Positions 1 through 64,000 of a stretch of DNA of 64,000 nt are shown here, one piece after another. Each line of letters begins with the position of its first letter. Position 1 is the first letter of the stretch. The DNA comes from Butyrivibrio sp. GTDB lineage: Bacteria; Bacillota; Clostridia; Lachnospirales; Lachnospiraceae. The translations under genes were made by a program, and so were the position numbers. The stretch spans positions 30,778-94,777 of the forward strand of contig NZ_JAGBLU010000141.1 in NCBI RefSeq assembly GCF_017635265.1. The letters are read 5' to 3'. The notes below the pieces were generated by a model. The model made no database searches. It saw only the letters and a program-made list of their open reading frames with translations, and had not been told where the DNA came from.

Positions 1-329
1 GACCTGTGCTGCAACTTCATAGGTGCCAAAGTCAGATTTTTTAAAACTGTCATATGTGGATAAAGATTAAACTGCTGAAACACCATTGAAGTAGTATCAC
101 GTATTACCTTTGTTTTGTTCTTGTTATTCAATTCCTGTCCGTCTATGGTCACTTTTCCACTTGAAGGAGTTTCCAGGAAATTCATACATCTTACTGTTGT
201 AGATTTTCCTGAACCGGAAGGCCCAATGATAACAAGCTTCTCTCCCTCATTTACTTCAAGATTCACATCCTTTAGAACATGCAGATCTCCGAAATATTTA
301 TTTACATTTTCAAGCTTTATCATTGCCAT
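1..329 (-). CDS. Polar amino-acid ABC transporter ATPase (GlnQ-type), partial
   Basis: This is the N-terminal part of an ATPase that would drive uptake of a polar amino acid; the rest lies beyond the left edge. About 109 residues are visible. They include a Walker A motif GPSGSGKST near residues 36-44 and a Q-loop region with MVFQQFNLYPHMTV, which is typical of the GlnQ/HisP family. I chose the ATG at 329, preceded by GGAAAGG; a second ATG at 323 is possible. The gene has its own promoter and a two-hairpin leader (358-468), so it is probably a separate transcript from the ureide operon upstream. The partner permease and binding protein are not in the window, so the substrate cannot be assigned. 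Confidence 0.88.
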   Translation of the reverse strand, partial: MAMIKLENVNKYFGDLHVLKDVNLEVNEGEKLVIIGPSGSGKSTTVRCMNFLETPSSGKVTIDGQELNNKNKTKVIRDTTSMVFQQFNLYPHMTVLKNLTLAPMKLQHR

Positions 330-357
330 AGACTTCTTTTGCCTTTCCGTGATGCAA

Positions 358-393
358 CAAAGGGCGCTCCGGTTTAAAACCGAAACGCCCTTG
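358..393 (-). promoter_or_regulatory. Leader hairpin 2 before the GlnQ-type ATPase
   Basis: The transcript strand reads ACAAGGGCGTTTCGGTTT, a short loop, AAACCG and then CGCCCTTTG, giving nested stems CAAGGGCG/CGCCCTTTG and CGGTTT/AAACCG. The hairpin ends 28 bases before the start codon. There is no long U-tract, so it looks more like a regulatory stem than a terminator. Its 5' arm repeats the ACAAGGGCGTTT of the hairpin just upstream, so the two hairpins could exchange arms. Confidence 0.6.
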
Positions 394-422
394 TTTCAAT
401 GCACACTTTTAGAGGGTATGTT

Positions 423-468
423 AAAAAGAAAAAGCGCTTTGACACACTTTGTGTATCAAAACGCCCTT
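423..468 (-). terminator. Intrinsic terminator / attenuator in the leader of the GlnQ-type gene
   Basis: On the minus strand an 18-bp stem (with a few G-U pairs) forms between 451-468 and 430-447 with a 3-base loop, followed by a T-rich tract (TTTTTCTTTTT). The promoter at 480-508 would start transcription only a few bases before the stem. It can therefore act on the GlnQ-type transcript itself, as an attenuator, as well as ending readthrough from the upstream operon. Confidence 0.7.
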
Positions 469-479
469 GTTTGTATACA

Positions 480-508
480 AGTATACTGACAAGTATTATT
501 TTTGACAA
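480..508 (-). promoter_or_regulatory. Sigma-A-type promoter for the GlnQ-type gene
   Basis: The minus strand shows a -35 box TTGTCA and a -10 box TATACT separated by exactly 17 bases, a near-consensus promoter. The predicted start, near 473, lies just before the AAGGGCG terminator-like hairpin, giving a leader of about 145 bases. Confidence 0.75.
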
Positions 509-567
509 TTGGACCATTTTTACGAATAATTGTCTGAATATATTAAAATTATAGACATATTTGCCAA

Positions 568-1209
568 CTATTCACCGATCAACTTCTTATCTTTTAACAA
601 TTTAATAATGAGCTGCGCAGCATATTCTTCTGTCACAGTTCCAGTATTTATCGATAAATGATATTCCTTAGGGTCTAGCCATTCTTTACCTGTATAATAC
701 TTGTAGTAATCAGCTCTATATTTATCCGTTTGCTGTATGGTCTTTTTTGCCTCTTCATAATTAAACTGAAGTCTTTGCATAACATTCTTTATACATTTTT
801 CTTCCGGTGCCTGGATGTTTATTTTGACCACATTGACCAGACTTCTTAAAATATAGTTTGCAGCTTTACCTATTATTATGCATGATACATTCTTATCAAA
901 AGCCAGGTTCTTTATCACCTGCGCCTGAATATTAAAAAGATTTTCATTTGAAAAATAATCCTTATCTTCTACCCTGAAAACTCTTTCATGGTTATAAACG
1001 CCATCAGAGTTTTTAATTGCCAGAGATCCTTTCTTTATCCTCTCATTTGCTTCATAAAAAAATCTCTCATTAATTCCACTAAGATCAGCTGCCATATTTA
1101 ATATCTCACTATCATAGCAAGGTATTCCCAGCTCTTTTGATAAGTTTCTTGCTATATGGCTTCCTCCACTTCCAAGTCCTCTTGCTATAGTAATAATATA
1201 ATGATCCAT
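568..1209 (-). CDS. Cytidylate kinase-like family protein
   Basis: The 213-residue protein belongs to the cytidylate-kinase-like family (Cytidylate_kin2), a P-loop kinase relative whose natural substrate is usually unknown. The N-terminus YIITIARGLGSGGSHIA is the family's degenerate P-loop, followed by LGIPCYDSEIL, as in family members of similar length. The start ATG has GGAGGG upstream. It is the last gene of the long minus-strand operon, 15 bases after the SLC13 carrier. The next element downstream is the terminator at 423-468. What a nucleotide-kinase-like protein does in a ureide locus is not clear; it could phosphorylate a nucleoside product or be a passenger. Confidence 0.8.
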   Translation of the reverse strand: MDHYIITIARGLGSGGSHIARNLSKELGIPCYDSEILNMAADLSGINERFFYEANERIKKGSLAIKNSDGVYNHERVFRVEDKDYFSNENLFNIQAQVIKNLAFDKNVSCIIIGKAANYILRSLVNVVKINIQAPEEKCIKNVMQRLQFNYEEAKKTIQQTDKYRADYYKYYTGKEWLDPKEYHLSINTGTVTEEYAAQLIIKLLKDKKLIGE

Positions 1210-1224
1210 ATCCGTCGCCCTCCC

Positions 1225-2646
1225 TTACATAAGTCCTATAATTTTCCAATATGGTATGCTTATGATAGCCGCTAAGATTGTTATTGCTATAAATACATGT
1301 GACATTCTCTGTGCCTCTTTAAAGTCCACTGCATCTTTTCCCATTATTGCCTGTGCTGTGACAAAATTAGTATTGGTATATTCTGTAGGCCACGACTTCG
1401 AAGCTGCAATGATAAGGAATCCGGTAATAAAAGGACTGATTCCAAGCAAATTATATGCTGTGGATGCAAAAACTACGTAAAATATGGTAACTGTAGCAAT
1501 CGAAGATACAATAAATATCCTAAACAGATAAACTATGATAACCAGTCCAATCAGATAGATTATCGCATTATGAGTAATTAGTCTTACTATTGGTTCCATT
1601 ACAGCAGCTAACCATACATCTATCTCCAAAACCGTGAAAAGACTGGCGATGCACACAATTCCTCCAACATATATCCATATATCCCATGGAATTTCCGATC
1701 TAAATTCCTGATTAGAAATTGCCCCAACAGTATGAAGAAATGCATACACTATAATTGCAAAAATACATTCAGGAATTCCTGTGTAATTCTTGGTTATCCA
1801 TCCTATCAAGGTGAACACCATCAAAATTCCTGTTATCTTCTCTGTTTGAGACATAGGTCCCAGGTCATTTATCATTGAGTTTAAAGCACTCTTGGTAAGT
1901 CCTATAGACTCTTTAGGGCTATACAAAATCAATAAGACTATGTATACCAATATAAATGCCGCTATTGCCCAAACTAAAGATGCTATAAACCACCCCGTCC
2001 AAGAAAAATTATCCGCAATCTTTTCTGGCATCATACCTACTACCAACAATGCTTGGACTGATCCACTCAAAAAAATGTGTCCTAAGCTTGGTCCATTGAT
2101 AAATACCGCCAAAAACAGTCCAGTAAGTGGTTTGCTCTTTTTTTCCAATGACATTTTTTCTGCTACAGATGCAGTTAATGATGCTAAAAGGCCTGACTTT
2201 GCTGTAGTACTCGGAATAAGCGGATTTAGTACCATTGATGACAAAGAAAGCGCCAATAATTGCCACTTATAAGAACATGGAAATAGCTTTAACAGGTATA
2301 ATGCAATTCTATTCATCAAACCGCTCTTTTTGATTACAACAGTTATAGGAAGTATCGTCAAAACCATCCACATAGTGGTTCCAGAAAAAGCCGAAAAGAC
2401 TGTTGAAAATGGCGCGATATTCAAAATCACACATACCGATAGTACTAGCAATATTACGATATGTTCGTCAAAGACTCCTGTTATCAGCATGAACACCATC
2501 GCAATCAATAGACCGATATATTCTTTCGCTTGTATGCTTATTCCTAGTTCAACTGGAATTCCAATAAAGAGAAGTGCTATAATTGCTGCAAAAGCTAGAT
2601 TAAATATATGGTTCGAGCAAATGGATTTTTTTATTGTATTTACCAT
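1225..2646 (-). CDS. SLC13/DASS-type anion:Na+ symporter
   Basis: This 473-residue integral membrane protein has about twelve hydrophobic segments and resembles the divalent-anion:sodium symporter (SLC13/ArsB-like) family, which carries succinate, malate, citrate or sulfate. The segments NPLIPSTTAKSG and SWPTEYTNTN occupy the places of the two substrate- and sodium-binding turns of the family. It starts 3 bases after the stop of the C-N hydrolase gene, so the two are translationally linked. In this operon it could export or import a dicarboxylate or carbamoyl acid produced by the ring-opening enzymes; that role is inference from context. Confidence 0.78.
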   Translation of the reverse strand: MVNTIKKSICSNHIFNLAFAAIIALLFIGIPVELGISIQAKEYIGLLIAMVFMLITGVFDEHIVILLVLSVCVILNIAPFSTVFSAFSGTTMWMVLTILPITVVIKKSGLMNRIALYLLKLFPCSYKWQLLALSLSSMVLNPLIPSTTAKSGLLASLTASVAEKMSLEKKSKPLTGLFLAVFINGPSLGHIFLSGSVQALLVVGMMPEKIADNFSWTGWFIASLVWAIAAFILVYIVLLILYSPKESIGLTKSALNSMINDLGPMSQTEKITGILMVFTLIGWITKNYTGIPECIFAIIVYAFLHTVGAISNQEFRSEIPWDIWIYVGGIVCIASLFTVLEIDVWLAAVMEPIVRLITHNAIIYLIGLVIIVYLFRIFIVSSIATVTIFYVVFASTAYNLLGISPFITGFLIIAASKSWPTEYTNTNFVTAQAIMGKDAVDFKEAQRMSHVFIAITILAAIISIPYWKIIGLM

Positions 2647-2649
2647 AGC

Positions 2650-3567
2650 TCAAAAACCCTTTTCAAAAACTAATCCCTTTGGCGCATAATAACAGTCAGA
2701 AATCATTCCATATATTTCAGGATGTCTGTCTCTCTGCCAATTAAGTCTTCCTCTGGCATAAATCACATCATCCATATCAAGATCAGCACACACATACTGC
2801 CATCCTTCGTCTGACAAAGGCTCGGTAACCATATTTCCCAACGGATCAGCTATAAATGATTTACCAAAATGATGTCTTGGAACCGGTTCATTATCTACCT
2901 GCTCATCGCCTGCTCTATTAAGTGCAATTACAAAGGAATGCGATTCCAAAGCTCTAGTCTGGAGCTCAGTAATAAACATATCTGCCCTAAGTCCCATAGT
3001 ACATGTAGCAGTTACAATAATCTGTGCGCCCTGAAGATAATAAGATCTCCATACTTCAGGGAAAGAACGGTCATAACAGATCAGCATTGCCATTTTAACT
3101 CCATTGTCGAGCTCAAAAACAGGAAGTGTGTCTCCCGAATTGAAATAGTATTTTTCATAGACTGCGTTATATCTGATATCACCTCCGGGGATATGAATCT
3201 TGCGGTATTTACCAATAACTCCTCTTACCGGAGATACAAGTCCCATGGTGTTATAATAAACTTCTTTTCCGTCTTCAATTGCCTTCTCAAATAATGAATA
3301 GGCAATGTGTACATCAAGCTTCTTCGCTTCCTCGAGCATCCTTGTTGTAGTTGGTCCCGTAAGAAAATCTTCTGCATACTGAAACCATTTCTTTTCTCTT
3401 ACCATTCCAAAATAAATACCCGTCATCATCTCAGGAAATGTCACAAGGTAAGGCTTCTCCTTTTCTACAAGTTCTTCCATAAAAGCGACCTGGCGATCTA
3501 CGTATTCTTCATTTGTCATACCATTAGTTACAGTCCCCGGCTGGATTCCTAATACCTTTACATTCAT
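2650..3567 (-). CDS. Carbon-nitrogen hydrolase (nitrilase superfamily)
   Basis: The enzyme hydrolyses an amide or carbamoyl C-N bond in the cytoplasm. The nitrilase-superfamily triad is intact: Glu46 in TFPEMMTG, Lys123 in KYRKIHIP and Cys164 in LICYDRSFPE (numbered from my start). The 305-residue length and the CYDRSFPE context match N-carbamoyl amino acid hydrolases and beta-ureidopropionase-like members. I start at 3567 because AGGAGGG lies 7 bases upstream; the ATG two codons earlier sits almost on that site. It follows the OYE-like gene by 15 bases and lies 3 bases before the SLC13 gene. It could remove the carbamoyl group from a product of the hydantoinases. Confidence 0.85.
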   Translation of the reverse strand: MNVKVLGIQPGTVTNGMTNEEYVDRQVAFMEELVEKEKPYLVTFPEMMTGIYFGMVREKKWFQYAEDFLTGPTTTRMLEEAKKLDVHIAYSLFEKAIEDGKEVYYNTMGLVSPVRGVIGKYRKIHIPGGDIRYNAVYEKYYFNSGDTLPVFELDNGVKMAMLICYDRSFPEVWRSYYLQGAQIIVTATCTMGLRADMFITELQTRALESHSFVIALNRAGDEQVDNEPVPRHHFGKSFIADPLGNMVTEPLSDEGWQYVCADLDMDDVIYARGRLNWQRDRHPEIYGMISDCYYAPKGLVFEKGF

Positions 3568-3582
3568 TGTCATTCCCTCCTG

Positions 3583-4539
3583 TCATTCACTGCGCATAGC
3601 ACAGTGCTGTTTTCTTTCTTTATAAATATGAAAACATCTATTGCAGCTAACACATCTACTTCCTTCAGTATCCAAGTTCGTCAATAAATCCGGCTGGCAT
3701 ATAAAAGGTCTGCTCATTCCTACAAGATTTGCCCCTTTAGATAAAGCTTTCTCTATATCTTCTTTATTTCGCAATCCTCCTGTCAGCATTACCGGAACGT
3801 TACAACTATCTTTGCAGATCTGAATATCTTTGACATAGTAAAGGTGCTCTTTTTTTGTCTTTTGAATAAAATCTGAACCACTTAACTCAATTGCCCAAAT
3901 TGCATATTTTTCGCAGCATTTGTAAAAATTCTTTTTAATATAATCTGGAATATCTGTATTAACCTTTACTAAAACCGGATAAATATCCACTATTTCTCTT
4001 ACTGCCTTAAATAATTTCGAAGCAATCTCCACGCCATCTTTTCTTTCAGTTAAAAGTTCACTAAGTAAATATCCATGTCCAAAATGGATTTGTACTCCAT
4101 CTGCACCACTTTCTTTTGCCCGCCTTGATGCCTCTGCAAAGCCCGTGATAATAGTATCTATTTCTTCATCTCTTATCTCCTGGGCTGAATCAAAATGTTT
4201 AGCCAGCAGCTCAGAAACCTTAGTCTTTCTTCCGGCATGAGATATCTGAAAAATAATTTTGCTTCCATAAGTGTGAACTGTATCACATAATAGTTTTGCT
4301 CCATCATGATCAAATCTTTCGTCTATCGTGTTTTGATTGGAATCAAGCCTGCCATCTTCTGCTATAAAGAAATTGCCCGTTATTATCATTCCAATTCCGC
4401 TTTGAGCCAGGTGCCGGTAAAGATCTATCTGTTTCGCAGATATACTTCCATCTTCTTCACCACAGTAATCATTTGTAGCTGCTCTGACTATTCGATTCTG
4501 AACTACCAGCTTTTGATACTCATACACTTCATTTATCAT
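3583..4539 (-). CDS. Old-Yellow-Enzyme-like flavin oxidoreductase with C-terminal Cys cluster
   Basis: The 318-residue protein has the FMN-binding TIM barrel of NADH:flavin oxidoreductases: QISHAGR near residue 98, ADGVQIHFGHGYLLSELL near 147-163, and a phosphate-binding TGGLRN and VGMSRPF near 253-280. After the barrel comes C296-x2-C299-x2-C302-x10-C313, a close match to the [4Fe-4S] ligands of 2,4-dienoyl-CoA reductase-like enzymes. The large C-terminal FAD/NADH domain of that group is absent. The start overlaps the upstream stop as TAATG, so translation is coupled. In this operon it could reduce (or dehydrogenate) a ring C=C bond before hydrolytic opening. It must receive electrons from another protein if it lacks an NADH site. 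Confidence 0.82.
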   Translation of the reverse strand: MINEVYEYQKLVVQNRIVRAATNDYCGEEDGSISAKQIDLYRHLAQSGIGMIITGNFFIAEDGRLDSNQNTIDERFDHDGAKLLCDTVHTYGSKIIFQISHAGRKTKVSELLAKHFDSAQEIRDEEIDTIITGFAEASRRAKESGADGVQIHFGHGYLLSELLTERKDGVEIASKLFKAVREIVDIYPVLVKVNTDIPDYIKKNFYKCCEKYAIWAIELSGSDFIQKTKKEHLYYVKDIQICKDSCNVPVMLTGGLRNKEDIEKALSKGANLVGMSRPFICQPDLLTNLDTEGSRCVSCNRCFHIYKERKQHCAMRSE

Positions 4540-5939
4540 TAGATTGTTCTCTTAAGATATCTACCACGACCTGGCTTTGCTAACACTACGCCGTCCTTCT
4601 GAAGCACTTCTCCTCGACTTAATGTGTATCTTGGCCAGCCCTTGAAAGTCATACCATCGTAGATTGAAAAATCTGAACATCCGTATAATTCCGGAGTAAT
4701 TGTTCTCTCCCACTCCAAATCAACAAGTGCCAGATCTGCATCTTTTCCGACCTCAATCGAACCTTTATCCGGCAGGTTAAATACCTCTGCCGCATTCGTA
4801 CTAAGTACCTTTGCAATTGTTGTAAGAGGGATTTTTCTTTTCAGATGTCCTTCACTTATAAGTGCAGGCAACGCGATTCCCTGTCCGGAAAAACCAACCC
4901 AGACATCCCACAAATTATCTGCATGAGCTCCATTTCTTGTGTACTTCTGTGCCCTTGTAACAGGAACATTATCTGTTCCTATGGTTTTAACAATCCCTTC
5001 TCTGATACCTTCCCAAAGAGCCTCATTATCTTCTTTGGTATGCAATGCAGGATTCACCTTAGCATCCATTCCGGCCGTCTTGTCTAGTAATAGATACTGT
5101 GGGCAGGTTTCAATTGTAACTTTTCCACATTCAATATTTTCTGAGAGCGCCTTATACACATCCAACGACTTCTTGGCAGACGTATGAACTATATAAATAT
5201 TTCCGTCCAGTTCTCCGTTTATGAGCATAGCTCCTGCCACACAGTTAGATTCCACAAAATCGGGTCTTCCTGCGTCCCACTCTTCGATTCCTGTTGCATT
5301 GGGATGAAGTTCCTGTTGCTCTTTTAAAAAGGCTCTAAACATATCCGGATCTTCACAATGTATGCAAAGTAAAAGCTTTGGATCAATACTGTGAAGCTTT
5401 TTAATAATGTAATACAGATCTGCCTTATCTAAAGTAAGGGCTTCTTCCTTCTGTATTCCATAAAAAGTATGTGCTATGTCCTGCTTGTCAAAGAAAAATT
5501 TAAAGGATGTTATTCCCAGATTTCTAACATAGTCTTCGAGTTCTCCCATGTGCTTCTTTGCACATAACCCTAGAGAAATTCCAAAATCAATGTAAGAATT
5601 CTCCTCACCTATTTTTATTTCATCGGATACAGTGTCGAAATAGTTTCCTTTTCCTCTATGGTATTCAACAATCGACGTTGTTCCACCTATAACTTCTCTT
5701 TCAGTGCTGTATCTATATGATTCTTCAAAGCTGTTATAAAGGCCTAAATGCTGGTGTGGATCAATTGCTCCCGGCATAACATACAGCCCGCTGGCATCAA
5801 TTACTTCACAATCAGCTCCGTCAATTGCCCCAGGCTCGCTGATTGATGCTATCTTCTCAGCTTCTATCAAAATGTCAGCCTTTTTCACTTCGTCCCTTAA
5901 AACAACCATTCCATTTTTTATCAGCGTTCTTTTTCCCAT
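4539..5939 (-). CDS. Dihydropyrimidinase/hydantoinase-like amidohydrolase 1
   Basis: This 466-residue metal-dependent cyclic amidohydrolase carries the whole binuclear set expected for hydantoinase, dihydropyrimidinase or allantoinase: H62 and H64 in DPHQHLG, the carboxylated Lys147 in TSFKFFF, H194 in IHCED, H252 in IVHTSA and D323 in GTDN. A GGAG site precedes the ATG. It is a paralogue of the enzyme at 6680-8062; both end with nearly the same FSIYDGMTFKGWPRYT block. It follows the cysteine hydrolase by 13 bases. The reaction is opening of a cyclic ureide or imide to an N-carbamoyl or half-amide acid. The substrate cannot be told from the sequence. Confidence 0.85.
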   Translation of the reverse strand: MGKRTLIKNGMVVLRDEVKKADILIEAEKIASISEPGAIDGADCEVIDASGLYVMPGAIDPHQHLGLYNSFEESYRYSTEREVIGGTTSIVEYHRGKGNYFDTVSDEIKIGEENSYIDFGISLGLCAKKHMGELEDYVRNLGITSFKFFFDKQDIAHTFYGIQKEEALTLDKADLYYIIKKLHSIDPKLLLCIHCEDPDMFRAFLKEQQELHPNATGIEEWDAGRPDFVESNCVAGAMLINGELDGNIYIVHTSAKKSLDVYKALSENIECGKVTIETCPQYLLLDKTAGMDAKVNPALHTKEDNEALWEGIREGIVKTIGTDNVPVTRAQKYTRNGAHADNLWDVWVGFSGQGIALPALISEGHLKRKIPLTTIAKVLSTNAAEVFNLPDKGSIEVGKDADLALVDLEWERTITPELYGCSDFSIYDGMTFKGWPRYTLSRGEVLQKDGVVLAKPGRGRYLKRTI

Positions 5940-5952
5940 AGCAATTCACTCC

Positions 5953-6657
5953 TTACGCTTCTTTTTCTTTTAATGAATAAAAATATTCTTTAACATAATC
6001 GCTCTTTATCACATCGCCATATTTCATCCAGATATCAAGCATTGCCACTTTGTGTGATGCCTCAATTCTATCTGTAATACAATCTTCTACATACCCAAGG
6101 TTATAGCTTCGTGTTATCGCATCAATGGCGGTTGCTCTACAGCATCCACTGCTAGAATTTCCTACTATTATTAAAGTATCTATACCAAGCTTTACCAGAT
6201 AACTTTCAAATGGCGTTCCATAAAATACACTTGCATAGGCCTTGGGAATAACCAGCTCATTTGGCAGCGGGGCTAAATCCGGGACTAATTCACTCGCCGG
6301 GTTTCCATCTAAATACTTAGTCTGATCCCTCTTTGTTTTTGATGAAAAACCATCAAACGCTAAAGTCTGCTTTTGAACATTCCTGGTATACATAATTGGT
6401 ATTCCGCATTCTCTTGCCACATCTCTCAAAGAGATGATTCTTCTAAGAGAAGCCCATGCCTTTTCCCCTCCACCTGAAGGCCACTCATCAAGCTGTTCCT
6501 CTATAGGTTTGTCTGCTCCAAGGTAATTGGGCTGACAATCTATAATTAATAGAAGCGGCTTTTTTCCAAATCCACGTGTCTGTCCATATCCACCTTTTTC
6601 TATAACTATTTTGTCTACTTCTGAAAGAAGATCATCCCAGCAATGTTGTTCTCCCAT
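5953..6657 (-). CDS. Isochorismatase-family cysteine hydrolase (N-carbamoylsarcosine amidase-like)
   Basis: The 234-residue protein is a cysteine amidohydrolase of the isochorismatase fold. The triad is visible as D40 (LLIIDCQ), K139 (VIPKAYAS) and C172 (SSGCCRATAID), numbered from the ATG at 6657. That start has AGGAGGAG about 6 bases upstream; an in-frame ATG six codons earlier lies before this site. The family includes N-carbamoylsarcosine, maleamate, biuret and nicotinamide amidohydrolases. Its place between two hydantoinase-type genes fits hydrolysis of a carbamoyl or half-amide product. The KAYASVF stretch, where nicotinamidases carry a metal site elsewhere, argues for the carbamoylsarcosine/maleamate branch, but this is only a leaning. 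Confidence 0.83.
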   Translation of the reverse strand: MGEQHCWDDLLSEVDKIVIEKGGYGQTRGFGKKPLLLIIDCQPNYLGADKPIEEQLDEWPSGGGEKAWASLRRIISLRDVARECGIPIMYTRNVQKQTLAFDGFSSKTKRDQTKYLDGNPASELVPDLAPLPNELVIPKAYASVFYGTPFESYLVKLGIDTLIIVGNSSSGCCRATAIDAITRSYNLGYVEDCITDRIEASHKVAMLDIWMKYGDVIKSDYVKEYFYSLKEKEA

Positions 6658-6679
6658 AATATCTCCTCCTGACATATCA

Positions 6680-8062
6680 TTACCTTGGAATAAATTTACC
6701 TGTTGGTTCAGAAACTATCTTGCCATCTTTCTGAACTATTTTCCCTCTTACCATCGTATATCTTGGCCACCCCTTAAAAGTCATTCCATCATATATAGAG
6801 AAATCACAATGACCAAACAACTCTTTATCGATAGTTCTCTCCCAATCGAGATCCATAATGGCGAAGTCTGCATCATATCCCACTCTCATCTCACCCTTTG
6901 TCTTCAAGCCAAATTTGCGAGCCGAATTAATACTATTTACTTTAGATAGCTGGCTTAAGGATATTCCCCGTTTATGATATCCGTCATTTATGAGTGTGGG
7001 TAATATCATTCCAGCTCCGGGAAATCCAGGAATAACATGCTCAATATCTTTGCCCTTTTTGTATTTTGTCGAGAGATCACATGGACAATTATCTGTTCCC
7101 ATTGATGTGATTGTCCCGTCCTCTATTCCTTTCCAGAGTTCTTCGCTATCATCTGCTGTTCTAATCGGAGGTACAACTGTCGCATTCAATTTAGCAGGAG
7201 CATTTTCATCAAGCACCAGGTAATGTGGGCATGTCTCAAGTCCAACTTTCCCCTTCAATATGGGTTTTAACTGCCTTGCAAGTCGCACATCATCTCCTGC
7301 GCTGTTATGCACGATATAAATATTTCCATCTACTACATGATTGACCCAAAGTACACTTAAAACCGCGCTTGCCTCGCCAAAATCTGGCCTTGCCTTAGAA
7401 TAAGAACTAAGGTTATACTGATCAAGTTCAGGATTATCAAAAGTTAATCTCTGTTCAGGATAGAAAATCTCTGTATCCTCACAATGAAGACAAAGAACTG
7501 CATCTTTGTTCAATTCCTTAAGCTTTTTAAGAATATCCATTACCTCTCGTTTATTACCCAAAAGTCCTGTCCCAGGAGTGAGTCCATAATGCTCTTCCAA
7601 GCGATTTGTCTTATCCAGATAGAACTTAAATGAAGTCACATGAAGTTCTTTCATATATCTTTCTATATCAGCTACCTGAGACTTCTTTACCAACCCCAGT
7701 GAAAAAGTATAATCAACCATTGATTTCTCATCACAAAACTTTATATAGTCAGGCACTGTATCAAAGTAATCATAGTTGTGTCTATGGAACTGAAGAACTG
7801 TTGTTAATCCTCCGATTACAGCTCTTTTTGAATCTTCAACAACATCCTCTTTATAGTCCTTATAAATTCCCCAGTGAGTATGCGGATCAATCGATCCTGG
7901 CATAACATATAGCCCACTCACATCCAGAATTTCATCAACAGTCTCTTTGCACTCTCCTGGTTTAAAAAAAGCAGCAATCTTACCATCTCTTATCAAAATA
8001 TCTGCAGGATATGTGTCTTCTTCAAATACTACATTCCCATTTTTTATAAGCATTTCACCCAT
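6680..8062 (-). CDS. Dihydropyrimidinase/hydantoinase-like amidohydrolase 2
   Basis: This second cyclic amidohydrolase (460 residues from 8062) has H61/H63 in DPHTHWG, the Lys in VTSFKFYLDK, LHCED, IVHNSA and MGTDN, so all metal ligands of the family are present. I start at 8062 because AGGAGG lies 8 bases upstream; the longer reading to 8089 overlaps the preceding livF stop and has no better site. It is similar along its length to the paralogue at 4539-5939, but the first-shell loops differ (DPHTHWG versus DPHQHLG, TDNCPCDLS versus TDNVPVTR). This suggests two substrates, two enantiomers or a hetero-oligomer. Confidence 0.85.
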   Translation of the reverse strand: MGEMLIKNGNVVFEEDTYPADILIRDGKIAAFFKPGECKETVDEILDVSGLYVMPGSIDPHTHWGIYKDYKEDVVEDSKRAVIGGLTTVLQFHRHNYDYFDTVPDYIKFCDEKSMVDYTFSLGLVKKSQVADIERYMKELHVTSFKFYLDKTNRLEEHYGLTPGTGLLGNKREVMDILKKLKELNKDAVLCLHCEDTEIFYPEQRLTFDNPELDQYNLSSYSKARPDFGEASAVLSVLWVNHVVDGNIYIVHNSAGDDVRLARQLKPILKGKVGLETCPHYLVLDENAPAKLNATVVPPIRTADDSEELWKGIEDGTITSMGTDNCPCDLSTKYKKGKDIEHVIPGFPGAGMILPTLINDGYHKRGISLSQLSKVNSINSARKFGLKTKGEMRVGYDADFAIMDLDWERTIDKELFGHCDFSIYDGMTFKGWPRYTMVRGKIVQKDGKIVSEPTGKFIPR

Positions 8063-8085
8063 ATCTATGCCTCCTGTTAATATGA

Positions 8086-8790
8086 TCACATTCCCAAATA
8101 TGCTTTCTTTAAGTTTTCATCCTGTAACAGATCCGAAGCCTTGCCTTCCATAGATATAATCCCCTGTTCCAAAACATAACCTCTGTCTGCAAGTTTCAAC
8201 GCATTTTGAACATTCTGCTCAACCAGCATAATGGTTACTCCATCTTTTTTTACCTTTTCTATGATGTCGAACATGATATCTGTAAGTAGCGGTGACAAAC
8301 CAATTGAAGGTTCATCAAAAATCAATAACTTAGGACAACACATAAGACCACGTCCTATTGCCACCATCTGTTGCTGCCCGCCTGATAATGATCCTGCAGA
8401 CTGCTTAGCCTTAACTTTCAAATCCGGCATCATGTTATAAACATATTCCAAAGTATCTTTTCTCTTTTGCTTGGGGCCTTTCAAATAAGATCCAAGTTCA
8501 AGATTTTCCTGCACTGACATATCTGGAAATAGCTTTCTTCCTTCGGGAACCTGCACTACACCATGCTCAGCAATTTTAGAAGGATTCAGTTTTGTTAAAT
8601 CAACGCCGTCAAAAACGATACTTCCTGAATTGATTTTTTTAAGACCGGATATTGCTTTCAACAGTGTTGTCTTTCCCGCTCCATTGGAACCAACAAGTGA
8701 TATCATTTCTCCATCTTTTACCGTCATTGAAACTCCCTGAATAATCTGCAGATTTCCATAATTGACGTATAAATCCTTGATCTCCAGCAT
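8086..8790 (-). CDS. livF: Branched-chain-type ABC transporter ATPase LivF
   Basis: The 234-residue ATPase has Walker A GSNGAGKTT (about residues 34-42), the signature SLSGGQQQM and Walker B LLIFDEPSIGLSP, together with the VPEGRKLFP segment typical of LivF. It would pair with LivG on the cytoplasmic face of LivH/LivM. The start has GAGGAAACAGT before it. It is separated from LivG by the MmgE/PrpD gene, which is unusual since livG and livF normally adjoin. The family imports branched-chain amino acids but also urea, amides and other small polar molecules, so the operon context is a better guide to substrate than the name. Confidence 0.92.
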   Translation of the reverse strand: MLEIKDLYVNYGNLQIIQGVSMTVKDGEMISLVGSNGAGKTTLLKAISGLKKINSGSIVFDGVDLTKLNPSKIAEHGVVQVPEGRKLFPDMSVQENLELGSYLKGPKQKRKDTLEYVYNMMPDLKVKAKQSAGSLSGGQQQMVAIGRGLMCCPKLLIFDEPSIGLSPLLTDIMFDIIEKVKKDGVTIMLVEQNVQNALKLADRGYVLEQGIISMEGKASDLLQDENLKKAYLGM

Positions 8791-8802
8791 ACTGTTTCCT
8801 CC

Positions 8803-10143
8803 TCATTTATCATTTACAGTCATCTTAATAAGATCTTGAATGTTTTCTTTTTCCTCCAAATGACTGATATAATCAATAATTACTTCTTGTGATTTCTCAT
8901 CCCATATGTTTTTTGTGAGACTTTTGAACTTTTTCACCAGCTCTTTGTTATCAAATGGATCAAGATAGTCTCCTTTTGTAACTGAAGAATCTTTTTCAAT
9001 TACCTTCCCATCTTTCTGTACTATTCTCATGTGATTTCTTCGAACATCTGGCAACAATTTTGTAAAATCCTTATTTTCATTTACTTCAATCTTTTTAGCC
9101 AATTCAGTTATTTGTGGATCTTTTATGTTTTCATCTGTGATATCTCCTACCGAAAGACTTCCCTTTACAATATTTGTTGCGAGCGTGACCGGAATAGAAA
9201 ACTTAGCTGCAAACGCATTTTCTGCCTCTTGGCTTTTTAATTTTGAAGCTGCACTGTAAGTCTCAATCTCTATTTTTTCGATATTTCCGACTTCCAATCC
9301 TTCCGTCATCAGCTGATTCACCATATCTACAAAACTATGCGTATATCTACATGCTGAATGAAGTTTAAAATAGTTCTTTGTTATCAGATAGTTTTTACCA
9401 ATGTCTTTGCTCAACAATTCAAAATCAATTTCACCATCAAGCACTTCCTGCCAGACAGATAACAGTGAATCCACACTGCTTTCTATGCCTGCATCAATCA
9501 TATTCGATGCCATAGAACCAACTAAATTTGACATCCCTATATAAATATTTCTAAGCTGATCGCCATGAAATGCACTAGTCCAAGTTGTAGCCTGCGGCAA
9601 TGAGTTTGCTAATACTATGGATTTAACTATTGATCCCCGATCTCTTTTTTTGAGTTTGCAACAAACTGCAGCTGCACCAAGAGTTTGAGAAGTTCCATGC
9701 ACATGCATTTGTGATTTTAGTTTTGTTGCACCTCCCCACCTACATGACACCTCGTAAGCTGCTACAAGTGCTGTAATCGCGTCTTTACCAGTTGGATTGA
9801 TATCCTGGCACTCTGCAAGAAAAGAAGGAACTATATGGCACGCAGGATGCCCAAAAGCAAACTGATTACCTTCATCAAGTTCATTTTTTACCATTGCAGA
9901 AGCGTTTAATAAAATGGAATCACTTTTACTAATCCGTCTTTTTCCTATGAGCGGATAGCCACCTTCAGGAAATGCATCTTCGATATACTCACTATTTCCA
10001 ATGGCAATGCACGCTATAGAGTCAAGCAAAATCATTTTAGCCTGATCAATTGCTTCATCCGGCAAGTCTTCATACTTTAATCCCGCTATGAAATCTGCCT
10101 GTCTATCCAATTGTTCCTGCAACAGTTCTTTGTCAATCATCAT
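8803..10143 (-). CDS. MmgE/PrpD family protein
   Basis: The 446-residue protein matches the MmgE/PrpD family, which includes 2-methylcitrate dehydratase, cis-aconitate decarboxylase and iminodisuccinate epimerase. Family landmarks are DSIACIAIGNSE near residue 40, ELDEGNQFAFGHPACHIVPS near 88-107 and the later ACRYTH. The start overlaps the livG stop as ATGA, so the gene is part of the operon and translationally coupled. It sits between livG and livF, inside the transporter gene set. In a ureide or imide pathway it could isomerise, hydrate or decarboxylate a carboxylic acid intermediate; the sequence does not say which. Confidence 0.85.
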   Translation of the reverse strand: MMIDKELLQEQLDRQADFIAGLKYEDLPDEAIDQAKMILLDSIACIAIGNSEYIEDAFPEGGYPLIGKRRISKSDSILLNASAMVKNELDEGNQFAFGHPACHIVPSFLAECQDINPTGKDAITALVAAYEVSCRWGGATKLKSQMHVHGTSQTLGAAAVCCKLKKRDRGSIVKSIVLANSLPQATTWTSAFHGDQLRNIYIGMSNLVGSMASNMIDAGIESSVDSLLSVWQEVLDGEIDFELLSKDIGKNYLITKNYFKLHSACRYTHSFVDMVNQLMTEGLEVGNIEKIEIETYSAASKLKSQEAENAFAAKFSIPVTLATNIVKGSLSVGDITDENIKDPQITELAKKIEVNENKDFTKLLPDVRRNHMRIVQKDGKVIEKDSSVTKGDYLDPFDNKELVKKFKSLTKNIWDEKSQEVIIDYISHLEEKENIQDLIKMTVNDK

Positions 10144-10874
10144 TTTATGTCCTTCTTATATGCGCTTCCGAGATATGATTCAATTACTCTTTCATTCTTT
10201 GTTATATCCTGAGGAGTCCCTTCTGCTATCAACTTACCGTGATCGAGAACAACTACACGGTCAGACAATTTCATAAGAGCCGCCATTATATGCTCAATCA
10301 TCAGAATTGTTACTCCTGAATTTCGTATCTTTAAAACCAGTTCAACACATTCCTCTATTTCAGTGGGCGTTAACCCTGCCATTACTTCATCTAAAAGTAG
10401 CAGCTTGGGCTTTGTTGCCAGCGCTCTGGCCATCTCCAGTTTTCTCTGATCTCCTATTGTCAAATCTGCTACTATGGAATTCATCTTGTCTTCCATTCCT
10501 ACAAATTGGATCATTTCTCTCGCAATTTTCTCAGCTGCAGAATAAGAGCTTTCCCTATTAAAAGCACCTACCATAACATTTTCCAAAGAAGTCAATTGAC
10601 CGAAAGGCTGTACAATCTGGAAAGTTCTGGCCATTCCTGCTTTACAGTTTTGAAATGTTGATCGTTTGGTTATGTCATGATTGTCAAATTCTACACTTCC
10701 AAAAGTTGCCGGATAAAATCCTGTGATTGAATTGAAAAATGTAGTCTTACCTGCTCCATTGGGTCCGATAAGTCCAACAATCTCGCCTTCTTCAATGTCC
10801 AAATTTACTGAATCCACTGCGGTTAGTCCGGCAAATTTTTTTGTTACATTTCTAGCTTTTAACAAAGTTGCCAT
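10140..10874 (-). CDS. livG: Branched-chain-type ABC transporter ATPase LivG
   Basis: The 244-residue ATPase has Walker [13 protein letters not shown] near residue 37, the LivG-type [19 protein letters not shown] segment, and Walker [14 protein letters not shown]. The signature reads [15 protein letters not shown] rather than the common LSYGQQRRLE, a modest departure in a usually conserved loop. A GGAGG site lies before the ATG and the gene begins 3 bases after livM. With LivF it would power import through LivH/LivM. Confidence 0.92.
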
Positions 10875-10877
10875 ATA

Positions 10878-11897
10878 CTATTCCTCCGCTTTCTTCTTGT
10901 CATATTTGTTAACTAATTCCTTTGTCAATCCAATAACTCCTTTAGGCATTACCATAATTACTATTACAAGGATCAGTCCATATACGACCATATTCATACC
11001 TATATAATTTGAAAGTGCTGCGTTTGTTATCTCCGAAATAGGTTCCAGGATCATTGCTCCAATGATTGGACCAAACACTGTTCCTGCACCACCGATAATA
11101 CATGGTGTGATTGCTGATACAGATACTGTATTGGAGAAAGCAATTGTCGGATCAATGTACAGATAATACTGTGCATAAAAACTTCCACCTATTGCCGAAA
11201 GCATTGCACTAGCGATAAGTGCTATCATTTTATACTTAAAAGCATTGATTCCCAGTGCTCTTGCCGCATCTTCATTTTCTCTTATAGCTACAAAATAAAG
11301 TCCCATCTTAGTTCTACGGATTTTGTATAGTGCAAAGGTTATTGCTGCAAGCATCACAAATGCTGCATACAAAAAACCTTGTTTACTCCCAAACTGCATT
11401 AGTGCAATGCTCTTACTATAAGGAATAGATACACCGCTTGATGCGTGAAGTGCTTTGGTATTCTTAAACAGCACTCTCAATATTTCACAAAAAGCCATGG
11501 TAGCAAGTGCAAAATAATCGCCTTTCAGATTATAGTGAAAAGAAAGATAACCGATGCCTGCAGCGACTAGCCCTGCTACTATCATTCCTAACACAAGACC
11601 GATCCATGGATTTATTCCCAAATCCACGAACAAAATACTTGAGGTATATGCCCCTAATCCATAAAAAGCTGCATGCCCGAATGAAAATTGACCTGTGTAT
11701 CCACTCATCAAATTCCAACACTGAGCAAAATATGCTGAGGTTAAAATTGCTATAATAAGATTTAATCTATAATTACTCACGTATAATGGTGATAAGAGTA
11801 CTGCCAAACTCAAAACACAAATGATTACAATCTGTTGGACTGTTAGCCTTCCATTATTTGTTGAATTTGTCGCCCTTTTTAAAAAATCACTAATCAT
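10878..11897 (-). CDS. livM: Branched-chain-type ABC transporter permease LivM
   Basis: The 339-residue membrane protein has about ten hydrophobic segments and the LivM signatures [20 protein letters not shown] near residue 65, [13 protein letters not shown] near 230 and [21 protein letters not shown] near 280. AAGAAGGGATGAT precedes the start and the upstream livH stop is within this site. It forms the inner-membrane channel with LivH. Confidence 0.93.
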
Positions 11898-11898
11898 A

Positions 11899-12762
11899 TC
11901 ATCCCTTCTTTCCTAATAAACCAGTCGGCTTAATTATCAGTGTCATAATAAAGATCAGATAAACGACAAGTTCACTCCAGGAACCGCCCATATAAAGAGA
12001 TGAAAATGACTCAACTACACCGATTATCAATCCCGCAACAATTGCTCCCCAAATATTGCCAAGTCCTCCGAATACTGCAATCACAAAGCACTTTAATGAA
12101 TATGAATTACCGCTTGTAGGATAAATATACTGTGTCGGTGTAAGTAGTGCTCCAGCTACGCCCGCACATATGATTCCGAGTCCAAAAGCTATCTGATTTA
12201 TCTTAGGAACTTCAATCCCCATCAGTGTTGCTCCTTCAGGCTGCACCGAAGTAGCTCTGATAGCTCTCCCCAAATCTGTTTTTTCCAAAAGGATGTAGAT
12301 TCCTATTGAAATAGCAGCTACGAATATAAATGCTACCAGCTTGGGTTTGTTAATAGTTAATGCCCCAAGGCTTATAGCAGAATCAAATCCAGGAATCGTT
12401 ACGGATTTATAGTTGGCACTAAAAATAACCAAAATCAAATTCTCAATAACAATTGCCAGTCCTTGTGTCAGGAGCAGCTGGTTGTATCCAGCTACTCCCA
12501 TAAGAGGATTCAAAAATATCTTCTGGATGAGGAATCCAATAATAAACATGATTATCATGACTATAGGTAATGCAATATAAGGAGTAATTCCAATTAGAAT
12601 ACACAGTTCAAAGGTCACATACATCCCAACTGTAATAAGTGCACCATGAGCAAAATTTGTAATCCTCATAACTCCAAATATTAGTGAAATTCCAAGTGCT
12701 GCCAGTGCATATACTCCTCCCATCAGTATTCCATCTATGGACGCTTGAAAAAATGCATTCAT
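11899..12762 (-). CDS. livH: Branched-chain-type ABC transporter permease LivH
   Basis: The protein (287 residues from 12762) has about eight membrane segments and LivH landmarks: GGVYALAALGISLIFGVMRI near the N-terminus, RATSVQPEGATLMGI near residue 180 and a C-terminal KPTGLLGKKG. The ATG at 12762 is chosen because GGGAGG lies about 7 bases upstream. An upstream in-frame TTG at 12780 has no such support. It follows the binding-protein gene by 36 bases, the usual order in Liv-type operons. Confidence 0.93.
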   Translation of the reverse strand: MNAFFQASIDGILMGGVYALAALGISLIFGVMRITNFAHGALITVGMYVTFELCILIGITPYIALPIVMIIMFIIGFLIQKIFLNPLMGVAGYNQLLLTQGLAIVIENLILVIFSANYKSVTIPGFDSAISLGALTINKPKLVAFIFVAAISIGIYILLEKTDLGRAIRATSVQPEGATLMGIEVPKINQIAFGLGIICAGVAGALLTPTQYIYPTSGNSYSLKCFVIAVFGGLGNIWGAIVAGLIIGVVESFSSLYMGGSWSELVVYLIFIMTLIIKPTGLLGKKG

Positions 12763-12798
12763 AATTATTCCTCCCAACAACAGCCAGTTCCCGACCTT

Positions 12799-14022
12799 TT
12801 ATTCTCCAACGATCAACTCTGCTTCAGCGAATTCCCTAGGATAAACAACTACATGTTTTCCATTCTGTATTTGAACCAGTACACCTGCTGCATTCACATT
12901 TTCTCCCTTTTCATCAAAGGTAATTGGGCCCGCCTGGGCAAGAACATGATCTTCAATATTAGTTTCATGCAGAGCTTTCTTTAATGCTTCAGAGTCAGAG
13001 CTTCCTGCTCTTTCAAGTGCATCAGCAATTACATAAATGCTTTCATATCCCCATACAGCGTGAACTGACATATCATCACCATATTTTTCTTTATAAGATG
13101 TAAGCAATTCTTCTGTCTTCTCACTGTTAGGATTAAATCTATAGTTAAGATCCAAATAATTCTCTACTGTGTCACCAAAATCCTCTATGAACTTAGTATC
13201 TGATATTCCGCCATTTGCAACGCCGCATACCATCTTAAGTTCAACTCCTCTTTCATTTAATTCTTTGACCAAAAGAGATGTATCTGCGAAATATCCGATT
13301 GTTATAAGTAAATCCGGTTTTAAGTCTGCTATCTTTGTAACCTCTGTACTTAATGTTGCTGTACTTGCTGAATATGTTATCCTGTCAAGAAGTTCGATTC
13401 CGGTTGAACCCATATTTTCTGCAATAATGTCACCTGAATCTGTTCCTGTTAATGAATCTTCATGGATCAAAACTGCAGTCTTTATATCATCTGTTTTGAT
13501 TTCAGTGATGTATTCAATAAAATCATGAGCAAAGACATCTGCATTTGGCTGTATTCTGAAACAATATTCAAATCCATTTTCAAACATCGCTACATTGTTG
13601 CTTACTGTAACTAGGAATGGAACCTGATTTTGTTCTGCCTTCTGCATGCATGTAAGAGTTACTCCAGACTGGAATGTTCCCGTAATGATAGAACAACCTT
13701 CAGAAATTAGTCTCTCAGTCTCAGACGCGCCTGTGTCAGCACCTGCCTGACTATCACCAACTTCCAATTCAAGTTTTGCTCCTCCCATTGAAGCAATACC
13801 GCCTGCTGCATTTATTTCATCAATAGCAAGTTGTTGGGCGTTTACGATTGCCTGAGCCTCATACGCATATGATCCTGTTAGCGGATGTACTGATCCGATT
13901 TTTATTACGCTGCCACCGCCTAATGCACTGGCAGTGGATGAATTTGTGGAACCGCAGCCTGTAACAGCTAGAATTGTTAACAATCCTGACATTGCAATAG
14001 ATAATAATCTTCTTTTCTTCAT
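12799..14022 (-). CDS. ABC transporter substrate-binding lipoprotein (Leu/Ile/Val-receptor family)
   Basis: The 407-residue protein begins with a lipoprotein signal (MKKRRLLSIAMSGLL then LAVTGCG), followed by a Ser/Thr linker. A type I periplasmic-binding fold starts at IKIGSVHPLTG, with AIDEINAAGG as in branched-chain amino acid, amide and urea receptors. It is anchored outside the membrane and feeds LivHMGF. The ATG at 14022 is preferred over 14040 because GGAGAGGAGAG precedes it. It heads the transport-catabolism operon. A terminator-shaped hairpin with a run of seven Us lies 29 bases before the start codon. Confidence 0.92.
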   Translation of the reverse strand: MKKRRLLSIAMSGLLTILAVTGCGSTNSSTASALGGGSVIKIGSVHPLTGSYAYEAQAIVNAQQLAIDEINAAGGIASMGGAKLELEVGDSQAGADTGASETERLISEGCSIITGTFQSGVTLTCMQKAEQNQVPFLVTVSNNVAMFENGFEYCFRIQPNADVFAHDFIEYITEIKTDDIKTAVLIHEDSLTGTDSGDIIAENMGSTGIELLDRITYSASTATLSTEVTKIADLKPDLLITIGYFADTSLLVKELNERGVELKMVCGVANGGISDTKFIEDFGDTVENYLDLNYRFNPNSEKTEELLTSYKEKYGDDMSVHAVWGYESIYVIADALERAGSSDSEALKKALHETNIEDHVLAQAGPITFDEKGENVNAAGVLVQIQNGKHVVVYPREFAEAELIVGE

Positions 14023-14051
14023 AATGCTCTCCTCTCCCATTCAACAGATAC

Positions 14052-14093
14052 AAAAAAACAAGGGCAGTCTATACACATGTATAAACGCCCTTG
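14052..14093 (-). terminator. Intrinsic terminator / attenuator between the LysR gene and the Liv-type operon
   Basis: The minus strand reads CAAGGGCG, then TTTATACATGTGTATAGA as a partly self-complementary middle, then GCCCTTG followed by seven Ts. It is a classical intrinsic terminator. Only 29 bases separate the T-run from the ATG of the binding protein, leaving little room for a separate promoter, so the operon transcript probably passes through it. The 5' arm ACAAGGGCGTTT is the same as in the two hairpins at 358-468. Confidence 0.8.
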
Positions 14094-14195
14094 TTCATCT
14101 GCCATAGTAAAATCTGTAGTTGTTAAAAAGGATATTAACACCGAAAATCAGATTATTCCAATACGAATTATATTATACTAAGTATAGCCATTTAC

Positions 14196-15110
14196 TTATA
14201 ACCCATTAAATCCATTAATATACATTTCCCTTGAAAGCTCAATAAATTCCCTGGCTGCATTGGTAAGATATCGGCCTCTGTTATAATATAGCGATATTTG
14301 TCTCTTATCAGCCAGTTCTTTAATACTATAGTAATTAAGATCTTCACAATAATCTGATTTATACATACTGTAAGGAATCATACAAGCCCCTATTCCCAAT
14401 TTAGCCATAGCGTATGATGCAGTCGCCGTTGTACATTCTATTGTTCCTTTCGGTCTTTTATAACTAATTTCATATAGGCTATCCAACAGTTCTCTTATAA
14501 ATGTATTTTCTTGTAACCTTATAACAGGAATATCAGACAAATTCTTCATTTCAATCATCTTGATTTCTTTATTATTGCTTTGATGATTATTATCTTTGGC
14601 CTTTGGTACTGCCATCAAAAAAGCCTCCTCATACAGTACTACTCTCTCATATTTAGCTGTTGCAAAATTACTGGTTGCCATAACCAGATCCAATTTTCCA
14701 TCATCGGCAATACCTTTTAATTCAGGCTCAGTATCTTCAATTATTTCGATTTGTACATTAGGGAATTTTTGTTGGTATCTCATTATGAGCTCAGGTAAAG
14801 TTGATATACTATTTAGATAGCCTGTACCTATCCTCAATACTCCTGATAATGTGCCAGTTAGATCGTCCAATCTTTCATAGAACTCAGCCTCATCTGACAG
14901 CATTTTTTTTGCCATATTTACATACAAATCTCCAGCCGCAGTTATTTTCAGCGGATTTGTTCTCTCAAATAATGCAACCCCCAATTCATCTTCAAGTTTT
15001 TGTACAAACTGAGATAACGAGGGCTGTGAAATCATAAGCACATCAGCTGCTTCAGAAAAACTCTGCCTTTCAGAGAGCGTTATTATATACTTTAATTGAC
15101 GTGAGTTCAT
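14196..15110 (-). CDS. LysR-family transcriptional regulator
   Basis: This 304-residue regulator has the N-terminal LysR winged helix (MNSRQLKYIITLSERQSFSE, SQPSLSQFVQKLEDELGVALFER) and a C-terminal periplasmic-binding-like co-inducer domain. AAGGGG precedes the ATG. It is transcribed in the same direction as, and directly upstream of, the Liv/hydantoinase operon, and is its most likely activator. A short dyad ATACTTAGTAT with a TATAAT-like sequence lies just after its stop (about 14172-14188), a plausible LysR site at the operon promoter with no good -35 box. That would fit an activator-dependent promoter. Confidence 0.9.
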   Translation of the reverse strand: MNSRQLKYIITLSERQSFSEAADVLMISQPSLSQFVQKLEDELGVALFERTNPLKITAAGDLYVNMAKKMLSDEAEFYERLDDLTGTLSGVLRIGTGYLNSISTLPELIMRYQQKFPNVQIEIIEDTEPELKGIADDGKLDLVMATSNFATAKYERVVLYEEAFLMAVPKAKDNNHQSNNKEIKMIEMKNLSDIPVIRLQENTFIRELLDSLYEISYKRPKGTIECTTATASYAMAKLGIGACMIPYSMYKSDYCEDLNYYSIKELADKRQISLYYNRGRYLTNAAREFIELSREMYINGFNGL

Positions 15111-15134
15111 TTCTTATACCCCTTCTTTTTCATT

Positions 15135-15169
15135 AAAAAAAGACAAAGGGCTCATAAAAAGCGCCTTTG
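15135..15169 (-). terminator. Intrinsic terminator / leader hairpin before the LysR gene
   Basis: The minus strand forms CAAAGG...CCTTTG with inner GCT/AGC pairs, followed by CTTTTTTT. It lies 62 bases after the XRE stop and 24 bases before the LysR start. It can end XRE transcripts, but any promoter for LysR would have to lie upstream of it, so it may also attenuate LysR expression. Confidence 0.7.
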
Positions 15170-15231
15170 CCTATAGTTCTCTATTCTATCACATTGTATC
15201 TTACTACGCCATTTCAATAATACAACTCAGT

Positions 15232-16500
15232 TTATAACAGATTCAATTCCACCCTCCTCAAAATCTCAGGAAGTATCTTTACAGAATTTACTTTGTATCT
15301 TTCTCGAAGTGTATCTAACAGCTCCTTTTTAGTGATATCGGGCAGCTCAATCGTACTACAGAATATACACAAAGCCGAATCTGCCACTTGTTTGCTTAAT
15401 GGGCTCATCTGCATTAAAAGGCTGTCAATCAATAGCGATATTCCGGAAAAAACATCTGTTCCATAGGAAGTAAATGATATCTGCTGAAGAGAATAAAATG
15501 GCTCAATCTCTGAATAATCAAGCTCCGCTGTATATAAATCCTGTAAATAACTGTTCGCTGTTTCTATCATATTTCTGCTAATGTCAGACATCCTTACCCA
15601 AAAGCCTTCATCATCACACTTTCTGGCAGAAACTGTCATCGGAAGACTTGTTGCCCCTCTGGTAATAAAAAGATTTATAGTATATTTGTCAGTTCCTACA
15701 ACATGCGAGCTTATGGATTCCGGAAAAACATAAACTTCCTGATTAGTTCTCTTTATTGGTTCTCTTTTTGCAACTCCATTTTTATTGTTTTCATGAAAAG
15801 AAACAATCACCTCTTCTCCCTTAGTCGCATCAAGCTTAATATATACAGAAATCCTATAGTACTCATCGAGCACACAAATTGCATTATCAAATTTCTCCTG
15901 AGTCTTTACCTCTTTTATCATAAAAGGCTGGATATGTTCCAGATATTTCTTGATATAATCCAATTTATCAACACCGATAAAATCAAAATACTTGAAAAGA
16001 TGCTTGTTAAAACCAGAAGCGTGTTCCGACTCGTCAAGCGTTATCCTGTCCAGTCTGGAGAGCCTGCGAAGCCTCTTGCACAGAAGTTTCTTGCTTGCTA
16101 ATTCATCGTCTTGCTTTTCGTGGGGGTTGCTCTCTAATTCTATCGAAACTGTTTCACCATTTATTTTCATCAATTCCAGCACATATGAATAAATCCTCTT
16201 CTGTTGCCCCGCATCTGCGTTTCTAAACAATTCGATGAGGTTCTTCTCATCATTGCTTAATGAAAAAGAATAGTCTATGTTCTCTTTTGAGTTACTTGAA
16301 TCTGCATCATCATCCAATAATTCATCTAGTGACACTCCCAACACATTGCAAATAACCGGAAGTTTCGCTGCAGATGGATTAAAGCCTTTTCTCTTCCAAT
16401 CGCTGATAGTGCTCTCTGCTATTCCTGTTTTCATCGAAAACTCTTTTTGTGTTATACCTCGCTTCTTAAGTATTTCAAAAATCTTGCTTCCTATCTGCAT
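15232..16500 (-). CDS. XRE-family regulator with long uncharacterised C-terminal domain
   Basis: The 422-residue protein starts with an HTH_3 domain (about residues 5-60: ILKKRGITQKEFSMKTGIAES, then TISDWKRKGFNPS and LGVSLDELL). The remaining 360 residues match no domain I recognise. They contain a charged linker, then a region with mixed strands and helices near 150-420. GGAGG lies 5 bases before the ATG. It has a strong promoter whose -10 box lies in a perfect dyad, suggesting autoregulation. It may sense a signal relevant to the downstream LysR and Liv operon, but could be an independent neighbour. Confidence 0.82.
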   Translation of the reverse strand: MQIGSKIFEILKKRGITQKEFSMKTGIAESTISDWKRKGFNPSAAKLPVICNVLGVSLDELLDDDADSSNSKENIDYSFSLSNDEKNLIELFRNADAGQQKRIYSYVLELMKINGETVSIELESNPHEKQDDELASKKLLCKRLRRLSRLDRITLDESEHASGFNKHLFKYFDFIGVDKLDYIKKYLEHIQPFMIKEVKTQEKFDNAICVLDEYYRISVYIKLDATKGEEVIVSFHENNKNGVAKREPIKRTNQEVYVFPESISSHVVGTDKYTINLFITRGATSLPMTVSARKCDDEGFWVRMSDISRNMIETANSYLQDLYTAELDYSEIEPFYSLQQISFTSYGTDVFSGISLLIDSLLMQMSPLSKQVADSALCIFCSTIELPDITKKELLDTLRERYKVNSVKILPEILRRVELNLL

Positions 16501-16526
16501 AGAACCTCCATAAAGCTAAAAAAGCC

Positions 16527-16562
16527 ACAATTCGATTAGTCGGATTCGTTTAATCGAATTGT
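16527..16562 (-). promoter_or_regulatory. 36-bp operator-like inverted repeat at the XRE promoter
   Basis: Two perfect 12-base arms, ACAATTCGATTA and TAATCGAATTGT, flank a 12-base spacer; after one mismatched base the symmetry resumes for 3 more bases on each side (AGC/GCT). One arm overlaps the -10 box of the XRE promoter and the other lies just after the start site. This is the layout of a repressor operator. A T-run follows on the minus strand, but a transcript starting near 16551 would contain only one arm, so an RNA hairpin is less likely than a protein site. Confidence 0.75.
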
Positions 16563-16586
16563 AGCTCTTACAATCTCATGAGTCAA
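16558..16586 (-). promoter_or_regulatory. Sigma-A promoter of the XRE gene
   Basis: The minus strand has TTGACT and TACAAT with a 17-base spacer, a near-consensus promoter about 58 bases upstream of the start codon. The remaining stretch to the kinase gene (16587-16788) is AT-rich and shows no gene or convincing structure. Confidence 0.8.
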
Positions 16587-16788
16587 GCACCACCTCACGA
16601 TGGTCACCGTTTTTAATAAAATAAAAAATGTTCTTGCATTATGTTTTGCCTATATCAGGATTCTTTCTATCAGTTGTGTTCTTCGAATCACCAAAACAAA
16701 ATGTTGTAGTTCGCCTTTATAAAAAATATGTAAACTTGCATTTTATAGCTATTTTAGAAAGTTTCCTTGCATTTTCAGGTCTTTATTT

Positions 16789-17805
16789 TCATCCTCTGGC
16801 AATCATCTCACCATACTCAGCCTTTTCTTCCTCAATAAACTTTCTGACTTCATCGGTTGTTGGTAGTTCCTCGGAACAGGAGTGACTCTTTACCATCATT
16901 GAAGCTTCTGCACTGCCAAACTCAAGGCAGTCAATCATTTCCCAGCCTGAGAAGATTCCGTATAGGAAAGCTGATGCATAGCCATCACCGCCCCCAAAGC
17001 CCTTCAGTGCTTTTACAGGGAATGGCTTTATTGAATACTTCTCGCCATCCTTTGTATAAGCAGTTGAGCCTTCTTTGCCATGCTTAATAAGAACAATCTT
17101 GGCGTTCTCATTAAACCATGCATTGGCGCTCTGTTCATCGCTTCTTCCTGGCTCAATAAGTTTCTCGGTTAAGTCAAACTCTTCCCTGGAGCCCATGATG
17201 ATATCTGCTTCTTTTGCTACAGCTGCATAGTAGATTGAGATTTCATCATCATTTTTCCAGTTGTATGCCCTGTAGTCTATATCGAAGATTACTCTTGTTC
17301 CATTTTTTTTCGCAAGCATCACCGCCTTAAGAGCCGCCTCTCTTGATGGGCTTGCAGCCAGTGCTGTTCCTGATATCAAAATAGCTTTACTATTCGCAAT
17401 ATAATCTTCATCTATATCCTCTACGGAGAGTTGCAAATCTGCAATCTCGTTTCTATACATTAGGATGCTGCTCTCTGTAGGAGAAAGTATCTCTGTAAAG
17501 GTAAGGCCGAGCTTCTCGCCATTTATACATCTTGTGATATGAGAAGTATCAATTCCCTCTCTTTCCATGAAATGAACCACAAAATCTCCAAACTGGTCAT
17601 CAGAAACCTTGGCAAAAAAGCCAGCTTTAAGGCCATGCCTCGTTACACCAATAGATGTGTTGGCAGGAGATCCACCAAGATATTTTTTGAATGTAGTGCA
17701 CTCTTCTAATGGATGAAAATAATCTACAGGATTAAAGTCTATAGCTATTCTCCCCAAGAAAACTATGTCCATGTTCCTATTCTGATCAAACTCTACATAC
17801 CTCAT
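16789..17805 (-). CDS. iolC: PfkB-family sugar kinase, 5-dehydro-2-deoxygluconokinase-like (IolC)
   Basis: The 338-residue ribokinase-family enzyme resembles IolC: MDIVFLGRIAIDFNPVDY near residue 13, the substrate-side KYLGGSPANTSIG near 41-53, and the C-terminal ATP-site KGFGGGDGYASAF, in which the catalytic Asp is kept while the usual GAGD reads GGGD. Such kinases phosphorylate 5-dehydro-2-deoxygluconate or other keto-deoxy sugar acids. No other inositol gene is nearby. The neighbours are a lyase-like enzyme, a ROK kinase and GH105, so it may instead act on a keto-deoxy acid from uronic-acid breakdown. AGAGGG precedes the ATG. Confidence 0.78.
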   Translation of the reverse strand: MRYVEFDQNRNMDIVFLGRIAIDFNPVDYFHPLEECTTFKKYLGGSPANTSIGVTRHGLKAGFFAKVSDDQFGDFVVHFMEREGIDTSHITRCINGEKLGLTFTEILSPTESSILMYRNEIADLQLSVEDIDEDYIANSKAILISGTALAASPSREAALKAVMLAKKNGTRVIFDIDYRAYNWKNDDEISIYYAAVAKEADIIMGSREEFDLTEKLIEPGRSDEQSANAWFNENAKIVLIKHGKEGSTAYTKDGEKYSIKPFPVKALKGFGGGDGYASAFLYGIFSGWEMIDCLEFGSAEASMMVKSHSCSEELPTTDEVRKFIEEEKAEYGEMIARG

Positions 17806-17921
17806 CTCTATACCCTCTTTTTTACAAAGATTTTCCTCTTGAACTAAAATGCTGAAATATTCTTCAACTTCGTTTTTGTAATAACCTATACTTCTCTAAA
17901 AAATCAGCAAAACCCAGTTAC

Positions 17922-19616
17922 CTATCTATAATACCTTTTCCCAAAAGTATTTTTGAACTGACTCCTCTTATTCCTTACAGTAATTGTATGGTCAAATCCT
18001 GTGTAATCTGTAAAGTATATTGTTGATGCTCCTGCATTTCTAAGCTCAGAATCCTCTTTACCCTCCATAAATCTGTGAGCACCAAAAGCCGGTCCCACAA
18101 TAAGAGTATCCATGTGATTAGAAAGTTCTACGTAATCGTCTTTTACAGTAAGTGCTTCATTTCCTGTAAGATGAGTTGCAAGGTGGCCATTTTCAAGGAA
18201 TGTTGCTCCTGTAAATGAAAGTTCAATTCTCCAAGGTGCCCCCTCTACGCCGCTTGTCTTAACACGTACATCAATTCCGTCTTTATCTTTTGACTCTGTA
18301 ACCCAAACATCGATGTCCATGTCTGGACCCATTTTCTTGTCTCTCTTGGAATTATCCATTTCCCACCAGTCGCTGGTAGCAGGTCTTTTATCATCTGTCC
18401 AGGGAAGGTAATACCAGCCGTGCATTGTCTGATGCAGGTGAACACCGCCCTCTATCTCTTCCATTGTGTCAGCCTTGAAAGCTCTGTGCTCGCAGAAGCT
18501 TCCTGCGACCTTCATCTCCATCTTTATTGATCCATTATGGAAATAAAGGAAGTTGGACTTGCCGCTCATAGCTGTGTATGTGTATCTTCCGGACTTATTT
18601 CTGGAAATGCCTGAGTTTTTGTAAAAGACATGATAATCAGGATTTCCATAAAGTCCCTCATGCTCTATTTTTCTCCACTCCGGGTACCACATAAAGTAAA
18701 TGAGACTGTCCGGAGCAAGCATATTTTTCTTTTGACAAATATCGATGATAGTGTTGCACATCTCATAGAACTCAGGAATGTTGTGTCGCTGTCCCATGAG
18801 CATGTATTCTGTGTAGTAATCTGTTGGATATGAAAGTCTGTCCTTATCAAATCTTGTGGAGTTAGCAGTATAAACAGATCCGTCCGGTTCCCAATAATGA
18901 AGCATCATGTGAAGGTTTCTCACAGCATACTCCTCGTACTTTGTGTCGCCTGTTGCCTCTGCCAGAGTGATCATGGCGTCATTATTTACACGGTTGTAAT
19001 TACCTGCTGACTTCTCGGCAAACTCGCCATCTTCGTTGCAGTCGATACCCTCAGCAAGATATTCGTTTGCACGCTTTACCATATCATCATTATTGTAGAT
19101 CTTTGCACACTCCATAAGGGTTGATGCGATTGCCCATCTGTGGTTAGGTGTGTGGAAGCCGCCTGTCACGATGCCCTTTGCAGCCTTCTCGATAATTCCG
19201 TTAATAGTTTCGAAAATTTCCTGCTCTTCTTTTGTTTTCTTATCACCAACAACATCTCTCAGGTAAAAGAAAAACGGCATTAGCTTCTTTATAGAAAAAG
19301 CTGTATCAGGTGCAGAGTTGAAATTACATGTAACATAGTCATAAAGACCTGTGTCATGCTGCATTTTTTTAGCAAAGCCAAGGCCTAATCTAATCCTTTT
19401 TAAAAGAGCTTCATCCCTGTATAAAGAACTGTCGCTGTTGCAATAAAGAGCGATCATAGATGCTGTTCTGTAAATTGTGTATTTTGCATCCAGGATATGA
19501 TTATCATCCAAAAAAGCACCTACATTTGGACTTCCTTCATCCATGATCTGCTGGCGCATTGATTCGTAAACCAGCTCCTCTGTATCTTTTAAAATAATCT
19601 GATAGTGTTTTTCCAT
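17922..19616 (-). CDS. Uncharacterised (alpha/alpha)-toroid plus beta-domain carbohydrate-active enzyme
   Basis: I cannot name a family with certainty. The 564-residue protein has no signal peptide. Its first half (about residues 1-310) is helical with toroid-like motifs: NHRWAIASTLMECAKIY, SAGNYNRVNNDAMITLAEATG and YPTDYYTEYML. The second half is beta-rich with many aromatic residues (MHGWYYLPWTDDKRPATSDW). This arrangement is like heparinase II/III-type or other uronic-acid lyases and related GH families. The ATG at 19616 follows GGGAGGT; the longer reading to 19649 has no ribosome site. Its neighbours (kinases, GH105) suggest it acts on a uronic-acid oligosaccharide inside the cell. Confidence 0.7.
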   Translation of the reverse strand: MEKHYQIILKDTEELVYESMRQQIMDEGSPNVGAFLDDNHILDAKYTIYRTASMIALYCNSDSSLYRDEALLKRIRLGLGFAKKMQHDTGLYDYVTCNFNSAPDTAFSIKKLMPFFFYLRDVVGDKKTKEEQEIFETINGIIEKAAKGIVTGGFHTPNHRWAIASTLMECAKIYNNDDMVKRANEYLAEGIDCNEDGEFAEKSAGNYNRVNNDAMITLAEATGDTKYEEYAVRNLHMMLHYWEPDGSVYTANSTRFDKDRLSYPTDYYTEYMLMGQRHNIPEFYEMCNTIIDICQKKNMLAPDSLIYFMWYPEWRKIEHEGLYGNPDYHVFYKNSGISRNKSGRYTYTAMSGKSNFLYFHNGSIKMEMKVAGSFCEHRAFKADTMEEIEGGVHLHQTMHGWYYLPWTDDKRPATSDWWEMDNSKRDKKMGPDMDIDVWVTESKDKDGIDVRVKTSGVEGAPWRIELSFTGATFLENGHLATHLTGNEALTVKDDYVELSNHMDTLIVGPAFGAHRFMEGKEDSELRNAGASTIYFTDYTGFDHTITVRNKRSQFKNTFGKRYYR

Positions 19617-19630
19617 CTTATGACCTCCCA

Positions 19631-19669
19631 AACCTAAGCCGCCGGACATAACAATTTGTCCGGTAGGTT
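19631..19669 (-). promoter_or_regulatory. Bipartite leader hairpin just before the ribosome site
   Basis: On the minus strand, AACCTA plus CCGGACA pair with TGTCCGG plus TAGGTT, making a 13-bp stem with an 8-base loop and a small bulge on the 3' side. The GGGAGG ribosome binding site of the toroid enzyme gene begins directly after it. It could stabilise the mRNA or tune translation start. Confidence 0.6.
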
Positions 19670-19752
19670 CACAATATAAAATTATGTTTCGTTTATTTGT
19701 TTTATCTTTTATCTAAAAACTCAGAAATGTCAGCTCTCTAAGTTTATTCCTG

Positions 19753-20724
19753 TCAGCCCCTATCAATGAGCGCCGCTCCAATAATGCCTACATCGCCGGC
19801 ATCACTGATTCCATGTGCCAAAACAATATCTGTATTTTTCTCGCTATTCCTTGAATATATTCCTTTTTCAACTTTCTTTTTCAAATCATCAAGAAAAAGA
19901 TCTGCTGCCCTTGTGATTCCCCCACTTAAAACCAACACATCCGGCTGCAGGATATTTATAAGATTAGTGATTCCCTCAGAAAGATAGGTAGTAAATCCAT
20001 CAAGAACCTCAAGCGCCAGCGTATCTTTCTTTCTTACCGCTTCAAAAAAGACTTCTCCATCCATATCTTTTGGATTTCCACAAAGCGCCCATAAAACAGA
20101 AGTCTTATCCACATCTTTTTCCATGGCTTCCCCTGCCTGTTGCATTAGTGCTGTGGCAGAAGCGTAATCCTCAAAGCACCCCTTTCTTCCACAGTTGCAG
20201 TCAACTCCATCAAGGTTGATTGTCATGTGCCCAAACTCTGCTGCCGCAAAATTAGTGCCGCGAAGCAGTCTATGATTTATGATGATTCCTCCACCGATTC
20301 CTGTGCCAAGAGTCACCATAACGAAATTATCAACATCGTATCCACCGGTAATGTACTCACCAATTGCAGCCGCATTAGCATCATTGTCAAATGATGTCTT
20401 TGCTCCAAGCTTATCACCCAATGCTTCTTTTAACTTTGGTAAAAAAGGTACCTCTTCAAAGCCAAGATTGTTGGCATACATTATCCTGCCTGTGGTAAGC
20501 TCCGCTGTTCCGGGAACACCGACACCAATCGCCTCTACGTCAGCTTCCGATAAATTGTTATCAACCAGAATCTTTTTTATGGTTGAGGCTATGGCTCTAA
20601 TCATCTGCTCCGACTCACTTGCCTCAGATGTTTTTATAGAAGTCTTAACAATGATGTTGTAATCCTCATCAACCAATCCTATTGCTATATTAGTTCCACC
20701 AACATCAACACCTATTCTGAACAT
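19753..20724 (-). CDS. ROK-family sugar kinase (glucokinase-like)
   Basis: The 323-residue protein has the ROK phosphate motif RIGVDVGGTNIAIGLV, the catalytic DNDANAAAIGE near residue 113, TLGTGIGGG and the ROK zinc motif CNCGRKGCFEDYAS near 178-191. It lacks an N-terminal HTH, so it is a kinase and not a repressor. It would phosphorylate a hexose released by the glycosidases. Upstream is the 51-bp repeat array, which separates it from the GH105 gene on the same strand. Confidence 0.9.
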   Translation of the reverse strand: MFRIGVDVGGTNIAIGLVDEDYNIIVKTSIKTSEASESEQMIRAIASTIKKILVDNNLSEADVEAIGVGVPGTAELTTGRIMYANNLGFEEVPFLPKLKEALGDKLGAKTSFDNDANAAAIGEYITGGYDVDNFVMVTLGTGIGGGIIINHRLLRGTNFAAAEFGHMTINLDGVDCNCGRKGCFEDYASATALMQQAGEAMEKDVDKTSVLWALCGNPKDMDGEVFFEAVRKKDTLALEVLDGFTTYLSEGITNLINILQPDVLVLSGGITRAADLFLDDLKKKVEKGIYSRNSEKNTDIVLAHGISDAGDVGIIGAALIDRG

Positions 20725-20909
20725 ATCTTTTCCCTATGTATTTATAATTTCCAACTTCATTTTATTGTATTGATTCTTTAGTTGCTATCTTGGGTTAGCC
20801 CATAGTTAAAATATTTTAAAATACTATCTTTGTACAAAAGATGATTTTCTTTTTGGATAAATATGTGTGTTTAGCATCATGTAAGTCAAGTACATATTTA
20901 TTTCTCATG

Positions 20910-21240
20910 TACCCAAAGTGTTCCATTTTAGTAGGATAAAAAATATGTTTATAACCTTTTTGCCCGAGCTTTCATCTAACTTGGGTAAAAAAATATATAT
21001 TACATTTCTTACCCTATCTTTCTGGTTTTCCTCGGGTAAGATAATGATTATTACGTTTCTTACCCTGTCTTTCTACTTTTCCTCGGGTAAAATATTGATT
21101 ATTTTCTTTCTTACCCTGTCTTCTCATTTTTCATTGGGTAAAAACTTATACATTTCATTATTTACCCAAGGCTCTCTGCTTCATTCGGGTAATTAAATCT
21201 ATTTTTGTTAATTTACCCAAAGCCCTGAAATAGCTGTCAG
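20910..21240. repeat. 51-bp-period tandem array of TTACCC/GGGTAA dyads
   Basis: Seven TACCC-type elements start at 20910, 20961, 21010, 21061, 21112, 21163 and 21214, a period of 49-51 bases (51 in five of six steps). Within four consecutive units TACCC is followed by GGGTA exactly 24 bases later (21034, 21085, 21136, 21187). Each unit is therefore an inverted repeat TTACCC-N18-GGGTAA separated by an AT-rich linker. The loops vary much more than the arms. The array fills most of the 512-base gap between the ROK and GH105 genes and touches the GH105 stop. An open frame of 92 codons runs through it on the plus strand but has no ribosome site. No other gene is seen in the gap. Confidence 0.85.
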
Positions 21241-22328
21241 GCTTTCATGACCTCTAAAAGGAACAGCATTGCCAGGGCCTGTCCATAAGGCATTGGTTTG
21301 ATTTCAATCTGCTTGTAAAAATCCTTGGATTCACGTCCCATTGGTGTTCCGTAAGAAACCTGATTAACAGTGCCGTCATCTGCGATATTTGCAAGTACTG
21401 GATCAAGTGCCTTAAGTGCAACATCTTTGTACCTTGGATCAATAAGTCCCATTCTCACTGCCTTTAATATACCATAGGCAAATCCGCATGTAGCGCTGGT
21501 CTCCACATAAGATGTTGCATCATCTACAAGTGTATGCCACATTCCGCTTTCATCCTGATACTTCTCAAGTGCCTCTACCTGAGCATTAAGCGCTTCTATC
21601 AAAAATCTTCTGTCTGCGCCTTCAACCTTTGCAATTGACAGATACTCAGGCACTGCCATTGTAAACCAGCAGTTTCCGCGGCCCCAGAGGGCTTCTGCGA
21701 AGTTGTGATTTCCTTTAAAGGTCCATCCGTGGAACAAAAGACCTGTCTTATGATCTACCAGATATTTGATATGCAAAAGAAACTGATATCTGGCCTCCTG
21801 TCTGTATTCGTCGTTATCTTCTATTTCTCCCATGCTGGCAAGAAACATTACTGTCATGAAAAGAGTATCATCCCAGAGCTCCTGATCATTTTCGCTATCT
21901 GAAGTCCTGTGAGTAAAACCGCCTTCTTTAGTCCGTACAAAGTCCTTCATTATAGCTTCTGCCCACTCATGACATACATTTCTGTACGTAGGGTTCTCTT
22001 TTTCCTTAAGAATAAAAGACAAGGGAAGGAGAGGAGCTGTAGTATTTATGTTTTTTGCAGGAAGCCCAAGAGAAATCTCTTTTTCATAAAACTGGTTAAG
22101 AAATGCAAGGTACTCCTCTTTTCCTGTCTCTTCGTACATCTGTAAGAGGCCATAAAGTCCGACGCCCTGAGTCCACTCCCAGTGCTGATATCTTGACACA
22201 TCATCTCCTGCCAGATTCTTTGACTTCATATTTTCCAAAAAGTATTCATCATCCTCATAAAGGAATTTCTGGAAACTGTCTGCCAGAATTTTTAATGTGC
22301 TTTCAATCTTTTCATTATCGACTTTCAT
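21237..22328 (-). CDS. GH105 unsaturated rhamnogalacturonyl hydrolase
   Basis: The 363-residue protein is an intracellular GH105 (YteR-like) enzyme. It removes the unsaturated uronic acid left at the end of oligosaccharides by pectin lyases. It has the family's (alpha/alpha)6 toroid motifs, HWEWTQGVGLYGL near residue 49, ELWDDTLFMTVMFLA with catalytic Asp154, and RGNCWFTMAVPEYL. No signal peptide is present. AGAGGT precedes the ATG. It is divergent from an AraC regulator with only 35 bases between start codons, so that regulator is its likely controller. Confidence 0.9.
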   Translation of the reverse strand: MKVDNEKIESTLKILADSFQKFLYEDDEYFLENMKSKNLAGDDVSRYQHWEWTQGVGLYGLLQMYEETGKEEYLAFLNQFYEKEISLGLPAKNINTTAPLLPLSFILKEKENPTYRNVCHEWAEAIMKDFVRTKEGGFTHRTSDSENDQELWDDTLFMTVMFLASMGEIEDNDEYRQEARYQFLLHIKYLVDHKTGLLFHGWTFKGNHNFAEALWGRGNCWFTMAVPEYLSIAKVEGADRRFLIEALNAQVEALEKYQDESGMWHTLVDDATSYVETSATCGFAYGILKAVRMGLIDPRYKDVALKALDPVLANIADDGTVNQVSYGTPMGRESKDFYKQIEIKPMPYGQALAMLFLLEVMKA

Positions 22329-22363
22329 TTGATACCTCTTTCTTTTTCATATATACTATTCTC

Positions 22364-23266
22364 ATGCTTATAAATGACAGTGTTTATTACGAAGACAACC
22401 ACTATATAATTATCAACAACATCCCTAACAATATTTTTTACTATATTGATTATGATAAAAGAGATGCCTCTATAAACATGGAATTCCAGCATCTCCATCC
22501 ATATTATGAGATGTTGATCCTTCTTGCGCCGAATGCTACTCATCTTATTGAAGGTGTTCCCTACAATATTCACATGGGTGACATTGTTCTTTTGGCGCCT
22601 TCTGTCATGCATAAATCTGTTTATTACAAGGGCGAACCCAGCAAAAGAATCATCATTGACTTCATGTATGAGCTGAACAGCCCGGAAACAGCTGATGCCT
22701 ACGCTGAAATTCTTCAGCCTTTCAAAAGTGAGGTTCCTATTTTCAGGTTTGATCTTGAAGACCGACAGAAACTTATCGATATTCTCAACTCACTTTTTAT
22801 CTTTTCAAAAGAGCATCAGTACTATGGCAATCCTGCTGATGAATTTTACATTCATACTAAGTTTCAGGAGTTTTTGTACACTCTTTACAGTCTTAAGGAT
22901 AAAAACATTTATACCAATGACCAGAGTTATAACTCTATTGAACAGAAAATGTATGAAGTCTCATCCTATATACACGCTCATTACAATGAAGATATTTCGC
23001 TAAATACTCTTTCAGATCAGTTCTTTGTAAGCCCAAGTTATCTGTCCAGAGTTTTTAAACAGGTTACCGGATTTAATCTATCCAACTACATCCAGCTAAC
23101 CAGGATTAAAAATGCCCAATATCGTCTGGTTTCATCAAACGATAAGATTTCAGTTATTTCTGAAGAATGCGGTTTCGCTTCGTTTTCTCAGTTCAACCGC
23201 ATCTTCAATAAAGTAGCAGGAACTTCGCCAAGGCAGTATAGGCAAACTGCTATCACCCACAAATAA
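22364..23266 (+). CDS. AraC-family transcriptional regulator (cupin sensor)
   Basis: The 300-residue protein has an N-terminal cupin-like sensor (HLHPYYEMLILL, GDIVLLAPSVMHKS) and a C-terminal double HTH of the AraC type (EDISLNTLSDQFFVSPSYLSRVFKQ; ISVISEECGFASFSQFNRIFNK). I start at the ATG at 22364, the last one before the conserved sensor. It has no clear ribosome site, and the open frame continues upstream into the GH105 gene, so the start is uncertain. It is divergent to GH105, and its promoter must overlap the start of that gene. Confidence 0.85.
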   Translation: MLINDSVYYEDNHYIIINNIPNNIFYYIDYDKRDASINMEFQHLHPYYEMLILLAPNATHLIEGVPYNIHMGDIVLLAPSVMHKSVYYKGEPSKRIIIDFMYELNSPETADAYAEILQPFKSEVPIFRFDLEDRQKLIDILNSLFIFSKEHQYYGNPADEFYIHTKFQEFLYTLYSLKDKNIYTNDQSYNSIEQKMYEVSSYIHAHYNEDISLNTLSDQFFVSPSYLSRVFKQVTGFNLSNYIQLTRIKNAQYRLVSSNDKISVISEECGFASFSQFNRIFNKVAGTSPRQYRQTAITHK

Positions 23267-23290
23267 ATGCAGGTGTTACATTTATTTCAA

Positions 23291-24979
23291 TCATCCACAA
23301 ATCACAGGATTTGAAATAGCAAGGTTTGTGCAATCACTCTTTGCAATGAAATATACAAAACGGTCTTCTTTTATAGTCTGTTCTATTTTCCGGCTGTAAT
23401 CGTAGAAGCCGTTTTCTTTTTTTGCATCAAGCTCTATTTCTTGTAACAGGCCATTCTCAGAATGAACTTCCAACTTTGTAAGTTCTCTGTTTGATAAAAG
23501 CTTTAGGTCTATATGGAGCTCTTTTTCACCGCAGAGTTTCTCACCGGGAAGCTTGCCATTAACAGTCGGAATAAGTATCGGTCCGTTAGTTAAGAAGCTG
23601 TGTCCACTCTTTAGGGTCTGCAAAAGATTTTTCTGTTCCCTATCTTCTCCCGCATGAATGTAAGTTCTGACGCCGCCACTTGTAAGACAGGTCTCAGCCC
23701 ATTTCTCAAGTATTGGTAAAAGACTTTCACATATAAGCTCAAATACATGGGTTTCTTCAGGATACTTTTCTTCCAGTTCTGACTTGTTTTCTTTTATCAA
23801 ATCGTACGTATCGAGAATATTGTCATAGAGCACGTGATAGTCGTCTGCAGCAATATTGTGGGTATCACTTCCTGTTGTTGCCGGAAGGAAAAGACCTTTT
23901 CTAAGACATTTTAGCCACAGCTCATATGCCGCATAGTCTGTGCTTCCCATCATCATTGGCGCTGAGCCGTTCCATATTTCCATGGTTTCAAAGATGTCCA
24001 GCATATCCTCAAAATCCGGATTCCAGGAGATGGATCTCTGAAGATCTCTTGGGTGGTTTATCTGCGGAAGGCCGCCGTTTGCCTTGATCTCATCTGTGAT
24101 CCTAACAAACTCAGCCCTTAAATACTCATCTGTCCTGTGCTCATCATCAGGAATTTTGTATATTACATCTTTTTCAACGCCCATCTGCATAACATGGCCA
24201 TTAGATGTGGAAATTTCTTTTGACACTATTGGAGTAAAATCATCTCTCTTGCAGGCTCTCCAATAATCATGGTTGAGCACGTTATGATGATCAGAAAGCG
24301 CTCCGTACCTTAGTCCCATGGCCATCATGGAATTAGCAACTTCCTTTGGAGATTCAACCACATCATCATCACCGCCAAACACAGGGCTTGAATAAATACA
24401 GTGGTGGTGCAGATCTCCGGCAATCCATCCATCATCTGAAAGATCAATGAAGTGATTTAATTCGTACTGTCTTTTTTCATATTTATTTTCTGTTACTTCC
24501 AAAGAGTCTGTGATGATCTCATACTCACTTCCCTTGGAAATCTCTACTACGTATCGTCCTACAGGGAGCTTTCTTGAAAGACATCCGTCAAAACCGGTAA
24601 TGTCGCGGATCATAGTTATCTTACCGTTCACTCTGTTGAAGGTTTCCGGCGTTTCGCCCGGCAGTAGTTTAAAGAGCTTTACCTGGGCCGGAGTTCCCTG
24701 GCCATGGCATTTCGTTTCTATATAAATGCTTCCAAGAGCTCCATTTTTATCTACAATTCCGTTATTATGAAATCTGTTTCTGTCATTTGTCCCGGGATAA
24801 TCTACTTCATTTACTCTTTTATTTCCTTTAAGTTTGTAGTTTTCCAGCGCATATTTTGTGAATGAAAGTAGTCTGTCTGCATCCATCCTGGATGCTACCG
24901 CATCTTCTTTGCCGTCTTCTTTTAATTTCCCCTGCAATAGCCCGATGGCTATTGATAAAAACTTTGTTTCTTTACTCAT
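23291..24979 (-). CDS. CehA/McbA-family PHP-domain metallohydrolase
   Basis: The 562-residue cytoplasmic protein has a beta-rich N-terminal domain (about 60-200) followed by a PHP-type metal site: GDLHHHCIYSSP, ALSDHHN, GGLPQINHPRD and TTGSDTHN. The family hydrolyses phosphoesters or carbamates, and members in carbohydrate loci are poorly known. The ATG at 24979 is chosen for GAGGAGC 5 bases upstream. The open frame extends to 25090, but that part reads through the structured leader and is not protein-like (MRKKHYCANSECSG). Confidence 0.82.
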   Translation of the reverse strand: MSKETKFLSIAIGLLQGKLKEDGKEDAVASRMDADRLLSFTKYALENYKLKGNKRVNEVDYPGTNDRNRFHNNGIVDKNGALGSIYIETKCHGQGTPAQVKLFKLLPGETPETFNRVNGKITMIRDITGFDGCLSRKLPVGRYVVEISKGSEYEIITDSLEVTENKYEKRQYELNHFIDLSDDGWIAGDLHHHCIYSSPVFGGDDDVVESPKEVANSMMAMGLRYGALSDHHNVLNHDYWRACKRDDFTPIVSKEISTSNGHVMQMGVEKDVIYKIPDDEHRTDEYLRAEFVRITDEIKANGGLPQINHPRDLQRSISWNPDFEDMLDIFETMEIWNGSAPMMMGSTDYAAYELWLKCLRKGLFLPATTGSDTHNIAADDYHVLYDNILDTYDLIKENKSELEEKYPEETHVFELICESLLPILEKWAETCLTSGGVRTYIHAGEDREQKNLLQTLKSGHSFLTNGPILIPTVNGKLPGEKLCGEKELHIDLKLLSNRELTKLEVHSENGLLQEIELDAKKENGFYDYSRKIEQTIKEDRFVYFIAKSDCTNLAISNPVICG

Positions 24980-25013
24980 GATTGCTCCTCTCTTTTGTAA
25001 CTGCAAAATAATG

Positions 25014-25071
25014 GCACGAATTGCTCCGTTGCTCGCAACTCTCGCAATTCCAGAACATTCGGAATTCGCAC
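25014..25071 (-). promoter_or_regulatory. Branched inverted-repeat leader before the PHP-domain gene
   Basis: GCACGAATT (25014-25022) and AATTCGCAC (25063-25071) pair as a 9-bp stem in the minus-strand transcript with two G-U pairs. Inside it GTTGC/GCAAC (25028-25039) forms a tight inner stem, and a GGAATT/GAATTCC pairing is an alternative to the outer stem. The element is about 35 bases upstream of the start codon. It could be a folded RNA leader. The stretch between 24980 and 25352 otherwise holds the two dyads listed separately and no gene. Confidence 0.5.
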
Positions 25072-25109
25072 AATAGTGCTTCTTCCTCATATTCTTCGGG
25101 TTTCAAAGC

Positions 25110-25144
25110 CATAATACTTATCATGCTAGCATGAACGTATTATG
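25110..25144. promoter_or_regulatory. 35-bp operator-like dyad
   Basis: The sequence reads CATAATAC, TTA, TCATGCT / AGCATGA, AC, GTATTATG: two arms of 15 matching bases around a perfect 14-bp palindrome TCATGCTAGCATGA, with short unmatched steps. Such extended symmetry upstream of the PHP-domain gene is typical of a dimeric repressor or activator site. No regulator gene is adjacent, so its protein is unknown. Confidence 0.6.
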
Positions 25145-25165
25145 TCCTTTCTCCCCTGCCATTAA

Positions 25166-25212
25166 AAAATGTATGACATAGAGCATAATCATATCTCCAT
25201 ATCATACATTTT
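25166..25212 (-). terminator. AT-rich hairpin with T-run, possible terminator
   Basis: Perfect 11-base arms AAAATGTATGA and TCATACATTTT are separated by 25 bases, and a run of Ts follows on the minus strand. It lies about 140 bases after the stop of the Ser/Asn-rich protein gene. The stem is AT-rich, so it may be a weak terminator or a protein-binding dyad. Confidence 0.4.
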
Positions 25213-25352
25213 ATTTTCATAATCGTGCATTATCTACGCGGTTTTTATGTTATCTAACTAAAAAGATTGCATTTTTTGTTGTCAATCATATGAGTAGCTT
25301 TCATCATAAGAAACAACTCTTGCTGTTATAAATTTCTTTTTTCGCCCTGGCT

Positions 25353-26192
25353 TTATAACTGAAAATCTCCGAAAACGCTGGTGATCGGAGTTGTCTTGTA
25401 GGCATTTAAAAGTGCTGCAGCATATTCGCTTTGTGAAAGAGTCGTATCTGCTGCCCCCAACGAATTAGCAGTAAGTGAATTGGAATTAAGATCTGAAAGT
25501 GAAATATCCTGACTATTTGTGCTGTTTTCAGATGTGCCGCTTATAAGAGCATTCTGAAGCAGATTTCCAGAAAAGTATGTTGACTGAGCAAGCTCTTTTA
25601 ACGCATTCTGAGAAAGAAGCCCGTTGTAAGCATTTGAATTAGCAGTCGAATCTCCATCCGTTGCAGTAGAAGACGGTGCCAGCTCTCCGACTGCCGAAAT
25701 GGAGGACTCACTAAGTTCAGCTCCGTGCTCTGCCATGTTTTGAAGTATTTCTGCCTTAACATCCACAGTATGTGATGCTATATTATTGGTTATTTCTGAC
25801 CTGATATCAACGCTGCGATTCGATATGTTATTAAGAATTGTTGATTCAATATCCAGATCACTAAATACTGAATTGATTTCTTCAGAAAGGGTATCCTGCG
25901 TTACCGCTGCATCATCATCTACACCACCGGAAGCATTATCAGATGCCACAGTTACAGTATCGGCCGAAGCATCGCTGTTTGAATCCGTATTGACAGCCGT
26001 AACTTTCTCTGCCGCTTCTGTTCCTGAAGAATCGCTGCTATTCTGCGTAGCAATATTCAGATATTTTTGAAAAAGGGAAATTCCGCTCAGATCTGTGGTA
26101 TCAGAACTTTCAGATGTAGCCTTAGCTACATCCGAAATAGAATACAAATAATTATTTACCGCACTTACAATCCCTGAAATACTCAGTGCCAT
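25353..26192 (-). CDS. Ser/Asn/Asp-rich protein of unknown function
   Basis: I do not recognise this 279-residue protein. It has no signal peptide or membrane segment. The first 25 residues (MALSISGIVSAVNNYLYSIS) look helical and amphipathic. The middle is acidic and rich in Ser, Thr, Asp and Ala. Around residues 115-155 there are three related blocks: NRSVDIRSEITNNI, SHTVDVKAEILQNM and a weaker preceding one. The composition resembles secreted or surface proteins exported without a Sec signal, such as flagellin-like or hook-associated proteins, but no motif proves this. AGGGGAG precedes the ATG and a good promoter lies about 60 bases upstream, so it is a real single-gene unit. Confidence 0.75.
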   Translation of the reverse strand: MALSISGIVSAVNNYLYSISDVAKATSESSDTTDLSGISLFQKYLNIATQNSSDSSGTEAAEKVTAVNTDSNSDASADTVTVASDNASGGVDDDAAVTQDTLSEEINSVFSDLDIESTILNNISNRSVDIRSEITNNIASHTVDVKAEILQNMAEHGAELSESSISAVGELAPSSTATDGDSTANSNAYNGLLSQNALKELAQSTYFSGNLLQNALISGTSENSTNSQDISLSDLNSNSLTANSLGAADTTLSQSEYAAALLNAYKTTPITSVFGDFQL

Positions 26193-26253
26193 GCTTTTTC
26201 TCCCCTAAAATACCTCACAAAAAGTTTTTAATATTCACCGTTTCTTTGATTAC

Positions 26254-26282
26254 ATTATATAGTTAATAATCATTTTTTTGAA
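26254..26282 (-). promoter_or_regulatory. Promoter of the Ser/Asn-rich protein gene
   Basis: TTCAAA and TATAAT with a 17-base spacer are seen on the minus strand, with the start near 26247 and a leader of about 55 bases. The -10 box is a perfect match. Confidence 0.65.
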
Positions 26283-26344
26283 TATATATTATTTGTATTT
26301 TGAAACAATATTTTTTTGCTGATAATGTATTTCAATTACCCTAT

Positions 26345-27346
26345 TTAGAAACTGCCGGGATATCCGATTTCCTGCGCTCTTTCGTTAAGAACCGCATTTA
26401 TTCCGTCCGAATCATATATTAAAAATCCCTCGTCCTTGAATCTGACTCCCAGTTCAGCTATATCGGCTTTTCCAGCTTCAGTTTCTACTTCGCTATAACT
26501 ATCATCAAATGTATAGAAAGAATAGAAAGAATTTCTTTCCTCATAATTCTGCTCAAAATAATACTCGAGAACAGCCATGTGCTCGGCATCTATTCCTTCT
26601 GTGGAAATCGAAGTTACTGAATCACCCTTATAAATGTCATATGTTTCCATCAAAGAAAGTGTTTCTGATACCCCATAAAAGAATTTGTATTCTCCGCTTG
26701 CATCTACATAAGCATAATCCACATCATGAATATTGGCAGCTGATGCTCCACCGCTCTCAATCGTTCCATCTGCATTAACTGTTACATATGATCTTTCAGT
26801 AGCGCTCTGGTCATAGCAGATAACTAATTCATCATTTATTCTTTTGATTATCATATCAAGACCAAATCCGGCGCCAAGCTGGGCCTCAACAAGCAGTTCT
26901 TCTTCTCCGTCACTGCCGCAGTCCACCTTTGAATATGTGATTTCAGCATCCTGCTGAAAATCTTCAATCTGTTTTAAAGCATCACATATTTCGCTAATGG
27001 TATAGCTTTCACCCACTGTAAGTACCTGTGACAGCTCCAAATATCCCGGAACATCGCCTTTTCCAGTATATTTCACTTTGGCTGTTCCTTTTTCCACATC
27101 GGAATATGTCAACCCATCCGTATTTTCTACTGCACTTCCTGCTCCATTTTCTGTTACATTCTCCGCTGTGCTTTCTGATGCAGTTTCCGTTGTTTTTCCT
27201 GTGGTGTTCTCCGCCTTACTTTCTGCTGGATTTTCAATTGAACTCCATGTAGCATTTTCTGTTTCTTTGGCTCCACATCCAGCCATGGCCATTGCAGCAA
27301 CAATCGCCGCTATAGTGATTCCTGTCTTTCTCTGATTTCTTTTCAT
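26345..27346 (-). CDS. Lipoprotein of unknown function
   Basis: The 333-residue protein has a lipoprotein signal (MKRNQRKTGITIAAI, lipobox AMAGCG). A low-complexity Glu/Asn/Thr linker with repeated AEN and ES-A-EN units runs to about residue 75, and a folded acidic domain of about 250 residues with many Tyr follows. I recognise no family. A stretch of the type DCGSDGEEELLVEAQL may be a calcium-binding or EF-hand-like turn, but this is weak. GAGGATGTT precedes the ATG. It follows the Rpn-family gene by 39 bases on the same strand and may be co-transcribed. Confidence 0.8.
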   Translation of the reverse strand: MKRNQRKTGITIAAIVAAMAMAGCGAKETENATWSSIENPAESKAENTTGKTTETASESTAENVTENGAGSAVENTDGLTYSDVEKGTAKVKYTGKGDVPGYLELSQVLTVGESYTISEICDALKQIEDFQQDAEITYSKVDCGSDGEEELLVEAQLGAGFGLDMIIKRINDELVICYDQSATERSYVTVNADGTIESGGASAANIHDVDYAYVDASGEYKFFYGVSETLSLMETYDIYKGDSVTSISTEGIDAEHMAVLEYYFEQNYEERNSFYSFYTFDDSYSEVETEAGKADIAELGVRFKDEGFLIYDSDGINAVLNERAQEIGYPGSF

Positions 27347-27385
27347 AACATCCTCATAATTTGTATCTATCTTGAAATGCAGTAT

Positions 27386-28441
27386 TTACTGCACCTTCAA
27401 GCCACTCTGTTGTTTCCACTCATCATAAATTTTCTCTTCATCATAATCCGGAAGATACTTTTTAGCTATGGAGCAGATTTCTGTTACCAGTTCTTCATCT
27501 TCTTCAACTTCATCTGCAATTGCTTCAATGCTTTTTCCTTTGACAAGCTTTTTGCAGATTAAAGTTATAAGGCTTAAATCTTTACCTATCACTTTGCCTA
27601 TTTCTTTACCCTTTGTTCTCTCTTCCTGTACATTAAAGCCTTTCCATCCCTCAAAAAGATCACTCATATCCCTCTCCTTTATATGACTGACAAAATCCTG
27701 AATCTCATCTTCCGGTACATACTGCTTTCTAAGTACTACTGCTATTACTTTTGCAAGGGTCTCAAGAACATCCTCCGGAGATTTAAATGCAATGTTTTCA
27801 AGATAGTCCTTAGGTAAGCCTAACGAATTAAATTCAGCAGCATCCTTTAACTTATTAATAAGCATTATCAGCGATAATCCATCTTCTCTATCCAGTAATT
27901 CCTCACGATTGTAATCCCCTGTATTAACCAAATGATACTCAAACTTTGGAATATACTTAGAAAACACTTCACCAAGAGCAATTCTTGATGAAAAAGCCTT
28001 ATCCACTGTCCATTTATCTACGCCGTTATAATATACGATTGGAAATACCGGTGGATACTTGAAGTCTTTTGACTTGCTTATTCCTTTATGAAGTTTCTCC
28101 TGCTGCTTTGCATAATCCTCCCAGATAAACACCATATACCGAAGAATCTGCATACATACATTATAGTCTACCTGTGCTTTGTGTTCAATTAATGTGATGA
28201 ATACTTCTTTTCCGCCTGTTATGCGAACTTTTTTGACCACATCAGCATTTCGCTCTTCTGTGAACATTGGAATATAGCGATCCGTAACATCCTCAATATC
28301 TTCCGCTTCAACACTCTTTAGCTCCTCAATGTTTGAGTAATTCCTCAATAACTGTGCACAAAGATTGGCATTGCCAAATATGGTTTTGGCTCCACTGTCC
28401 TTTTCCTTACTATTACTGATCTGATTGTTTTCTTCTGACAT
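27386..28441 (-). CDS. Rpn-family recombination-promoting nuclease / putative transposase
   Basis: The 351-residue protein belongs to the PD-(D/E)XK nucleases of the Rpn/transposase_31 type, common in many copies in Lachnospiraceae. The nuclease core is seen as ERNADVVKKVRI (Asp) and TLIEHKAQVD (E-x-K) near residues 65-95, followed by PVFPIVYYNG. A C-terminal region KGKSIEAIADEVEEDEELV, as in many family members, ends the protein. The ATG at 28441 is preferred because AAAGGGG lies 8 bases before it; the ATG at 28447 is only 3 bases from that site. No terminal repeats were seen around it, so it is not an insertion sequence. Confidence 0.85.
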   Translation of the reverse strand: MSEENNQISNSKEKDSGAKTIFGNANLCAQLLRNYSNIEELKSVEAEDIEDVTDRYIPMFTEERNADVVKKVRITGGKEVFITLIEHKAQVDYNVCMQILRYMVFIWEDYAKQQEKLHKGISKSKDFKYPPVFPIVYYNGVDKWTVDKAFSSRIALGEVFSKYIPKFEYHLVNTGDYNREELLDREDGLSLIMLINKLKDAAEFNSLGLPKDYLENIAFKSPEDVLETLAKVIAVVLRKQYVPEDEIQDFVSHIKERDMSDLFEGWKGFNVQEERTKGKEIGKVIGKDLSLITLICKKLVKGKSIEAIADEVEEDEELVTEICSIAKKYLPDYDEEKIYDEWKQQSGLKVQ

Positions 28442-28603
28442 ACACATATGCCCCTTTCTATTTTAATTACTTACAAAACCTGTGAAAAAAAGCATATGCA
28501 AGAACTGCTAAGCCTTTTCCGATTGGATTTGAAACTGCATAAGATTTATGCAACCATGTCAGAATAGCACATAGTGTGTTGAGAAGCAAATATAATTTTT
28601 AGC

Positions 28604-28642
28604 AAAAAGGTGCCTGCTAACATTAGTTCATAAGCAGACACC
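28604..28642 (-). terminator. Intrinsic terminator after the GH38 gene
   Basis: GGTGTCTGCT pairs with AGCAGGCACC (one G-U) around a 14-base loop and is followed by five Ts on the minus strand. It lies about 80 bases after the GH38 stop and closes the AraC-GH28-GH38 operon. The rest of 28448-28720 shows nothing else. Confidence 0.85.
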
Positions 28643-28720
28643 TTATCCTTTTATATCAATTCAAATAATAACAGAAAATAAAATGGCCCTCTAACCCCGT
28701 CCCCAAGGGACCAAAAAGAG

Positions 28721-31700
28721 TCAAGATACTGATAAGACAAAAGTCTTTATTTCAAATGGTTCCATCTCAAATGACAAAAGCTTATTCTGAGCATCGTAGC
28801 CAAAGCCATCATGTACTTCAGTCTTTCGCTCAAGGAGGTCACACTCACTCACTGCTTTCGGACTAATATCATATCCATTAAACATACTAGCCTTAACAGT
28901 ATGCTTTTCACCGTATCCCTCAAACAATCTGATCACTATATCATTTGAGTTCTCAGCCATCTTAACTGCTTCAACGAATACGCCACTTTCTTCGATGTCA
29001 ATTATGCCACGCAGAGCTGCTGCCACTATGTCAGAAGGCTGACCGCTTAAAGAGCTCTTGCTCTCAGGAATATAGAAGTGACTGTTCTCATTTAACTTTC
29101 TGGCTTCCTCTATTACTCTGCCCTCTCTGTAATCACCCTCATGAGGGAAAAGAGAATAGGTAAACTCATGAAGTCCCTGATCAGCGTTAGGGTTCGGGAA
29201 TATTCCTGACTTAATAAGTGTAAGTCTCATAAGTTTTTCTTTTGCATCATAGCCGTACTTGCAGTCATTAAGTACAGCGACGCCAAAAGAGCCATCTTTA
29301 TCAGAAATATCCATCCATTTATGAGCACAACACTCAAACTTTGCCCTATCCCAGCTGTTTTCCCTCTTGAGGTTTCTTTTTAGATTGCCATACTGCGTCT
29401 CGCATGTAATCTGTTCTGAATCCACATCAACAGGAAATGCTGCCTTTAAAAGTGTCTGATGCTCATGCCAGTCAATCTTTGTCTCAAAATCTATTCGCCT
29501 TGAATCTGAATAGAAGTGAATTTTCTGCTGAATTTCAGAATTCCTGAAAGGTCTCTTTACGCTAACTACAATCTCACGGCAAGAATCTGCTTCAATTCTA
29601 TTGCTACCACTATCCCCTTGACTAACTGACAACTCTTTAATGTCTGTAATATCCCATGACACATTTTCAAAATCCGCATCAATGTTCCAACAGTCATATT
29701 CCTTGGGCTTATCTTCAAAGGCGATCAGTCTGTTTAATGGGCTTTGATTGTTATCTCTCAGTTCTTTTCCACATTTTTTGTCAAAAAGACTTTCTAATTC
29801 ACCATTGCTGTCCACTACTACTGAATAAAATCTTGTATTTATAAAAATCTTTCCATCTTTATCTTCGCAAGTAATGTCATTACTTACAGCTTTTTCCTCA
29901 CCACAAGTATTGTCACTACCTTCAGCTTTATCCACATGGCAGATAAGTTTTGACAGATCAATTTCCTTTGCAGCTTCATCTATGATTATTTCTGCTCTTC
30001 TCTTTATGTCTGCGTAGTCCACATCAGAATCCTGATAAACTTCCTCAATTGAGGAGCCCGGTAAAATATCATGGAACTGATTGAGCATGACCTTTTTCCA
30101 GATTTCTTTTATCTCTTTTGCAGGATAAGCTTTATGCCCATGTAACAATGCGCATACAGACAAAAGCTCAGCCTCCGCTAAAAGATACTCTGACCTTCTG
30201 TTGTTCTTTTTATTCTTGCCGATAGAGGTGTAGGTTCCTCTGTGATATTCCAGATACAGCTCATCTTTCCAGATTGGGACTTCCTTGCCTTCAATCTCTT
30301 TTAATAATTCTTCAAAAAACTCGCCAACTGCTGCCTGCTTTGTTCTTGGAACTCCGGGGATTCCCATTTCAAGCCTTCTGTTCATCTCAAGCATTTCCCA
30401 GGTTGGACCGCCGCCGCCATCTCCATAGCCATAGCAGTCAAGGACCACATCCGTTAATTCTTTTTCCCTAAAGGCTTCCCATGCCCCCATTACCTGCGAC
30501 GCATTCTGTCTTCCATTGTAGGTGTAGTTAAGAATCCTGCCATTTCTTCCTAAATCTACCGCCTTATCGTAATCGCATGTGGTGATTATGTAGGTAGGAA
30601 TCACACTGCCATCAATGCCTTCCCAGTTAAAAAGATCATGTGGCATCCTGTTGGTATCATTCCAAGCAACCTTTGTCGTCATAAATGCTTTTATCCCACT
30701 CTTTTTCAATATCTGCGGAAGAGCAGCACTATAACCAAATACGTCAGGAAGCCATAAAACTCTGCTATCTACGCCAAACTCCTCTTTGAAATATTCTTTT
30801 CCGTAAAGAATCTGCCTCACCAAAGACTCTCCTGATGTCAGATTACAGTCCGCTTCAAGCCACATACCGCCTTCGGGTTCAAAACGCATTTCCTTTACCT
30901 GTTTTTTTATCTCCTCAAAGAGCTCCGGTTCTTCCTCCTTTACAAACTCGTACATCTGTGGAGTGCTTGCCATGAAAAGATATTCCGGATACTTTTTCAT
31001 GAGCTCCATAACAGTTGAGTAACTGCGGATAACTTTTTCTCTTGTCTGACGTATTCTCCACTTCCAGGCAACATCTATGTGTGTATGTCCGACACTTGCC
31101 ACTGTGACAGGAAGATAATCTTTGCCATATAGGTTTTTTCTCAGTAAATCTGCGGCTTTGGCGAGTTTTCCACAATTGTTTGTAACCGATATTTTATTTT
31201 CCACGTTTTCCACGTCTACTAATCCACACGCTGTGGATAGTCCATCAAGTATGATTTTCACGGAGTTTTGCACATTTGTGGATAACTTTGTGGATAAACT
31301 ATCCAGAATCTCATCAGAGATTTCCACATTTTTATTCTGTTCTTCAAATGCTCCTGCAGTTGTATCAAGCACAGATTCGCGCTTTGACGAAGGTATTCCA
31401 AGCATTGCCTGCATGGCTTCAAATGGCACTTTCATGTCAAAATACAGCTTTTGAACCGCTTCGTTTCTGGCTGCAATTGTCATGTTCAGATAGTTCTCAT
31501 TTTTATCAAGATTTGAATATGCATATATCCTGATATCCACAACCCTATCTTTTCCACAATCCCAATCTTCTTTATCAAAGATAGTAACACTGTTATGGTT
31601 CATATCCATTCCACAGCGCCTTTTCCCATTTATATATACCAGCATCTGTGGATTGTTGGTATTCCATATATCTTCTGCACCTGTGGATAAAAAGAACAAC

Positions 31701-31969
31701 ACCTCTTTACCCTTGTAGAGTTCAGGGATTTCCACCGCCACATGAAAACAATAGTGACCATCGGGCTCTCCCCAAGCTGAGCCCTGTTCAAACTTCTCCC
31801 ATCCTGAAACATCATCAAGTACAGTTTCTCTGCTATTATACGGAACTTCTTTTATCCTTATTCCATCAGCAGTCATCACATCTTTAACCGGTCTGACATC
31901 TTCCCAAAGACTATTCTCCAGCATTTCTATTGTGTCTTTTATTCTGTTATACTTTTCTGCTCTTCCCAT
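28721..31969 (-). CDS. GH38 alpha-mannosidase
   Basis: The 1082-residue cytoplasmic enzyme has the GH38 catalytic domain in the middle: metal-site GHTHIDVAW with H295, H297 and D299, and WLPDVFGYSAALPQI with the nucleophile Asp409. The three-helix and C-terminal beta domains complete the usual length. The N-terminal 270 residues are a beta-rich domain as in bacterial alpha-mannosidases. There is no signal peptide, so it trims imported oligosaccharides. It follows GH28 by 40 bases and ends the operon. Confidence 0.93.
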   Translation of the reverse strand: MGRAEKYNRIKDTIEMLENSLWEDVRPVKDVMTADGIRIKEVPYNSRETVLDDVSGWEKFEQGSAWGEPDGHYCFHVAVEIPELYKGKEVLFFLSTGAEDIWNTNNPQMLVYINGKRRCGMDMNHNSVTIFDKEDWDCGKDRVVDIRIYAYSNLDKNENYLNMTIAARNEAVQKLYFDMKVPFEAMQAMLGIPSSKRESVLDTTAGAFEEQNKNVEISDEILDSLSTKLSTNVQNSVKIILDGLSTACGLVDVENVENKISVTNNCGKLAKAADLLRKNLYGKDYLPVTVASVGHTHIDVAWKWRIRQTREKVIRSYSTVMELMKKYPEYLFMASTPQMYEFVKEEEPELFEEIKKQVKEMRFEPEGGMWLEADCNLTSGESLVRQILYGKEYFKEEFGVDSRVLWLPDVFGYSAALPQILKKSGIKAFMTTKVAWNDTNRMPHDLFNWEGIDGSVIPTYIITTCDYDKAVDLGRNGRILNYTYNGRQNASQVMGAWEAFREKELTDVVLDCYGYGDGGGGPTWEMLEMNRRLEMGIPGVPRTKQAAVGEFFEELLKEIEGKEVPIWKDELYLEYHRGTYTSIGKNKKNNRRSEYLLAEAELLSVCALLHGHKAYPAKEIKEIWKKVMLNQFHDILPGSSIEEVYQDSDVDYADIKRRAEIIIDEAAKEIDLSKLICHVDKAEGSDNTCGEEKAVSNDITCEDKDGKIFINTRFYSVVVDSNGELESLFDKKCGKELRDNNQSPLNRLIAFEDKPKEYDCWNIDADFENVSWDITDIKELSVSQGDSGSNRIEADSCREIVVSVKRPFRNSEIQQKIHFYSDSRRIDFETKIDWHEHQTLLKAAFPVDVDSEQITCETQYGNLKRNLKRENSWDRAKFECCAHKWMDISDKDGSFGVAVLNDCKYGYDAKEKLMRLTLIKSGIFPNPNADQGLHEFTYSLFPHEGDYREGRVIEEARKLNENSHFYIPESKSSLSGQPSDIVAAALRGIIDIEESGVFVEAVKMAENSNDIVIRLFEGYGEKHTVKASMFNGYDISPKAVSECDLLERKTEVHDGFGYDAQNKLLSFEMEPFEIKTFVLSVS

Positions 31970-32009
31970 TTTTCACACCCTGTTTTATTGTTCTACAATT
32001 CCCAAAGCT

Positions 32010-33542
32010 TTAACACTTCACAATACATTCTCTTGTATTCATGCTTCTCGGTACAATGTTTATATCTTCTAAAGTAACATATGGCGCATGCCTGATAAAT
32101 ATCCCGTAAGCAGGAACATCACCAAAACTGTTATTTTCAGGATAATCTGTTACACTTTCATGTATACTCGACAAAAGATTTATCTCTTCAATATCATCTC
32201 TGTATTCAACAGAAAAGCTTTTTATATCTATTTTTCCTAAATCTTTGCCTTTATCGTCTTCCATCCTATAGCCGGTAATAATAGATGGCACTTCTGCATT
32301 TACAGCTTTGACATTTTCGATAGTCACCTCTTCTATAGAACCGCCAAAATATCTCTTCTCTTTATCCTGTTCATCTACATATCCAAACTTATTCCTCTTG
32401 TTGAGACATACAAATAAAGGACAGCTCACATTATCCATAGTTATATTTTTTACTCTGACATTACTTACATTGCTTCCATCCGAAGACTCTATTGCAATCC
32501 CAGAGCATGTTCCGGGATATATGTCCGGAAGCATAAAATGGCAGTTTTCCACTGATATGTCACTTATGTCATAAAATGTCTCTGTGCCTATTTTAAAAGA
32601 GTTGGCTACAGTAAGAACTACGCAGTCCTCAAAATGAACATGATGCGTTCCTCCCATTTTACTATCATCCGAAACATTTATCCCATCATGCTCATGGCCT
32701 CTCGGAGCTTTCACAACAAGTCCATCATCTGCGCAAGAAACAAAACAGTGTCTTACATCCACATTACTGCTCCCCATAACATCAATACCATCTGTGTTTG
32801 CCACATGCCTATTTCCGTTGATTACGACATCTTTAATTTCAATATTGTCGCATCCATCTACGCAAAGGTTCCAATCCATTGCTCCTTCAAGACATATATT
32901 TGAAACACCTGAATGATTACAATTATGAAGCCAAACCATATACATTGGCCTTTGAATTTTGGGTAGTCCATAGCCATATCTGTCCTCTGCATACCGTATT
33001 CTGCTCCTGATCTCGTATCTGATCGTATCCACAGGATATCCCATTGGATCATATAAAACCGGTGGTAGTTTTATCTTATCAAGGGGCTCCAGTCTTGGTT
33101 TTTTTAGTGGTGGATACACAAAGTACTCTCCATTTCCTATAATCCTTCCACCTCCGCATATCATTGAGTTATCTGCGTTATCCATAATTACAAAAGCATC
33201 CGTATATTGTGATAGATCTTTTGATGCAACCAGGGCTGACGAGGTTGTTATAAAAAGCTTAGTTCTGCTATAGATTCTTAAAGTCCCCGAGCAGTATAAT
33301 CCTCCATCTATAAGAACAGTCCCTCCGCCATTTTCTCTTGCAGCCTCTAAAGCATCATTAATTGCTTCGGTGCATAATGTGACTCCGTCACCGACAGCTC
33401 CAAAGTCTCTGATATCATATATTTTTTCATCTGGTATTTCCTGCTTGTGAAGGTAATCAAAAAAAGGTATTCCCCTATAATAATCCCCCTCATAGATCAC
33501 CCCGTTATCCGGAAAAGTTGCTTTATCCTTAGTTTTCACCAT
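32010..33542 (-). CDS. GH28 polygalacturonase-like glycosidase
   Basis: The 510-residue protein has the right-handed beta-helix of GH28. It begins at YDIRDFGAVGDGVTLCTEA near residue 42 and has the catalytic NTDGIDV (N249-T-D251) and SCADDGLVVK (D272/D273). The third family motif G-H-G is not in its standard form; the corresponding stretch reads KAPRGHEHDG. No signal peptide is present, which suggests an intracellular exo-acting enzyme on short galacturonides or rhamnogalacturonides. It follows the AraC-type regulator by 10 bases, so both are in one operon. Confidence 0.88.
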   Translation of the reverse strand: MVKTKDKATFPDNGVIYEGDYYRGIPFFDYLHKQEIPDEKIYDIRDFGAVGDGVTLCTEAINDALEAARENGGGTVLIDGGLYCSGTLRIYSRTKLFITTSSALVASKDLSQYTDAFVIMDNADNSMICGGGRIIGNGEYFVYPPLKKPRLEPLDKIKLPPVLYDPMGYPVDTIRYEIRSRIRYAEDRYGYGLPKIQRPMYMVWLHNCNHSGVSNICLEGAMDWNLCVDGCDNIEIKDVVINGNRHVANTDGIDVMGSSNVDVRHCFVSCADDGLVVKAPRGHEHDGINVSDDSKMGGTHHVHFEDCVVLTVANSFKIGTETFYDISDISVENCHFMLPDIYPGTCSGIAIESSDGSNVSNVRVKNITMDNVSCPLFVCLNKRNKFGYVDEQDKEKRYFGGSIEEVTIENVKAVNAEVPSIITGYRMEDDKGKDLGKIDIKSFSVEYRDDIEEINLLSSIHESVTDYPENNSFGDVPAYGIFIRHAPYVTLEDINIVPRSMNTRECIVKC

Positions 33543-33552
33543 TCTCCTCCTT

Positions 33553-34800
33553 TTATGTTCGACTAATATAGCTATAGCTTCCCTTGATTTTTCCGGGAGT
33601 CGTGCCTTCTATTTTTTTAAACCACCGGTTCAATGTAACCATGCTACAATAACCACATTCTTCAGCAGCTTTTTTTATTGTTGTTCCATCTTTTATAAGT
33701 TCTTTAAACCTATCTATTCTCTTTCGATTTATAACTTCAAGGAGGTTCTTGCCAGTTCGTTCTTCATACAGCGCAGCCATATACTTGGCATTCAAGCCAA
33801 CCTTCTCTGCCAGAAAAGATATATTCAATCCTTCGTCAAACAGATACTCTCCCATACTTTTTTCAATTCTGTTTATTATTCCCTGCGTTTGATAGTTCAT
33901 GCTTAGTTGCTGCACTTGGCTACAGTACTTATCAGCATAACAAAGTAATGTTTTCCTTAATTTTTCGATAGATTTCTCTTTTACTATACCTGACAAAGTT
34001 TTTTGAAAATCTTCTACACTATCGAAATCATAGTAGCTTTCCATGGCGGTAGACATTTGACAGAATATACTGCATGCAATTCCTTGCGCTGTATATATTG
34101 ATATCCCCTGTTTTACCCAATCATCAATTATCAAATTTAAAAAGTTGTGAAGTGCCTCTCTGTCACCGGTTCTAGTAAGATTGACAAGTCTTTTATCGAT
34201 TTCTTCAACAGGAAGTATAGGCTTTAAATGATAGTTTTCTGATTCATCATAAAAGTGAACATCTTTAAGGCCTGACACAGATACAAACTGCTGAATCTCT
34301 TTCGCCTCTTCGTATGCAATAACTATGTTTTCAATGCCGGAATACACTTCACTGCAAGTAACTATGGCTTCCAACATATATTTCTTTCTATACGTACCAA
34401 TAATTATCTGCATAGCATCACGCAAATTTATTTTATATTCATTTATGCTGCTTTCACCGATATTGATGATATAGACAGGGTTACTGTTTACTTCAAAGAA
34501 AAGAAAACTATATTCATCTGTAAGTGCCTGCTGAAGCATCTCATCAAATTCATAAAAAGGAAACAGTTCAAATACATTTGGCTCTTCACCAATCAATTCC
34601 TCTTCAGCGTTTTCAAGTCTTACTACCATAATTACATATTTGGAAAAAGAGATTTCTCTTTTTAGGTACTCCAAAAAGTCCTTATCAAGATCTTTTACCG
34701 TAAATCTTTTTCTCACGAGTCCTGATAACGTGTAATCTTCAAGAATCCTCATCATCTGATCTTCTTTTTGTAATTCCCTAAATGTTTTTCTTCTTTCCAT
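33553..34800 (-). CDS. AraC-family regulator with large N-terminal sensor
   Basis: The 415-residue protein carries a C-terminal AraC-type double HTH (LNISFLAEKVGLNAKYMAALY; TTIKKAAEECGYCSMVTLNRWFKK) and a 300-residue cytoplasmic sensor resembling those of YesN-like or CdaR-like regulators. It has no receiver domain or membrane segment. It heads the GH28-GH38 operon and is divergent to the permease operon at 35010. The 21-bp-spaced direct repeats in that intergenic region are its likely binding site. Confidence 0.87.
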   Translation of the reverse strand: MERRKTFRELQKEDQMMRILEDYTLSGLVRKRFTVKDLDKDFLEYLKREISFSKYVIMVVRLENAEEELIGEEPNVFELFPFYEFDEMLQQALTDEYSFLFFEVNSNPVYIINIGESSINEYKINLRDAMQIIIGTYRKKYMLEAIVTCSEVYSGIENIVIAYEEAKEIQQFVSVSGLKDVHFYDESENYHLKPILPVEEIDKRLVNLTRTGDREALHNFLNLIIDDWVKQGISIYTAQGIACSIFCQMSTAMESYYDFDSVEDFQKTLSGIVKEKSIEKLRKTLLCYADKYCSQVQQLSMNYQTQGIINRIEKSMGEYLFDEGLNISFLAEKVGLNAKYMAALYEERTGKNLLEVINRKRIDRFKELIKDGTTIKKAAEECGYCSMVTLNRWFKKIEGTTPGKIKGSYSYISRT

Positions 34801-34906
34801 TATGCTAACCCTAATACAAAATTCTCAAAATTGTTTATTAGTATATCTGTTTACATATATTTATTCCAGTTCTGCAAGTAAGTTCTGTCATAGTGAAATC
34901 TTTTCT

Positions 34907-34989
34907 TACATTTTGACATTAATTTGATACATTTTGAATGTATTTATGACTTTGTGGATGCCCTCAGTAAACTTTACTGCATATATAAT
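34907..34989 (+). promoter_or_regulatory. Control region of the permease operon: direct repeats, palindrome and -10 box
   Basis: TACATTTTGA occurs at 34907-34916 and again at 34928-34937, a 21-base step (two helical turns) as in AraC-type half-sites. A perfect 15-bp palindrome CAGTAAACTTTACTG follows at 34965-34979, and a TATAAT -10 box at 34984-34989. There is no good -35 box, consistent with activation by the divergent AraC-type protein. GGAGGG and the ATG at 35010 lie just downstream, so the leader is very short. Confidence 0.65.
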
Positions 34990-35009
34990 ACCCCTTGGAG
35001 GGTTATTAT

Positions 35010-35948
35010 ATGATCAAAAATAAAGCAAAAAACAATTCCGGAAAACTAAGCTTTTCCAGGAGCCTAAAAAAGTACTGGATACTTTATCTCATGATGCTGC
35101 CGGGACTTTTATACTTCATTGTATTTAAGTACGGCTCAATGTTTGGCCTGATAACTGCATTTCAGGAATTCAGGCTGACCAAAGGTGTTTTGGGGAGTCA
35201 GTTTGTTGGCTTTGAACACTTTGCCAAATTTTTTCAGAGCAACAAGTTTAGCACTTTATTCATTAACACTATGCGACTGGCTGTCTGTAACATCATCTTT
35301 TTCTTCCCACTTCCCATTATTATCTCGCTTCTTATAAACGAACTCAAATCCAAGCGTTACAAATCCGTGATACAGGGTGTTATTTACATTCCTCACTTTG
35401 TTTCCTGGGTCGTAGTAGCCAGTGTAGTTGTCGAACTTTTCAACACTCAGGATGGTGCAATTACACAGATGATCAACAAAGCGTTCGGGACAAGCGTTAA
35501 CATTTTATCCAATGAAAACACCTTTGTAGGGTTGATCACAGGTGAACAGATGTGGAAAGAATTCGGCTGGGGAACAATCATTTTCCTGGCAGCCTTGGCT
35601 GGAGTAGACACACAGCTTTACGAAGCAGCAAAAATCGATGGTGCAAACAGGTGGAAGCAGACGCTTCACGTTACACTGCCTGCCATGAAGCCCACAATAA
35701 TCATTCAGCTCATTTTGCGTATGGGTAACTTCTTAAATACCGGATTTGAACAAATTCTTCTTGCACTTAATTCAAGCAATAGATCAGTCGGAGAAGTATT
35801 TGATACATATGTATATCAGGTAGCACTTCAAAACGGAAAGATCAGCTATGGTACTGCAATCGGTATGTTCAAATCTGTAGTTGGTCTGATCCTCGTAGTA
35901 ACAGTGAATAAGATTGCAAAAAAAGCCGGAGAGGAGGGAGTTTACTAA
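35010..35948 (+). CDS. Carbohydrate ABC transporter permease (LplB/YteP type)
   Basis: The 312-residue protein has six membrane segments and the binding-protein-dependent transport motif EAAKIDGANRWKQTLHVTLPAM near residue 205. It is a CUT1 permease of the LplB type used for oligosaccharides such as aldouronates or rhamnogalacturonides. The ATG at 35010 has GGAGGG 7 bases upstream. The ATPase subunit is not encoded here; such systems usually share an MsmK-type ATPase elsewhere. Confidence 0.92.
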   Translation: MIKNKAKNNSGKLSFSRSLKKYWILYLMMLPGLLYFIVFKYGSMFGLITAFQEFRLTKGVLGSQFVGFEHFAKFFQSNKFSTLFINTMRLAVCNIIFFFPLPIIISLLINELKSKRYKSVIQGVIYIPHFVSWVVVASVVVELFNTQDGAITQMINKAFGTSVNILSNENTFVGLITGEQMWKEFGWGTIIFLAALAGVDTQLYEAAKIDGANRWKQTLHVTLPAMKPTIIIQLILRMGNFLNTGFEQILLALNSSNRSVGEVFDTYVYQVALQNGKISYGTAIGMFKSVVGLILVVTVNKIAKKAGEEGVY

Positions 35949-36844
35949 TGACAACTATGAAATCGGCATCGTCAACAAAGGTAAAAGAGTCTACCGGAAG
36001 CAAAATATTTGATTTGTTTAACATATTGTTGCTTTTCTTTATAGCCTTTATATGCCTTTCGCCATTTCTTTATGTTTTTTCTGCGTCTGTATCAAACGTT
36101 GCAGATGTAAACACAAGAGGATTCTTCATATATCCGACAAGCTTTGATCTTTCAGCTTATCAATTTCTAATCAAGAGCAAAATGCTAATAGGAAGTATTG
36201 GAAGATCTTTTCTTATCACCATTATTGGAACAGCTCTTAGCCTTACTGTAACTGTTATGATGGCTTACTCTCTCTCAAAACCTGATATGTGGGGAAGAGC
36301 CTTTATAAATAAGCTCATTGTCTTTACCATGCTTTTTTCCGGAGGAATGATTCCTACCTACCTTGTAGTATCCGGTCTGAAACTGACTGATACTTACTTT
36401 GCCTTGTGGCTTCCGGGACTCGTTAGTGCCTACAACATGATTCTGATAAGAACCAATATAATGGCCCTCCCAAGTGAACTCCTGGAGGCTGCTAAGGTCG
36501 ACGGCTGCAATGATTTTGTTATTTTTTACAAGATAGTTCTTCCACTGATCAAGCCAAGTCTTGCAACCTTTGGACTTTTCTATGCAGTAGGTTATTGGAA
36601 CGATTTCTTCAATGCAACGATTTACCTGAACGATATGAACATGTGGCCTATACAGGTCTGGCTGCGTCAGATAGTTCTTTTGTCTGCCGGTGTTTCTGAT
36701 GTTACTGAAACCACGAACTTTATAGCACCTTCAACTATTAACTATGCAGTAATAATTTTCGCAACTGTTCCTATCTTATGTGTGTACCCTTTTATCATGA
36801 GATTTTTTGAAAAAGGTATGATGGTCGGCTCCGTGAAGGGTTGA
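35948..36844 (+). CDS. Carbohydrate ABC transporter permease (LplC/YtcP type)
   Basis: The 298-residue permease is the LplC-type partner, with six membrane segments and the EAA loop LLEAAKVDGCNDFVIFYKI. It ends in the standard FFEKGMMVGSVKG. Its start overlaps the stop of the first permease as TAATG, so the pair is translated together. It is followed by a 143-base gap with a hairpin and then the binding-protein gene. Confidence 0.92.
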   Translation: MTTMKSASSTKVKESTGSKIFDLFNILLLFFIAFICLSPFLYVFSASVSNVADVNTRGFFIYPTSFDLSAYQFLIKSKMLIGSIGRSFLITIIGTALSLTVTVMMAYSLSKPDMWGRAFINKLIVFTMLFSGGMIPTYLVVSGLKLTDTYFALWLPGLVSAYNMILIRTNIMALPSELLEAAKVDGCNDFVIFYKIVLPLIKPSLATFGLFYAVGYWNDFFNATIYLNDMNMWPIQVWLRQIVLLSAGVSDVTETTNFIAPSTINYAVIIFATVPILCVYPFIMRFFEKGMMVGSVKG

Positions 36845-36886
36845 GCTGTGAGAACCTGCTGAGTTTTTCGAAGCTGGCTCGAACAT

Positions 36887-36913
36887 GTTAAATCGAGTGA
36901 ACCGAGATTTAAC
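36887..36913 (+). promoter_or_regulatory. Intercistronic hairpin before the binding-protein gene
   Basis: GTTAAATC and GATTTAAC pair perfectly around an 11-base loop in the 143-base gap between permease and binding-protein genes. No T-run follows. Such stems often protect the more abundant binding-protein mRNA from decay. Confidence 0.5.
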
Positions 36914-36987
36914 TTCCTTATTAAAACTGTAAAAAGGATGCTACTCATTACGAGTACAAATATATTTATCTATAAAGGAGGCTTTTA

Positions 36988-38598
36988 ATGAAAAAGAAAC
37001 TTTTGGCAACACTTCTTAGCGCTAGCTTATGTATCGGGATTGTATCAGGATGCAGTAGCAGCGAAACTACTGACACAGCACAGTCTGAGACATCATCTTC
37101 CGAACCCCAGACTGAAACAAGTGAGACTGCCACGCAGTCAAACACTGAAGCAGAATCTGAATCTCTTGAACCAATAACCATCACTATGATGCAGGAACTA
37201 TTTAGCGATTCTGCCCCAGACCTTTCAGATGAATGGTATACATACATAAAAGATAACCTCGGCGTTACCCTCGATGTAAACTTTGTTCCAACACAGTCAT
37301 ACGTAGATAAGATCACAACTACTATTGCGTCAGGAGATCTTCCAATGGTCATTGCAGCTAACAGTAGTGTTCTTAAAAATCAGGGAATTCTTGATATGAT
37401 CGCAGACGAAGATTTTTGGGATCTGACAGACATAATAAAAGACTATCCTAACCTTTATGAATTTGTAGGTGAAGACAGATGGACAACTTCTGCAATTGAA
37501 GGAAAGAACTGGGGTATTCCGAGACTTCGTGTCCTTCCAAGAAACGGCGGCGTTATTCGTCAGGACTGGCTTGATAATCTTGGGCTTGAAATGCCAACTA
37601 CATTTGATGAGCTCTATGACGTTTTGTATGCATTCACATATGACGATCCCGATGGAAACGGCATTGATGACACTTATGGTGTTGTAACAAGTTATGTAGG
37701 TACCGGAAATCGTGGATGGAACGGCTTCCAGACTCTTGCCGTTTCTTTTGGTGCTCCCAACACATGGGGTTATATCGACGGAAAAATGGTCCCTGACTTT
37801 GGCACCGAAGAGTATATGAATGCCCTTAAGTTCATCAAAAAACTCTATGATAACGGCGTAATGAATAAGAACTTTAATGAAATTACTGCTGAAGATAGAA
37901 AAACTGAATATATGGCCGGAAACTATGGTGCAGTATTTTGTGTTATTGACGACATTCAAGGTCTTCAGAGTGGTCTTGTGCAGGCTGTTGACACAGCACA
38001 GAGTAAAGTTTTAGGTGCTGTTACCCAAAACAAAGGGGACACTATAAGAATTCACTCTACTACCGGATATAACGGACTTGTTATGTTCCCTAAATATGGA
38101 GACGGAGCCATCCAGTCCGAAGAAGAACTAAGACGAGTACTTTCATTCTATGATTCAATGTGTACTGATGAATATCAGGATCTTTTAAACTATGGTATTG
38201 AAGGGCTTACTTATGAAACCGTAAACAGTGTAAGAACTCTTACTACTACAGAGAATGGCAGTCTTGTTCTCGATGTCCAAAAAGGTGACATAAATCAGAT
38301 TCTTCCGGCGGCTGACTATGTACGCAAAGATGACGATAATGAAATGCTTATTTCCCTCTATGACACTATTGAAGAGAGAATGGATTATGCCGTTCTTGAT
38401 GATTCTGCAGGTCTTACATCTGCCACATATAATGACCTTAGCAGTGAACTTGATGCTATAATGATGGATGCAGCAGTAAACTTCGTAATTGGATCAATCG
38501 ACGAAGATGGATATTGGGCTGCCTATGATCAGTGGCTTGCTGATGGTGGTCAGGATGTAATTGATGAATTTACTGAGGCTTACGAACTCTATAGGTGA
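36988..38598 (+). CDS. Extracellular solute-binding lipoprotein (oligosaccharide ABC transporter)
   Basis: The 536-residue protein begins with a lipoprotein signal ending in IVSGCSSS and a Ser/Thr/Glu-rich linker. The rest is the large type 1 solute-binding fold that accompanies LplB/LplC permeases, with a calcium-like loop DDPDGNGIDDTYG near residue 215. AAAGGAGG precedes the ATG. It delivers an oligosaccharide to the two permeases just upstream. Confidence 0.92.
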   Translation: MKKKLLATLLSASLCIGIVSGCSSSETTDTAQSETSSSEPQTETSETATQSNTEAESESLEPITITMMQELFSDSAPDLSDEWYTYIKDNLGVTLDVNFVPTQSYVDKITTTIASGDLPMVIAANSSVLKNQGILDMIADEDFWDLTDIIKDYPNLYEFVGEDRWTTSAIEGKNWGIPRLRVLPRNGGVIRQDWLDNLGLEMPTTFDELYDVLYAFTYDDPDGNGIDDTYGVVTSYVGTGNRGWNGFQTLAVSFGAPNTWGYIDGKMVPDFGTEEYMNALKFIKKLYDNGVMNKNFNEITAEDRKTEYMAGNYGAVFCVIDDIQGLQSGLVQAVDTAQSKVLGAVTQNKGDTIRIHSTTGYNGLVMFPKYGDGAIQSEEELRRVLSFYDSMCTDEYQDLLNYGIEGLTYETVNSVRTLTTTENGSLVLDVQKGDINQILPAADYVRKDDDNEMLISLYDTIEERMDYAVLDDSAGLTSATYNDLSSELDAIMMDAAVNFVIGSIDEDGYWAAYDQWLADGGQDVIDEFTEAYELYR

Positions 38599-38605
38599 TA
38601 AATAT

Positions 38606-39466
38606 ATGAGCAAAAATATTAATTCTAATGCAAAAGTTATTCTGCCACAGACAAAGGCGCAGGGGTTTAGAGACCCCTGCGCCATATTATCCGGTGGCAT
38701 TTACCACTTATATTACAGCCTGGTTCAGAATGAAGATGATGGACAATTCTTCTATCTGGCAGAAAGCATCAGCCATGACCTTAAAAACTGGTCTGCCCCA
38801 AGAATCCTATCTCCTAAAGGTTCAGAATATAATTATTCCTCGCCAGGAAATGTTTTTTTCCAAAACAACCTTTACCATATGTGTATTCAAACTTATCCCA
38901 GAAGAGATGGTGAGACCTATGGAAACGAAAACAGTCGTATATTCATTATCCACAGTAAGGATCTTATTCACTGGACCACTCCTGAACTACTCAAGGTAAA
39001 AGGAGATATTCCTGTAGGAGAAATGGGAAGGATGATAGATCCTTATATTCTTCAAAGCGGTGATGAATTCTTATGTTTTTATAAACAGAACGGTGTCTCT
39101 TTTTCCAAATCGAAAGATCTTATAACCTGGGAGTATCTTGGCAACTGTTCAGGATGCGGAGAAAATGTATGCGTTTTAAAAGAAGGATCTTCCTACTATA
39201 TTCTCCACTCCCCCAAAAATGGACTTGGCCTTCTAAAAACCGATAATTTTAGCGACTTTGAAGACTTTGGAACTACCACTTTAAATCAGGAAGCCTATCC
39301 CTGGGCAAAAGATCGCCTTACAGCCGGCTTTATTCTGCAACGTAATCCAAAACATGATAAAGACATTTTGTTCTTCCATGGAGATGATGAATCCAATTAC
39401 ACTTTTGGTGCTTCTATCGCTCTCATTGAAAACTGGAATTTCAAAAAAGCTTTCAGCATCATGTAA
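38606..39466 (+). CDS. GH43/GH32-clan five-bladed beta-propeller glycosidase
   Basis: The 286-residue protein has the single-domain beta-propeller layout of GH43-type enzymes. The N-terminal FRDPCAIL gives the first catalytic Asp, MIDPYIL the second, and repeated SKDLxxW blade motifs are present (SHDLKNW, SKDLIHW, SKDLITW). No signal peptide is present. The ATG at 38606 has AGGTGA upstream and begins 7 bases after the binding-protein stop. A very stable hairpin lies within codons 17-26. The substrate is not clear; an arabinosidase or xylosidase role fits the neighbours. Its end overlaps the convergent GH43 gene by 8 bases. Confidence 0.8.
   Translation: MSKNINSNAKVILPQTKAQGFRDPCAILSGGIYHLYYSLVQNEDDGQFFYLAESISHDLKNWSAPRILSPKGSEYNYSSPGNVFFQNNLYHMCIQTYPRRDGETYGNENSRIFIIHSKDLIHWTTPELLKVKGDIPVGEMGRMIDPYILQSGDEFLCFYKQNGVSFSKSKDLITWEYLGNCSGCGENVCVLKEGSSYYILHSPKNGLGLLKTDNFSDFEDFGTTTLNQEAYPWAKDRLTAGFILQRNPKHDKDILFFHGDDESNYTFGASIALIENWNFKKAFSIM
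38656..38683 (+). other. GC-rich hairpin inside the start of the GH43-like gene
   Basis: GGCGCAGGGGT and ACCCCTGCGCC form a perfect 11-bp, mostly G-C stem with a 6-base loop, 50 bases into the coding sequence. It is by far the most G-C-rich stem seen in this AT-rich operon. It has no T-run after it. It could slow translation or mark an RNA processing site after the binding-protein gene. Confidence 0.7.
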
Positions 39467-40385
39467 TAGCAACCTTATCCTGAAATTTAAGTATGGGCTT
39501 TTTGTCGGCATCAAATATTAAAGGAAGAACTACATATCGTGAATCATCATAGTCTTTGCCATTCCACCTGTCAGAAAAATAATAAATGTTTCCTGTGTTT
39601 ACTACAGTAAGGAAAAAGGCAGGCTGTGTGCGATATGTAGTTTCATCCCCTATCTTGGTCAGCGTGGACCAAGAGCCATCGATCTTGTCTGCAGTAGCAT
39701 ACTTACACTGATTTGGCGCCCAACCTGTACAATACGAGCTGAACATATAGTAAATACCTTCTCTTTTTACAACTGCAGGAGCTTCTCTGTACTCGCCCTG
39801 CCACAGTTTATTAACCAGCTCATCAACGTTTAGATAATCATCTGTAAGTCTGTACATGTGAAGATCTGCGTTATCTCTTGATGCAGAGATAAAATAGGCA
39901 GTGTCATCATCATCCACAAAAAGTGTACAATCTCTGGACATATACCCAAAAGGATTAAATGCCCCAAGATAAGTGAATTCCCCATCCGGCGTATCTGAAA
40001 TAGCAATTCCACAAGCGGCTAAGCTATAGTCAACACCATTTTCGACATGCATCCACATCACAAATTTGCCTGTCTTTTTGTTATAGACGACCTTTGGTCG
40101 CTCTATGTTTATCTTTTTCCCTTTTTCTGTGATAAGAGACAGATCCGTCTTTACCCTGTGCTCCATGCATTTCGATGCCGTTGTGAGTACATCGCGTCTA
40201 AATTCCCAGTTCATCAGATCTTTTGACGCATACACACTTACATACCTGTTCTCTGTCCTGTTTTCCCCATACCAGTAATACACTCCATTCCAAAAGAGAA
40301 TGTGGCCTCCATGTGCATGGATTTTATTGCCGTCTGTATCCTTCCAGATATCGCCATTTATCAAAAAACTTCTTGTTGACTCCAT
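39459..40385 (-). CDS. GH43 glycosidase (galactanase/xylosidase-like)
   Basis: The 308-residue single-domain protein starts with the GH43 segment DTDGNKIHAHGG and YYWYGENR, found in subfamily-24-type exo-beta-1,3-galactanases. Further motifs are IERPKVVYN, SRDCTLFVDDDDTAYF and EAPAVVKREGIYYM, whose Glu would be the general acid. There is no signal peptide. The ATG at 40385 is 13 bases after the binding-protein stop; longer readings overlap that gene and look out of frame. It closes the minus-strand permease operon and meets the plus-strand GH43-like gene tail to tail with an 8-base overlap. Confidence 0.87.
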   Translation of the reverse strand: MESTRSFLINGDIWKDTDGNKIHAHGGHILFWNGVYYWYGENRTENRYVSVYASKDLMNWEFRRDVLTTASKCMEHRVKTDLSLITEKGKKINIERPKVVYNKKTGKFVMWMHVENGVDYSLAACGIAISDTPDGEFTYLGAFNPFGYMSRDCTLFVDDDDTAYFISASRDNADLHMYRLTDDYLNVDELVNKLWQGEYREAPAVVKREGIYYMFSSYCTGWAPNQCKYATADKIDGSWSTLTKIGDETTYRTQPAFFLTVVNTGNIYYFSDRWNGKDYDDSRYVVLPLIFDADKKPILKFQDKVAIT

Positions 40386-40398
40386 GTTTACCGTCTCT

Positions 40399-42096
40399 TT
40401 ACTGATTATTTTTAGCATCCAAGAACTGCTGGAGCTGAGTAATGAGTTCCTGGCGGACTGTTTCAAGACCTGCTGCCTCTGCATCAGCATGCCATGTCTG
40501 TAGTTTTTCCACTGCCTCATCTGCCTCATAAAGTGAGATGTTCAAACGAAGCTCATTAGAAAGAGCTGAAATATTTGCCACTTCAGTTTCAACATTTGAA
40601 GCATCAAATGAAAATCCGGCAAGCGGGCTCAGCTGATAAGTAGAATCTGAATATGCATAATCAAAGTCTGCCTTAAGTTCTGCATTGTTTAATACCATCT
40701 CACTATATCTTACATAATTTGGATTCCAGGTAAAAGAATAACCGGGCATAACATACTTTTCCTCATCTGAAATATCAGTATTCTTCATACCATTATCGCC
40801 AATTGCTTCCCAGTCTTCTCCTTCAATACCATACTGGAAAAGGTCATGCGCTTCTTTAGAACCAAACATCCAATCAAGGAAATACATAGTTGCAAGCTTT
40901 TTATCTGACCACTCAGGAACAACAAGCCAGTTGTTGGTTGCTATATCACAGATAACAGCACCTTCCTCCTTGTTTCTCTGAGCATCATCAATAACGTAGA
41001 ATCTCCATTCAGACTCAGGCACATTTTCCATGGCCTCTTTTGACCTGTTCTCAAACTCACTGAGTGCGCTGTAGGAAATTGCAGCCGGCTTCTCCACAGG
41101 TGTTGTTTCTCCGCGACTTGGGTTAAGATATGGATTCCACTCGGTACGCTTTACTGCGTATTCAGTGATGAAATCATACTGATAGCCCTCTGGCATCTTG
41201 GCAAATTCTTCCTCGCTGTCTCCGGCAACAACCACATTTAACACTTTCGTATGATCTTCGCTTAAACCCACAAATATTCTGGTCTGATCCCCGAACACCT
41301 GTGTAGAATCCTGGCTAAATACATTGTCGTGCTTTCCGGTATACACAGGGCTGTCAAGGTAAAAGAAATTCCATAGATTTACTCCCATCATATCAGGCTC
41401 ATTTTCACAAACAGTCTTTACAAAAGCCATCAGACTGTCACGATCTGTAATCTCATCACAACCGTATTTTTGACGAAGGTCCTCACGATACATAAATCCA
41501 CGGCTGTCTTCATAAGCATTGGCCATATTGATGCCATATATTCCTTTAGTGTAAGAGCCATCCTCCTGACGGACGTATGATGTCATAGCATCCAGAAACT
41601 GCCCTGAAAATGCTGCTTTTAGTCCGGGGAATTCATCATTGTTAAAATATCCTGTCAGATCAGCAAAATCCCCTTCCTGAATGAATTTGGTCAGACCAAA
41701 CCATGAACCGCAAAACATAAGATCAATATCTTCCTGCGCAGACAACGCCATATTCAGCTTATCTTTGTAATCCGCGCCGATAACATACTCAATATTTGGA
41801 TGAATTTTGCTCATTACAGGGTCATCTGCAACCATTTCTTCATACTTTGCAATGACCTTGTCCACATTTTTTACTTCGTTCATTACACGAATATTGATCG
41901 TGACATCTTTTGTGATTGGCGATGATTCTACATTGCTCTCTCCGGCTTCAGTGCTGTTTGCTGCCTGTGAAGAAGTATCGCTGCCAATCTCCTGACTGCT
42001 CTCTGCGCTCCCACATGCAACAACCCCCATAACCATTGCAGCTGCCATAATTGTAGCAGTTACTCTTTTTGCTAAGTTTGTGTTTCTCCTTTTCAT
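40399..42096 (-). CDS. Extracellular solute-binding lipoprotein (second oligosaccharide ABC system)
   Basis: The 565-residue protein has a signal peptide with lipobox VVACGSAES, a low-complexity linker, and the large solute-binding fold seen with LplB/LplC permeases (GFMYREDLRQKYG and VPEWSDKKLATMYFLDW are typical). GGAGGGTACT precedes the ATG. It follows the permease gene by about 85 bases. Confidence 0.92.
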   Translation of the reverse strand: MKRRNTNLAKRVTATIMAAAMVMGVVACGSAESSQEIGSDTSSQAANSTEAGESNVESSPITKDVTINIRVMNEVKNVDKVIAKYEEMVADDPVMSKIHPNIEYVIGADYKDKLNMALSAQEDIDLMFCGSWFGLTKFIQEGDFADLTGYFNNDEFPGLKAAFSGQFLDAMTSYVRQEDGSYTKGIYGINMANAYEDSRGFMYREDLRQKYGCDEITDRDSLMAFVKTVCENEPDMMGVNLWNFFYLDSPVYTGKHDNVFSQDSTQVFGDQTRIFVGLSEDHTKVLNVVVAGDSEEEFAKMPEGYQYDFITEYAVKRTEWNPYLNPSRGETTPVEKPAAISYSALSEFENRSKEAMENVPESEWRFYVIDDAQRNKEEGAVICDIATNNWLVVPEWSDKKLATMYFLDWMFGSKEAHDLFQYGIEGEDWEAIGDNGMKNTDISDEEKYVMPGYSFTWNPNYVRYSEMVLNNAELKADFDYAYSDSTYQLSPLAGFSFDASNVETEVANISALSNELRLNISLYEADEAVEKLQTWHADAEAAGLETVRQELITQLQQFLDAKNNQ

Positions 42097-42181
42097 AGTA
42101 CCCTCCTAAACATCATATATATCATCCGCTGGATCCTCACGGAAGATTTCCTGCATTTAATGCCCGTTCCGATGCCTTACA

Positions 42182-43078
42182 TTACCCCTTGATCGCACCC
42201 ACTGTTAAGCCACTTGTAAAATACTTCTGTGCAAATGGATAGAGTAAAACAACAGGTCCTATGGCCACAACAGTTGTAGCCATACGAAGTGAATTCTGAG
42301 GAATATCCCCCATTGATATTCCGGTGCTGCGCGCCATCTCACGCATGGAATCCACACTTCTAAGCATTCGCATCAAAAGATATTGCAAAGGATAGTAATC
42401 TGATTTCTCGATATAAAGCATGGCATTAAACCACTGATTCCAATAATTGAGAGCATAAAACAGACTGATTGTTGCTATTCCCGGAACTGAAACCGGTAGA
42501 ATGATCTTTGTAAGAATCTGTATATCATTTGCTCCATCTATATAGGCCGATTCTGCAAGTTCCGACGGAAGTGCTGCAAAAAAGTTCCTCATAAGGAACA
42601 TGTTCCATGCCACAAAGGCAACAGGAAGCACAAGAACAATCGGATTATTCTTCATATTTAGAGTCTTACTTATCAAAAGATATGTTGGCACCAGTCCGCC
42701 ACCGAACAACATAGTAAAGTAAACATAGAATGTAACTATATTGCGATATTTAACTTTTTTAAGTGATAATGGATACGCCATAGTAATTGTCAAAAACATT
42801 GATATCAGTGTTCCAATGACAGTAGTTCCTATAGTCACTGCGTATGCCTTAAAAATCTGCGAGTCTCCCAAAACCATACTGTATGCTTTAGTAGTAAAGT
42901 CCCTGGGAAAAATAGAGAAACCATATAATCCAAAATTCTTTTCTGTTTCAAAGCTGCTGCCAATGATGATTGCAAATGGATATAGACACATAACGCAAAA
43001 TGCTGCTGCAATCACTCCAACACAAATGTCAAAGACTATATCATTTGATGTTTTCTTTTTATCCACTTTATGCCCCAT
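42182..43078 (-). CDS. Carbohydrate ABC transporter permease (LplC/YtcP type), second system
   Basis: The 298-residue permease has six membrane segments, the EAA loop ELAESAYIDGANDIQILTKI and the standard end KYFTSGLTVGAIKG. The start at 43078 follows GGAGGG and AAGG; the longer frame to 43138 overlaps the upstream permease. It pairs with the permease at 43095-44015. Confidence 0.92.
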   Translation of the reverse strand: MGHKVDKKKTSNDIVFDICVGVIAAAFCVMCLYPFAIIIGSSFETEKNFGLYGFSIFPRDFTTKAYSMVLGDSQIFKAYAVTIGTTVIGTLISMFLTITMAYPLSLKKVKYRNIVTFYVYFTMLFGGGLVPTYLLISKTLNMKNNPIVLVLPVAFVAWNMFLMRNFFAALPSELAESAYIDGANDIQILTKIILPVSVPGIATISLFYALNYWNQWFNAMLYIEKSDYYPLQYLLMRMLRSVDSMREMARSTGISMGDIPQNSLRMATTVVAIGPVVLLYPFAQKYFTSGLTVGAIKG

Positions 43079-43094
43079 AAATAACCTTCCCTCC

Positions 43095-44015
43095 TTAGAA
43101 AATTGCCGCATCCGGCTCAATTTTCTTAGTGATAGCATTTGTTACAAACACCATAACAAGTCCGACAATAGACTGGAAGAAGCTGGTTGCGGTACTCATG
43201 CCAAGATTGTTAAGCTCACGAAGTGCTCTGTAAACAAATGTATCTATAACATCGGTTGTGGCGTAAAGCTGAGAATTCTCGCCCACAATTGCATATATCA
43301 TTCCGAAGTCACCATTAAAAATCTTGCCAATACTCATGAGTGTAAGCATAATAGCTGTTACTTTGAGCTGAGGAAGCGTGATCTTTAGGATTATCTGAAG
43401 TCTGCTTGCACCGTCGACTTTCGCCGCCTCATATATTTCTTTATCCAATCCTGTGATCACAGCGACATATACGATTGTTCCGTAGCCTACGCCCTGCCAA
43501 ATCTTCAGCACTACCAGTATCAGCGGCCACCAAAGAGCATTGTTATAAAACTGAGGATCATTTCCGCCATGTTCTATGATCCAGTGTGTAAATCTACCGC
43601 TTCCCCCAATGATTCCCCCAAGGAACATTGCTACTACAGTCCATGAAACAAAATGAGGGAAAATAGCTATTGTCTGAACCACTCTGCTATATACTTTGTT
43701 TTTTATCTCTGCAAATATCAGGGCAAAGAAAATAGATAGAATTGTCCCTGTAACGATAAAAAGAACATTTAAGAATATTGTGTTAAAAAAGATTCTTCCC
43801 ACACCTTTATAATGAAAAAGAAATTCGAAGTTCTTGAGTCCAACAAATGTACTGCCCCAAATTCCCTTTTTATAGCTGAAGTCCTTAAATGCTATCAGCA
43901 CACCGTACATTGGCACGTAGCAAAAAACAGTAACCCATATAATAGTTGGAACCATCATCAGATACAGAACTTTATTTTTATGCAGCTCTGCAAAGATGCT
44001 TTTTACTTTATTCAT
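43095..44015 (-). CDS. Carbohydrate ABC transporter permease (LplB type), second system
   Basis: The 306-residue permease begins with the LplB-like YLMMVPTIIWVTVFCYVPMYGV and has the EAA loop EIYEAAKVDGASRLQIILKITLP (near residue 195). AAGGGGG precedes the ATG. It is first in the operon permease-permease-binding protein-GH43 and is divergent to the AraC regulator at 44138. Confidence 0.92.
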   Translation of the reverse strand: MNKVKSIFAELHKNKVLYLMMVPTIIWVTVFCYVPMYGVLIAFKDFSYKKGIWGSTFVGLKNFEFLFHYKGVGRIFFNTIFLNVLFIVTGTILSIFFALIFAEIKNKVYSRVVQTIAIFPHFVSWTVVAMFLGGIIGGSGRFTHWIIEHGGNDPQFYNNALWWPLILVVLKIWQGVGYGTIVYVAVITGLDKEIYEAAKVDGASRLQIILKITLPQLKVTAIMLTLMSIGKIFNGDFGMIYAIVGENSQLYATTDVIDTFVYRALRELNNLGMSTATSFFQSIVGLVMVFVTNAITKKIEPDAAIF

Positions 44016-44066
44016 CGTAACCCCCTTGTTACTTTTATTCCTTAAAGTAGTTATAGTGTAATCTTT

Positions 44067-44095
44067 TTGACATGGTAAAAACTATGTTCTAATAT
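44067..44095 (+). promoter_or_regulatory. Sigma-A promoter of the AraC-type regulator
   Basis: A perfect TTGACA and a TAATAT -10 box with a 17-base spacer lie 43 bases before the start codon. The opposite strand has a weaker TTTACC/TATAAC pair that could serve the permease operon, so the two promoters overlap back to back. Confidence 0.8.
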
Positions 44096-44137
44096 GATTA
44101 TTAACTGACTTATTATGCAATTATTTGGAGATAAGAA

Positions 44138-44923
44138 ATGATTTCGGTATCAATCTGCGGTTATGATTCTAATCACAAAAAGCCTTGCAATATCTCTTAT
44201 AATCTGACTTCTGACGAATATTTAGCTCTTTTGGTCAAGACTGATGCCTGGTTTGAAATTGATGGTAAAAAGATCCAGACCAAACCCAATATGCTTATAA
44301 TTTTTCCGCCAAAATCCCCTATCAAATATGGCAGGGATGAAGTTGGCTATAATGATGACTGGATTCACTTCAGGCTTGATAAAGAGGATCAGGAGTTCTT
44401 TGACGAGCTCTCTATCCCAACATCCAAGGTACTTTACCCCTATGATTTCAGAAGTCTGACTAATGTTGTAGAACTCATGTCCAAGTCTTTTCACAAAAAT
44501 TCAGAATATACCGCTTCGTTGACCAACCACTACATGCATCTTTTTTTGTTGCTGGTAAAAGAGCAGTTTTCAACAGTTCCGACTGAGCGAGCACCAAAGC
44601 TTTATTTAGAGCTTTCACAGATCAGAACTGCCATTTATAATTCCCCTGCCAATAACTGGTCGATCAATGCTCTGGCTGATGAACTTTATATAAGTGTTTC
44701 TCATTTCCAACACTTGTATAAAGAGTTTTTTGATACCTCCTGCCAAAAGGATATAATATCGGCGCGTCTGCGCTCGGCTCAGTATTACCTGACCACTACT
44801 GACCTTAGCATAAAAGAAATTGCAGATATATGCGGTTATGAAAATGACCTGCATTTCATGAGGCAGTTTAAAAAATTTATTGGTCAGACTCCTACAGATT
44901 ATCGAAATAGCAATTGGAGATAG
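44138..44923 (+). CDS. AraC-family transcriptional regulator
   Basis: The 261-residue regulator has a short N-terminal cupin-like sensor (MLIIFPPKSPIKY, DDWIHFRL) and an AraC double HTH at the C-terminus (NWSINALADELYISVSHFQHLYKEF; LSIKEIADICGYENDLHFMRQFKKF). GGAGAT precedes the ATG. It is divergent to the second permease operon and stops only 2 bases from the end of the GH88 gene, so it probably controls one or both. Confidence 0.9.
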   Translation: MISVSICGYDSNHKKPCNISYNLTSDEYLALLVKTDAWFEIDGKKIQTKPNMLIIFPPKSPIKYGRDEVGYNDDWIHFRLDKEDQEFFDELSIPTSKVLYPYDFRSLTNVVELMSKSFHKNSEYTASLTNHYMHLFLLLVKEQFSTVPTERAPKLYLELSQIRTAIYNSPANNWSINALADELYISVSHFQHLYKEFFDTSCQKDIISARLRSAQYYLTTTDLSIKEIADICGYENDLHFMRQFKKFIGQTPTDYRNSNWR

Positions 44924-44925
44924 AT

Positions 44926-46083
44926 TTACCACATTACAAATTCAGATCCTGCAAGTTTATAAAGCGCTTCAATATAGAAATAATCTGCATACACCATGGT
45001 CTCATGGTGTTTCTTATTGTGGTATGAAGCGGAACAGTTCTTTACGATTGCTTCACAGTCCCTGCTGTAATCTGCTCTTTTTTCTGCTATGGTTTTAATG
45101 ATCTTAAATGCAGTATCTAAGTATTTCTTTTTCTTTTTTTCATCTTCAATTTGTTCAGATAAGTCAATAAGTCCGCCGGCAATTATACAGGCTCCGCATG
45201 AATCCTCATATGCAGGTTCTTTTGGCTGGTCAAAGTCTACCGGTATGATTCCACTATCATCAATTCTTGTAAGGCAGTAATCAGCAATCCTTTCTGCAGT
45301 CTTTAAATATGCTTTATCTCCTGAATTTCTGTAAGCACTGGTAAACCCATACAGTCCCCATCCCTGGCCTCTTGTCCAGGAACTTCCGTGTGCATACCCC
45401 TGACCGCAATAACTCTTTATTCTTTTTCCTGTTTCCGGATCGAACTCTACAATATGACATACTGAACCGTTTTCTCTTACAAAACTGTTCATGACGGTAG
45501 TAGCGTGAGCTTTTGCTATGTGGGCATATCTTGGGTCTTTTGTCTCTCTGCTTGCCCAGAACAGGAGTGATATGTTAAACATACAGTCTACAATAGCCCA
45601 TCCTCTGGTATCGCAATCATCAAGGTCATTCCATGCCCTTATGAATCCTCCTTTTTCGTTGAATCTTCCGGCCAAAAGACTTGCCGCATGAAGAGCTGTT
45701 CTTCTTGCTTTGGCATCATCAGTTATCCTGTAGTCCGCCACTGCGCTTGGAATAAACATAAATCCCACATCATGATGGAGCCCATAGAACATGTTAAATG
45801 CCGGCCTTAGCATTTCTTCCTGAATTATTGCATATTCCCGATATTTGGGATTTTCGGTGTCACGATAAATGAGCCATAGTATTCCTGCCCAAAATCCGTT
45901 AGTCCACCAATTAATTCCGTCATCTATCCTGAATTTTTTCTCCGAATCCGCTCTGTTATCGTAAACACCTTTTTCGTCTGTTGTATAAGGAAGCTTATAC
46001 TTGTTGTTGTCGGAAACCCATTCAATCTTTTCCTTTACTTTGATAAGTTCCTTCTCCGCCCATTCTCTATACTTCTCGTTCAT
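44926..46083 (-). CDS. GH88 unsaturated glucuronyl hydrolase
   Basis: The 385-residue protein has the GH88 toroid motifs. Asp105 lies in GLHHDVGFMF and Asp166 in GWAIVDCMFN, 61 residues apart as in the characterised Bacillus enzyme (D88/D149). The conserved WTRGQGWGLYGF follows. It removes the 4,5-unsaturated uronic acid produced by polysaccharide lyases. No signal peptide is present. It follows the GH43 gene by 23 bases in the same operon. Confidence 0.92.
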   Translation of the reverse strand: MNEKYREWAEKELIKVKEKIEWVSDNNKYKLPYTTDEKGVYDNRADSEKKFRIDDGINWWTNGFWAGILWLIYRDTENPKYREYAIIQEEMLRPAFNMFYGLHHDVGFMFIPSAVADYRITDDAKARRTALHAASLLAGRFNEKGGFIRAWNDLDDCDTRGWAIVDCMFNISLLFWASRETKDPRYAHIAKAHATTVMNSFVRENGSVCHIVEFDPETGKRIKSYCGQGYAHGSSWTRGQGWGLYGFTSAYRNSGDKAYLKTAERIADYCLTRIDDSGIIPVDFDQPKEPAYEDSCGACIIAGGLIDLSEQIEDEKKKKKYLDTAFKIIKTIAEKRADYSRDCEAIVKNCSASYHNKKHHETMVYADYFYIEALYKLAGSEFVMW

Positions 46084-46106
46084 ATTTTTTCCTCATTTAA
46101 TATAAT

Positions 46107-47810
46107 TCACATCGATAAATCTTTTACTTCAAAATAATCAAAATCAGCATTAAGACCAAAGCCTGTCAGATCCTGAGTGCATATTCCTATCATTGCTCCT
46201 GTAAACCAACCTTGATTACATGCTTCGTCCGATAAAAAGCTTGCATCAACAGGTGGTGCAATCCGGTTTGTGATACAGGAGCTTTTGTCCGGATCTCCCA
46301 CGCTGTACTCAAATATCGCCTCAGTACCATTGATAGTAAGTTTTAATCTGACTGGCTCCTTCTCAGGTATCGGGATATAATCACTTAAATACCCAGCTTT
46401 CTTATTCTCGTATTTTAGTAGTGTTATGCATTTACCAATGTCCTCATCATGCGTGATATGGAGATAAAGATAATTCTCTGTATCATACATAAAAATAAGT
46501 CCCGCCATCTGCTTAAAGACTTTTGGTTCATACTCAACACAAGTTTTTATCTCCATGTTGTAAGAAGTCATTCTTCTTGCTATAAGGCTTTGGGAAAACT
46601 GCGATGATAGCCCGCTTCTGCCAAACAACCTTAAATACCCCGGTCTTTCTGATAAAGAAAGATACCTTTCATCCATAGGAATCCTAAGAGACTGATAATC
46701 AGGGTTTAAAACTAGGTTATCAAAGTCGTCTTTCTCAAATATCCTCTTATTATCACCTACGGAAATCTCCTCATTTTTTTTACTGCTTTCATCAATTCTT
46801 TTCTCAAAGGTTGGCTCAAACACTTTTTCCTGAGGAACAGTAGTAACTCTTTCATCTTTTTCGCTATAAAGATATGGCCAGTCATTCTCCCATATTACTT
46901 TTTGTATAGCAGTCTCTCTTCCTAACATATATCTTCTTGAGTTTTTAAATCGCTCTACTGTTTCCGGATTTCTTTTATCACTTGGTCTTCCACACAGATG
47001 AACCATGTACCATTCGCCTTCCTGAGTTTCTACCATGTCACAATGGCCTGCCTTTTGAAGAAGAATATCCGGATTATGCCTTGATGTCATGATTGAATAG
47101 GCTTCGCCCTTTTCCCATTTTTCAGGCTTGTCTTTTTTCATCTCATACGGTCCTCGGATATTTCTGGAACGAAGAATTGACTGTCCATGCAATTCTCCCG
47201 TCCCGGTGTCTGCACAAAAGAGATAGTACCATCCGTTTCTTTTAAAAATATGCGGTCCTTCTAAAAAGATATCTGATGCTTTAAAAATATCTTTTGCCTC
47301 ACCGATCATGCGCTGCGCTTTGGAATCATATTCCTGCAGAACAATTCTTCCAGCATACTTTTTTGGCACTCTGTGGTCAGTAACCATCGACACCATGTAC
47401 TTTTTCCCATCATCATCATGAAAAAGAGATGGATCAAAGCCAAAGTTATTAAGCGGTACCGGTTCACTCCAGGGGCCATGTATGTCTGTGGCCGTAACCA
47501 GAAAATTTTCCGTATCATACATGTTGCAGTAGAATGAACGCACTATTGTGTAGACTAAGTAAAATATTCCATTTTCATATGTAAGGCAGGGCGCCCATAT
47601 ACCCTGTGATGGACCAACTCCTCTTAGATCAAGTTGGCTCACACGATTTAATGGGTACTCTATTAATTCCCAGTTCTTTAAATCTTTCGAGTGATGAAGC
47701 CTGACACCGGGCCACCATTCAAATGTTGAAGTCGCAATATAATATTCGTCTCCAACTCTTATGATTGAGGGATCCGGGTGAAAGCCCTTTAGTATAGGAT
47801 TACTGATCAT
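46107..47810 (-). CDS. GH43 beta-xylosidase/arabinosidase (two-domain)
   Basis: The 567-residue protein has the GH43 propeller at residues 1-300 and a C-terminal beta-sandwich. Catalytic residues lie in GFHPDPSIIRVGDEYY (base Asp near 13), FGFDPSLF, and IFLEGPHIFK (acid Glu near 193). This is the layout of XynB-type beta-xylosidases. There is no signal peptide, so it acts on imported xylo- or arabino-oligosaccharides. It is divergent from the GPH symporter, and the shared region carries AAACCG/CGGTTT sites. Confidence 0.92.
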   Translation of the reverse strand: MISNPILKGFHPDPSIIRVGDEYYIATSTFEWWPGVRLHHSKDLKNWELIEYPLNRVSQLDLRGVGPSQGIWAPCLTYENGIFYLVYTIVRSFYCNMYDTENFLVTATDIHGPWSEPVPLNNFGFDPSLFHDDDGKKYMVSMVTDHRVPKKYAGRIVLQEYDSKAQRMIGEAKDIFKASDIFLEGPHIFKRNGWYYLFCADTGTGELHGQSILRSRNIRGPYEMKKDKPEKWEKGEAYSIMTSRHNPDILLQKAGHCDMVETQEGEWYMVHLCGRPSDKRNPETVERFKNSRRYMLGRETAIQKVIWENDWPYLYSEKDERVTTVPQEKVFEPTFEKRIDESSKKNEEISVGDNKRIFEKDDFDNLVLNPDYQSLRIPMDERYLSLSERPGYLRLFGRSGLSSQFSQSLIARRMTSYNMEIKTCVEYEPKVFKQMAGLIFMYDTENYLYLHITHDEDIGKCITLLKYENKKAGYLSDYIPIPEKEPVRLKLTINGTEAIFEYSVGDPDKSSCITNRIAPPVDASFLSDEACNQGWFTGAMIGICTQDLTGFGLNADFDYFEVKDLSM

Positions 47811-47849
47811 GATTTTCTCCCTTGAACTTCTGTATCTACTACTCTATAT

Positions 47850-47944
47850 AAACCGCCAAAGATTCTGTATATAATCATCTGCCGGTTTACTAACTTTTTC
47901 TGCTATTTATTATTTCACCATTGGAAACCGGTTTGCGTTATAAT
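47850..47944. promoter_or_regulatory. AAACCG/CGGTTT operator-like sites between GH43 and the GPH symporter
   Basis: AAACCG at 47850-47855, CGGTTT at 47883-47888 and the perfect palindrome AAACCGGTTT at 47925-47934 occur in one 166-base divergent region. The palindrome ends 4 bases before a perfect TATAAT (47939-47944) for the symporter, with no -35 box. The first site overlaps a TATATA-type -10 for the GH43 gene. A single repressor or activator, perhaps of the LacI or XylR type, could control both directions. Confidence 0.6.
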
Positions 47945-47976
47945 AGTTTCATAAACTTCGAAAGGACGCACACATC

Positions 47977-49344
47977 ATGAAACAGCTAAAACCTATTACT
48001 AACAAACTTTTATGGATTTTTGCATTGGGGCAGTTTGGATGGAGTCTTTTATCTGGAATCGTATCTAACTGGATGGTGTACTACTACACCGGAAGTCCCG
48101 ATGCCCAAAATCCAAACACCGGCCTCTTTGCATCAGGCATAACACAGGAACCAATTCTATTTAAGCTTACTTTATTTGGTCTTGTCCTTGCTGCGGGAAG
48201 AATATTTGACGCCATAACAGATCCTCTGATTGCAGGATGGTCCGACAGATGCTCCAACAAAAAAGGCCGTCGAATCCCATTCTTACGCGCAATGGCAATT
48301 CCATTTTCGCTTTGCACAATTGGACTTTTTGCACTTCCTCAGACATCAGTAATTGCAGCTAACGACGTTTCTCTTTTTGTTCTGCTCATGGTCTTTTACC
48401 TCTTCATGACCATGTTCTGCACTCCATACAACGCTCTTATTGCAGAGCTCGGTGATACACAGCAGCACAGGATCAACGTTTCAACTTATATTTCATTTAC
48501 TTTTATCGTTGGTCAGAGTATTTCGTTCCTGCTTCCAAACCTTGCAGGAGCGCTTACAGGGATAGCCGGACAAAAGGGTGCTATCCGTCTGTCAGTTGCT
48601 ATCATGTCTGCAATTGCATGTATCGCAATGCTCATCCCTGCATTTTATATTAATGAAAAAGACTATATCGACAGCACACCAAGCGATACCAAGCCATTTA
48701 AATCTCTTGCCCAGACCTTTTCAAATGTTCAGTTCCGTCACTTCGTATATAGCGATGTTATCTATTTCTTTGCGCTGACTCTTTTCCAGACAGGTCTTGC
48801 CTTCTATGAGACCAAGCTTATGGAGATTGAGGATACCTGGACCTTTGTTTTAACTGCTACTATGACAGCCATAAGTGTTATGCTCTATCCTCTGGTAAAC
48901 CTTCTTGCCAAGAAGATTGGTAAAAAGACACTTATCATCATCGGATTTTTCGCATACTGCTGCGTTTTTGCTATCACAGTATTCTGCGGAAAAGGTCTTC
49001 ATTGGGGATTCATCATCGCTGTAACAGCAGCTGTACCAATGGCTATCCTTGGAATTCTCCCTCAGGCATGCGTTGCTGATGTGGCAGAGCTTACAAGACT
49101 TGAAACAGGCGAAGACAGAAGCGGCATGTTCTTTGCTGCCAGAACTTTTGCTTTCAAGATGGGACAGGCCCTTGCAATGGTAATCTTCACATCAGTTACT
49201 GTTTCACAGACCAAACAGAGCTACCGTTTGACAGCACTTGTTGCATTTATCTGCTGCTTTATCGGAGCCTGCATCTTCTTTACTTTTAATGAAAAACAGA
49301 TTCTTGGAAAGATAAAAGAACTTAAAGGAAGCGATGAGATCTGA
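47977..49344 (+). CDS. GPH-family sugar:cation symporter
   Basis: The 455-residue protein has twelve membrane segments and the glycoside-pentoside-hexuronide family motifs: GRIFDAITDPLIAGWSDR near residue 71, KKGRRIPFLR, and the later QACVADVAELTRLETGEDRSG. Such carriers import xylosides, other pentosides or hexuronides with Na+ or H+. It pairs by position with the divergent GH43-GH88 operon. AAAGGA precedes the ATG. A bidirectional terminator follows. Confidence 0.92.
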   Translation: MKQLKPITNKLLWIFALGQFGWSLLSGIVSNWMVYYYTGSPDAQNPNTGLFASGITQEPILFKLTLFGLVLAAGRIFDAITDPLIAGWSDRCSNKKGRRIPFLRAMAIPFSLCTIGLFALPQTSVIAANDVSLFVLLMVFYLFMTMFCTPYNALIAELGDTQQHRINVSTYISFTFIVGQSISFLLPNLAGALTGIAGQKGAIRLSVAIMSAIACIAMLIPAFYINEKDYIDSTPSDTKPFKSLAQTFSNVQFRHFVYSDVIYFFALTLFQTGLAFYETKLMEIEDTWTFVLTATMTAISVMLYPLVNLLAKKIGKKTLIIIGFFAYCCVFAITVFCGKGLHWGFIIAVTAAVPMAILGILPQACVADVAELTRLETGEDRSGMFFAARTFAFKMGQALAMVIFTSVTVSQTKQSYRLTALVAFICCFIGACIFFTFNEKQILGKIKELKGSDEI

Positions 49345-49399
49345 TCAAATCAGTTGAGAATTTATAAAATAAAAAAATCAAGCGAAATATTTCTAACTG

Positions 49400-49438
49400 A
49401 AAAAGCTGCTCAGTGAGTAGAACACTGGGCAGCTTTTT
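49400..49438. terminator. Bidirectional intrinsic terminator
   Basis: AAAAAGCTGCTCAGTG and CACTGGGCAGCTTTTT pair over 16 bases (one mismatch or G-U) with a 7-base loop and an A/T run on each side. It sits between the convergent symporter gene and the flavin-binding-type gene, and would stop transcripts from both. Confidence 0.92.
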
Positions 49439-49457
49439 CATGTTATGAGGAGTTTAT

Positions 49458-49850
49458 TTAGAACTTAACAACTTCAGGCTCGCTAGTGAATGAGCTGAAT
49501 GTTGCAGTTGCATTCTTAAGATAGAATACTTCTGTGTTTCCATCATCTGCTTTGTACATGTTCTGAAGTGATGGGTAAGCATCAAGAAGTGACTGACGAG
49601 CTTCAACTCTGTCATCCTCTACAAGCTCACCTGCTACACGAAGCCATTCTCCGCCTTTGAAAGCACAAATCTCAACCTTAGGATTAGCATGGATCTGCTT
49701 TGACACATCCTTTACTTTTCCTGTCTGAATGTAAAGCTTTCCTTCAAAAATGTGAGCTGTTCCAAAAGGTCTTACTCTTGGCTGATCTCCCTCTACTGTA
49801 GCAAGATAATATGTTCCTGCGTCTTTAAGAAACTGTGCAACTCTCTCCAT
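49458..49850 (-). CDS. Pyridoxamine 5'-phosphate oxidase-like split-barrel protein
   Basis: The 130-residue protein has the split beta-barrel of the PNPOx-like flavin-binding family: GTYYLATVEGDQPRVRPFGT, LYIQTGKVKDVSKQI and EICAFKGGEWLRVAGEL. Many such small proteins bind FMN or F420-like cofactors and reduce small molecules. The start at 49850 is chosen because AAGGAG lies 9 bases upstream; longer frames begin before that site. It is monocistronic. Confidence 0.88.
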   Translation of the reverse strand: MERVAQFLKDAGTYYLATVEGDQPRVRPFGTAHIFEGKLYIQTGKVKDVSKQIHANPKVEICAFKGGEWLRVAGELVEDDRVEARQSLLDAYPSLQNMYKADDGNTEVFYLKNATATFSSFTSEPEVVKF

Positions 49851-49935
49851 CTTTTTCATCTCCTTTATAAAAAATGTAGCAATCATGGTTATGTTTTATA
49901 TAATTATATTGCGTGCAATCCCGAAAGGCAACACC

Positions 49936-50679
49936 TTATTTTCTCATTTGCCACTCGCAAGAAAGTATAGTTTTTAGCTGGTCTTTAATAAATATTGGGA
50001 TCTGCTCTGCTAGCTCATCCCAGGGCATGTAGTCTGTTTCAGGAATTGAAACTTCCTCAAATTCCATTGATGGTTCAAATGAAAAATTCTCTTTTATGTA
50101 CTTAACAACCTTCTCATTCTCTTCATCCGTTATATGAATATCCTTAAGATATCTTTCCGGCGCATCCAGTCCATGAATGCCCGCAAGCCTTCCGCAACTC
50201 TCAAAAAGCTCGGTATATAAATACATGAGCTTTGGACTACACAGCATTGCATGCTTTCCCGGCTGAGAATACATGATCAGCCTGCTGCCTTTAGGATAAA
50301 CTACCTCCGCACAGTTACCTCTTTTTACAAAAAGTTCCTCACCAGGCGTATCCCTTTTATTAAATAAAGTAAGTTCCGGAACTATCGCATTTAAAAATCG
50401 TCCATGGTAGCTCCCTTCAGCCCCAACAATATTTCCCGCTTTATCAAGATATATCCAGATATGTTCAAGGTCATATAAATGCTGAATATCATAATCAAGA
50501 TAATATGCATACTCAATTACCTTGACTGCTCCTTTAAAGTTTTCAAAATCAAAGCTCCTGTTAAATGACTTACTCTTTGTCCCGTTCTCAGTATATATTT
50601 CATAACCAACCTTCTTTATCTTAATTGGCTCTTTCTTATCCATGTAGATTATGGGAGCATAGTCTACTATTATGCTCAT
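49936..50679 (-). CDS. Protein of unknown function with NPP1/Vps62-like motifs
   Basis: I do not recognise this 247-residue cytoplasmic protein as a named family. Two short stretches recall the metal site of NPP1/Vps62-type beta-sandwich proteins: DIQHLYDLEHIWIYLD near residue 64 (compare H-x-x-D-x-E-H) and YSQPGKHAMLCSP near 137. The similarity is by eye only. GGAGG precedes the ATG. It lies between unrelated genes on the same strand. Confidence 0.7.
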   Translation of the reverse strand: MSIIVDYAPIIYMDKKEPIKIKKVGYEIYTENGTKSKSFNRSFDFENFKGAVKVIEYAYYLDYDIQHLYDLEHIWIYLDKAGNIVGAEGSYHGRFLNAIVPELTLFNKRDTPGEELFVKRGNCAEVVYPKGSRLIMYSQPGKHAMLCSPKLMYLYTELFESCGRLAGIHGLDAPERYLKDIHITDEENEKVVKYIKENFSFEPSMEFEEVSIPETDYMPWDELAEQIPIFIKDQLKTILSCEWQMRK

Positions 50680-50756
50680 AATTTCAGTTCCTCCTTATAA
50701 TATGAACTGTATATACTCATCTTAATCTTATGTTGCATGAGGCATTAACAATTATT

Positions 50757-52343
50757 TCATTCTGCAATTTTAAGGTAACTACTTACGCAATAAAGTGTCT
50801 GTCCATTATATTCAACCCTTGACCAGCCGTAATCATTATTAATTCCCGTTCTAAGCGCAGTTTCTCCTTCTGATAATGTAGCAATAACCTGCGAATCTTC
50901 ATCCGTTACACTTGGCTTATTACGAAGATTTACAATGTCCTTAGCTGTAACAGTTTCATTGCAATCGGTAAATTTAGTCTTAAAGCCTGATACTTCCTGA
51001 GTTTGCTGCGTTTCTTGTTTGGGCGCACTAAGATCAGTAGTCAGGTAACTTGAAACTGCATAGTATGTCTTTTCATTGTAGACAACTCTTGACCAGCCAC
51101 TTGAACTTACACCAGTTCTTTGCGCAGTCTGACCGTTTTCCAGGGTTACCATAACTGTACTGTCACTTCCCTGACTAGGCTTATCACGAAGATTTGTACT
51201 GTTTTTGGCTGTAACAGTTTCATTTACCTGATCAAAATTCATTAGGGCTTCAACATCTGCTGAAACGGTTTCTCTTTCAGATGTATCTTTTGCCGTCTCT
51301 GTTCCATTATAACCAAAATATGCCACATCCACATCTACCCTGCCACTAATTCCCGGTACCGTTCCATTACTTGTGTACTGCCACATAGCGCACTGTCCGT
51401 CATAATCCGGTCCATTTGCAATATTGCTGACATCCTGATCATACCAGGCCATCCATATTTTGTATTTTTGCTGAATTTGCGAAGTGTTCCACTTTGAATC
51501 TCCAATTAGTTCACTCTGTGAGGCGTAAAAAATAGGTGTATACCCGGCATTGTATATCTCATTCAAAAAAGCCATTGCTATATTGCTTCTCTCATCTTTA
51601 GAAAGATTTACTTGCCTGCTTGTATCATTTTCAAAGCCTTCACAGTTAAAACCTACAGGATATGTTATAGGATATTTAGCTATAAAGTTTGTTACCCAGT
51701 CTGCCTCTTCTATTGCCTCTTCACTATTCACTGCGGTTGAAAAGAAATAAACTCCAATCTTTATACCGTTCTTTTCCGCCTCCTGCATATTGTACTTTGC
51801 ATTAGTATCCTCGATAATTTCACCTGTTTTGGGATTCCTATAACCAACTCTTATCATAGCAAAATCAATACCACTTCCTGCAACCTGCTCCCAGCTAATG
51901 GTTCCCTGAAACCTGGACACATCTATTCCATATGTGACGTTTGTATTTTCTCCAACGTTACTTGCACTAACAATCTCAGTTATATCAATTTCTGATCCGC
52001 TTGTAGTTCCGGTAAAACCTTCAGGATCTATGTCATTAGAATTATTATCTATCGATATATCAGAAGCTGCTTCTGAGCTGTCTTCCTCACTTTCATCTTC
52101 TATGTCTGATTTTTCATATAAGGCTGTGCTGACAACATTTTCTTCCTGCATATTGTCAGTGCTTCTAACCTCTTCAAAAATATCCCCCTCTTCATCCAAA
52201 TTCGGTTTTTCAGTAGTTTTCTTCCACGAAAACAAAGCTATAATTCCGGTTACAATAAGTAGCAGCACTATTGCCCCACCTATTGCAATTCTCATTACTC
52301 CCCCATTATCATTTCTAAAGCTATTATCATAATTCCTTTTCAT
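50757..52343 (-). CDS. Membrane-anchored GH25 lysozyme-like protein with two SH3b domains
   Basis: The 528-residue protein has a short cytoplasmic tail, one membrane segment (about 17-39), an acidic Ser/Asp/Glu linker to about 135, a GH25 domain (about 137-346) and two SH3b repeats (about 375-435 and 462-525), both with the pattern ETVTAK-x-x-x-NLR-KPS. The GH25 domain keeps Asp141 (YGIDVSRFQG) and Glu235, but the usual D-x-E pair reads N233-C-E235, so one acidic active-site residue is Asn. It may be a weak enzyme or a wall-binding protein. I start at 52343, with GGGG upstream. Confidence 0.88.
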   Translation of the reverse strand: MKRNYDNSFRNDNGGVMRIAIGGAIVLLLIVTGIIALFSWKKTTEKPNLDEEGDIFEEVRSTDNMQEENVVSTALYEKSDIEDESEEDSSEAASDISIDNNSNDIDPEGFTGTTSGSEIDITEIVSASNVGENTNVTYGIDVSRFQGTISWEQVAGSGIDFAMIRVGYRNPKTGEIIEDTNAKYNMQEAEKNGIKIGVYFFSTAVNSEEAIEEADWVTNFIAKYPITYPVGFNCEGFENDTSRQVNLSKDERSNIAMAFLNEIYNAGYTPIFYASQSELIGDSKWNTSQIQQKYKIWMAWYDQDVSNIANGPDYDGQCAMWQYTSNGTVPGISGRVDVDVAYFGYNGTETAKDTSERETVSADVEALMNFDQVNETVTAKNSTNLRDKPSQGSDSTVMVTLENGQTAQRTGVSSSGWSRVVYNEKTYYAVSSYLTTDLSAPKQETQQTQEVSGFKTKFTDCNETVTAKDIVNLRNKPSVTDEDSQVIATLSEGETALRTGINNDYGWSRVEYNGQTLYCVSSYLKIAE

Positions 52344-52415
52344 ACACATTCCCCGCAAGCTATAATCTTCAAGTCTGTTAAATCAATAACGCCAATTCTT
52401 TTTCCCCAACATATA

Positions 52416-52453
52416 AATCCATCAGAGTCTGCGCCTGCAAACCCTGATGGATT
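52416..52453 (-). terminator. Long-stem hairpin after pckA
   Basis: A 17-bp stem (AATCCATCAG plus GGTTTGC pairing with GCAGACT plus CTGATGGATT, two G-U pairs) has a 4-base loop. It lies 43 bases after the pckA stop. The following bases are only moderately T-rich, so it may work as a terminator or as a stabilising 3' stem for an abundant mRNA. Confidence 0.7.
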
Positions 52454-52496
52454 AAATTAACAATTTCTATATTCGGCTTTTATACGCCAACTATTA

Positions 52497-54110
52497 TCAA
52501 AGCTGTGGGCCGGCAGCTACAAGAGCCTTACCAGCATCATTGCCTGTGTACTTAACGAAGTTCTTCTGGAATCTTGCAGCAAGATCCTTAGCCTTCTCTT
52601 CCCACTCAGAAGCGTTAGCATATGTATCTCTAGGATCAAGAATTGCAGGATCAACTCCAGGAAGAGATGTAGGTACTTCGAAATCGAAGTAAGGAATCTT
52701 CTTTGTCTCAGCCTTAAGAACATCTCCGTTAAGGATTGCATCGATGATTCCACGAGTATCCTTAATAGAAATTCTCTTGCCTGTTCCGTTCCAACCTGTG
52801 TTTACAAGATAAGCCTTAGCTCCACTCTTCTCCATCTTCTTAACAAGTTCCTGAGCGTACTTTGTAGGATGAAGCTCAAGGAATGCCTGTCCAAAGCAAG
52901 CTGAGAATGTAGGTGTAGGCTCTGTGATTCCTCTCTCTGTTCCTGCAAGCTTAGCTGTGAAGCCTGAAAGGAAGTAGTACTGTGTCTGCTCAGGTGTAAG
53001 GATTGATACAGGAGGAAGTACTCCGAAAGCATCTGCTGAAAGGAAGATTACGTTCTCAGCATCAGGACCAGCTGAAACCTTGTTTACCTTCTGAGCAATC
53101 TTATCGATGAACTCGATAGGATATGATACACGAGTATTCTCTGTAACGCTCTTATCGTCAAAATCAATCTTGCCGTTAGCATCTACTGTTACGTTCTCAA
53201 GAAGAGCATTTCTCTTGATTGCATTGTAGATATCAGGCTCAGACTCTTTATCAAGACCGATAACCTTAGCATAGCAACCACCTTCAAGGTTGAATACGCC
53301 GTTGTCATCCCAGCCGTGCTCGTCATCACCGATGAGGAGTCTCTTAGGATCTGTTGAAAGTGTTGTCTTACCTGTTCCTGAAAGACCAAAGAAGATAGCT
53401 GTGTGCTTACCTTCCATATCTGTGTTGGCTGAGCAGTGCATAGAAGCCATGCCCTGAAGTGGAAGGAAGTAGTTCTGCATTGAGAACAGACCTTTCTTCA
53501 TCTCTCCGCCGTACCATGTATTAAGGATAACCTGCTCTTTGCTTGTTACGTTGAAAAGAACTGCTGTCTCAGAGTTAAGACCGAGTTCCTTGTAGTTTGT
53601 AACTTTAGCCTTAGAAGCATTGTAAACAACGAAATCAGGCTTGAAATTAGCCTGCTCTTCCTCTGTAGGACGGATGAACATGTTCTTAACAAAGTGAGCC
53701 TGCCAAGCTACTTCCATAATGAAACGAACTGCAAGACGTGTGTCTTTGTTAGCTCCGCAGAAACCATCTACTACATAAAGCTTCTTGTTCGAAAGCTCTT
53801 CTACAGCAAGCTTTTTGCATGCGTCCCAAGCTGCCTGTGATGCTCTGTGGTTATCATTAGGATACTCCTCAGATGTCCACCATACTGTGTCCTTAGACTT
53901 CTCGTCTTCTACGATGAACTTATCTTTAGGAGAACGGCCTGTATAAATACCTGTCATTACGTTTACGGCACCAAGCTCTGTTTCCTGGCCTTTGTCAAAT
54001 CCCTCAAGACTTGGATCAGTCTCATCAGCAAAGAGCTGCTCGTATGATGGATTGTAAACGACTTCTTTTACTCCTGTGATGCCATACTGGCTTAAATCGA
54101 TGTTTGCCAT
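52497..54110 (-). CDS. pckA: Phosphoenolpyruvate carboxykinase (ATP)
   Basis: The 537-residue enzyme interconverts oxaloacetate and phosphoenolpyruvate with ATP. Landmarks are the P-loop GLSGTGKTT at 242-250, the metal-site LIGDDEHGW following it, and TGRSPKDKF near residue 57. In rumen-type anaerobes it usually fixes CO2 toward succinate. It is a single-gene unit with a strong promoter. Codon use looks strongly biased, as expected for a highly expressed gene, and long open frames in the other frames are a result of that bias. Confidence 0.96.
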
Positions 54111-54194
54111 TTTGCTATCCTCTTTTCTTTAAATATTTGTTTTTCCGGATAAATCGTTTAAATAATCTGATAATCCGTAGTTACACACTAAAAA

Positions 54195-54250
54195 TATCGG
54201 AAAATTACGCCCGATACTACTTTTATACTACAAAGTCAAAGTTTTAACAA
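54195..54250 (-). promoter_or_regulatory. Promoter of pckA with a TATCGG dyad near the start site
   Basis: TTGTTA (54245-54250) and TATAAA (54222-54227) are 17 bases apart on the minus strand, about 112 bases before the start codon. TATCGG and CCGATA (about 54195-54216) form a 6-base dyad with a 10-base spacer in the first part of the transcript, a possible operator or small hairpin. Confidence 0.65.
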
Positions 54251-54277
54251 GTTTTTTAATGCAAAATATCTATAAAA

Positions 54278-55588
54278 TTACTGTAAATAATTGTCGATCT
54301 CGAAGCATAAAACAGAATGTGGTTTAAGTTTAAACTTCTCACCATTTGACAGTTCTTTTGCCACGTTGCTCCACATCTCAACCGACATGTATTTCTTCCT
54401 TGCTGACAGACCCAGATCCTTGAACTTCAGCTTAATCTTCTGTTCATTTTCACTGATGTTGAAAAGAGCTATGTAAAGCCTTTCATCCTTGGTTACACTT
54501 CTCCAGATAATGCAGTCATCTTTTCTCATGATCTGTCTGGCTTTTCTGCCATTTTTCTGCATATTCAGAATTCTATCGTTGGTTAAAAGACTGTTTGTAA
54601 AATCATCGTTATCCCTAAGTTCTCCACCAAACATCAGTGGTGATCTGAACATACACCACAAAGTCATAAGAATCTTTTGTTCATCCTGTGTGAAATGACT
54701 GAAATGTCCTTTCTCAGCGCCTTCATGATTGCATACACACACGTGTCCCAAAGGAAGCATATCGCAATCGGGCCAATGATCTTTACAACCAATACCCTGC
54801 CATGCGTAGCATCTTTCAAACATTCCATAAAGGTGTTCCCACTTATCCCAGAAGTCATCTGTCATGCGCCACATGTTGGCATTATTCAGCAAAAAGTCTT
54901 TTTGCTCAACCTTAGCAGGTCCCGGTGAAAGGCTAAGAACAATTTTCCTTCCACAATTTGCAATAGCATTTTTTATCAACTCGATTTCTGAAAAAGCTGC
55001 TCCCGGTGCCTCCGGTGCGTAATCGACTCTTGCTATGTCATCAACTTTCACATAGTCTATGCCCCAATCTGCATACATCTTGAAGATCGAATCGTAGTAC
55101 TCCTGAGCACCTTTTGCCTTGGCATCAACGCCGTACATATCTGTGTTCCACATGCAAACACTTGAGGCATGCGCTATGTCTCTGGCTGTTGCATCCGTTC
55201 CCATGAGTTTCGTGTTTCTATGAACTGCCTGTCTGGGGATTCCTCTCATAATGTGAATTCCAAACTTAAGCCCCATATCATGAATCTGATCAGCTATTGG
55301 ACCAAATCCCTTTCCGTCTTTTGCTGACGGAAATCTGTTAACAGCAGGAATAAGCCTTGAATACTCATCCATTTCAAGCTCTGTAAACTTGTGATAATAA
55401 TGAGAATCAGCTGTTGGCTCATACCACTGAATATCACAGATCACATACTCCCATCCATGGTCTTTTAAATGCTCTGCCATATATCTGGCATTACCTAAAA
55501 GCTGCTCCTCATTTACACTTGCTCCGTAACAATCCCAGCTGTTCCACCCCATAGGCGGTCTCTTTGCTACATATTCCCTTTCTCCCAT
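54278..55588 (-). CDS. GH27 alpha-galactosidase
   Basis: The 436-residue protein has the GH27 barrel with PPMGWNSWDCYG at the start, the nucleophile Asp183 in DYVKVDD and the acid/base Asp245 in WRMTDDFWD. A C-terminal beta domain completes it. There is no signal peptide, so it acts on imported galactosides. GAGGAGG precedes the ATG. It follows pckA but has its own place; the RsmI gene is upstream by 43 bases, so it may be read through from there. Confidence 0.92.
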   Translation of the reverse strand: MGEREYVAKRPPMGWNSWDCYGASVNEEQLLGNARYMAEHLKDHGWEYVICDIQWYEPTADSHYYHKFTELEMDEYSRLIPAVNRFPSAKDGKGFGPIADQIHDMGLKFGIHIMRGIPRQAVHRNTKLMGTDATARDIAHASSVCMWNTDMYGVDAKAKGAQEYYDSIFKMYADWGIDYVKVDDIARVDYAPEAPGAAFSEIELIKNAIANCGRKIVLSLSPGPAKVEQKDFLLNNANMWRMTDDFWDKWEHLYGMFERCYAWQGIGCKDHWPDCDMLPLGHVCVCNHEGAEKGHFSHFTQDEQKILMTLWCMFRSPLMFGGELRDNDDFTNSLLTNDRILNMQKNGRKARQIMRKDDCIIWRSVTKDERLYIALFNISENEQKIKLKFKDLGLSARKKYMSVEMWSNVAKELSNGEKFKLKPHSVLCFEIDNYLQ

Positions 55589-55631
55589 ATAACCTCCTCA
55601 AGTCTTACATTGTATATGAATTTTTATTGTA

Positions 55632-56477
55632 TTATTTCAATAGAGCCTGATAAATATCTCTTTTGCCGACACCCCTGTCAGCTGCTACCTTCTTCATTGC
55701 ATCTTTATGAGGTACACCCATATCCTCATAGTACTTCATATGATCCTCTATGCTCATTTCCTGCCAGGAAAGTCTCTTTTCCTCGTCCTGTTCCTTTAAG
55801 CTCTTGCCCTCAATCACCAGAACATACTCACCTCGCGGTTCATTTTTTTCATAAAAAGAAATTGCATCTTCTATTGTAGTTGGTGTTACCTCTTCAAACT
55901 TCTTGGTAAGCTCCCTGCAAATTGATATTCTTCTGTTTCCAAGATTTTCATAAAGGTCATTTAAGACCGCCTTTAGGTGATGCGGAGCCTCATAAACTAT
56001 CATCGTCCTTGACTCATTCTGCAAATCTTCGAGAATTCTTTTTCTTGCTTTCTTATCATCAATCGGTGGCAAAAAACCTTCAAAACAAAAACGTCTTGTA
56101 CTAAGCCCTGATAAAGTCAGTGCGGTAATACATGCTGCCGGTCCCGGAAGAGACGTAACTGTTATTCCTGCTTTGTGACATTCTGCCACCAAAACCTCAC
56201 CCGGATCAGAAATGGCAGGTGTCCCGGCATCTGTTATAAGCGCAACATTTGTCCCCTCAAGCATCTTCTCAATAAGCCATTTTGCCTTATCAAACTTATT
56301 GTACTCGTGATAACTTGTCATTTCTGTATGTATGTCAAAATGATTGAGCAGTTTAATGCTGTTTCTCGTATCCTCTGCCGCAATCAGATCAACACTCTTT
56401 AGTGTTTCCAATACCCTGAATGTCATATCAGCCAGATTGCCGATTGGGGTTGCACATAAATATAACTTTCCCTGCAT
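55632..56477 (-). CDS. rsmI: 16S rRNA (cytidine1402-2'-O)-methyltransferase
   Basis: The 281-residue SAM-dependent enzyme methylates the ribose of C1402 in 16S rRNA. It has the RsmI motifs LYLCATPIGNLADMTFRVLE, LIAAEDTRNS, ITDAGTPAISDPG and LPGPAACITAL. It is the last of the housekeeping cluster running from 63890, 71 bases after the methyltransferase gene. Confidence 0.95.
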   Translation of the reverse strand: MQGKLYLCATPIGNLADMTFRVLETLKSVDLIAAEDTRNSIKLLNHFDIHTEMTSYHEYNKFDKAKWLIEKMLEGTNVALITDAGTPAISDPGEVLVAECHKAGITVTSLPGPAACITALTLSGLSTRRFCFEGFLPPIDDKKARKRILEDLQNESRTMIVYEAPHHLKAVLNDLYENLGNRRISICRELTKKFEEVTPTTIEDAISFYEKNEPRGEYVLVIEGKSLKEQDEEKRLSWQEMSIEDHMKYYEDMGVPHKDAMKKVAADRGVGKRDIYQALLK

Positions 56478-56548
56478 ATTATTACCTATCTATTATTATT
56501 CAGTTCTTTTTATCCAAATAGTATTCTGAAATCTTTATTTCGTTTTAG

Positions 56549-57289
56549 TCAAAAACCGTATATGTCATAAATCTCTTTTGTATATTTGTTTTGAGATTCA
56601 TATATTATAAGCGGAGGTTCAACTGTAATTCTCGACTTTCCACCGCGGGCACCTTCGATAAGCACCATGCTTGGCTCTTTATCTATAAAAGGATAAACAA
56701 GTCTCATTCTCTTTGGCTCAAGCTTATAACGGTTCATAACCACCATTATCTCAGCAAGTCTGAATGGCCTATGTACCATATAGAATTTGCCCCCTGGTCT
56801 AAGACATCTTGCTGCTGCCTTAACCACATCCTCAAGATCACAGAGTACCTCGTGTCTTGCTATCGCCTTGGGTCCTTCAGGATTTTGCAGTCCATGGCCA
56901 CCTATCATGTAAGGCGGATTACTCGTTACAACGTCAAAAGAGGCAGCTTCGAATAAATCGCCTGCCTCCTTAATGTCTCCACTAATTATCTTAACTCTTT
57001 CTCCAAGGTCATTAAGAATCACACTGCGATTAGCCATATCTGCGCTTTCGGGCTGGATTTCAAGGCCAATAAGTTCCTTAGCTCTTGTTTTAGCAGCCAT
57101 AAGTATAGGTATTATACCGGTTCCTGTTCCCAGATCAAGGAGCCTTCCTCCATCCGGCGCTGTCGCAAATCCGGATAAAAGAACCGCATCCATGCCAAAG
57201 CAGAATCTCTCCGGATCCTGAATGATTCTATAACCATTTCTCTGCAGATCGTCCAGTCTTTCTCCGGGCTTTAAATCAATTGTCCCCAA
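56549..57289 (-). CDS. TrmN6/YfiC-type N6-adenine methyltransferase
   Basis: The protein (246 residues from 57289) is a class I SAM methyltransferase with LLDLGTGTGIIPILMA and the catalytic SNPPYMIGG, as in tRNA1(Val) A37 N6-methyltransferases. No ATG is available near the start. I chose the TTG at 57289, where GGAAGG lies about 10 bases upstream and the conserved KPGERLDDL begins shortly after; it overlaps the end of ricT by 14 bases. A TTG at 57334 would overlap more. Confidence 0.85.
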   Translation of the reverse strand: MGTIDLKPGERLDDLQRNGYRIIQDPERFCFGMDAVLLSGFATAPDGGRLLDLGTGTGIIPILMAAKTRAKELIGLEIQPESADMANRSVILNDLGERVKIISGDIKEAGDLFEAASFDVVTSNPPYMIGGHGLQNPEGPKAIARHEVLCDLEDVVKAAARCLRPGGKFYMVHRPFRLAEIMVVMNRYKLEPKRMRLVYPFIDKEPSMVLIEGARGGKSRITVEPPLIIYESQNKYTKEIYDIYGF

Positions 57290-58211
57290 GTTTTGACTTT
57301 CCTTCCTGTTTCTCAATCTTCTCAAGTTTCTCAAGCTCTTTCATCTCTTCATCTTCCTGAGAATTCTTTTTATTGTTCTGATTCTTTTTCTTTGGTTTTT
57401 TCTTGATTGACTCTATATCATCAAGCTTGTACTCGTGAACTTCCTTCTCATCATCAACATCTACCAGAATCTTGAGAGTCTGCCTGAGGATATTCACACT
57501 TGAAACCTCACCTTCAAGTCCATCCTTGGTCTTGCATATGTCACCGACTCCGGGCATCTTTCTGTTAAGCTCCTCATATACGTCCTCTTCGTTCTTAAGA
57601 CAACACATGAGTCTTCCGCATACCCCGGAAATCTTGGTGGGATTAAGCGATAAGCTCTGCTCCTTAGCCATTTTAATAGAAACCGGAACAAAGTCTGACA
57701 AATATGAATGGCAGCAAAGCGGCCTGCCACAGATTCCATATCCGCCGATTATCTTGGTCTCATCCCTTACACCGATCTGCCTAAGCTCAATTCTTGTCTT
57801 AAACACTGCCGCAAGATCTTTTACCAGCTCTCTAAAGTCAATTCGGCCATCAGCTGTAAAGTAAAAAAGTATCTTGTTATTATCAAATGTGTACTCAGCA
57901 TCAATAAGCTTCATCTCAAGATTATGCTTTTTGATCTTTTCAAGGCAAACTTTAAACGCTTCTCTTTCTTTTTCCCTGTTCGCCTTTTCCTGCTCATCAT
58001 CCTTGGTACTTGCTGTTCTGAGTACAGGCTTTAAAGGCTTAACAACCTCGTCATCCTCAACTTCTCTCGGCTCTCCTACTACAGTACCGTACTCCACTCC
58101 TCGTGCAGTCTCAACAATTACGTGGTCGCCCTTTTTAATAACATATTTTCCTGGTGAAAAGAAATATATCTTTCCGGCTGTTCTAAACCTTACGCCGATT
58201 ACTTTGGTCAT
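57276..58211 (-). CDS. ricT: PSP1-domain protein RicT (YaaT)
   Basis: The 311-residue protein is RicT, part of the Y-complex that helps RNase Y process mRNA in Bacillus. It has the PSP1 core VIVETARGVEYGTVVGEP, the Cys-rich cluster GGYGICGRPLCCHSYL and SGVCGRLMCCLKNE that binds iron-sulfur in this family, and a lysine-rich tail from about 265. The start overlaps the holB stop as ATGA. Confidence 0.93.
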   Translation of the reverse strand: MTKVIGVRFRTAGKIYFFSPGKYVIKKGDHVIVETARGVEYGTVVGEPREVEDDEVVKPLKPVLRTASTKDDEQEKANREKEREAFKVCLEKIKKHNLEMKLIDAEYTFDNNKILFYFTADGRIDFRELVKDLAAVFKTRIELRQIGVRDETKIIGGYGICGRPLCCHSYLSDFVPVSIKMAKEQSLSLNPTKISGVCGRLMCCLKNEEDVYEELNRKMPGVGDICKTKDGLEGEVSSVNILRQTLKILVDVDDEKEVHEYKLDDIESIKKKPKKKNQNNKKNSQEDEEMKELEKLEKIEKQEGKSKLGDN

Positions 58212-59254
58212 AAATTCTCCTTAACAGCAAGGAGCATCAGCTCCAATGCAAGATCTATATTAACATTAGAATTGATCCTGTTTTTGGCTTTCTCCAAATC
58301 ATGGATCATCTCATCAATTTGTGTGTAAGAACACTTTTCAGTAACACTTCTAATATACGATAATTTGTCAGAGAAAATCAAGTGATCCACATTTTCTGTG
58401 GACTTGTAAACAAGCATATCTCTGAACAAAAAAATCATTACATCCATAAAGTCTTCAAGAGCAGCTGTATCTATGCCTTTTTTACTGGTTTTTTCACTCT
58501 CTTCATCCGGGGAAAGAATTTCATGAAGTCTGTCCATGATATCATGTGTTTCTAAAGCCTTGAGCTTGGACACAAGCTCGATTGTACTGTTTTTGAGATT
58601 ATCAAACTTCTCATTAGAAGCCAGCTCCAAAGCTTTTCCAACATTGCCCCTGGCAAAAGAAGCGCAAAGCATAGCTTTATAATCCACCACATGATAATTT
58701 TCCATAAGATACTTCTTTATGGAATCATCCTTGGCGGGCTTCATGGGGAGTACTATGCATCTGCTTATTATCGTGGGAAGAAAGGCATTCAGGTTATTGG
58801 TCAGAATAATAATAACCACATATGACGGCGGCTCTTCCAAAGTCTTTAAAAGAGCATTCTGAGCAGCCGGTGTCATTTTCTCGCCTTCTGGAATTATATA
58901 AATCTTATACTTACTTTCATAAGGTCTTATTACAACATCATCTCTTATCCCATGTCTAATATCATCTACACCTATACTGGCAGGTTTTTCATGGGTGAGT
59001 GTAATAATATCCGGATGATTTAAGCTAAGAGCCTTCACACATGAAGGACACTCATTGCAGCTTTCTATCATCCCTTCTTTTTCATGCCTGCTCTCGCACT
59101 GCAGCGCTTTCGCAAAAACTCTGGCTATAAACTCTTTTCCTGAGCCGTTTTCTCCTGATATTATATATGCATGAGATACTTTTTCTGTTAAGAGCGCATT
59201 CTGCATGTGCTCTTTCATCTGAACTTGATCTATAATATCGGAAAAATCCGCCAT
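58208..59254 (-). CDS. holB: DNA polymerase III delta-prime subunit
   Basis: The 348-residue clamp-loader subunit has the nucleotide-site SGENGSGKEF near residue 35, a four-cysteine zinc cluster (LQC...ESCNECPSC, about 50-75), and TPAAQNALLKTLEEPP, the SRC-type loop IISRCIVLP. GAGGGAG precedes the ATG. It lies in the conserved order yaaR-holB-ricT. Confidence 0.93.
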   Translation of the reverse strand: MADFSDIIDQVQMKEHMQNALLTEKVSHAYIISGENGSGKEFIARVFAKALQCESRHEKEGMIESCNECPSCVKALSLNHPDIITLTHEKPASIGVDDIRHGIRDDVVIRPYESKYKIYIIPEGEKMTPAAQNALLKTLEEPPSYVVIIILTNNLNAFLPTIISRCIVLPMKPAKDDSIKKYLMENYHVVDYKAMLCASFARGNVGKALELASNEKFDNLKNSTIELVSKLKALETHDIMDRLHEILSPDEESEKTSKKGIDTAALEDFMDVMIFLFRDMLVYKSTENVDHLIFSDKLSYIRSVTEKCSYTQIDEMIHDLEKAKNRINSNVNIDLALELMLLAVKENL

Positions 59255-59264
59255 CTTTACTCCC

Positions 59265-59705
59265 TCAGGTAAAAATATCCAACAAAAGCCCCTCTATCTG
59301 CCCTATCTTAGCCAGAATACCAATGTTGTCTTTTTCGTCTTTGACAAGTTCTCTTGCGAGCTCATCAAGCTCATCATCTACCTGTCTTATTATTCCGTAC
59401 ACACGATGTCTCCCTTTTCTATCGAGAAAATTTTCTCTTGAAAAGACATGTGATCTTGTTACCACTTCATTAAAAAAATCTTTTATAAGCACTCTATAAC
59501 GCTGCATATCCTTGATGTCATTGCGCTTGCCAATTTTCTGTCCCTGCTGGACAATATCCTGCATCATGAGATTAAGTCGCTCTGCAAGATTTGTATCTTC
59601 AAGCTTACTTGTCAGAACAAACTTAAAATCTCCTGAAGCTTCCTGGACCGGTTCCTGTCCCTGAATCTCATTTGGCTTTAGAATATTATTTATTCTAATA
59701 TCCAT
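59265..59705 (-). CDS. yaaR: YaaR family protein (DUF327)
   Basis: The 146-residue helical protein matches the YaaR family, found next to holB in many Firmicutes and of unknown role. Family features include the [17 protein letters not shown] block and the C-terminal [13 protein letters not shown]. It is 11 bases upstream of holB. Confidence 0.88.
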
Positions 59706-59748
59706 ACCTTGACCTCACTGGTAAAGCCGTTATAGTTACAATAATATT

Positions 59749-60342
59749 TTATCCTATTTTCTGAGTAATGTATTCTGTAATTTCACTAATACATGTCTCT
59801 AAGTTGTCATTATTTGTAAATCTCTTGGTTATTCCTGCCGCTACTATCTTCTCTTCACTAAAATCTTCTTCATCTGCAAGGAAACGTCTGCACATCTCAT
59901 CATATTTTGGATGTTCCTGCTTATTCTCACGATGCATCGCCCTTTCAAGCCGAACTTTTGCATCAACATCAATAAGAACCGGCTCCACGTTTTCTTTTCC
60001 AAAATAGTCTCTGATATAGCAATAGGATTCTAAAGTACCAATTACAAGATAATTTCCGTTCTGAAGATTTATCTGCCCATCATCAACAGTAAAATATCTC
60101 CACTCACCGTACTTGGTGTGATAAGTTCTTTCTTCGATAATCCTGCCATCTTCTCTAAGTTTCAGATATTCATTTTCATCTTTAAAAAAGTACTGTACAC
60201 CGTCTTTTTCCCCATCTCGCATGGGTCTGGTTGTATAAGGCACGACTTTTTCAAGTCCAAGTTTCTCATTAACTATTAGTTCTTTGTAAATCGTATCCTT
60301 CCCCGAGGTGCTCTTTCCCATCAAAAGAAATATCTTTCCCAT
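59749..60342 (-). CDS. Guanylate kinase-like protein
   Basis: The 197-residue protein has a P-loop MGKSTSGKDTIYK and the guanylate-kinase segment VVPYTTRPMRDGEKDGVQYFF. The lid and C-terminal part are divergent, and the usual G-x-S-G-x-GK reads GKSTSGKD. It may be an accessory copy separate from the main gmk. It follows pyruvate kinase by 8 bases in the housekeeping operon. Confidence 0.85.
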   Translation of the reverse strand: MGKIFLLMGKSTSGKDTIYKELIVNEKLGLEKVVPYTTRPMRDGEKDGVQYFFKDENEYLKLREDGRIIEERTYHTKYGEWRYFTVDDGQINLQNGNYLVIGTLESYCYIRDYFGKENVEPVLIDVDAKVRLERAMHRENKQEHPKYDEMCRRFLADEEDFSEEKIVAAGITKRFTNNDNLETCISEITEYITQKIG

Positions 60343-60350
60343 TAGCTTAA

Positions 60351-61760
60351 TTAAAGCTCCTCTACACGAATCATGTTTGTTCTTCCCGGAATTCCAAGCG
60401 GAACTCCTGCCGTAAGAACAACCTTATCTCCTGCTTTCAAATATCCGGCATTTTTAGCTGCATTAATAGCCTCTTTAAACAACTCGTCTGCAGTATCTTC
60501 CTGTCTGATATGAAGTGGTGTTACACCCCACATAAGATTTGCCTGTCTGCAAACTGTTGGGTTAATAGTGCATGCGATGATCTGGCAATTAGGCTTATAT
60601 CTTGAAACCATGGCTGCTGTAAATCCTGACATTGTGACTGTAAGGATTGCGTCTGCATCAACCTCTGCTGCTATATTACATGTAGCATGTGAAATAGCAT
60701 TAGTAACATCAGATGGCGCATAGTCTCTCTTGCGAAGCCTTCCTACATAATCTATATCAGCTTCTGTTCGCTCTGCAATTCTGGCCATTGTCTTAACAGC
60801 TTCTACAGGATAATCTCCGGATGCTGTCTCACCGGAAAGCATGATTGCTGTTGTACCGTCATAAATGGCATTTGCTACGTCAGTAACCTCAGCACGGGTT
60901 GGACGTGGATGATGAATCATTGAATCAAGCATCTGAGTCGCTGTAATAACATATTTTCCCTTTGATTCAGCGAGCTTGATCATCTCTTTCTGAATAACAG
61001 GTACATCTTCAAACGGAACCTCAACACCCATATCACCACGGGCTACCATGATTCCGTCAGCTGTATCAAGTATCTCCTCAAGATTCTTAATACCCTGTGT
61101 GCTCTCAATCTTGGCAATGATCTTCATATTGCTGTTTTTAGCCTTTAAAATCTCACGAATTGCCATGACATCGTCAGATGTACGTACAAATGATGCTGCT
61201 ACGAAGTCAAATCCCTGCTCACATCCAAATTCGATGTCTCCTCTGTCCTGCTCGCTAAGATATGGCATTGTAAGAACAGCCCCGGGAACATTAACGCCTT
61301 TTTTATCTGAAACAGGTCCACCGTTAACAACTGTACATACAATATCAGTCTCTGTAACTTCCTCTACTTTTAACTCAATAAGACCATCATCAATAAGAAT
61401 TGTCATTCCCTTATGGCAATCATTTGTAAGTTCTTTATATGTAATAGCAACCTCTGACTCGGTTCCCATAACGTCACGGGAAGTAAGCGTAAATTTCTGG
61501 CCGGCGGTTAACTCTACCTTACCTTTTTCAAAGTCTTTTAATCTGATTTCCGGTCCCTTTGTATCAAGCATTACAGCTACCGGTAAACCAAGCTCATCTC
61601 TGAGTTTTTTTATTCTGTCATATTTTCTCTTATGTTCCTCATGTGAGCCATGTGAAAAATTAAAGCGGGCAACATTCATTCCTGCCAGCATAATCTCACG
61701 AAGTTTATCCTCATTCTCACTTGCAGGTCCAATTGTACAAATTATTTTTGTCTTACGCAT
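60351..61760 (-). CDS. pyk: Pyruvate kinase
   Basis: The 469-residue glycolytic enzyme has RKTKIICTIGPASE, NFSHGSHEEH, MLDTKGPEIR, the active-site IIAKIESTQGI and MVARGDMGVEVP, and a C-terminal allosteric domain of normal length. It has no extra PEP-utiliser domain. Its start lies inside the 3' end of the decarboxylase gene (19-base overlap in another frame), an unusual coupling for a central glycolytic gene. Confidence 0.96.
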   Translation of the reverse strand: MRKTKIICTIGPASENEDKLREIMLAGMNVARFNFSHGSHEEHKRKYDRIKKLRDELGLPVAVMLDTKGPEIRLKDFEKGKVELTAGQKFTLTSRDVMGTESEVAITYKELTNDCHKGMTILIDDGLIELKVEEVTETDIVCTVVNGGPVSDKKGVNVPGAVLTMPYLSEQDRGDIEFGCEQGFDFVAASFVRTSDDVMAIREILKAKNSNMKIIAKIESTQGIKNLEEILDTADGIMVARGDMGVEVPFEDVPVIQKEMIKLAESKGKYVITATQMLDSMIHHPRPTRAEVTDVANAIYDGTTAIMLSGETASGDYPVEAVKTMARIAERTEADIDYVGRLRKRDYAPSDVTNAISHATCNIAAEVDADAILTVTMSGFTAAMVSRYKPNCQIIACTINPTVCRQANLMWGVTPLHIRQEDTADELFKEAINAAKNAGYLKAGDKVVLTAGVPLGIPGRTNMIRVEEL

Positions 61761-63262
61761 AAAAATCCTTTCTTTCTTTCAATTCCCTGAACATTAAGCC
61801 CTTGATCAAGGTAAGCTTTAATGCTCTCAATTATTTCTCTTGTATAAACCTCACCGGGTGCAATGATTGGTATTCCCGGTGGATATAGATTTACAAATTC
61901 TGCTGCAATCCTATTTTCAGCCTCATCGAATAGGACAATTTCTTTTTCTTTGTCCCATGCTTCACATATATTCATTTTCTTTTTAGGTAAAATAACGACT
62001 TTGTTGGAAACTTTAGACTCAATCGTCATTGATAGTCTCTTATCAATTTCTATCAGAGCATTGATAAAACGCCTAATCCCATCTTCCGTATCCCAACCTG
62101 TTATGATTGCCAAAGCAGTCTTTTCTCCGGCCATTTCCAGCTGAAGATGATACTCCTCACGAAGTATATCATATAACTGCTCTCCTGTCATTGTGCTATC
62201 TTGGACAGAAACTAGTACTTTTGACGGATCATCTATTACATTTTTGCCAATTACTTTAAGTAACTTGCACTTCGCCGTTTCTCTTTGAATTTTGTTCCTA
62301 TAATTTAGAAGCTTATCTATAAACTGAGTACTATTTTCTTCAATCTCTTTCATTGCAAGATCTATTGAAGACATTAGAACATAAGATGGACTACTGGTTT
62401 GATATATTCTCAAAAAACGTTTTAATCTGCTTTTATCTACCAGATTACCTGAAACATGAATCAATGCTGTTTGTGTCATTGATGGAAGTGTCTTATGAAC
62501 ACTATGGATAACAATATCTGCTCCCTGAGTAATCGCATTTTCAGGAACAGAAAAATATTCTTCAGGTGATGATTCATTATATGATCTATAATCTGCCTTA
62601 ATTCCGGGATTTACCGAAAAGTTTTCAGCCTGAACATCACTACTGTTTTCTTTGTTATCATATGAACTTTTCTGATTCTTTTTACCAAATCCAAAATGTG
62701 CCCCATGAGCTGCATCTACAATGAGCGGAATACCTCGTTTATGACATACATTAGCGATCCCACGTACATCCGAGCACTTACCTTCATATGTTGGTGAAGT
62801 AATAAAAACTGCTTCTACACTATCATCTAAATTCAGCTCAATATCCTGTGCTGAAAAGCTATCCGGAATATTAATCCCATCAATTTGCTTATACGGAAGA
62901 TATTTAACATTAAGATTTCTAAGATATACTGCATGATAAAATGACTTGTGACTCCCTCTTGCCGCAAGAACAGTCCCTCTTGGGGATACAGTTGCCGAAA
63001 CAGCAGATAAGACTCCGCCTGTACTTCCATTTACAAGAAAATAAGTCTGCTCCGAACCGTAAAGTTTATTTGCCCGTTCTTCAGCCTCAAGAATAATTCC
63101 ATTTTCATCATGAAGATTGTCAAATCCATCTATTTCTGTTATATCACAGCGAAAAGCACCCTTCATCGGGGTGCTTATCTCATTTCTTTTATGACCCGGC
63201 ATATGCAATGGGTACATATCACTTTCTGCCAAGTTTATAAGCTCCTGGTACAGATCAGGCAT
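61742..63262 (-). CDS. Orn/Lys/Arg decarboxylase family PLP enzyme (SpeA/YaaO-like)
   Basis: The 506-residue fold-I PLP enzyme has YPLHMPGHKRN near the start, NGSTGG, DAAHGAHFGF and the Schiff-base lysine in SVHKTLPSMTQTAL. A C-terminal decarboxylase domain carries YPPGIPIIAPGE. It probably decarboxylates arginine, lysine or ornithine. An insertion with Asn/Ser/Lys-rich sequence (KKNQKSSYDNKENSSD) follows DAAHGAHFGFG. The ATG at 63262 overlaps the HD-domain gene by 8 bases. Confidence 0.88.
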   Translation of the reverse strand: MPDLYQELINLAESDMYPLHMPGHKRNEISTPMKGAFRCDITEIDGFDNLHDENGIILEAEERANKLYGSEQTYFLVNGSTGGVLSAVSATVSPRGTVLAARGSHKSFYHAVYLRNLNVKYLPYKQIDGINIPDSFSAQDIELNLDDSVEAVFITSPTYEGKCSDVRGIANVCHKRGIPLIVDAAHGAHFGFGKKNQKSSYDNKENSSDVQAENFSVNPGIKADYRSYNESSPEEYFSVPENAITQGADIVIHSVHKTLPSMTQTALIHVSGNLVDKSRLKRFLRIYQTSSPSYVLMSSIDLAMKEIEENSTQFIDKLLNYRNKIQRETAKCKLLKVIGKNVIDDPSKVLVSVQDSTMTGEQLYDILREEYHLQLEMAGEKTALAIITGWDTEDGIRRFINALIEIDKRLSMTIESKVSNKVVILPKKKMNICEAWDKEKEIVLFDEAENRIAAEFVNLYPPGIPIIAPGEVYTREIIESIKAYLDQGLNVQGIERKKGFLCVRQK

Positions 63263-63890
63263 AATTAACTCTAATTTTTCCCTTTCGTAGCTTAAGCGTT
63301 TCAAGTGTTGACGCATATTTATCAGCAAGACAAACAATCCATGCTTCTCTGCATCTTGGCGGATTAATTGTCAATGGCCACATATGCTTAACTATTATAT
63401 CCTTTTCTCTCTCTGAGAGCGAAAAATCTCTTGTAGCATTTCTCAATGCTATTCCCGGATGATAAAATCCATGAAGTTTAGGATGTATATTGCCGGGAGC
63501 ATCCTGAATATGCCAGTCATACAAAAAATAATCATGAAGTAGTGCGCCTCGAACAAGCTCTCTTTCTCTTCCATTGATAGAAAGCTTTCTGTTGAGCTTA
63601 ATTGCACACAAAGCTACATGAATACTATGTTCATAAACAGTTACATTTCCATGCTGAATAAACTCTTTCAGCCTTGCATACTGCTCTGAACAAAGTATTT
63701 CTTCTCCATGTTTTTTTAGGATCTCTCTATATTCTTCACTACTTTCAAGCTCATTCAATATTTCCGGATCAAAGGTATCCGGATTATAGTCCTTAATATT
63801 GAGGACTGTCTTGATTATTTTTTTATCTTCTTTCGATAGTCTCATTCTTATACCATTTTCACAAAACCTGAAATCTATTACTTTTTGCAT
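63255..63890 (-). CDS. HD-domain phosphohydrolase-like protein
   Basis: The 211-residue protein has an HD domain with TVYEHSIHVALCA near residue 85, GALLHDYFLYDWH (the HD pair) and KHMWPLTINPPR. The family hydrolyses nucleotides or other phosphates. The start is taken at the ATG at 63890; an ATG at 63845 (MRLSKEDKK) is an alternative, and neither has a strong ribosome site. It begins the housekeeping operon and follows a tRNA terminator. Confidence 0.87.
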   Translation of the reverse strand: MQKVIDFRFCENGIRMRLSKEDKKIIKTVLNIKDYNPDTFDPEILNELESSEEYREILKKHGEEILCSEQYARLKEFIQHGNVTVYEHSIHVALCAIKLNRKLSINGRERELVRGALLHDYFLYDWHIQDAPGNIHPKLHGFYHPGIALRNATRDFSLSEREKDIIVKHMWPLTINPPRCREAWIVCLADKYASTLETLKLRKGKIRVNYA

Positions 63891-63938
63891 CAACTTGTTT
63901 TATGATATCACGAATATATACAGAAAAGTATAAAAAAT

Positions 63939-63970
63939 AAAAAAACTCAGTAAACAAATCGTTTACTGAG
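63939..63970 (-). terminator. Intrinsic terminator after the tRNA gene
   Basis: CTCAGTAAAC and GTTTACTGAG pair perfectly over 10 bases with a 5-base loop, followed by seven Ts on the minus strand. It closes the tRNA transcript entering from the right edge. Confidence 0.9.
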
Positions 63971-63983
63971 AGTAAAAAAAAGA

Positions 63984-64000
63984 TGCCTAGAGTCGGAATC
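63984..64000 (-). tRNA. 3' end of a tRNA gene, cut by the window edge
   Basis: On the minus strand the last 17 bases read GATT, CCGAC, TCTAGGC and A, matching the end of the T-loop, the 3' half of the T-stem, a 7-base acceptor strand and the discriminator base. No CCA is encoded; a T-run and terminator follow. The anticodon is outside the window, so the isotype is unknown. Confidence 0.7.

Follow-up and report, generated by a model that had tools for sequence, protein, structure and literature searches.

What compound could be processed by a set of genes that joins a Liv-type importer to two dihydropyrimidinase-like enzymes, two further C-N hydrolases, a flavoprotein, an MmgE/PrpD-family protein and an anion carrier? 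These genes lie in the 64,000-nucleotide stretch of a Butyrivibrio sp. genome analyzed here (hereafter the window; assembly G000). A preliminary description of the window had proposed import, reduction, ring opening and C-N bond cleavage of a hydantoin, dihydropyrimidine, creatinine-like ureide or cyclic imide, perhaps by an undescribed route.

Organization of the operon

The operon (568-14040, minus strand) consists of thirteen genes, all with open frames and with spacings of -4 to +18 nt between consecutive genes, which bears out the short spacings and overlaps described previously and suggests that the thirteen genes are co-transcribed. Ten proteins (the thirteen operon products minus LivH, LivM, LivG and LivF, plus the adjacent LysR protein) were scanned against Pfam, with the Peripla_BP_6, amidohydrolase (two proteins), isochorismatase, CN_hydrolase, Oxidored_FMN, MmgE/PrpD, Na_sulph_symp and Cytidylate_kin2 families detected in the operon; the four Liv subunits were named from their own sequences and from matches to annotated Liv proteins of Haloferax. 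The earlier family assignments (importer, two dihydropyrimidinase-like enzymes, cysteine amidase, nitrilase, OYE, MmgE/PrpD and SLC13) agree with these results. The features are listed below, where L005 and L006 denote the corresponding loci in two other Lachnospiraceae MAGs (sheep rumen and 'equi').

14196..15110, minus strand: putative local regulator of the LysR family (Pfam LysR_substrate and HTH_1; 48-56% identity to LysR in L005/L006)
12799..14040, minus strand: Liv-type lipoprotein solute-binding protein (Peripla_BP_6, E = 9.5e-54)
11899..12780, minus strand: LivH-type permease (84-86% identity to L005/L006)
10878..11897, minus strand: LivM-type permease (77-81% identity to L005/L006)
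10140..10874, minus strand: LivG-type ATPase (87-89% identity to L005/L006)
8803..10143, minus strand: MmgE/PrpD-family protein (Pfam N- and C-domains; 51-55% identity to L005/L006)
8086..8790, minus strand: LivF-type ATPase (88-89% identity to L005/L006)
6680..8089, minus strand: DHP1, dihydropyrimidinase-like cyclic amidohydrolase (metal ligands present; 45% identity to DHP2)
5953..6675, minus strand: CSH, isochorismatase-like cysteine amidase, relative of N-carbamoylsarcosine amidase (D46, K145, C178)
4539..5939, minus strand: DHP2, second cyclic amidohydrolase (metal ligands present; in a clade with DHP1)
3583..4539, minus strand: shortened OYE-like flavoprotein with a C-terminal Cys cluster, accessory (Oxidored_FMN)
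2650..3573, minus strand: nitrilase-superfamily hydrolase, carbamoylase-like (E48, K125, C166; CYDR motif)
1225..2646, minus strand: DASS/SLC13-type anion carrier (Na_sulph_symp, E = 1.8e-41)
568..1209, minus strand: Cytidylate_kin2-family protein, conserved at the operon end (PF13189, E = 3.7e-48; homologue at the equivalent place in L005/L006)
430..468, minus strand: intrinsic-terminator-like hairpin (18 pairs and a T tail; consensus scan only)

The LysR gene is located 155 nt upstream of the operon, a LysR gene occupies the equivalent spot in L005 and L006, and its product is probably the local regulator. The strong hairpin that follows the last gene (468-430) probably marks the operon end; a promoter scan gave 47 hits compared to 53.4 expected, that is, no excess over shuffles. 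The SLC13 carrier scores 137 bits against the NCBIfam dass model, under the cut-off of 199. We doubt the GTG start of DHP1 because the L005 protein starts at MGDML and L006 has an internal Met there, and the true start is probably at about 8062. For the binding protein, the start at 14022 chosen in the preliminary description is possible instead of 14040.

Conservation in other Lachnospiraceae

A comparison of gene neighbourhoods, which the preliminary description had proposed, recovered the same gene order in L005 and L006, in both cases minus the OYE-like gene. Across the 12 shared genes, third codon positions differ at 47-69% of sites and second positions at 2-25%; by this measure, the operon in L005 and L006 is under purifying selection, and the shared order together with the codon-position contrast places the grouping above chance. 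The MmgE/PrpD protein is poorly conserved among the three operons (51-55% identity). Since the OYE-like gene is missing from two of the three operons, a general reduction step now has less support. The operon is rare and has so far been seen in gut-type bacteria.

Predicted properties of the enzymes

Both DHPs possess the HxH motif, carboxylated Lys, two His and Asp of the dihydropyrimidinase/hydantoinase superfamily (H70, H72, K155, H202, H261 and D333 in DHP1; H62, H64, K147, H194, H252 and D323 in DHP2), and the triads of N-carbamoylsarcosine amidohydrolase (Asp-Lys-Cys) and of the nitrilase superfamily are present in CSH and the nitrilase, respectively; the catalytic roles of all these residues are those that we take to be typical of the families. 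The earlier statement that all catalytic residues are intact thus holds for these four enzymes but is too broad for the OYE-like protein, which has HxxH at 152-155 and, close to its C-terminus, CxxCxxC, and whose alignments to solved OYEs end at about residues 164-188 and restart near 241 in the best match, with the middle stretch unaligned.

In NCBIfam, both DHPs match allantoinase/hydantoinase models best, with every score far under cut-off, and dihydroorotase models rank lower; the scores are 219-224 bits against TIGR02033 (D-hydantoinase/dihydropyrimidinase; cut-off 393) and 143-191 bits against the ErtD model (ergothioneine/hydantoin-5-propionate degradation; cut-off 600-650). At position +5 from the carboxylated Lys, hydantoinase 1k1d and 9 of 15 DHPs of the wider module described below have Tyr, which presumably is functional in hydantoinases, whereas all six window-type DHPs have Lys. 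An Arg that possibly binds a carboxylate (103 in DHP1, 95 in DHP2) is also found in 10 of the 15 module DHPs and in 3 of 11 control DHPs. In the phylogenetic tree, DHP1, DHP2 and the enzyme of genome G507 form one clade (100/99).

The top PDB match of CSH is 26st_A (E = 7.9e-24), which carries the name N-carbamoylsarcosine amidohydrolase; another is 3ot4_A (1.1e-20), which we take to be maleamate amidase. In the CSH tree, where PDB chains are represented by their aligned stretches and long branches make placements unsure, 26st, 3ot4 and 4l07 form a group that excludes the window CSH (94/91), so that the latter does not cluster with the solved N-carbamoylsarcosine amidohydrolase. The Ser-His of the DRxxxSH motif occurs in all three window-type CSHs and in 13 of the 15 that are linked to a DHP, compared to 3 of 10 CSH relatives without a DHP; the three solved relatives all have Pro-His in its place. 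This Ser-His and the GNS motif are common to most haloarchaeal module genes. Against the RutB model, CSH scores 36.5 bits (cut-off 378). The best PDB relatives of the nitrilase are N-carbamoylputrescine and N-carbamoyl-D-amino-acid hydrolases, and its residue at Cys+3 is Arg, as in D-carbamoylase 6le2, compared to Gln in the N-carbamoylputrescine hydrolase; the pair of DHP2 and the nitrilase looks more like a hydantoinase/carbamoylase system.

A three-row profile of the MmgE/PrpD protein ranks a Bacillus IRG1-like protein, cis-aconitate decarboxylase and IDS epimerase as its best solved relatives, with 2-methylcitrate dehydratase behind; Lys207 of cis-aconitate decarboxylase, which we take to be catalytic, aligns with Arg198 of the window protein. 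The binding protein is closest in PDB to 8wch_A (E = 7.6e-45) and is 49% identical to its G507 counterpart and 32-33% identical to two haloarchaeal ones.

A wider DHP+CSH module in archaea and bacteria

DHP and CSH genes also occur together in haloarchaea, alpha- and betaproteobacteria and two other Bacillota. In 13 such loci, tblastn searches within 10 kb detected a C-C lyase (PrpB-, HMG-CoA- or citramalyl-CoA-lyase-like) in 12, an aconitase-family hydratase in 8, MmgE/PrpD in 9 and Liv permeases in 6, whereas the respective counts for 10 control DHP loci without CSH, chosen by hand from DHP match lists, are 0, 0, 1 and 0. The lyase excess (p = 9.6e-6) persists without the four loci from which the hydratase and lyase references were drawn (L010, L011, L012 and L024; 8 of 9 cases versus 0 of 10 controls, one-sided p ~ 1e-4), with the qualification that the case loci, among them five haloarchaea and two Methylobacterium, are not independent. 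Left out of the count were L041 (Haloferax, a near copy of L011) and L013 and L042 (no DHP found); the records of Shinella WSD5-1, the DHP+CSH locus of Variovorax PBL-E5, Haloferax alexandrinus, a second H. gibbonsii and Halomarina PSR21 also stand outside it. Halomarina L012 has three DHP+CSH pairs; the locus enters the context count once and contributes three rows to the trees and residue tables. An earlier greedy-ORF count (lyase 8, aconitase family 6, MmgE 7 and LivH 2 of 13; controls 0, 0, 1 and 0 of 10) missed annotated genes in GC-rich loci, and the tblastn count is therefore used instead.

Outside the window type, the nearest relative of the module that we found is in G507 (CSH 61% identical, DHP 46% identical to DHP2), where DHP+CSH is surrounded by LeuC, LeuD, a PrpB-like lyase, two FadH/OYE-type enzymes, EtfAB, MmgE and Liv genes. 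Of the nine further genomes from the phylum draw that encode a CSH relative, only G507 and G419 have a DHP close to it (stretches of 11-20 kb, some ended by the contig). Setting G507 aside, the plasmid-borne DHPs of the module share about 30-35% identity with DHP1 and DHP2, so the substrates may differ; the module DHPs do not group as a single clade (5 changes are needed), and the module accordingly may have arisen repeatedly or switched substrate. Three lyases tested outside G507 score highest as PrpB-like, and aconitase genes adjoin DHP+CSH in Shinella and Antarctobacter.

The window operon shares with the module the adjacency of DHP1 and CSH (4 nt gap), and on this sequence evidence its DHP1-CSH core belongs to the wider module of haloarchaea and soil bacteria. 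The hydratase and C-C lyase typical of the module were not detected by tblastn within 10 kb in the window (left flank covered for 6.7 kb), L005 or L006 (a 14-kb contig), and G000, which is 88% complete, yielded no PEP_mutase-family match.

Candidate substrates and pathways

We tentatively favor, at somewhat short of an even chance, a role of the operon in scavenging nitrogen from small cyclic amides that carry a carboxylate; imides of the maleimide/succinimide type are the likeliest substrates, and 5-substituted hydantoins may be used as well. Under probable LysR control, the Liv importer would take up the ring compound, DHP1 or DHP2 would open the ring to yield a half-amide or N-carbamoyl acid, whose remaining C-N bond would be cleaved, with release of ammonia, by CSH as the partner of DHP1 and by the nitrilase as the partner of DHP2, MmgE/PrpD would rearrange or hydrate the resulting substituted di- or tricarboxylate, and the SLC13 carrier would export or exchange the carboxylate product. 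The hydratase and lyase families near DHP+CSH act on substituted maleates and malates, a better fit to an imide than to an amino-acid product; for DHP1-CSH, this context fits a half-amide followed by a dicarboxylate and so suits a cyclic imide better than a hydantoin. The order conserved in three genomes, the G507 neighbourhood, the Ser-His of the DHP-linked CSHs and the Arg found in module DHPs also count in favor of this reading. The uptake, ring-opening and C-N cleavage steps of the earlier proposal are accordingly kept, the reduction step less so, and among its candidate compounds the wider context favors a cyclic imide for DHP1-CSH; a hydantoin is still plausible, above all for DHP2 and the nitrilase.

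Weighing against an imide are the missing lyase and aconitase-family genes in the flanks searched and the missing PEP_mutase family in G000, the low identity of the plasmid-borne module DHPs (G507 aside), the lack of a single clade of module DHPs, the Lys that in the window-type DHPs replaces the Tyr of hydantoinase 1k1d and of 9 of 15 module DHPs, and the poor conservation of MmgE. Moreover, the N-carbamoyl hydrolases nearest to the nitrilase and the 26st match of CSH favor a ureide, in which case both pairs would be hydantoinase/carbamoylase systems converting hydantoins or dihydropyrimidines via N-carbamoyl amino acids to an amino acid, CO2 and ammonia, with MmgE/PrpD perhaps acting as a racemase; in one version, N-methylhydantoin would yield sarcosine. 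The Arg shared with 6le2 and the allantoinase/hydantoinase models that best match the DHPs, albeit far under cut-off, are in line with this route, and there is a precedent in Clostridium sp. FS41, which has an ATP-independent N-methylhydantoin amidohydrolase and for which the genome paper reports a single subunit gene of the known type (PMC4417704). We nevertheless consider it unlikely, if a serious contender, given the lyase and hydratase context of DHP+CSH, the position of CSH outside the group of three solved relatives, and the lack in the window DHPs of the Tyr of 1k1d. Creatinine or N-methylhydantoin as the sole substrate was rejected because DHP+CSH elsewhere is accompanied by hydratases and lyases.

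The other routes have much lower probability. Degradation of dihydroorotate, orotate or 5-carboxymethylhydantoin to aspartate, as in the orotate-type degradation of Clostridium (Zymobacterium) oroticum, would make use of the candidate carboxylate-binding Arg of both DHPs, the carbamoylase-like nitrilase and the DASS carrier, a type that could transport orotate-like anions; it is quite improbable, as the operon lacks a dihydroorotate dehydrogenase, dihydroorotase models rank below the hydantoinase/allantoinase ones, and MmgE and the wider context would be left unexplained. An isonicotinate/citrazinate-like route, which ends in cis-aconitamide and cis-aconitate, would account for cis-aconitate decarboxylase among the best solved MmgE relatives and for the aconitase genes in Shinella and Antarctobacter. 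However, the operon has no ring-hydroxylating molybdenum enzyme, the PrpB-like lyases (three tested outside G507) point to a methylated acid, and Arg198 replaces Lys207; we regard this route as very improbable. Among the papers listed in a literature search, none contains the words citrazinic acid or cis-aconitamide. Reductive catabolism of uracil or thymine, suggested by the dihydropyrimidinase-like enzymes and the carbamoylase-like nitrilase, is the least probable and was rejected given the absence of PreT/PreA from the operon; the PreA-linked DHP of Deinococcus, a control, groups with other control DHPs.

Within the favored class of cyclic imides, one improbable but specific variant is that the operon and the module degrade carboxylated or alkylated maleimides from chlorophyll, heme or bile pigments, such as hematinic acid. 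Ring opening and deamidation would turn hematinic acid into a methylated homologue of homoaconitate, which homoaconitase-like LeuC, the PrpB-like lyase and MmgE/PrpD might convert to pyruvate and a carboxylate; chlorophyll is abundant in the rumen, the horse gut, salterns and diatom cultures. This variant draws on known chemistry and gene context. Near the Shinella cluster there is a hemC gene that strongly matches hydroxymethylbilane synthase; it is on the opposite strand and 7.7 kb away and was left out of the evidence.

Relation to known systems and implications

Cyclic-imide metabolism via imidase and half-amidase, described in soil bacteria, resembles the proposed route, by description, in dihydropyrimidinase-type ring opening followed by half-amide hydrolysis, whereas the window unites a Liv importer, two DHPs, two C-N hydrolases, MmgE/PrpD and SLC13. 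With hydantoinase/D-carbamoylase systems, the operon has in common DHPs with a full metal site and a carbamoylase-like nitrilase-superfamily enzyme but differs in the low TIGR02033 scores, the Tyr to Lys replacement and the lack in the operon of a hydantoin racemase of the usual family. The N-carbamoylsarcosine amidohydrolase/NicF subfamily includes the closest solved relatives of CSH, with the same Asp-Lys-Cys residues, yet the window CSH groups apart and shares its Ser-His and GNS motifs with most haloarchaeal module genes. Nicotinate fermentation in Eubacterium barkeri involves dimethylmaleate hydratase and dimethylmalate lyase, comparable to the LeuCD-like hydratase and PrpB-like lyase of G507; however, such genes are not in the window operon, where a DHP rather than an enamidase would open the ring. 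The Rut pathway likewise places an isochorismatase-fold amidase beside ring opening, but there is no RutA-like gene in the operon; Rut, ErtD and allantoinase were all rejected on scores far under cut-off.

Among the matches listed from full-text literature searches, which cover few subscription journals, none describes a pathway with this gene set; the passages matched in PMC6801745 mention neither an isochorismatase nor an MmgE gene, and those in PMC4016543 no isochorismatase. Within that coverage, the catabolic route seems to be undescribed, as the preliminary description had suggested, and a testable gene set for it is now at hand. This set links vague annotations across archaea, proteobacteria and gut anaerobes, namely MmgE/PrpD, isochorismatase-like amidases, 'dihydroorotase family' amidohydrolases and Liv importers. 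If the substrate is indeed an imide, these genes would be assigned to cyclic-imide catabolism across domains of life.

Organization and conservation of the operon

The thirteen-gene run on the minus strand (568-14040), placed as in the preliminary description, is borne out by the open frames in the window. In the order of transcription, the genes encode a binding protein, LivH, LivM, LivG, an MmgE/PrpD protein, LivF, a dihydropyrimidinase-like cyclic amidohydrolase (DHP1), an isochorismatase-like cysteine amidase (CSH), a second dihydropyrimidinase-like protein (DHP2), an OYE-like flavoprotein, a carbamoylase-like nitrilase, an SLC13 carrier and a Cytidylate_kin2-family (kinase-like) protein. 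Intergenic gaps range from -4 to +18 nt, a LysR gene lies 155 nt upstream, and a T-tailed hairpin of 18 pairs comes after the last gene. The OYE-like gene (3583-4539, minus strand) is short, with an unaligned stretch after the HxxH pair and a CxxCxxC cluster at the end, and so resembles the first half of a FadH-type enzyme. The sole Rfam match in the window at gathering scores is a Clostridiales-1 RNA (RF01699; 25009-25164, minus strand; 105.5 bits).

The search for related loci yielded two named ones, L005 from a sheep-rumen Lachnospiraceae MAG and L006 from Candidatus Merdinaster equi, in which everything between LysR and the kinase-like gene, both included, is arranged identically apart from the lack of the OYE-like gene. 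Among the three operons, identity is 84-94% for DHP1, CSH, DHP2 and the nitrilase, 77-89% for the Liv subunits and the binding protein, 68-81% for SLC13, 61-75% for the kinase-like protein and 48-56% for MmgE and LysR, the least conserved; substitutions are concentrated at third codon positions. The Cytidylate_kin2-family protein (568-1209, minus strand) closes all three operons, and the proposed pathway requires no kinase.

The window-type operon is rare in the genome sets searched. CSH searches recovered the window's own genome alone in the genus (1 of 79 genomes, E 1e-30) and in the class draw (1 of 391, E 1e-35), and in the phylum draw CSH relatives (E 1e-30) occur in 10 of 398 genomes, the window's own counted; DHP1 (E 1e-100) was found in 2 of the 397 genomes of the family draw, the window's own and G187, whose match coordinates nearly equal those in L006. 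The patchy presence of the operon suggests horizontal transfer; its G+C content (38.0%, vs 39.2% in the window beyond 15110) gives no compositional sign of it. None of the papers listed by the literature searches describes this gene set. The operon is real, conserved and rare, and the nitrogen-scavenging route proposed earlier is partly supported; the absence of the OYE-like gene from L005 and L006 weakens the case for reduction as a general step.

DHP and CSH genes in other organisms

A tblastn search of plasmids identified adjacent DHP and CSH genes in haloarchaea, Shinella, Antarctobacter, Variovorax and Hydrogenophaga, and both genes within one gene run in two Methylobacterium. The Haloferax/Halorubrum cluster combines Liv permeases, a binding protein, MmgE/PrpD genes, a flavoprotein and an LLM protein (F420-type in Haloferax) with CSH, DHP, a CoA transferase, an HMG-CoA-lyase-like protein, LeuC and LeuD. 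A protein of the 'isocitrate lyase/PEP mutase family' is present in the Shinella and Antarctobacter clusters, which also include aconitase, and in the Methylobacterium runs, where it is accompanied by CSH, Liv genes, two MmgE/PrpD, a flavoprotein and DHP; for the three such proteins tested (loci L010, L035 and L040), the top model is methylisocitrate lyase PrpB (243-304 bits, cut-off 354). The flavoprotein is flavocytochrome c/fumarate-reductase-like in Haloferax and Methylobacterium nodulans. The Shinella plasmid (L010) also carries hemC (23826-24758; 333 bits, cut-off 164), 7.7 kb from the DHP-CSH pair.

Outside the window type, genome G507 has the closest relative found (CSH 61%, DHP 46% to DHP2, binding protein 49%); its large catabolic cluster (L024, L033, L034) holds, around DHP and CSH, MmgE, a TRZ/ATZ-type amidohydrolase, two FadH/OYE-type enzymes, EtfAB, LeuCD, a CCG/Fe-S protein, three CaiB-type transferases, Liv genes and a PrpB-like lyase (342 bits, cut-off 354). 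TRAP-type transporter genes were identified there by eye. In genome G476, a CSH at 60% adjoins genes for a DctM-type carrier and a molybdopterin enzyme, with no DHP within the 14 kb examined. On the Variovorax sp. PBL-E5 plasmid (L053, 797-11356), F420 biosynthesis genes, an F420 reductase, a GTP-binding protein, an LLM oxidoreductase and a CN hydrolase (35% identity to the window nitrilase) adjoin, and are divergent from, a DHP; this set possibly represents F420-dependent ring degradation.

By a uniform method (tblastn of family references, E 1e-15, within 10 kb of DHP), 13 DHP loci with CSH were compared with 10 without. A C-C lyase was detected at 12/13 vs 0/10 loci (the exception being Variovorax SRS16), the aconitase family at 8/13 vs 0/10, MmgE/PrpD at 9/13 vs 1/10, CaiB-type CoA transferase at 5/13 vs 0/10 and Liv permeases at 6/13 vs 0/10, with hand-picked controls, hydratase and lyase references drawn from 4 of the 13 cases, and five haloarchaeal and two Methylobacterium loci that are not independent. 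Some of the control DHPs have other plausible contexts, namely reductive pyrimidine genes in Deinococcus and urocanate hydratase in Haloarcula and Halomicrococcus. In the window, L005 and L006, the same search within 10 kb of DHP, which covered 6.7 kb on the left side in the window and a 14-kb contig in L006, found MmgE and Liv, but neither lyase nor hydratase.

Cyclic imide or ureide as the probable substrate

Aconitase-family hydratases and PrpB/citramalyl-CoA-lyase-like enzymes act on substituted maleates and malates. A DHP-CSH pair feeding such enzymes would act on a cyclic imide: DHP would open the imide to a half-amide, which CSH would deamidate to a dicarboxylate. If the product were an N-carbamoyl amino acid, an aminotransferase would be the more likely requirement. 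Because the CSH family covers N-carbamoylsarcosine and maleamate amidases (the protein behind 3ot4 being one of the latter), half-amide chemistry is open to CSH. An imide is favoured over a ureide as the substrate class. The nitrilase, however, has N-carbamoylputrescine and N-carbamoyl-D-amino-acid hydrolases as its closest solved relatives, with an Arg at catalytic Cys+3 like the compared D-carbamoylase and unlike the compared N-carbamoylputrescine hydrolase, so that for a DHP2-nitrilase pair a ureide would fit at least as well; the pairing of DHP1 with CSH and of DHP2 with the nitrilase is read from gene order only. In Clostridium sp. FS41, an N-methylhydantoin degrader with an ATP-independent amidohydrolase, a single gene of the known two-subunit amidohydrolase kind was found (PMC4417704). 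A DHP of the window type would be a candidate for the N-methylhydantoin amidohydrolase of this strain.

In the 32-row DHP tree, DHP1 and DHP2 come out as sister copies (support 100/98). This suggests that both enzymes handle the same family of substrates instead of belonging to two unrelated pathways. An Arg within the stretch 94-104 (103 in DHP1, 95 in DHP2) is present in 10/15 module DHPs vs 3/11 controls; it may point to a substrate that bears a carboxylate, although the two sets are not cleanly told apart by it. Two of the three Arg-bearing controls neighbour urocanate hydratase and hence may take a propionate-bearing ring. All six window-type DHPs carry Lys where the hydantoinase 1k1d and 9/15 module DHPs carry Tyr. 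In CSH, the motif DRxxxSH is found in 3/3 window-type proteins, in 13/15 DHP-linked rows (the exceptions being G419 and one of the Halomarina rows) and in 3/10 rows without DHP, with Pro-His in place of Ser-His in three solved relatives; GNS precedes the nucleophile SGC in the window-type proteins and 5/7 haloarchaeal rows and is absent in G507.

Import and the proposed fate of the acid product

By far the best solved relative of the binding proteins from the window (12799-14040; 7.6e-45) and Haloferax (L011, 6783-8105; 2.7e-34) is PDB 8wch, which is not the best for that of Methylobacterium nodulans. For MmgE/PrpD, cis-aconitate decarboxylase and IDS epimerase are closer solved relatives than 2-methylcitrate dehydratase is. 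The variability of MmgE/PrpD between operons, the highest together with LysR, looks as if it reflected adaptation to different side chains.

A lyase search of the window's genome (assembly 88% complete), confined to the PEP_mutase (PrpB) family, gave no match, and the two aconitase-family loci of this genome are both on other contigs, which makes carbon use as in the wider DHP-CSH module look less likely. The simpler inference for the window-type operon is that nitrogen would be released and the acid exported by the SLC13 carrier.
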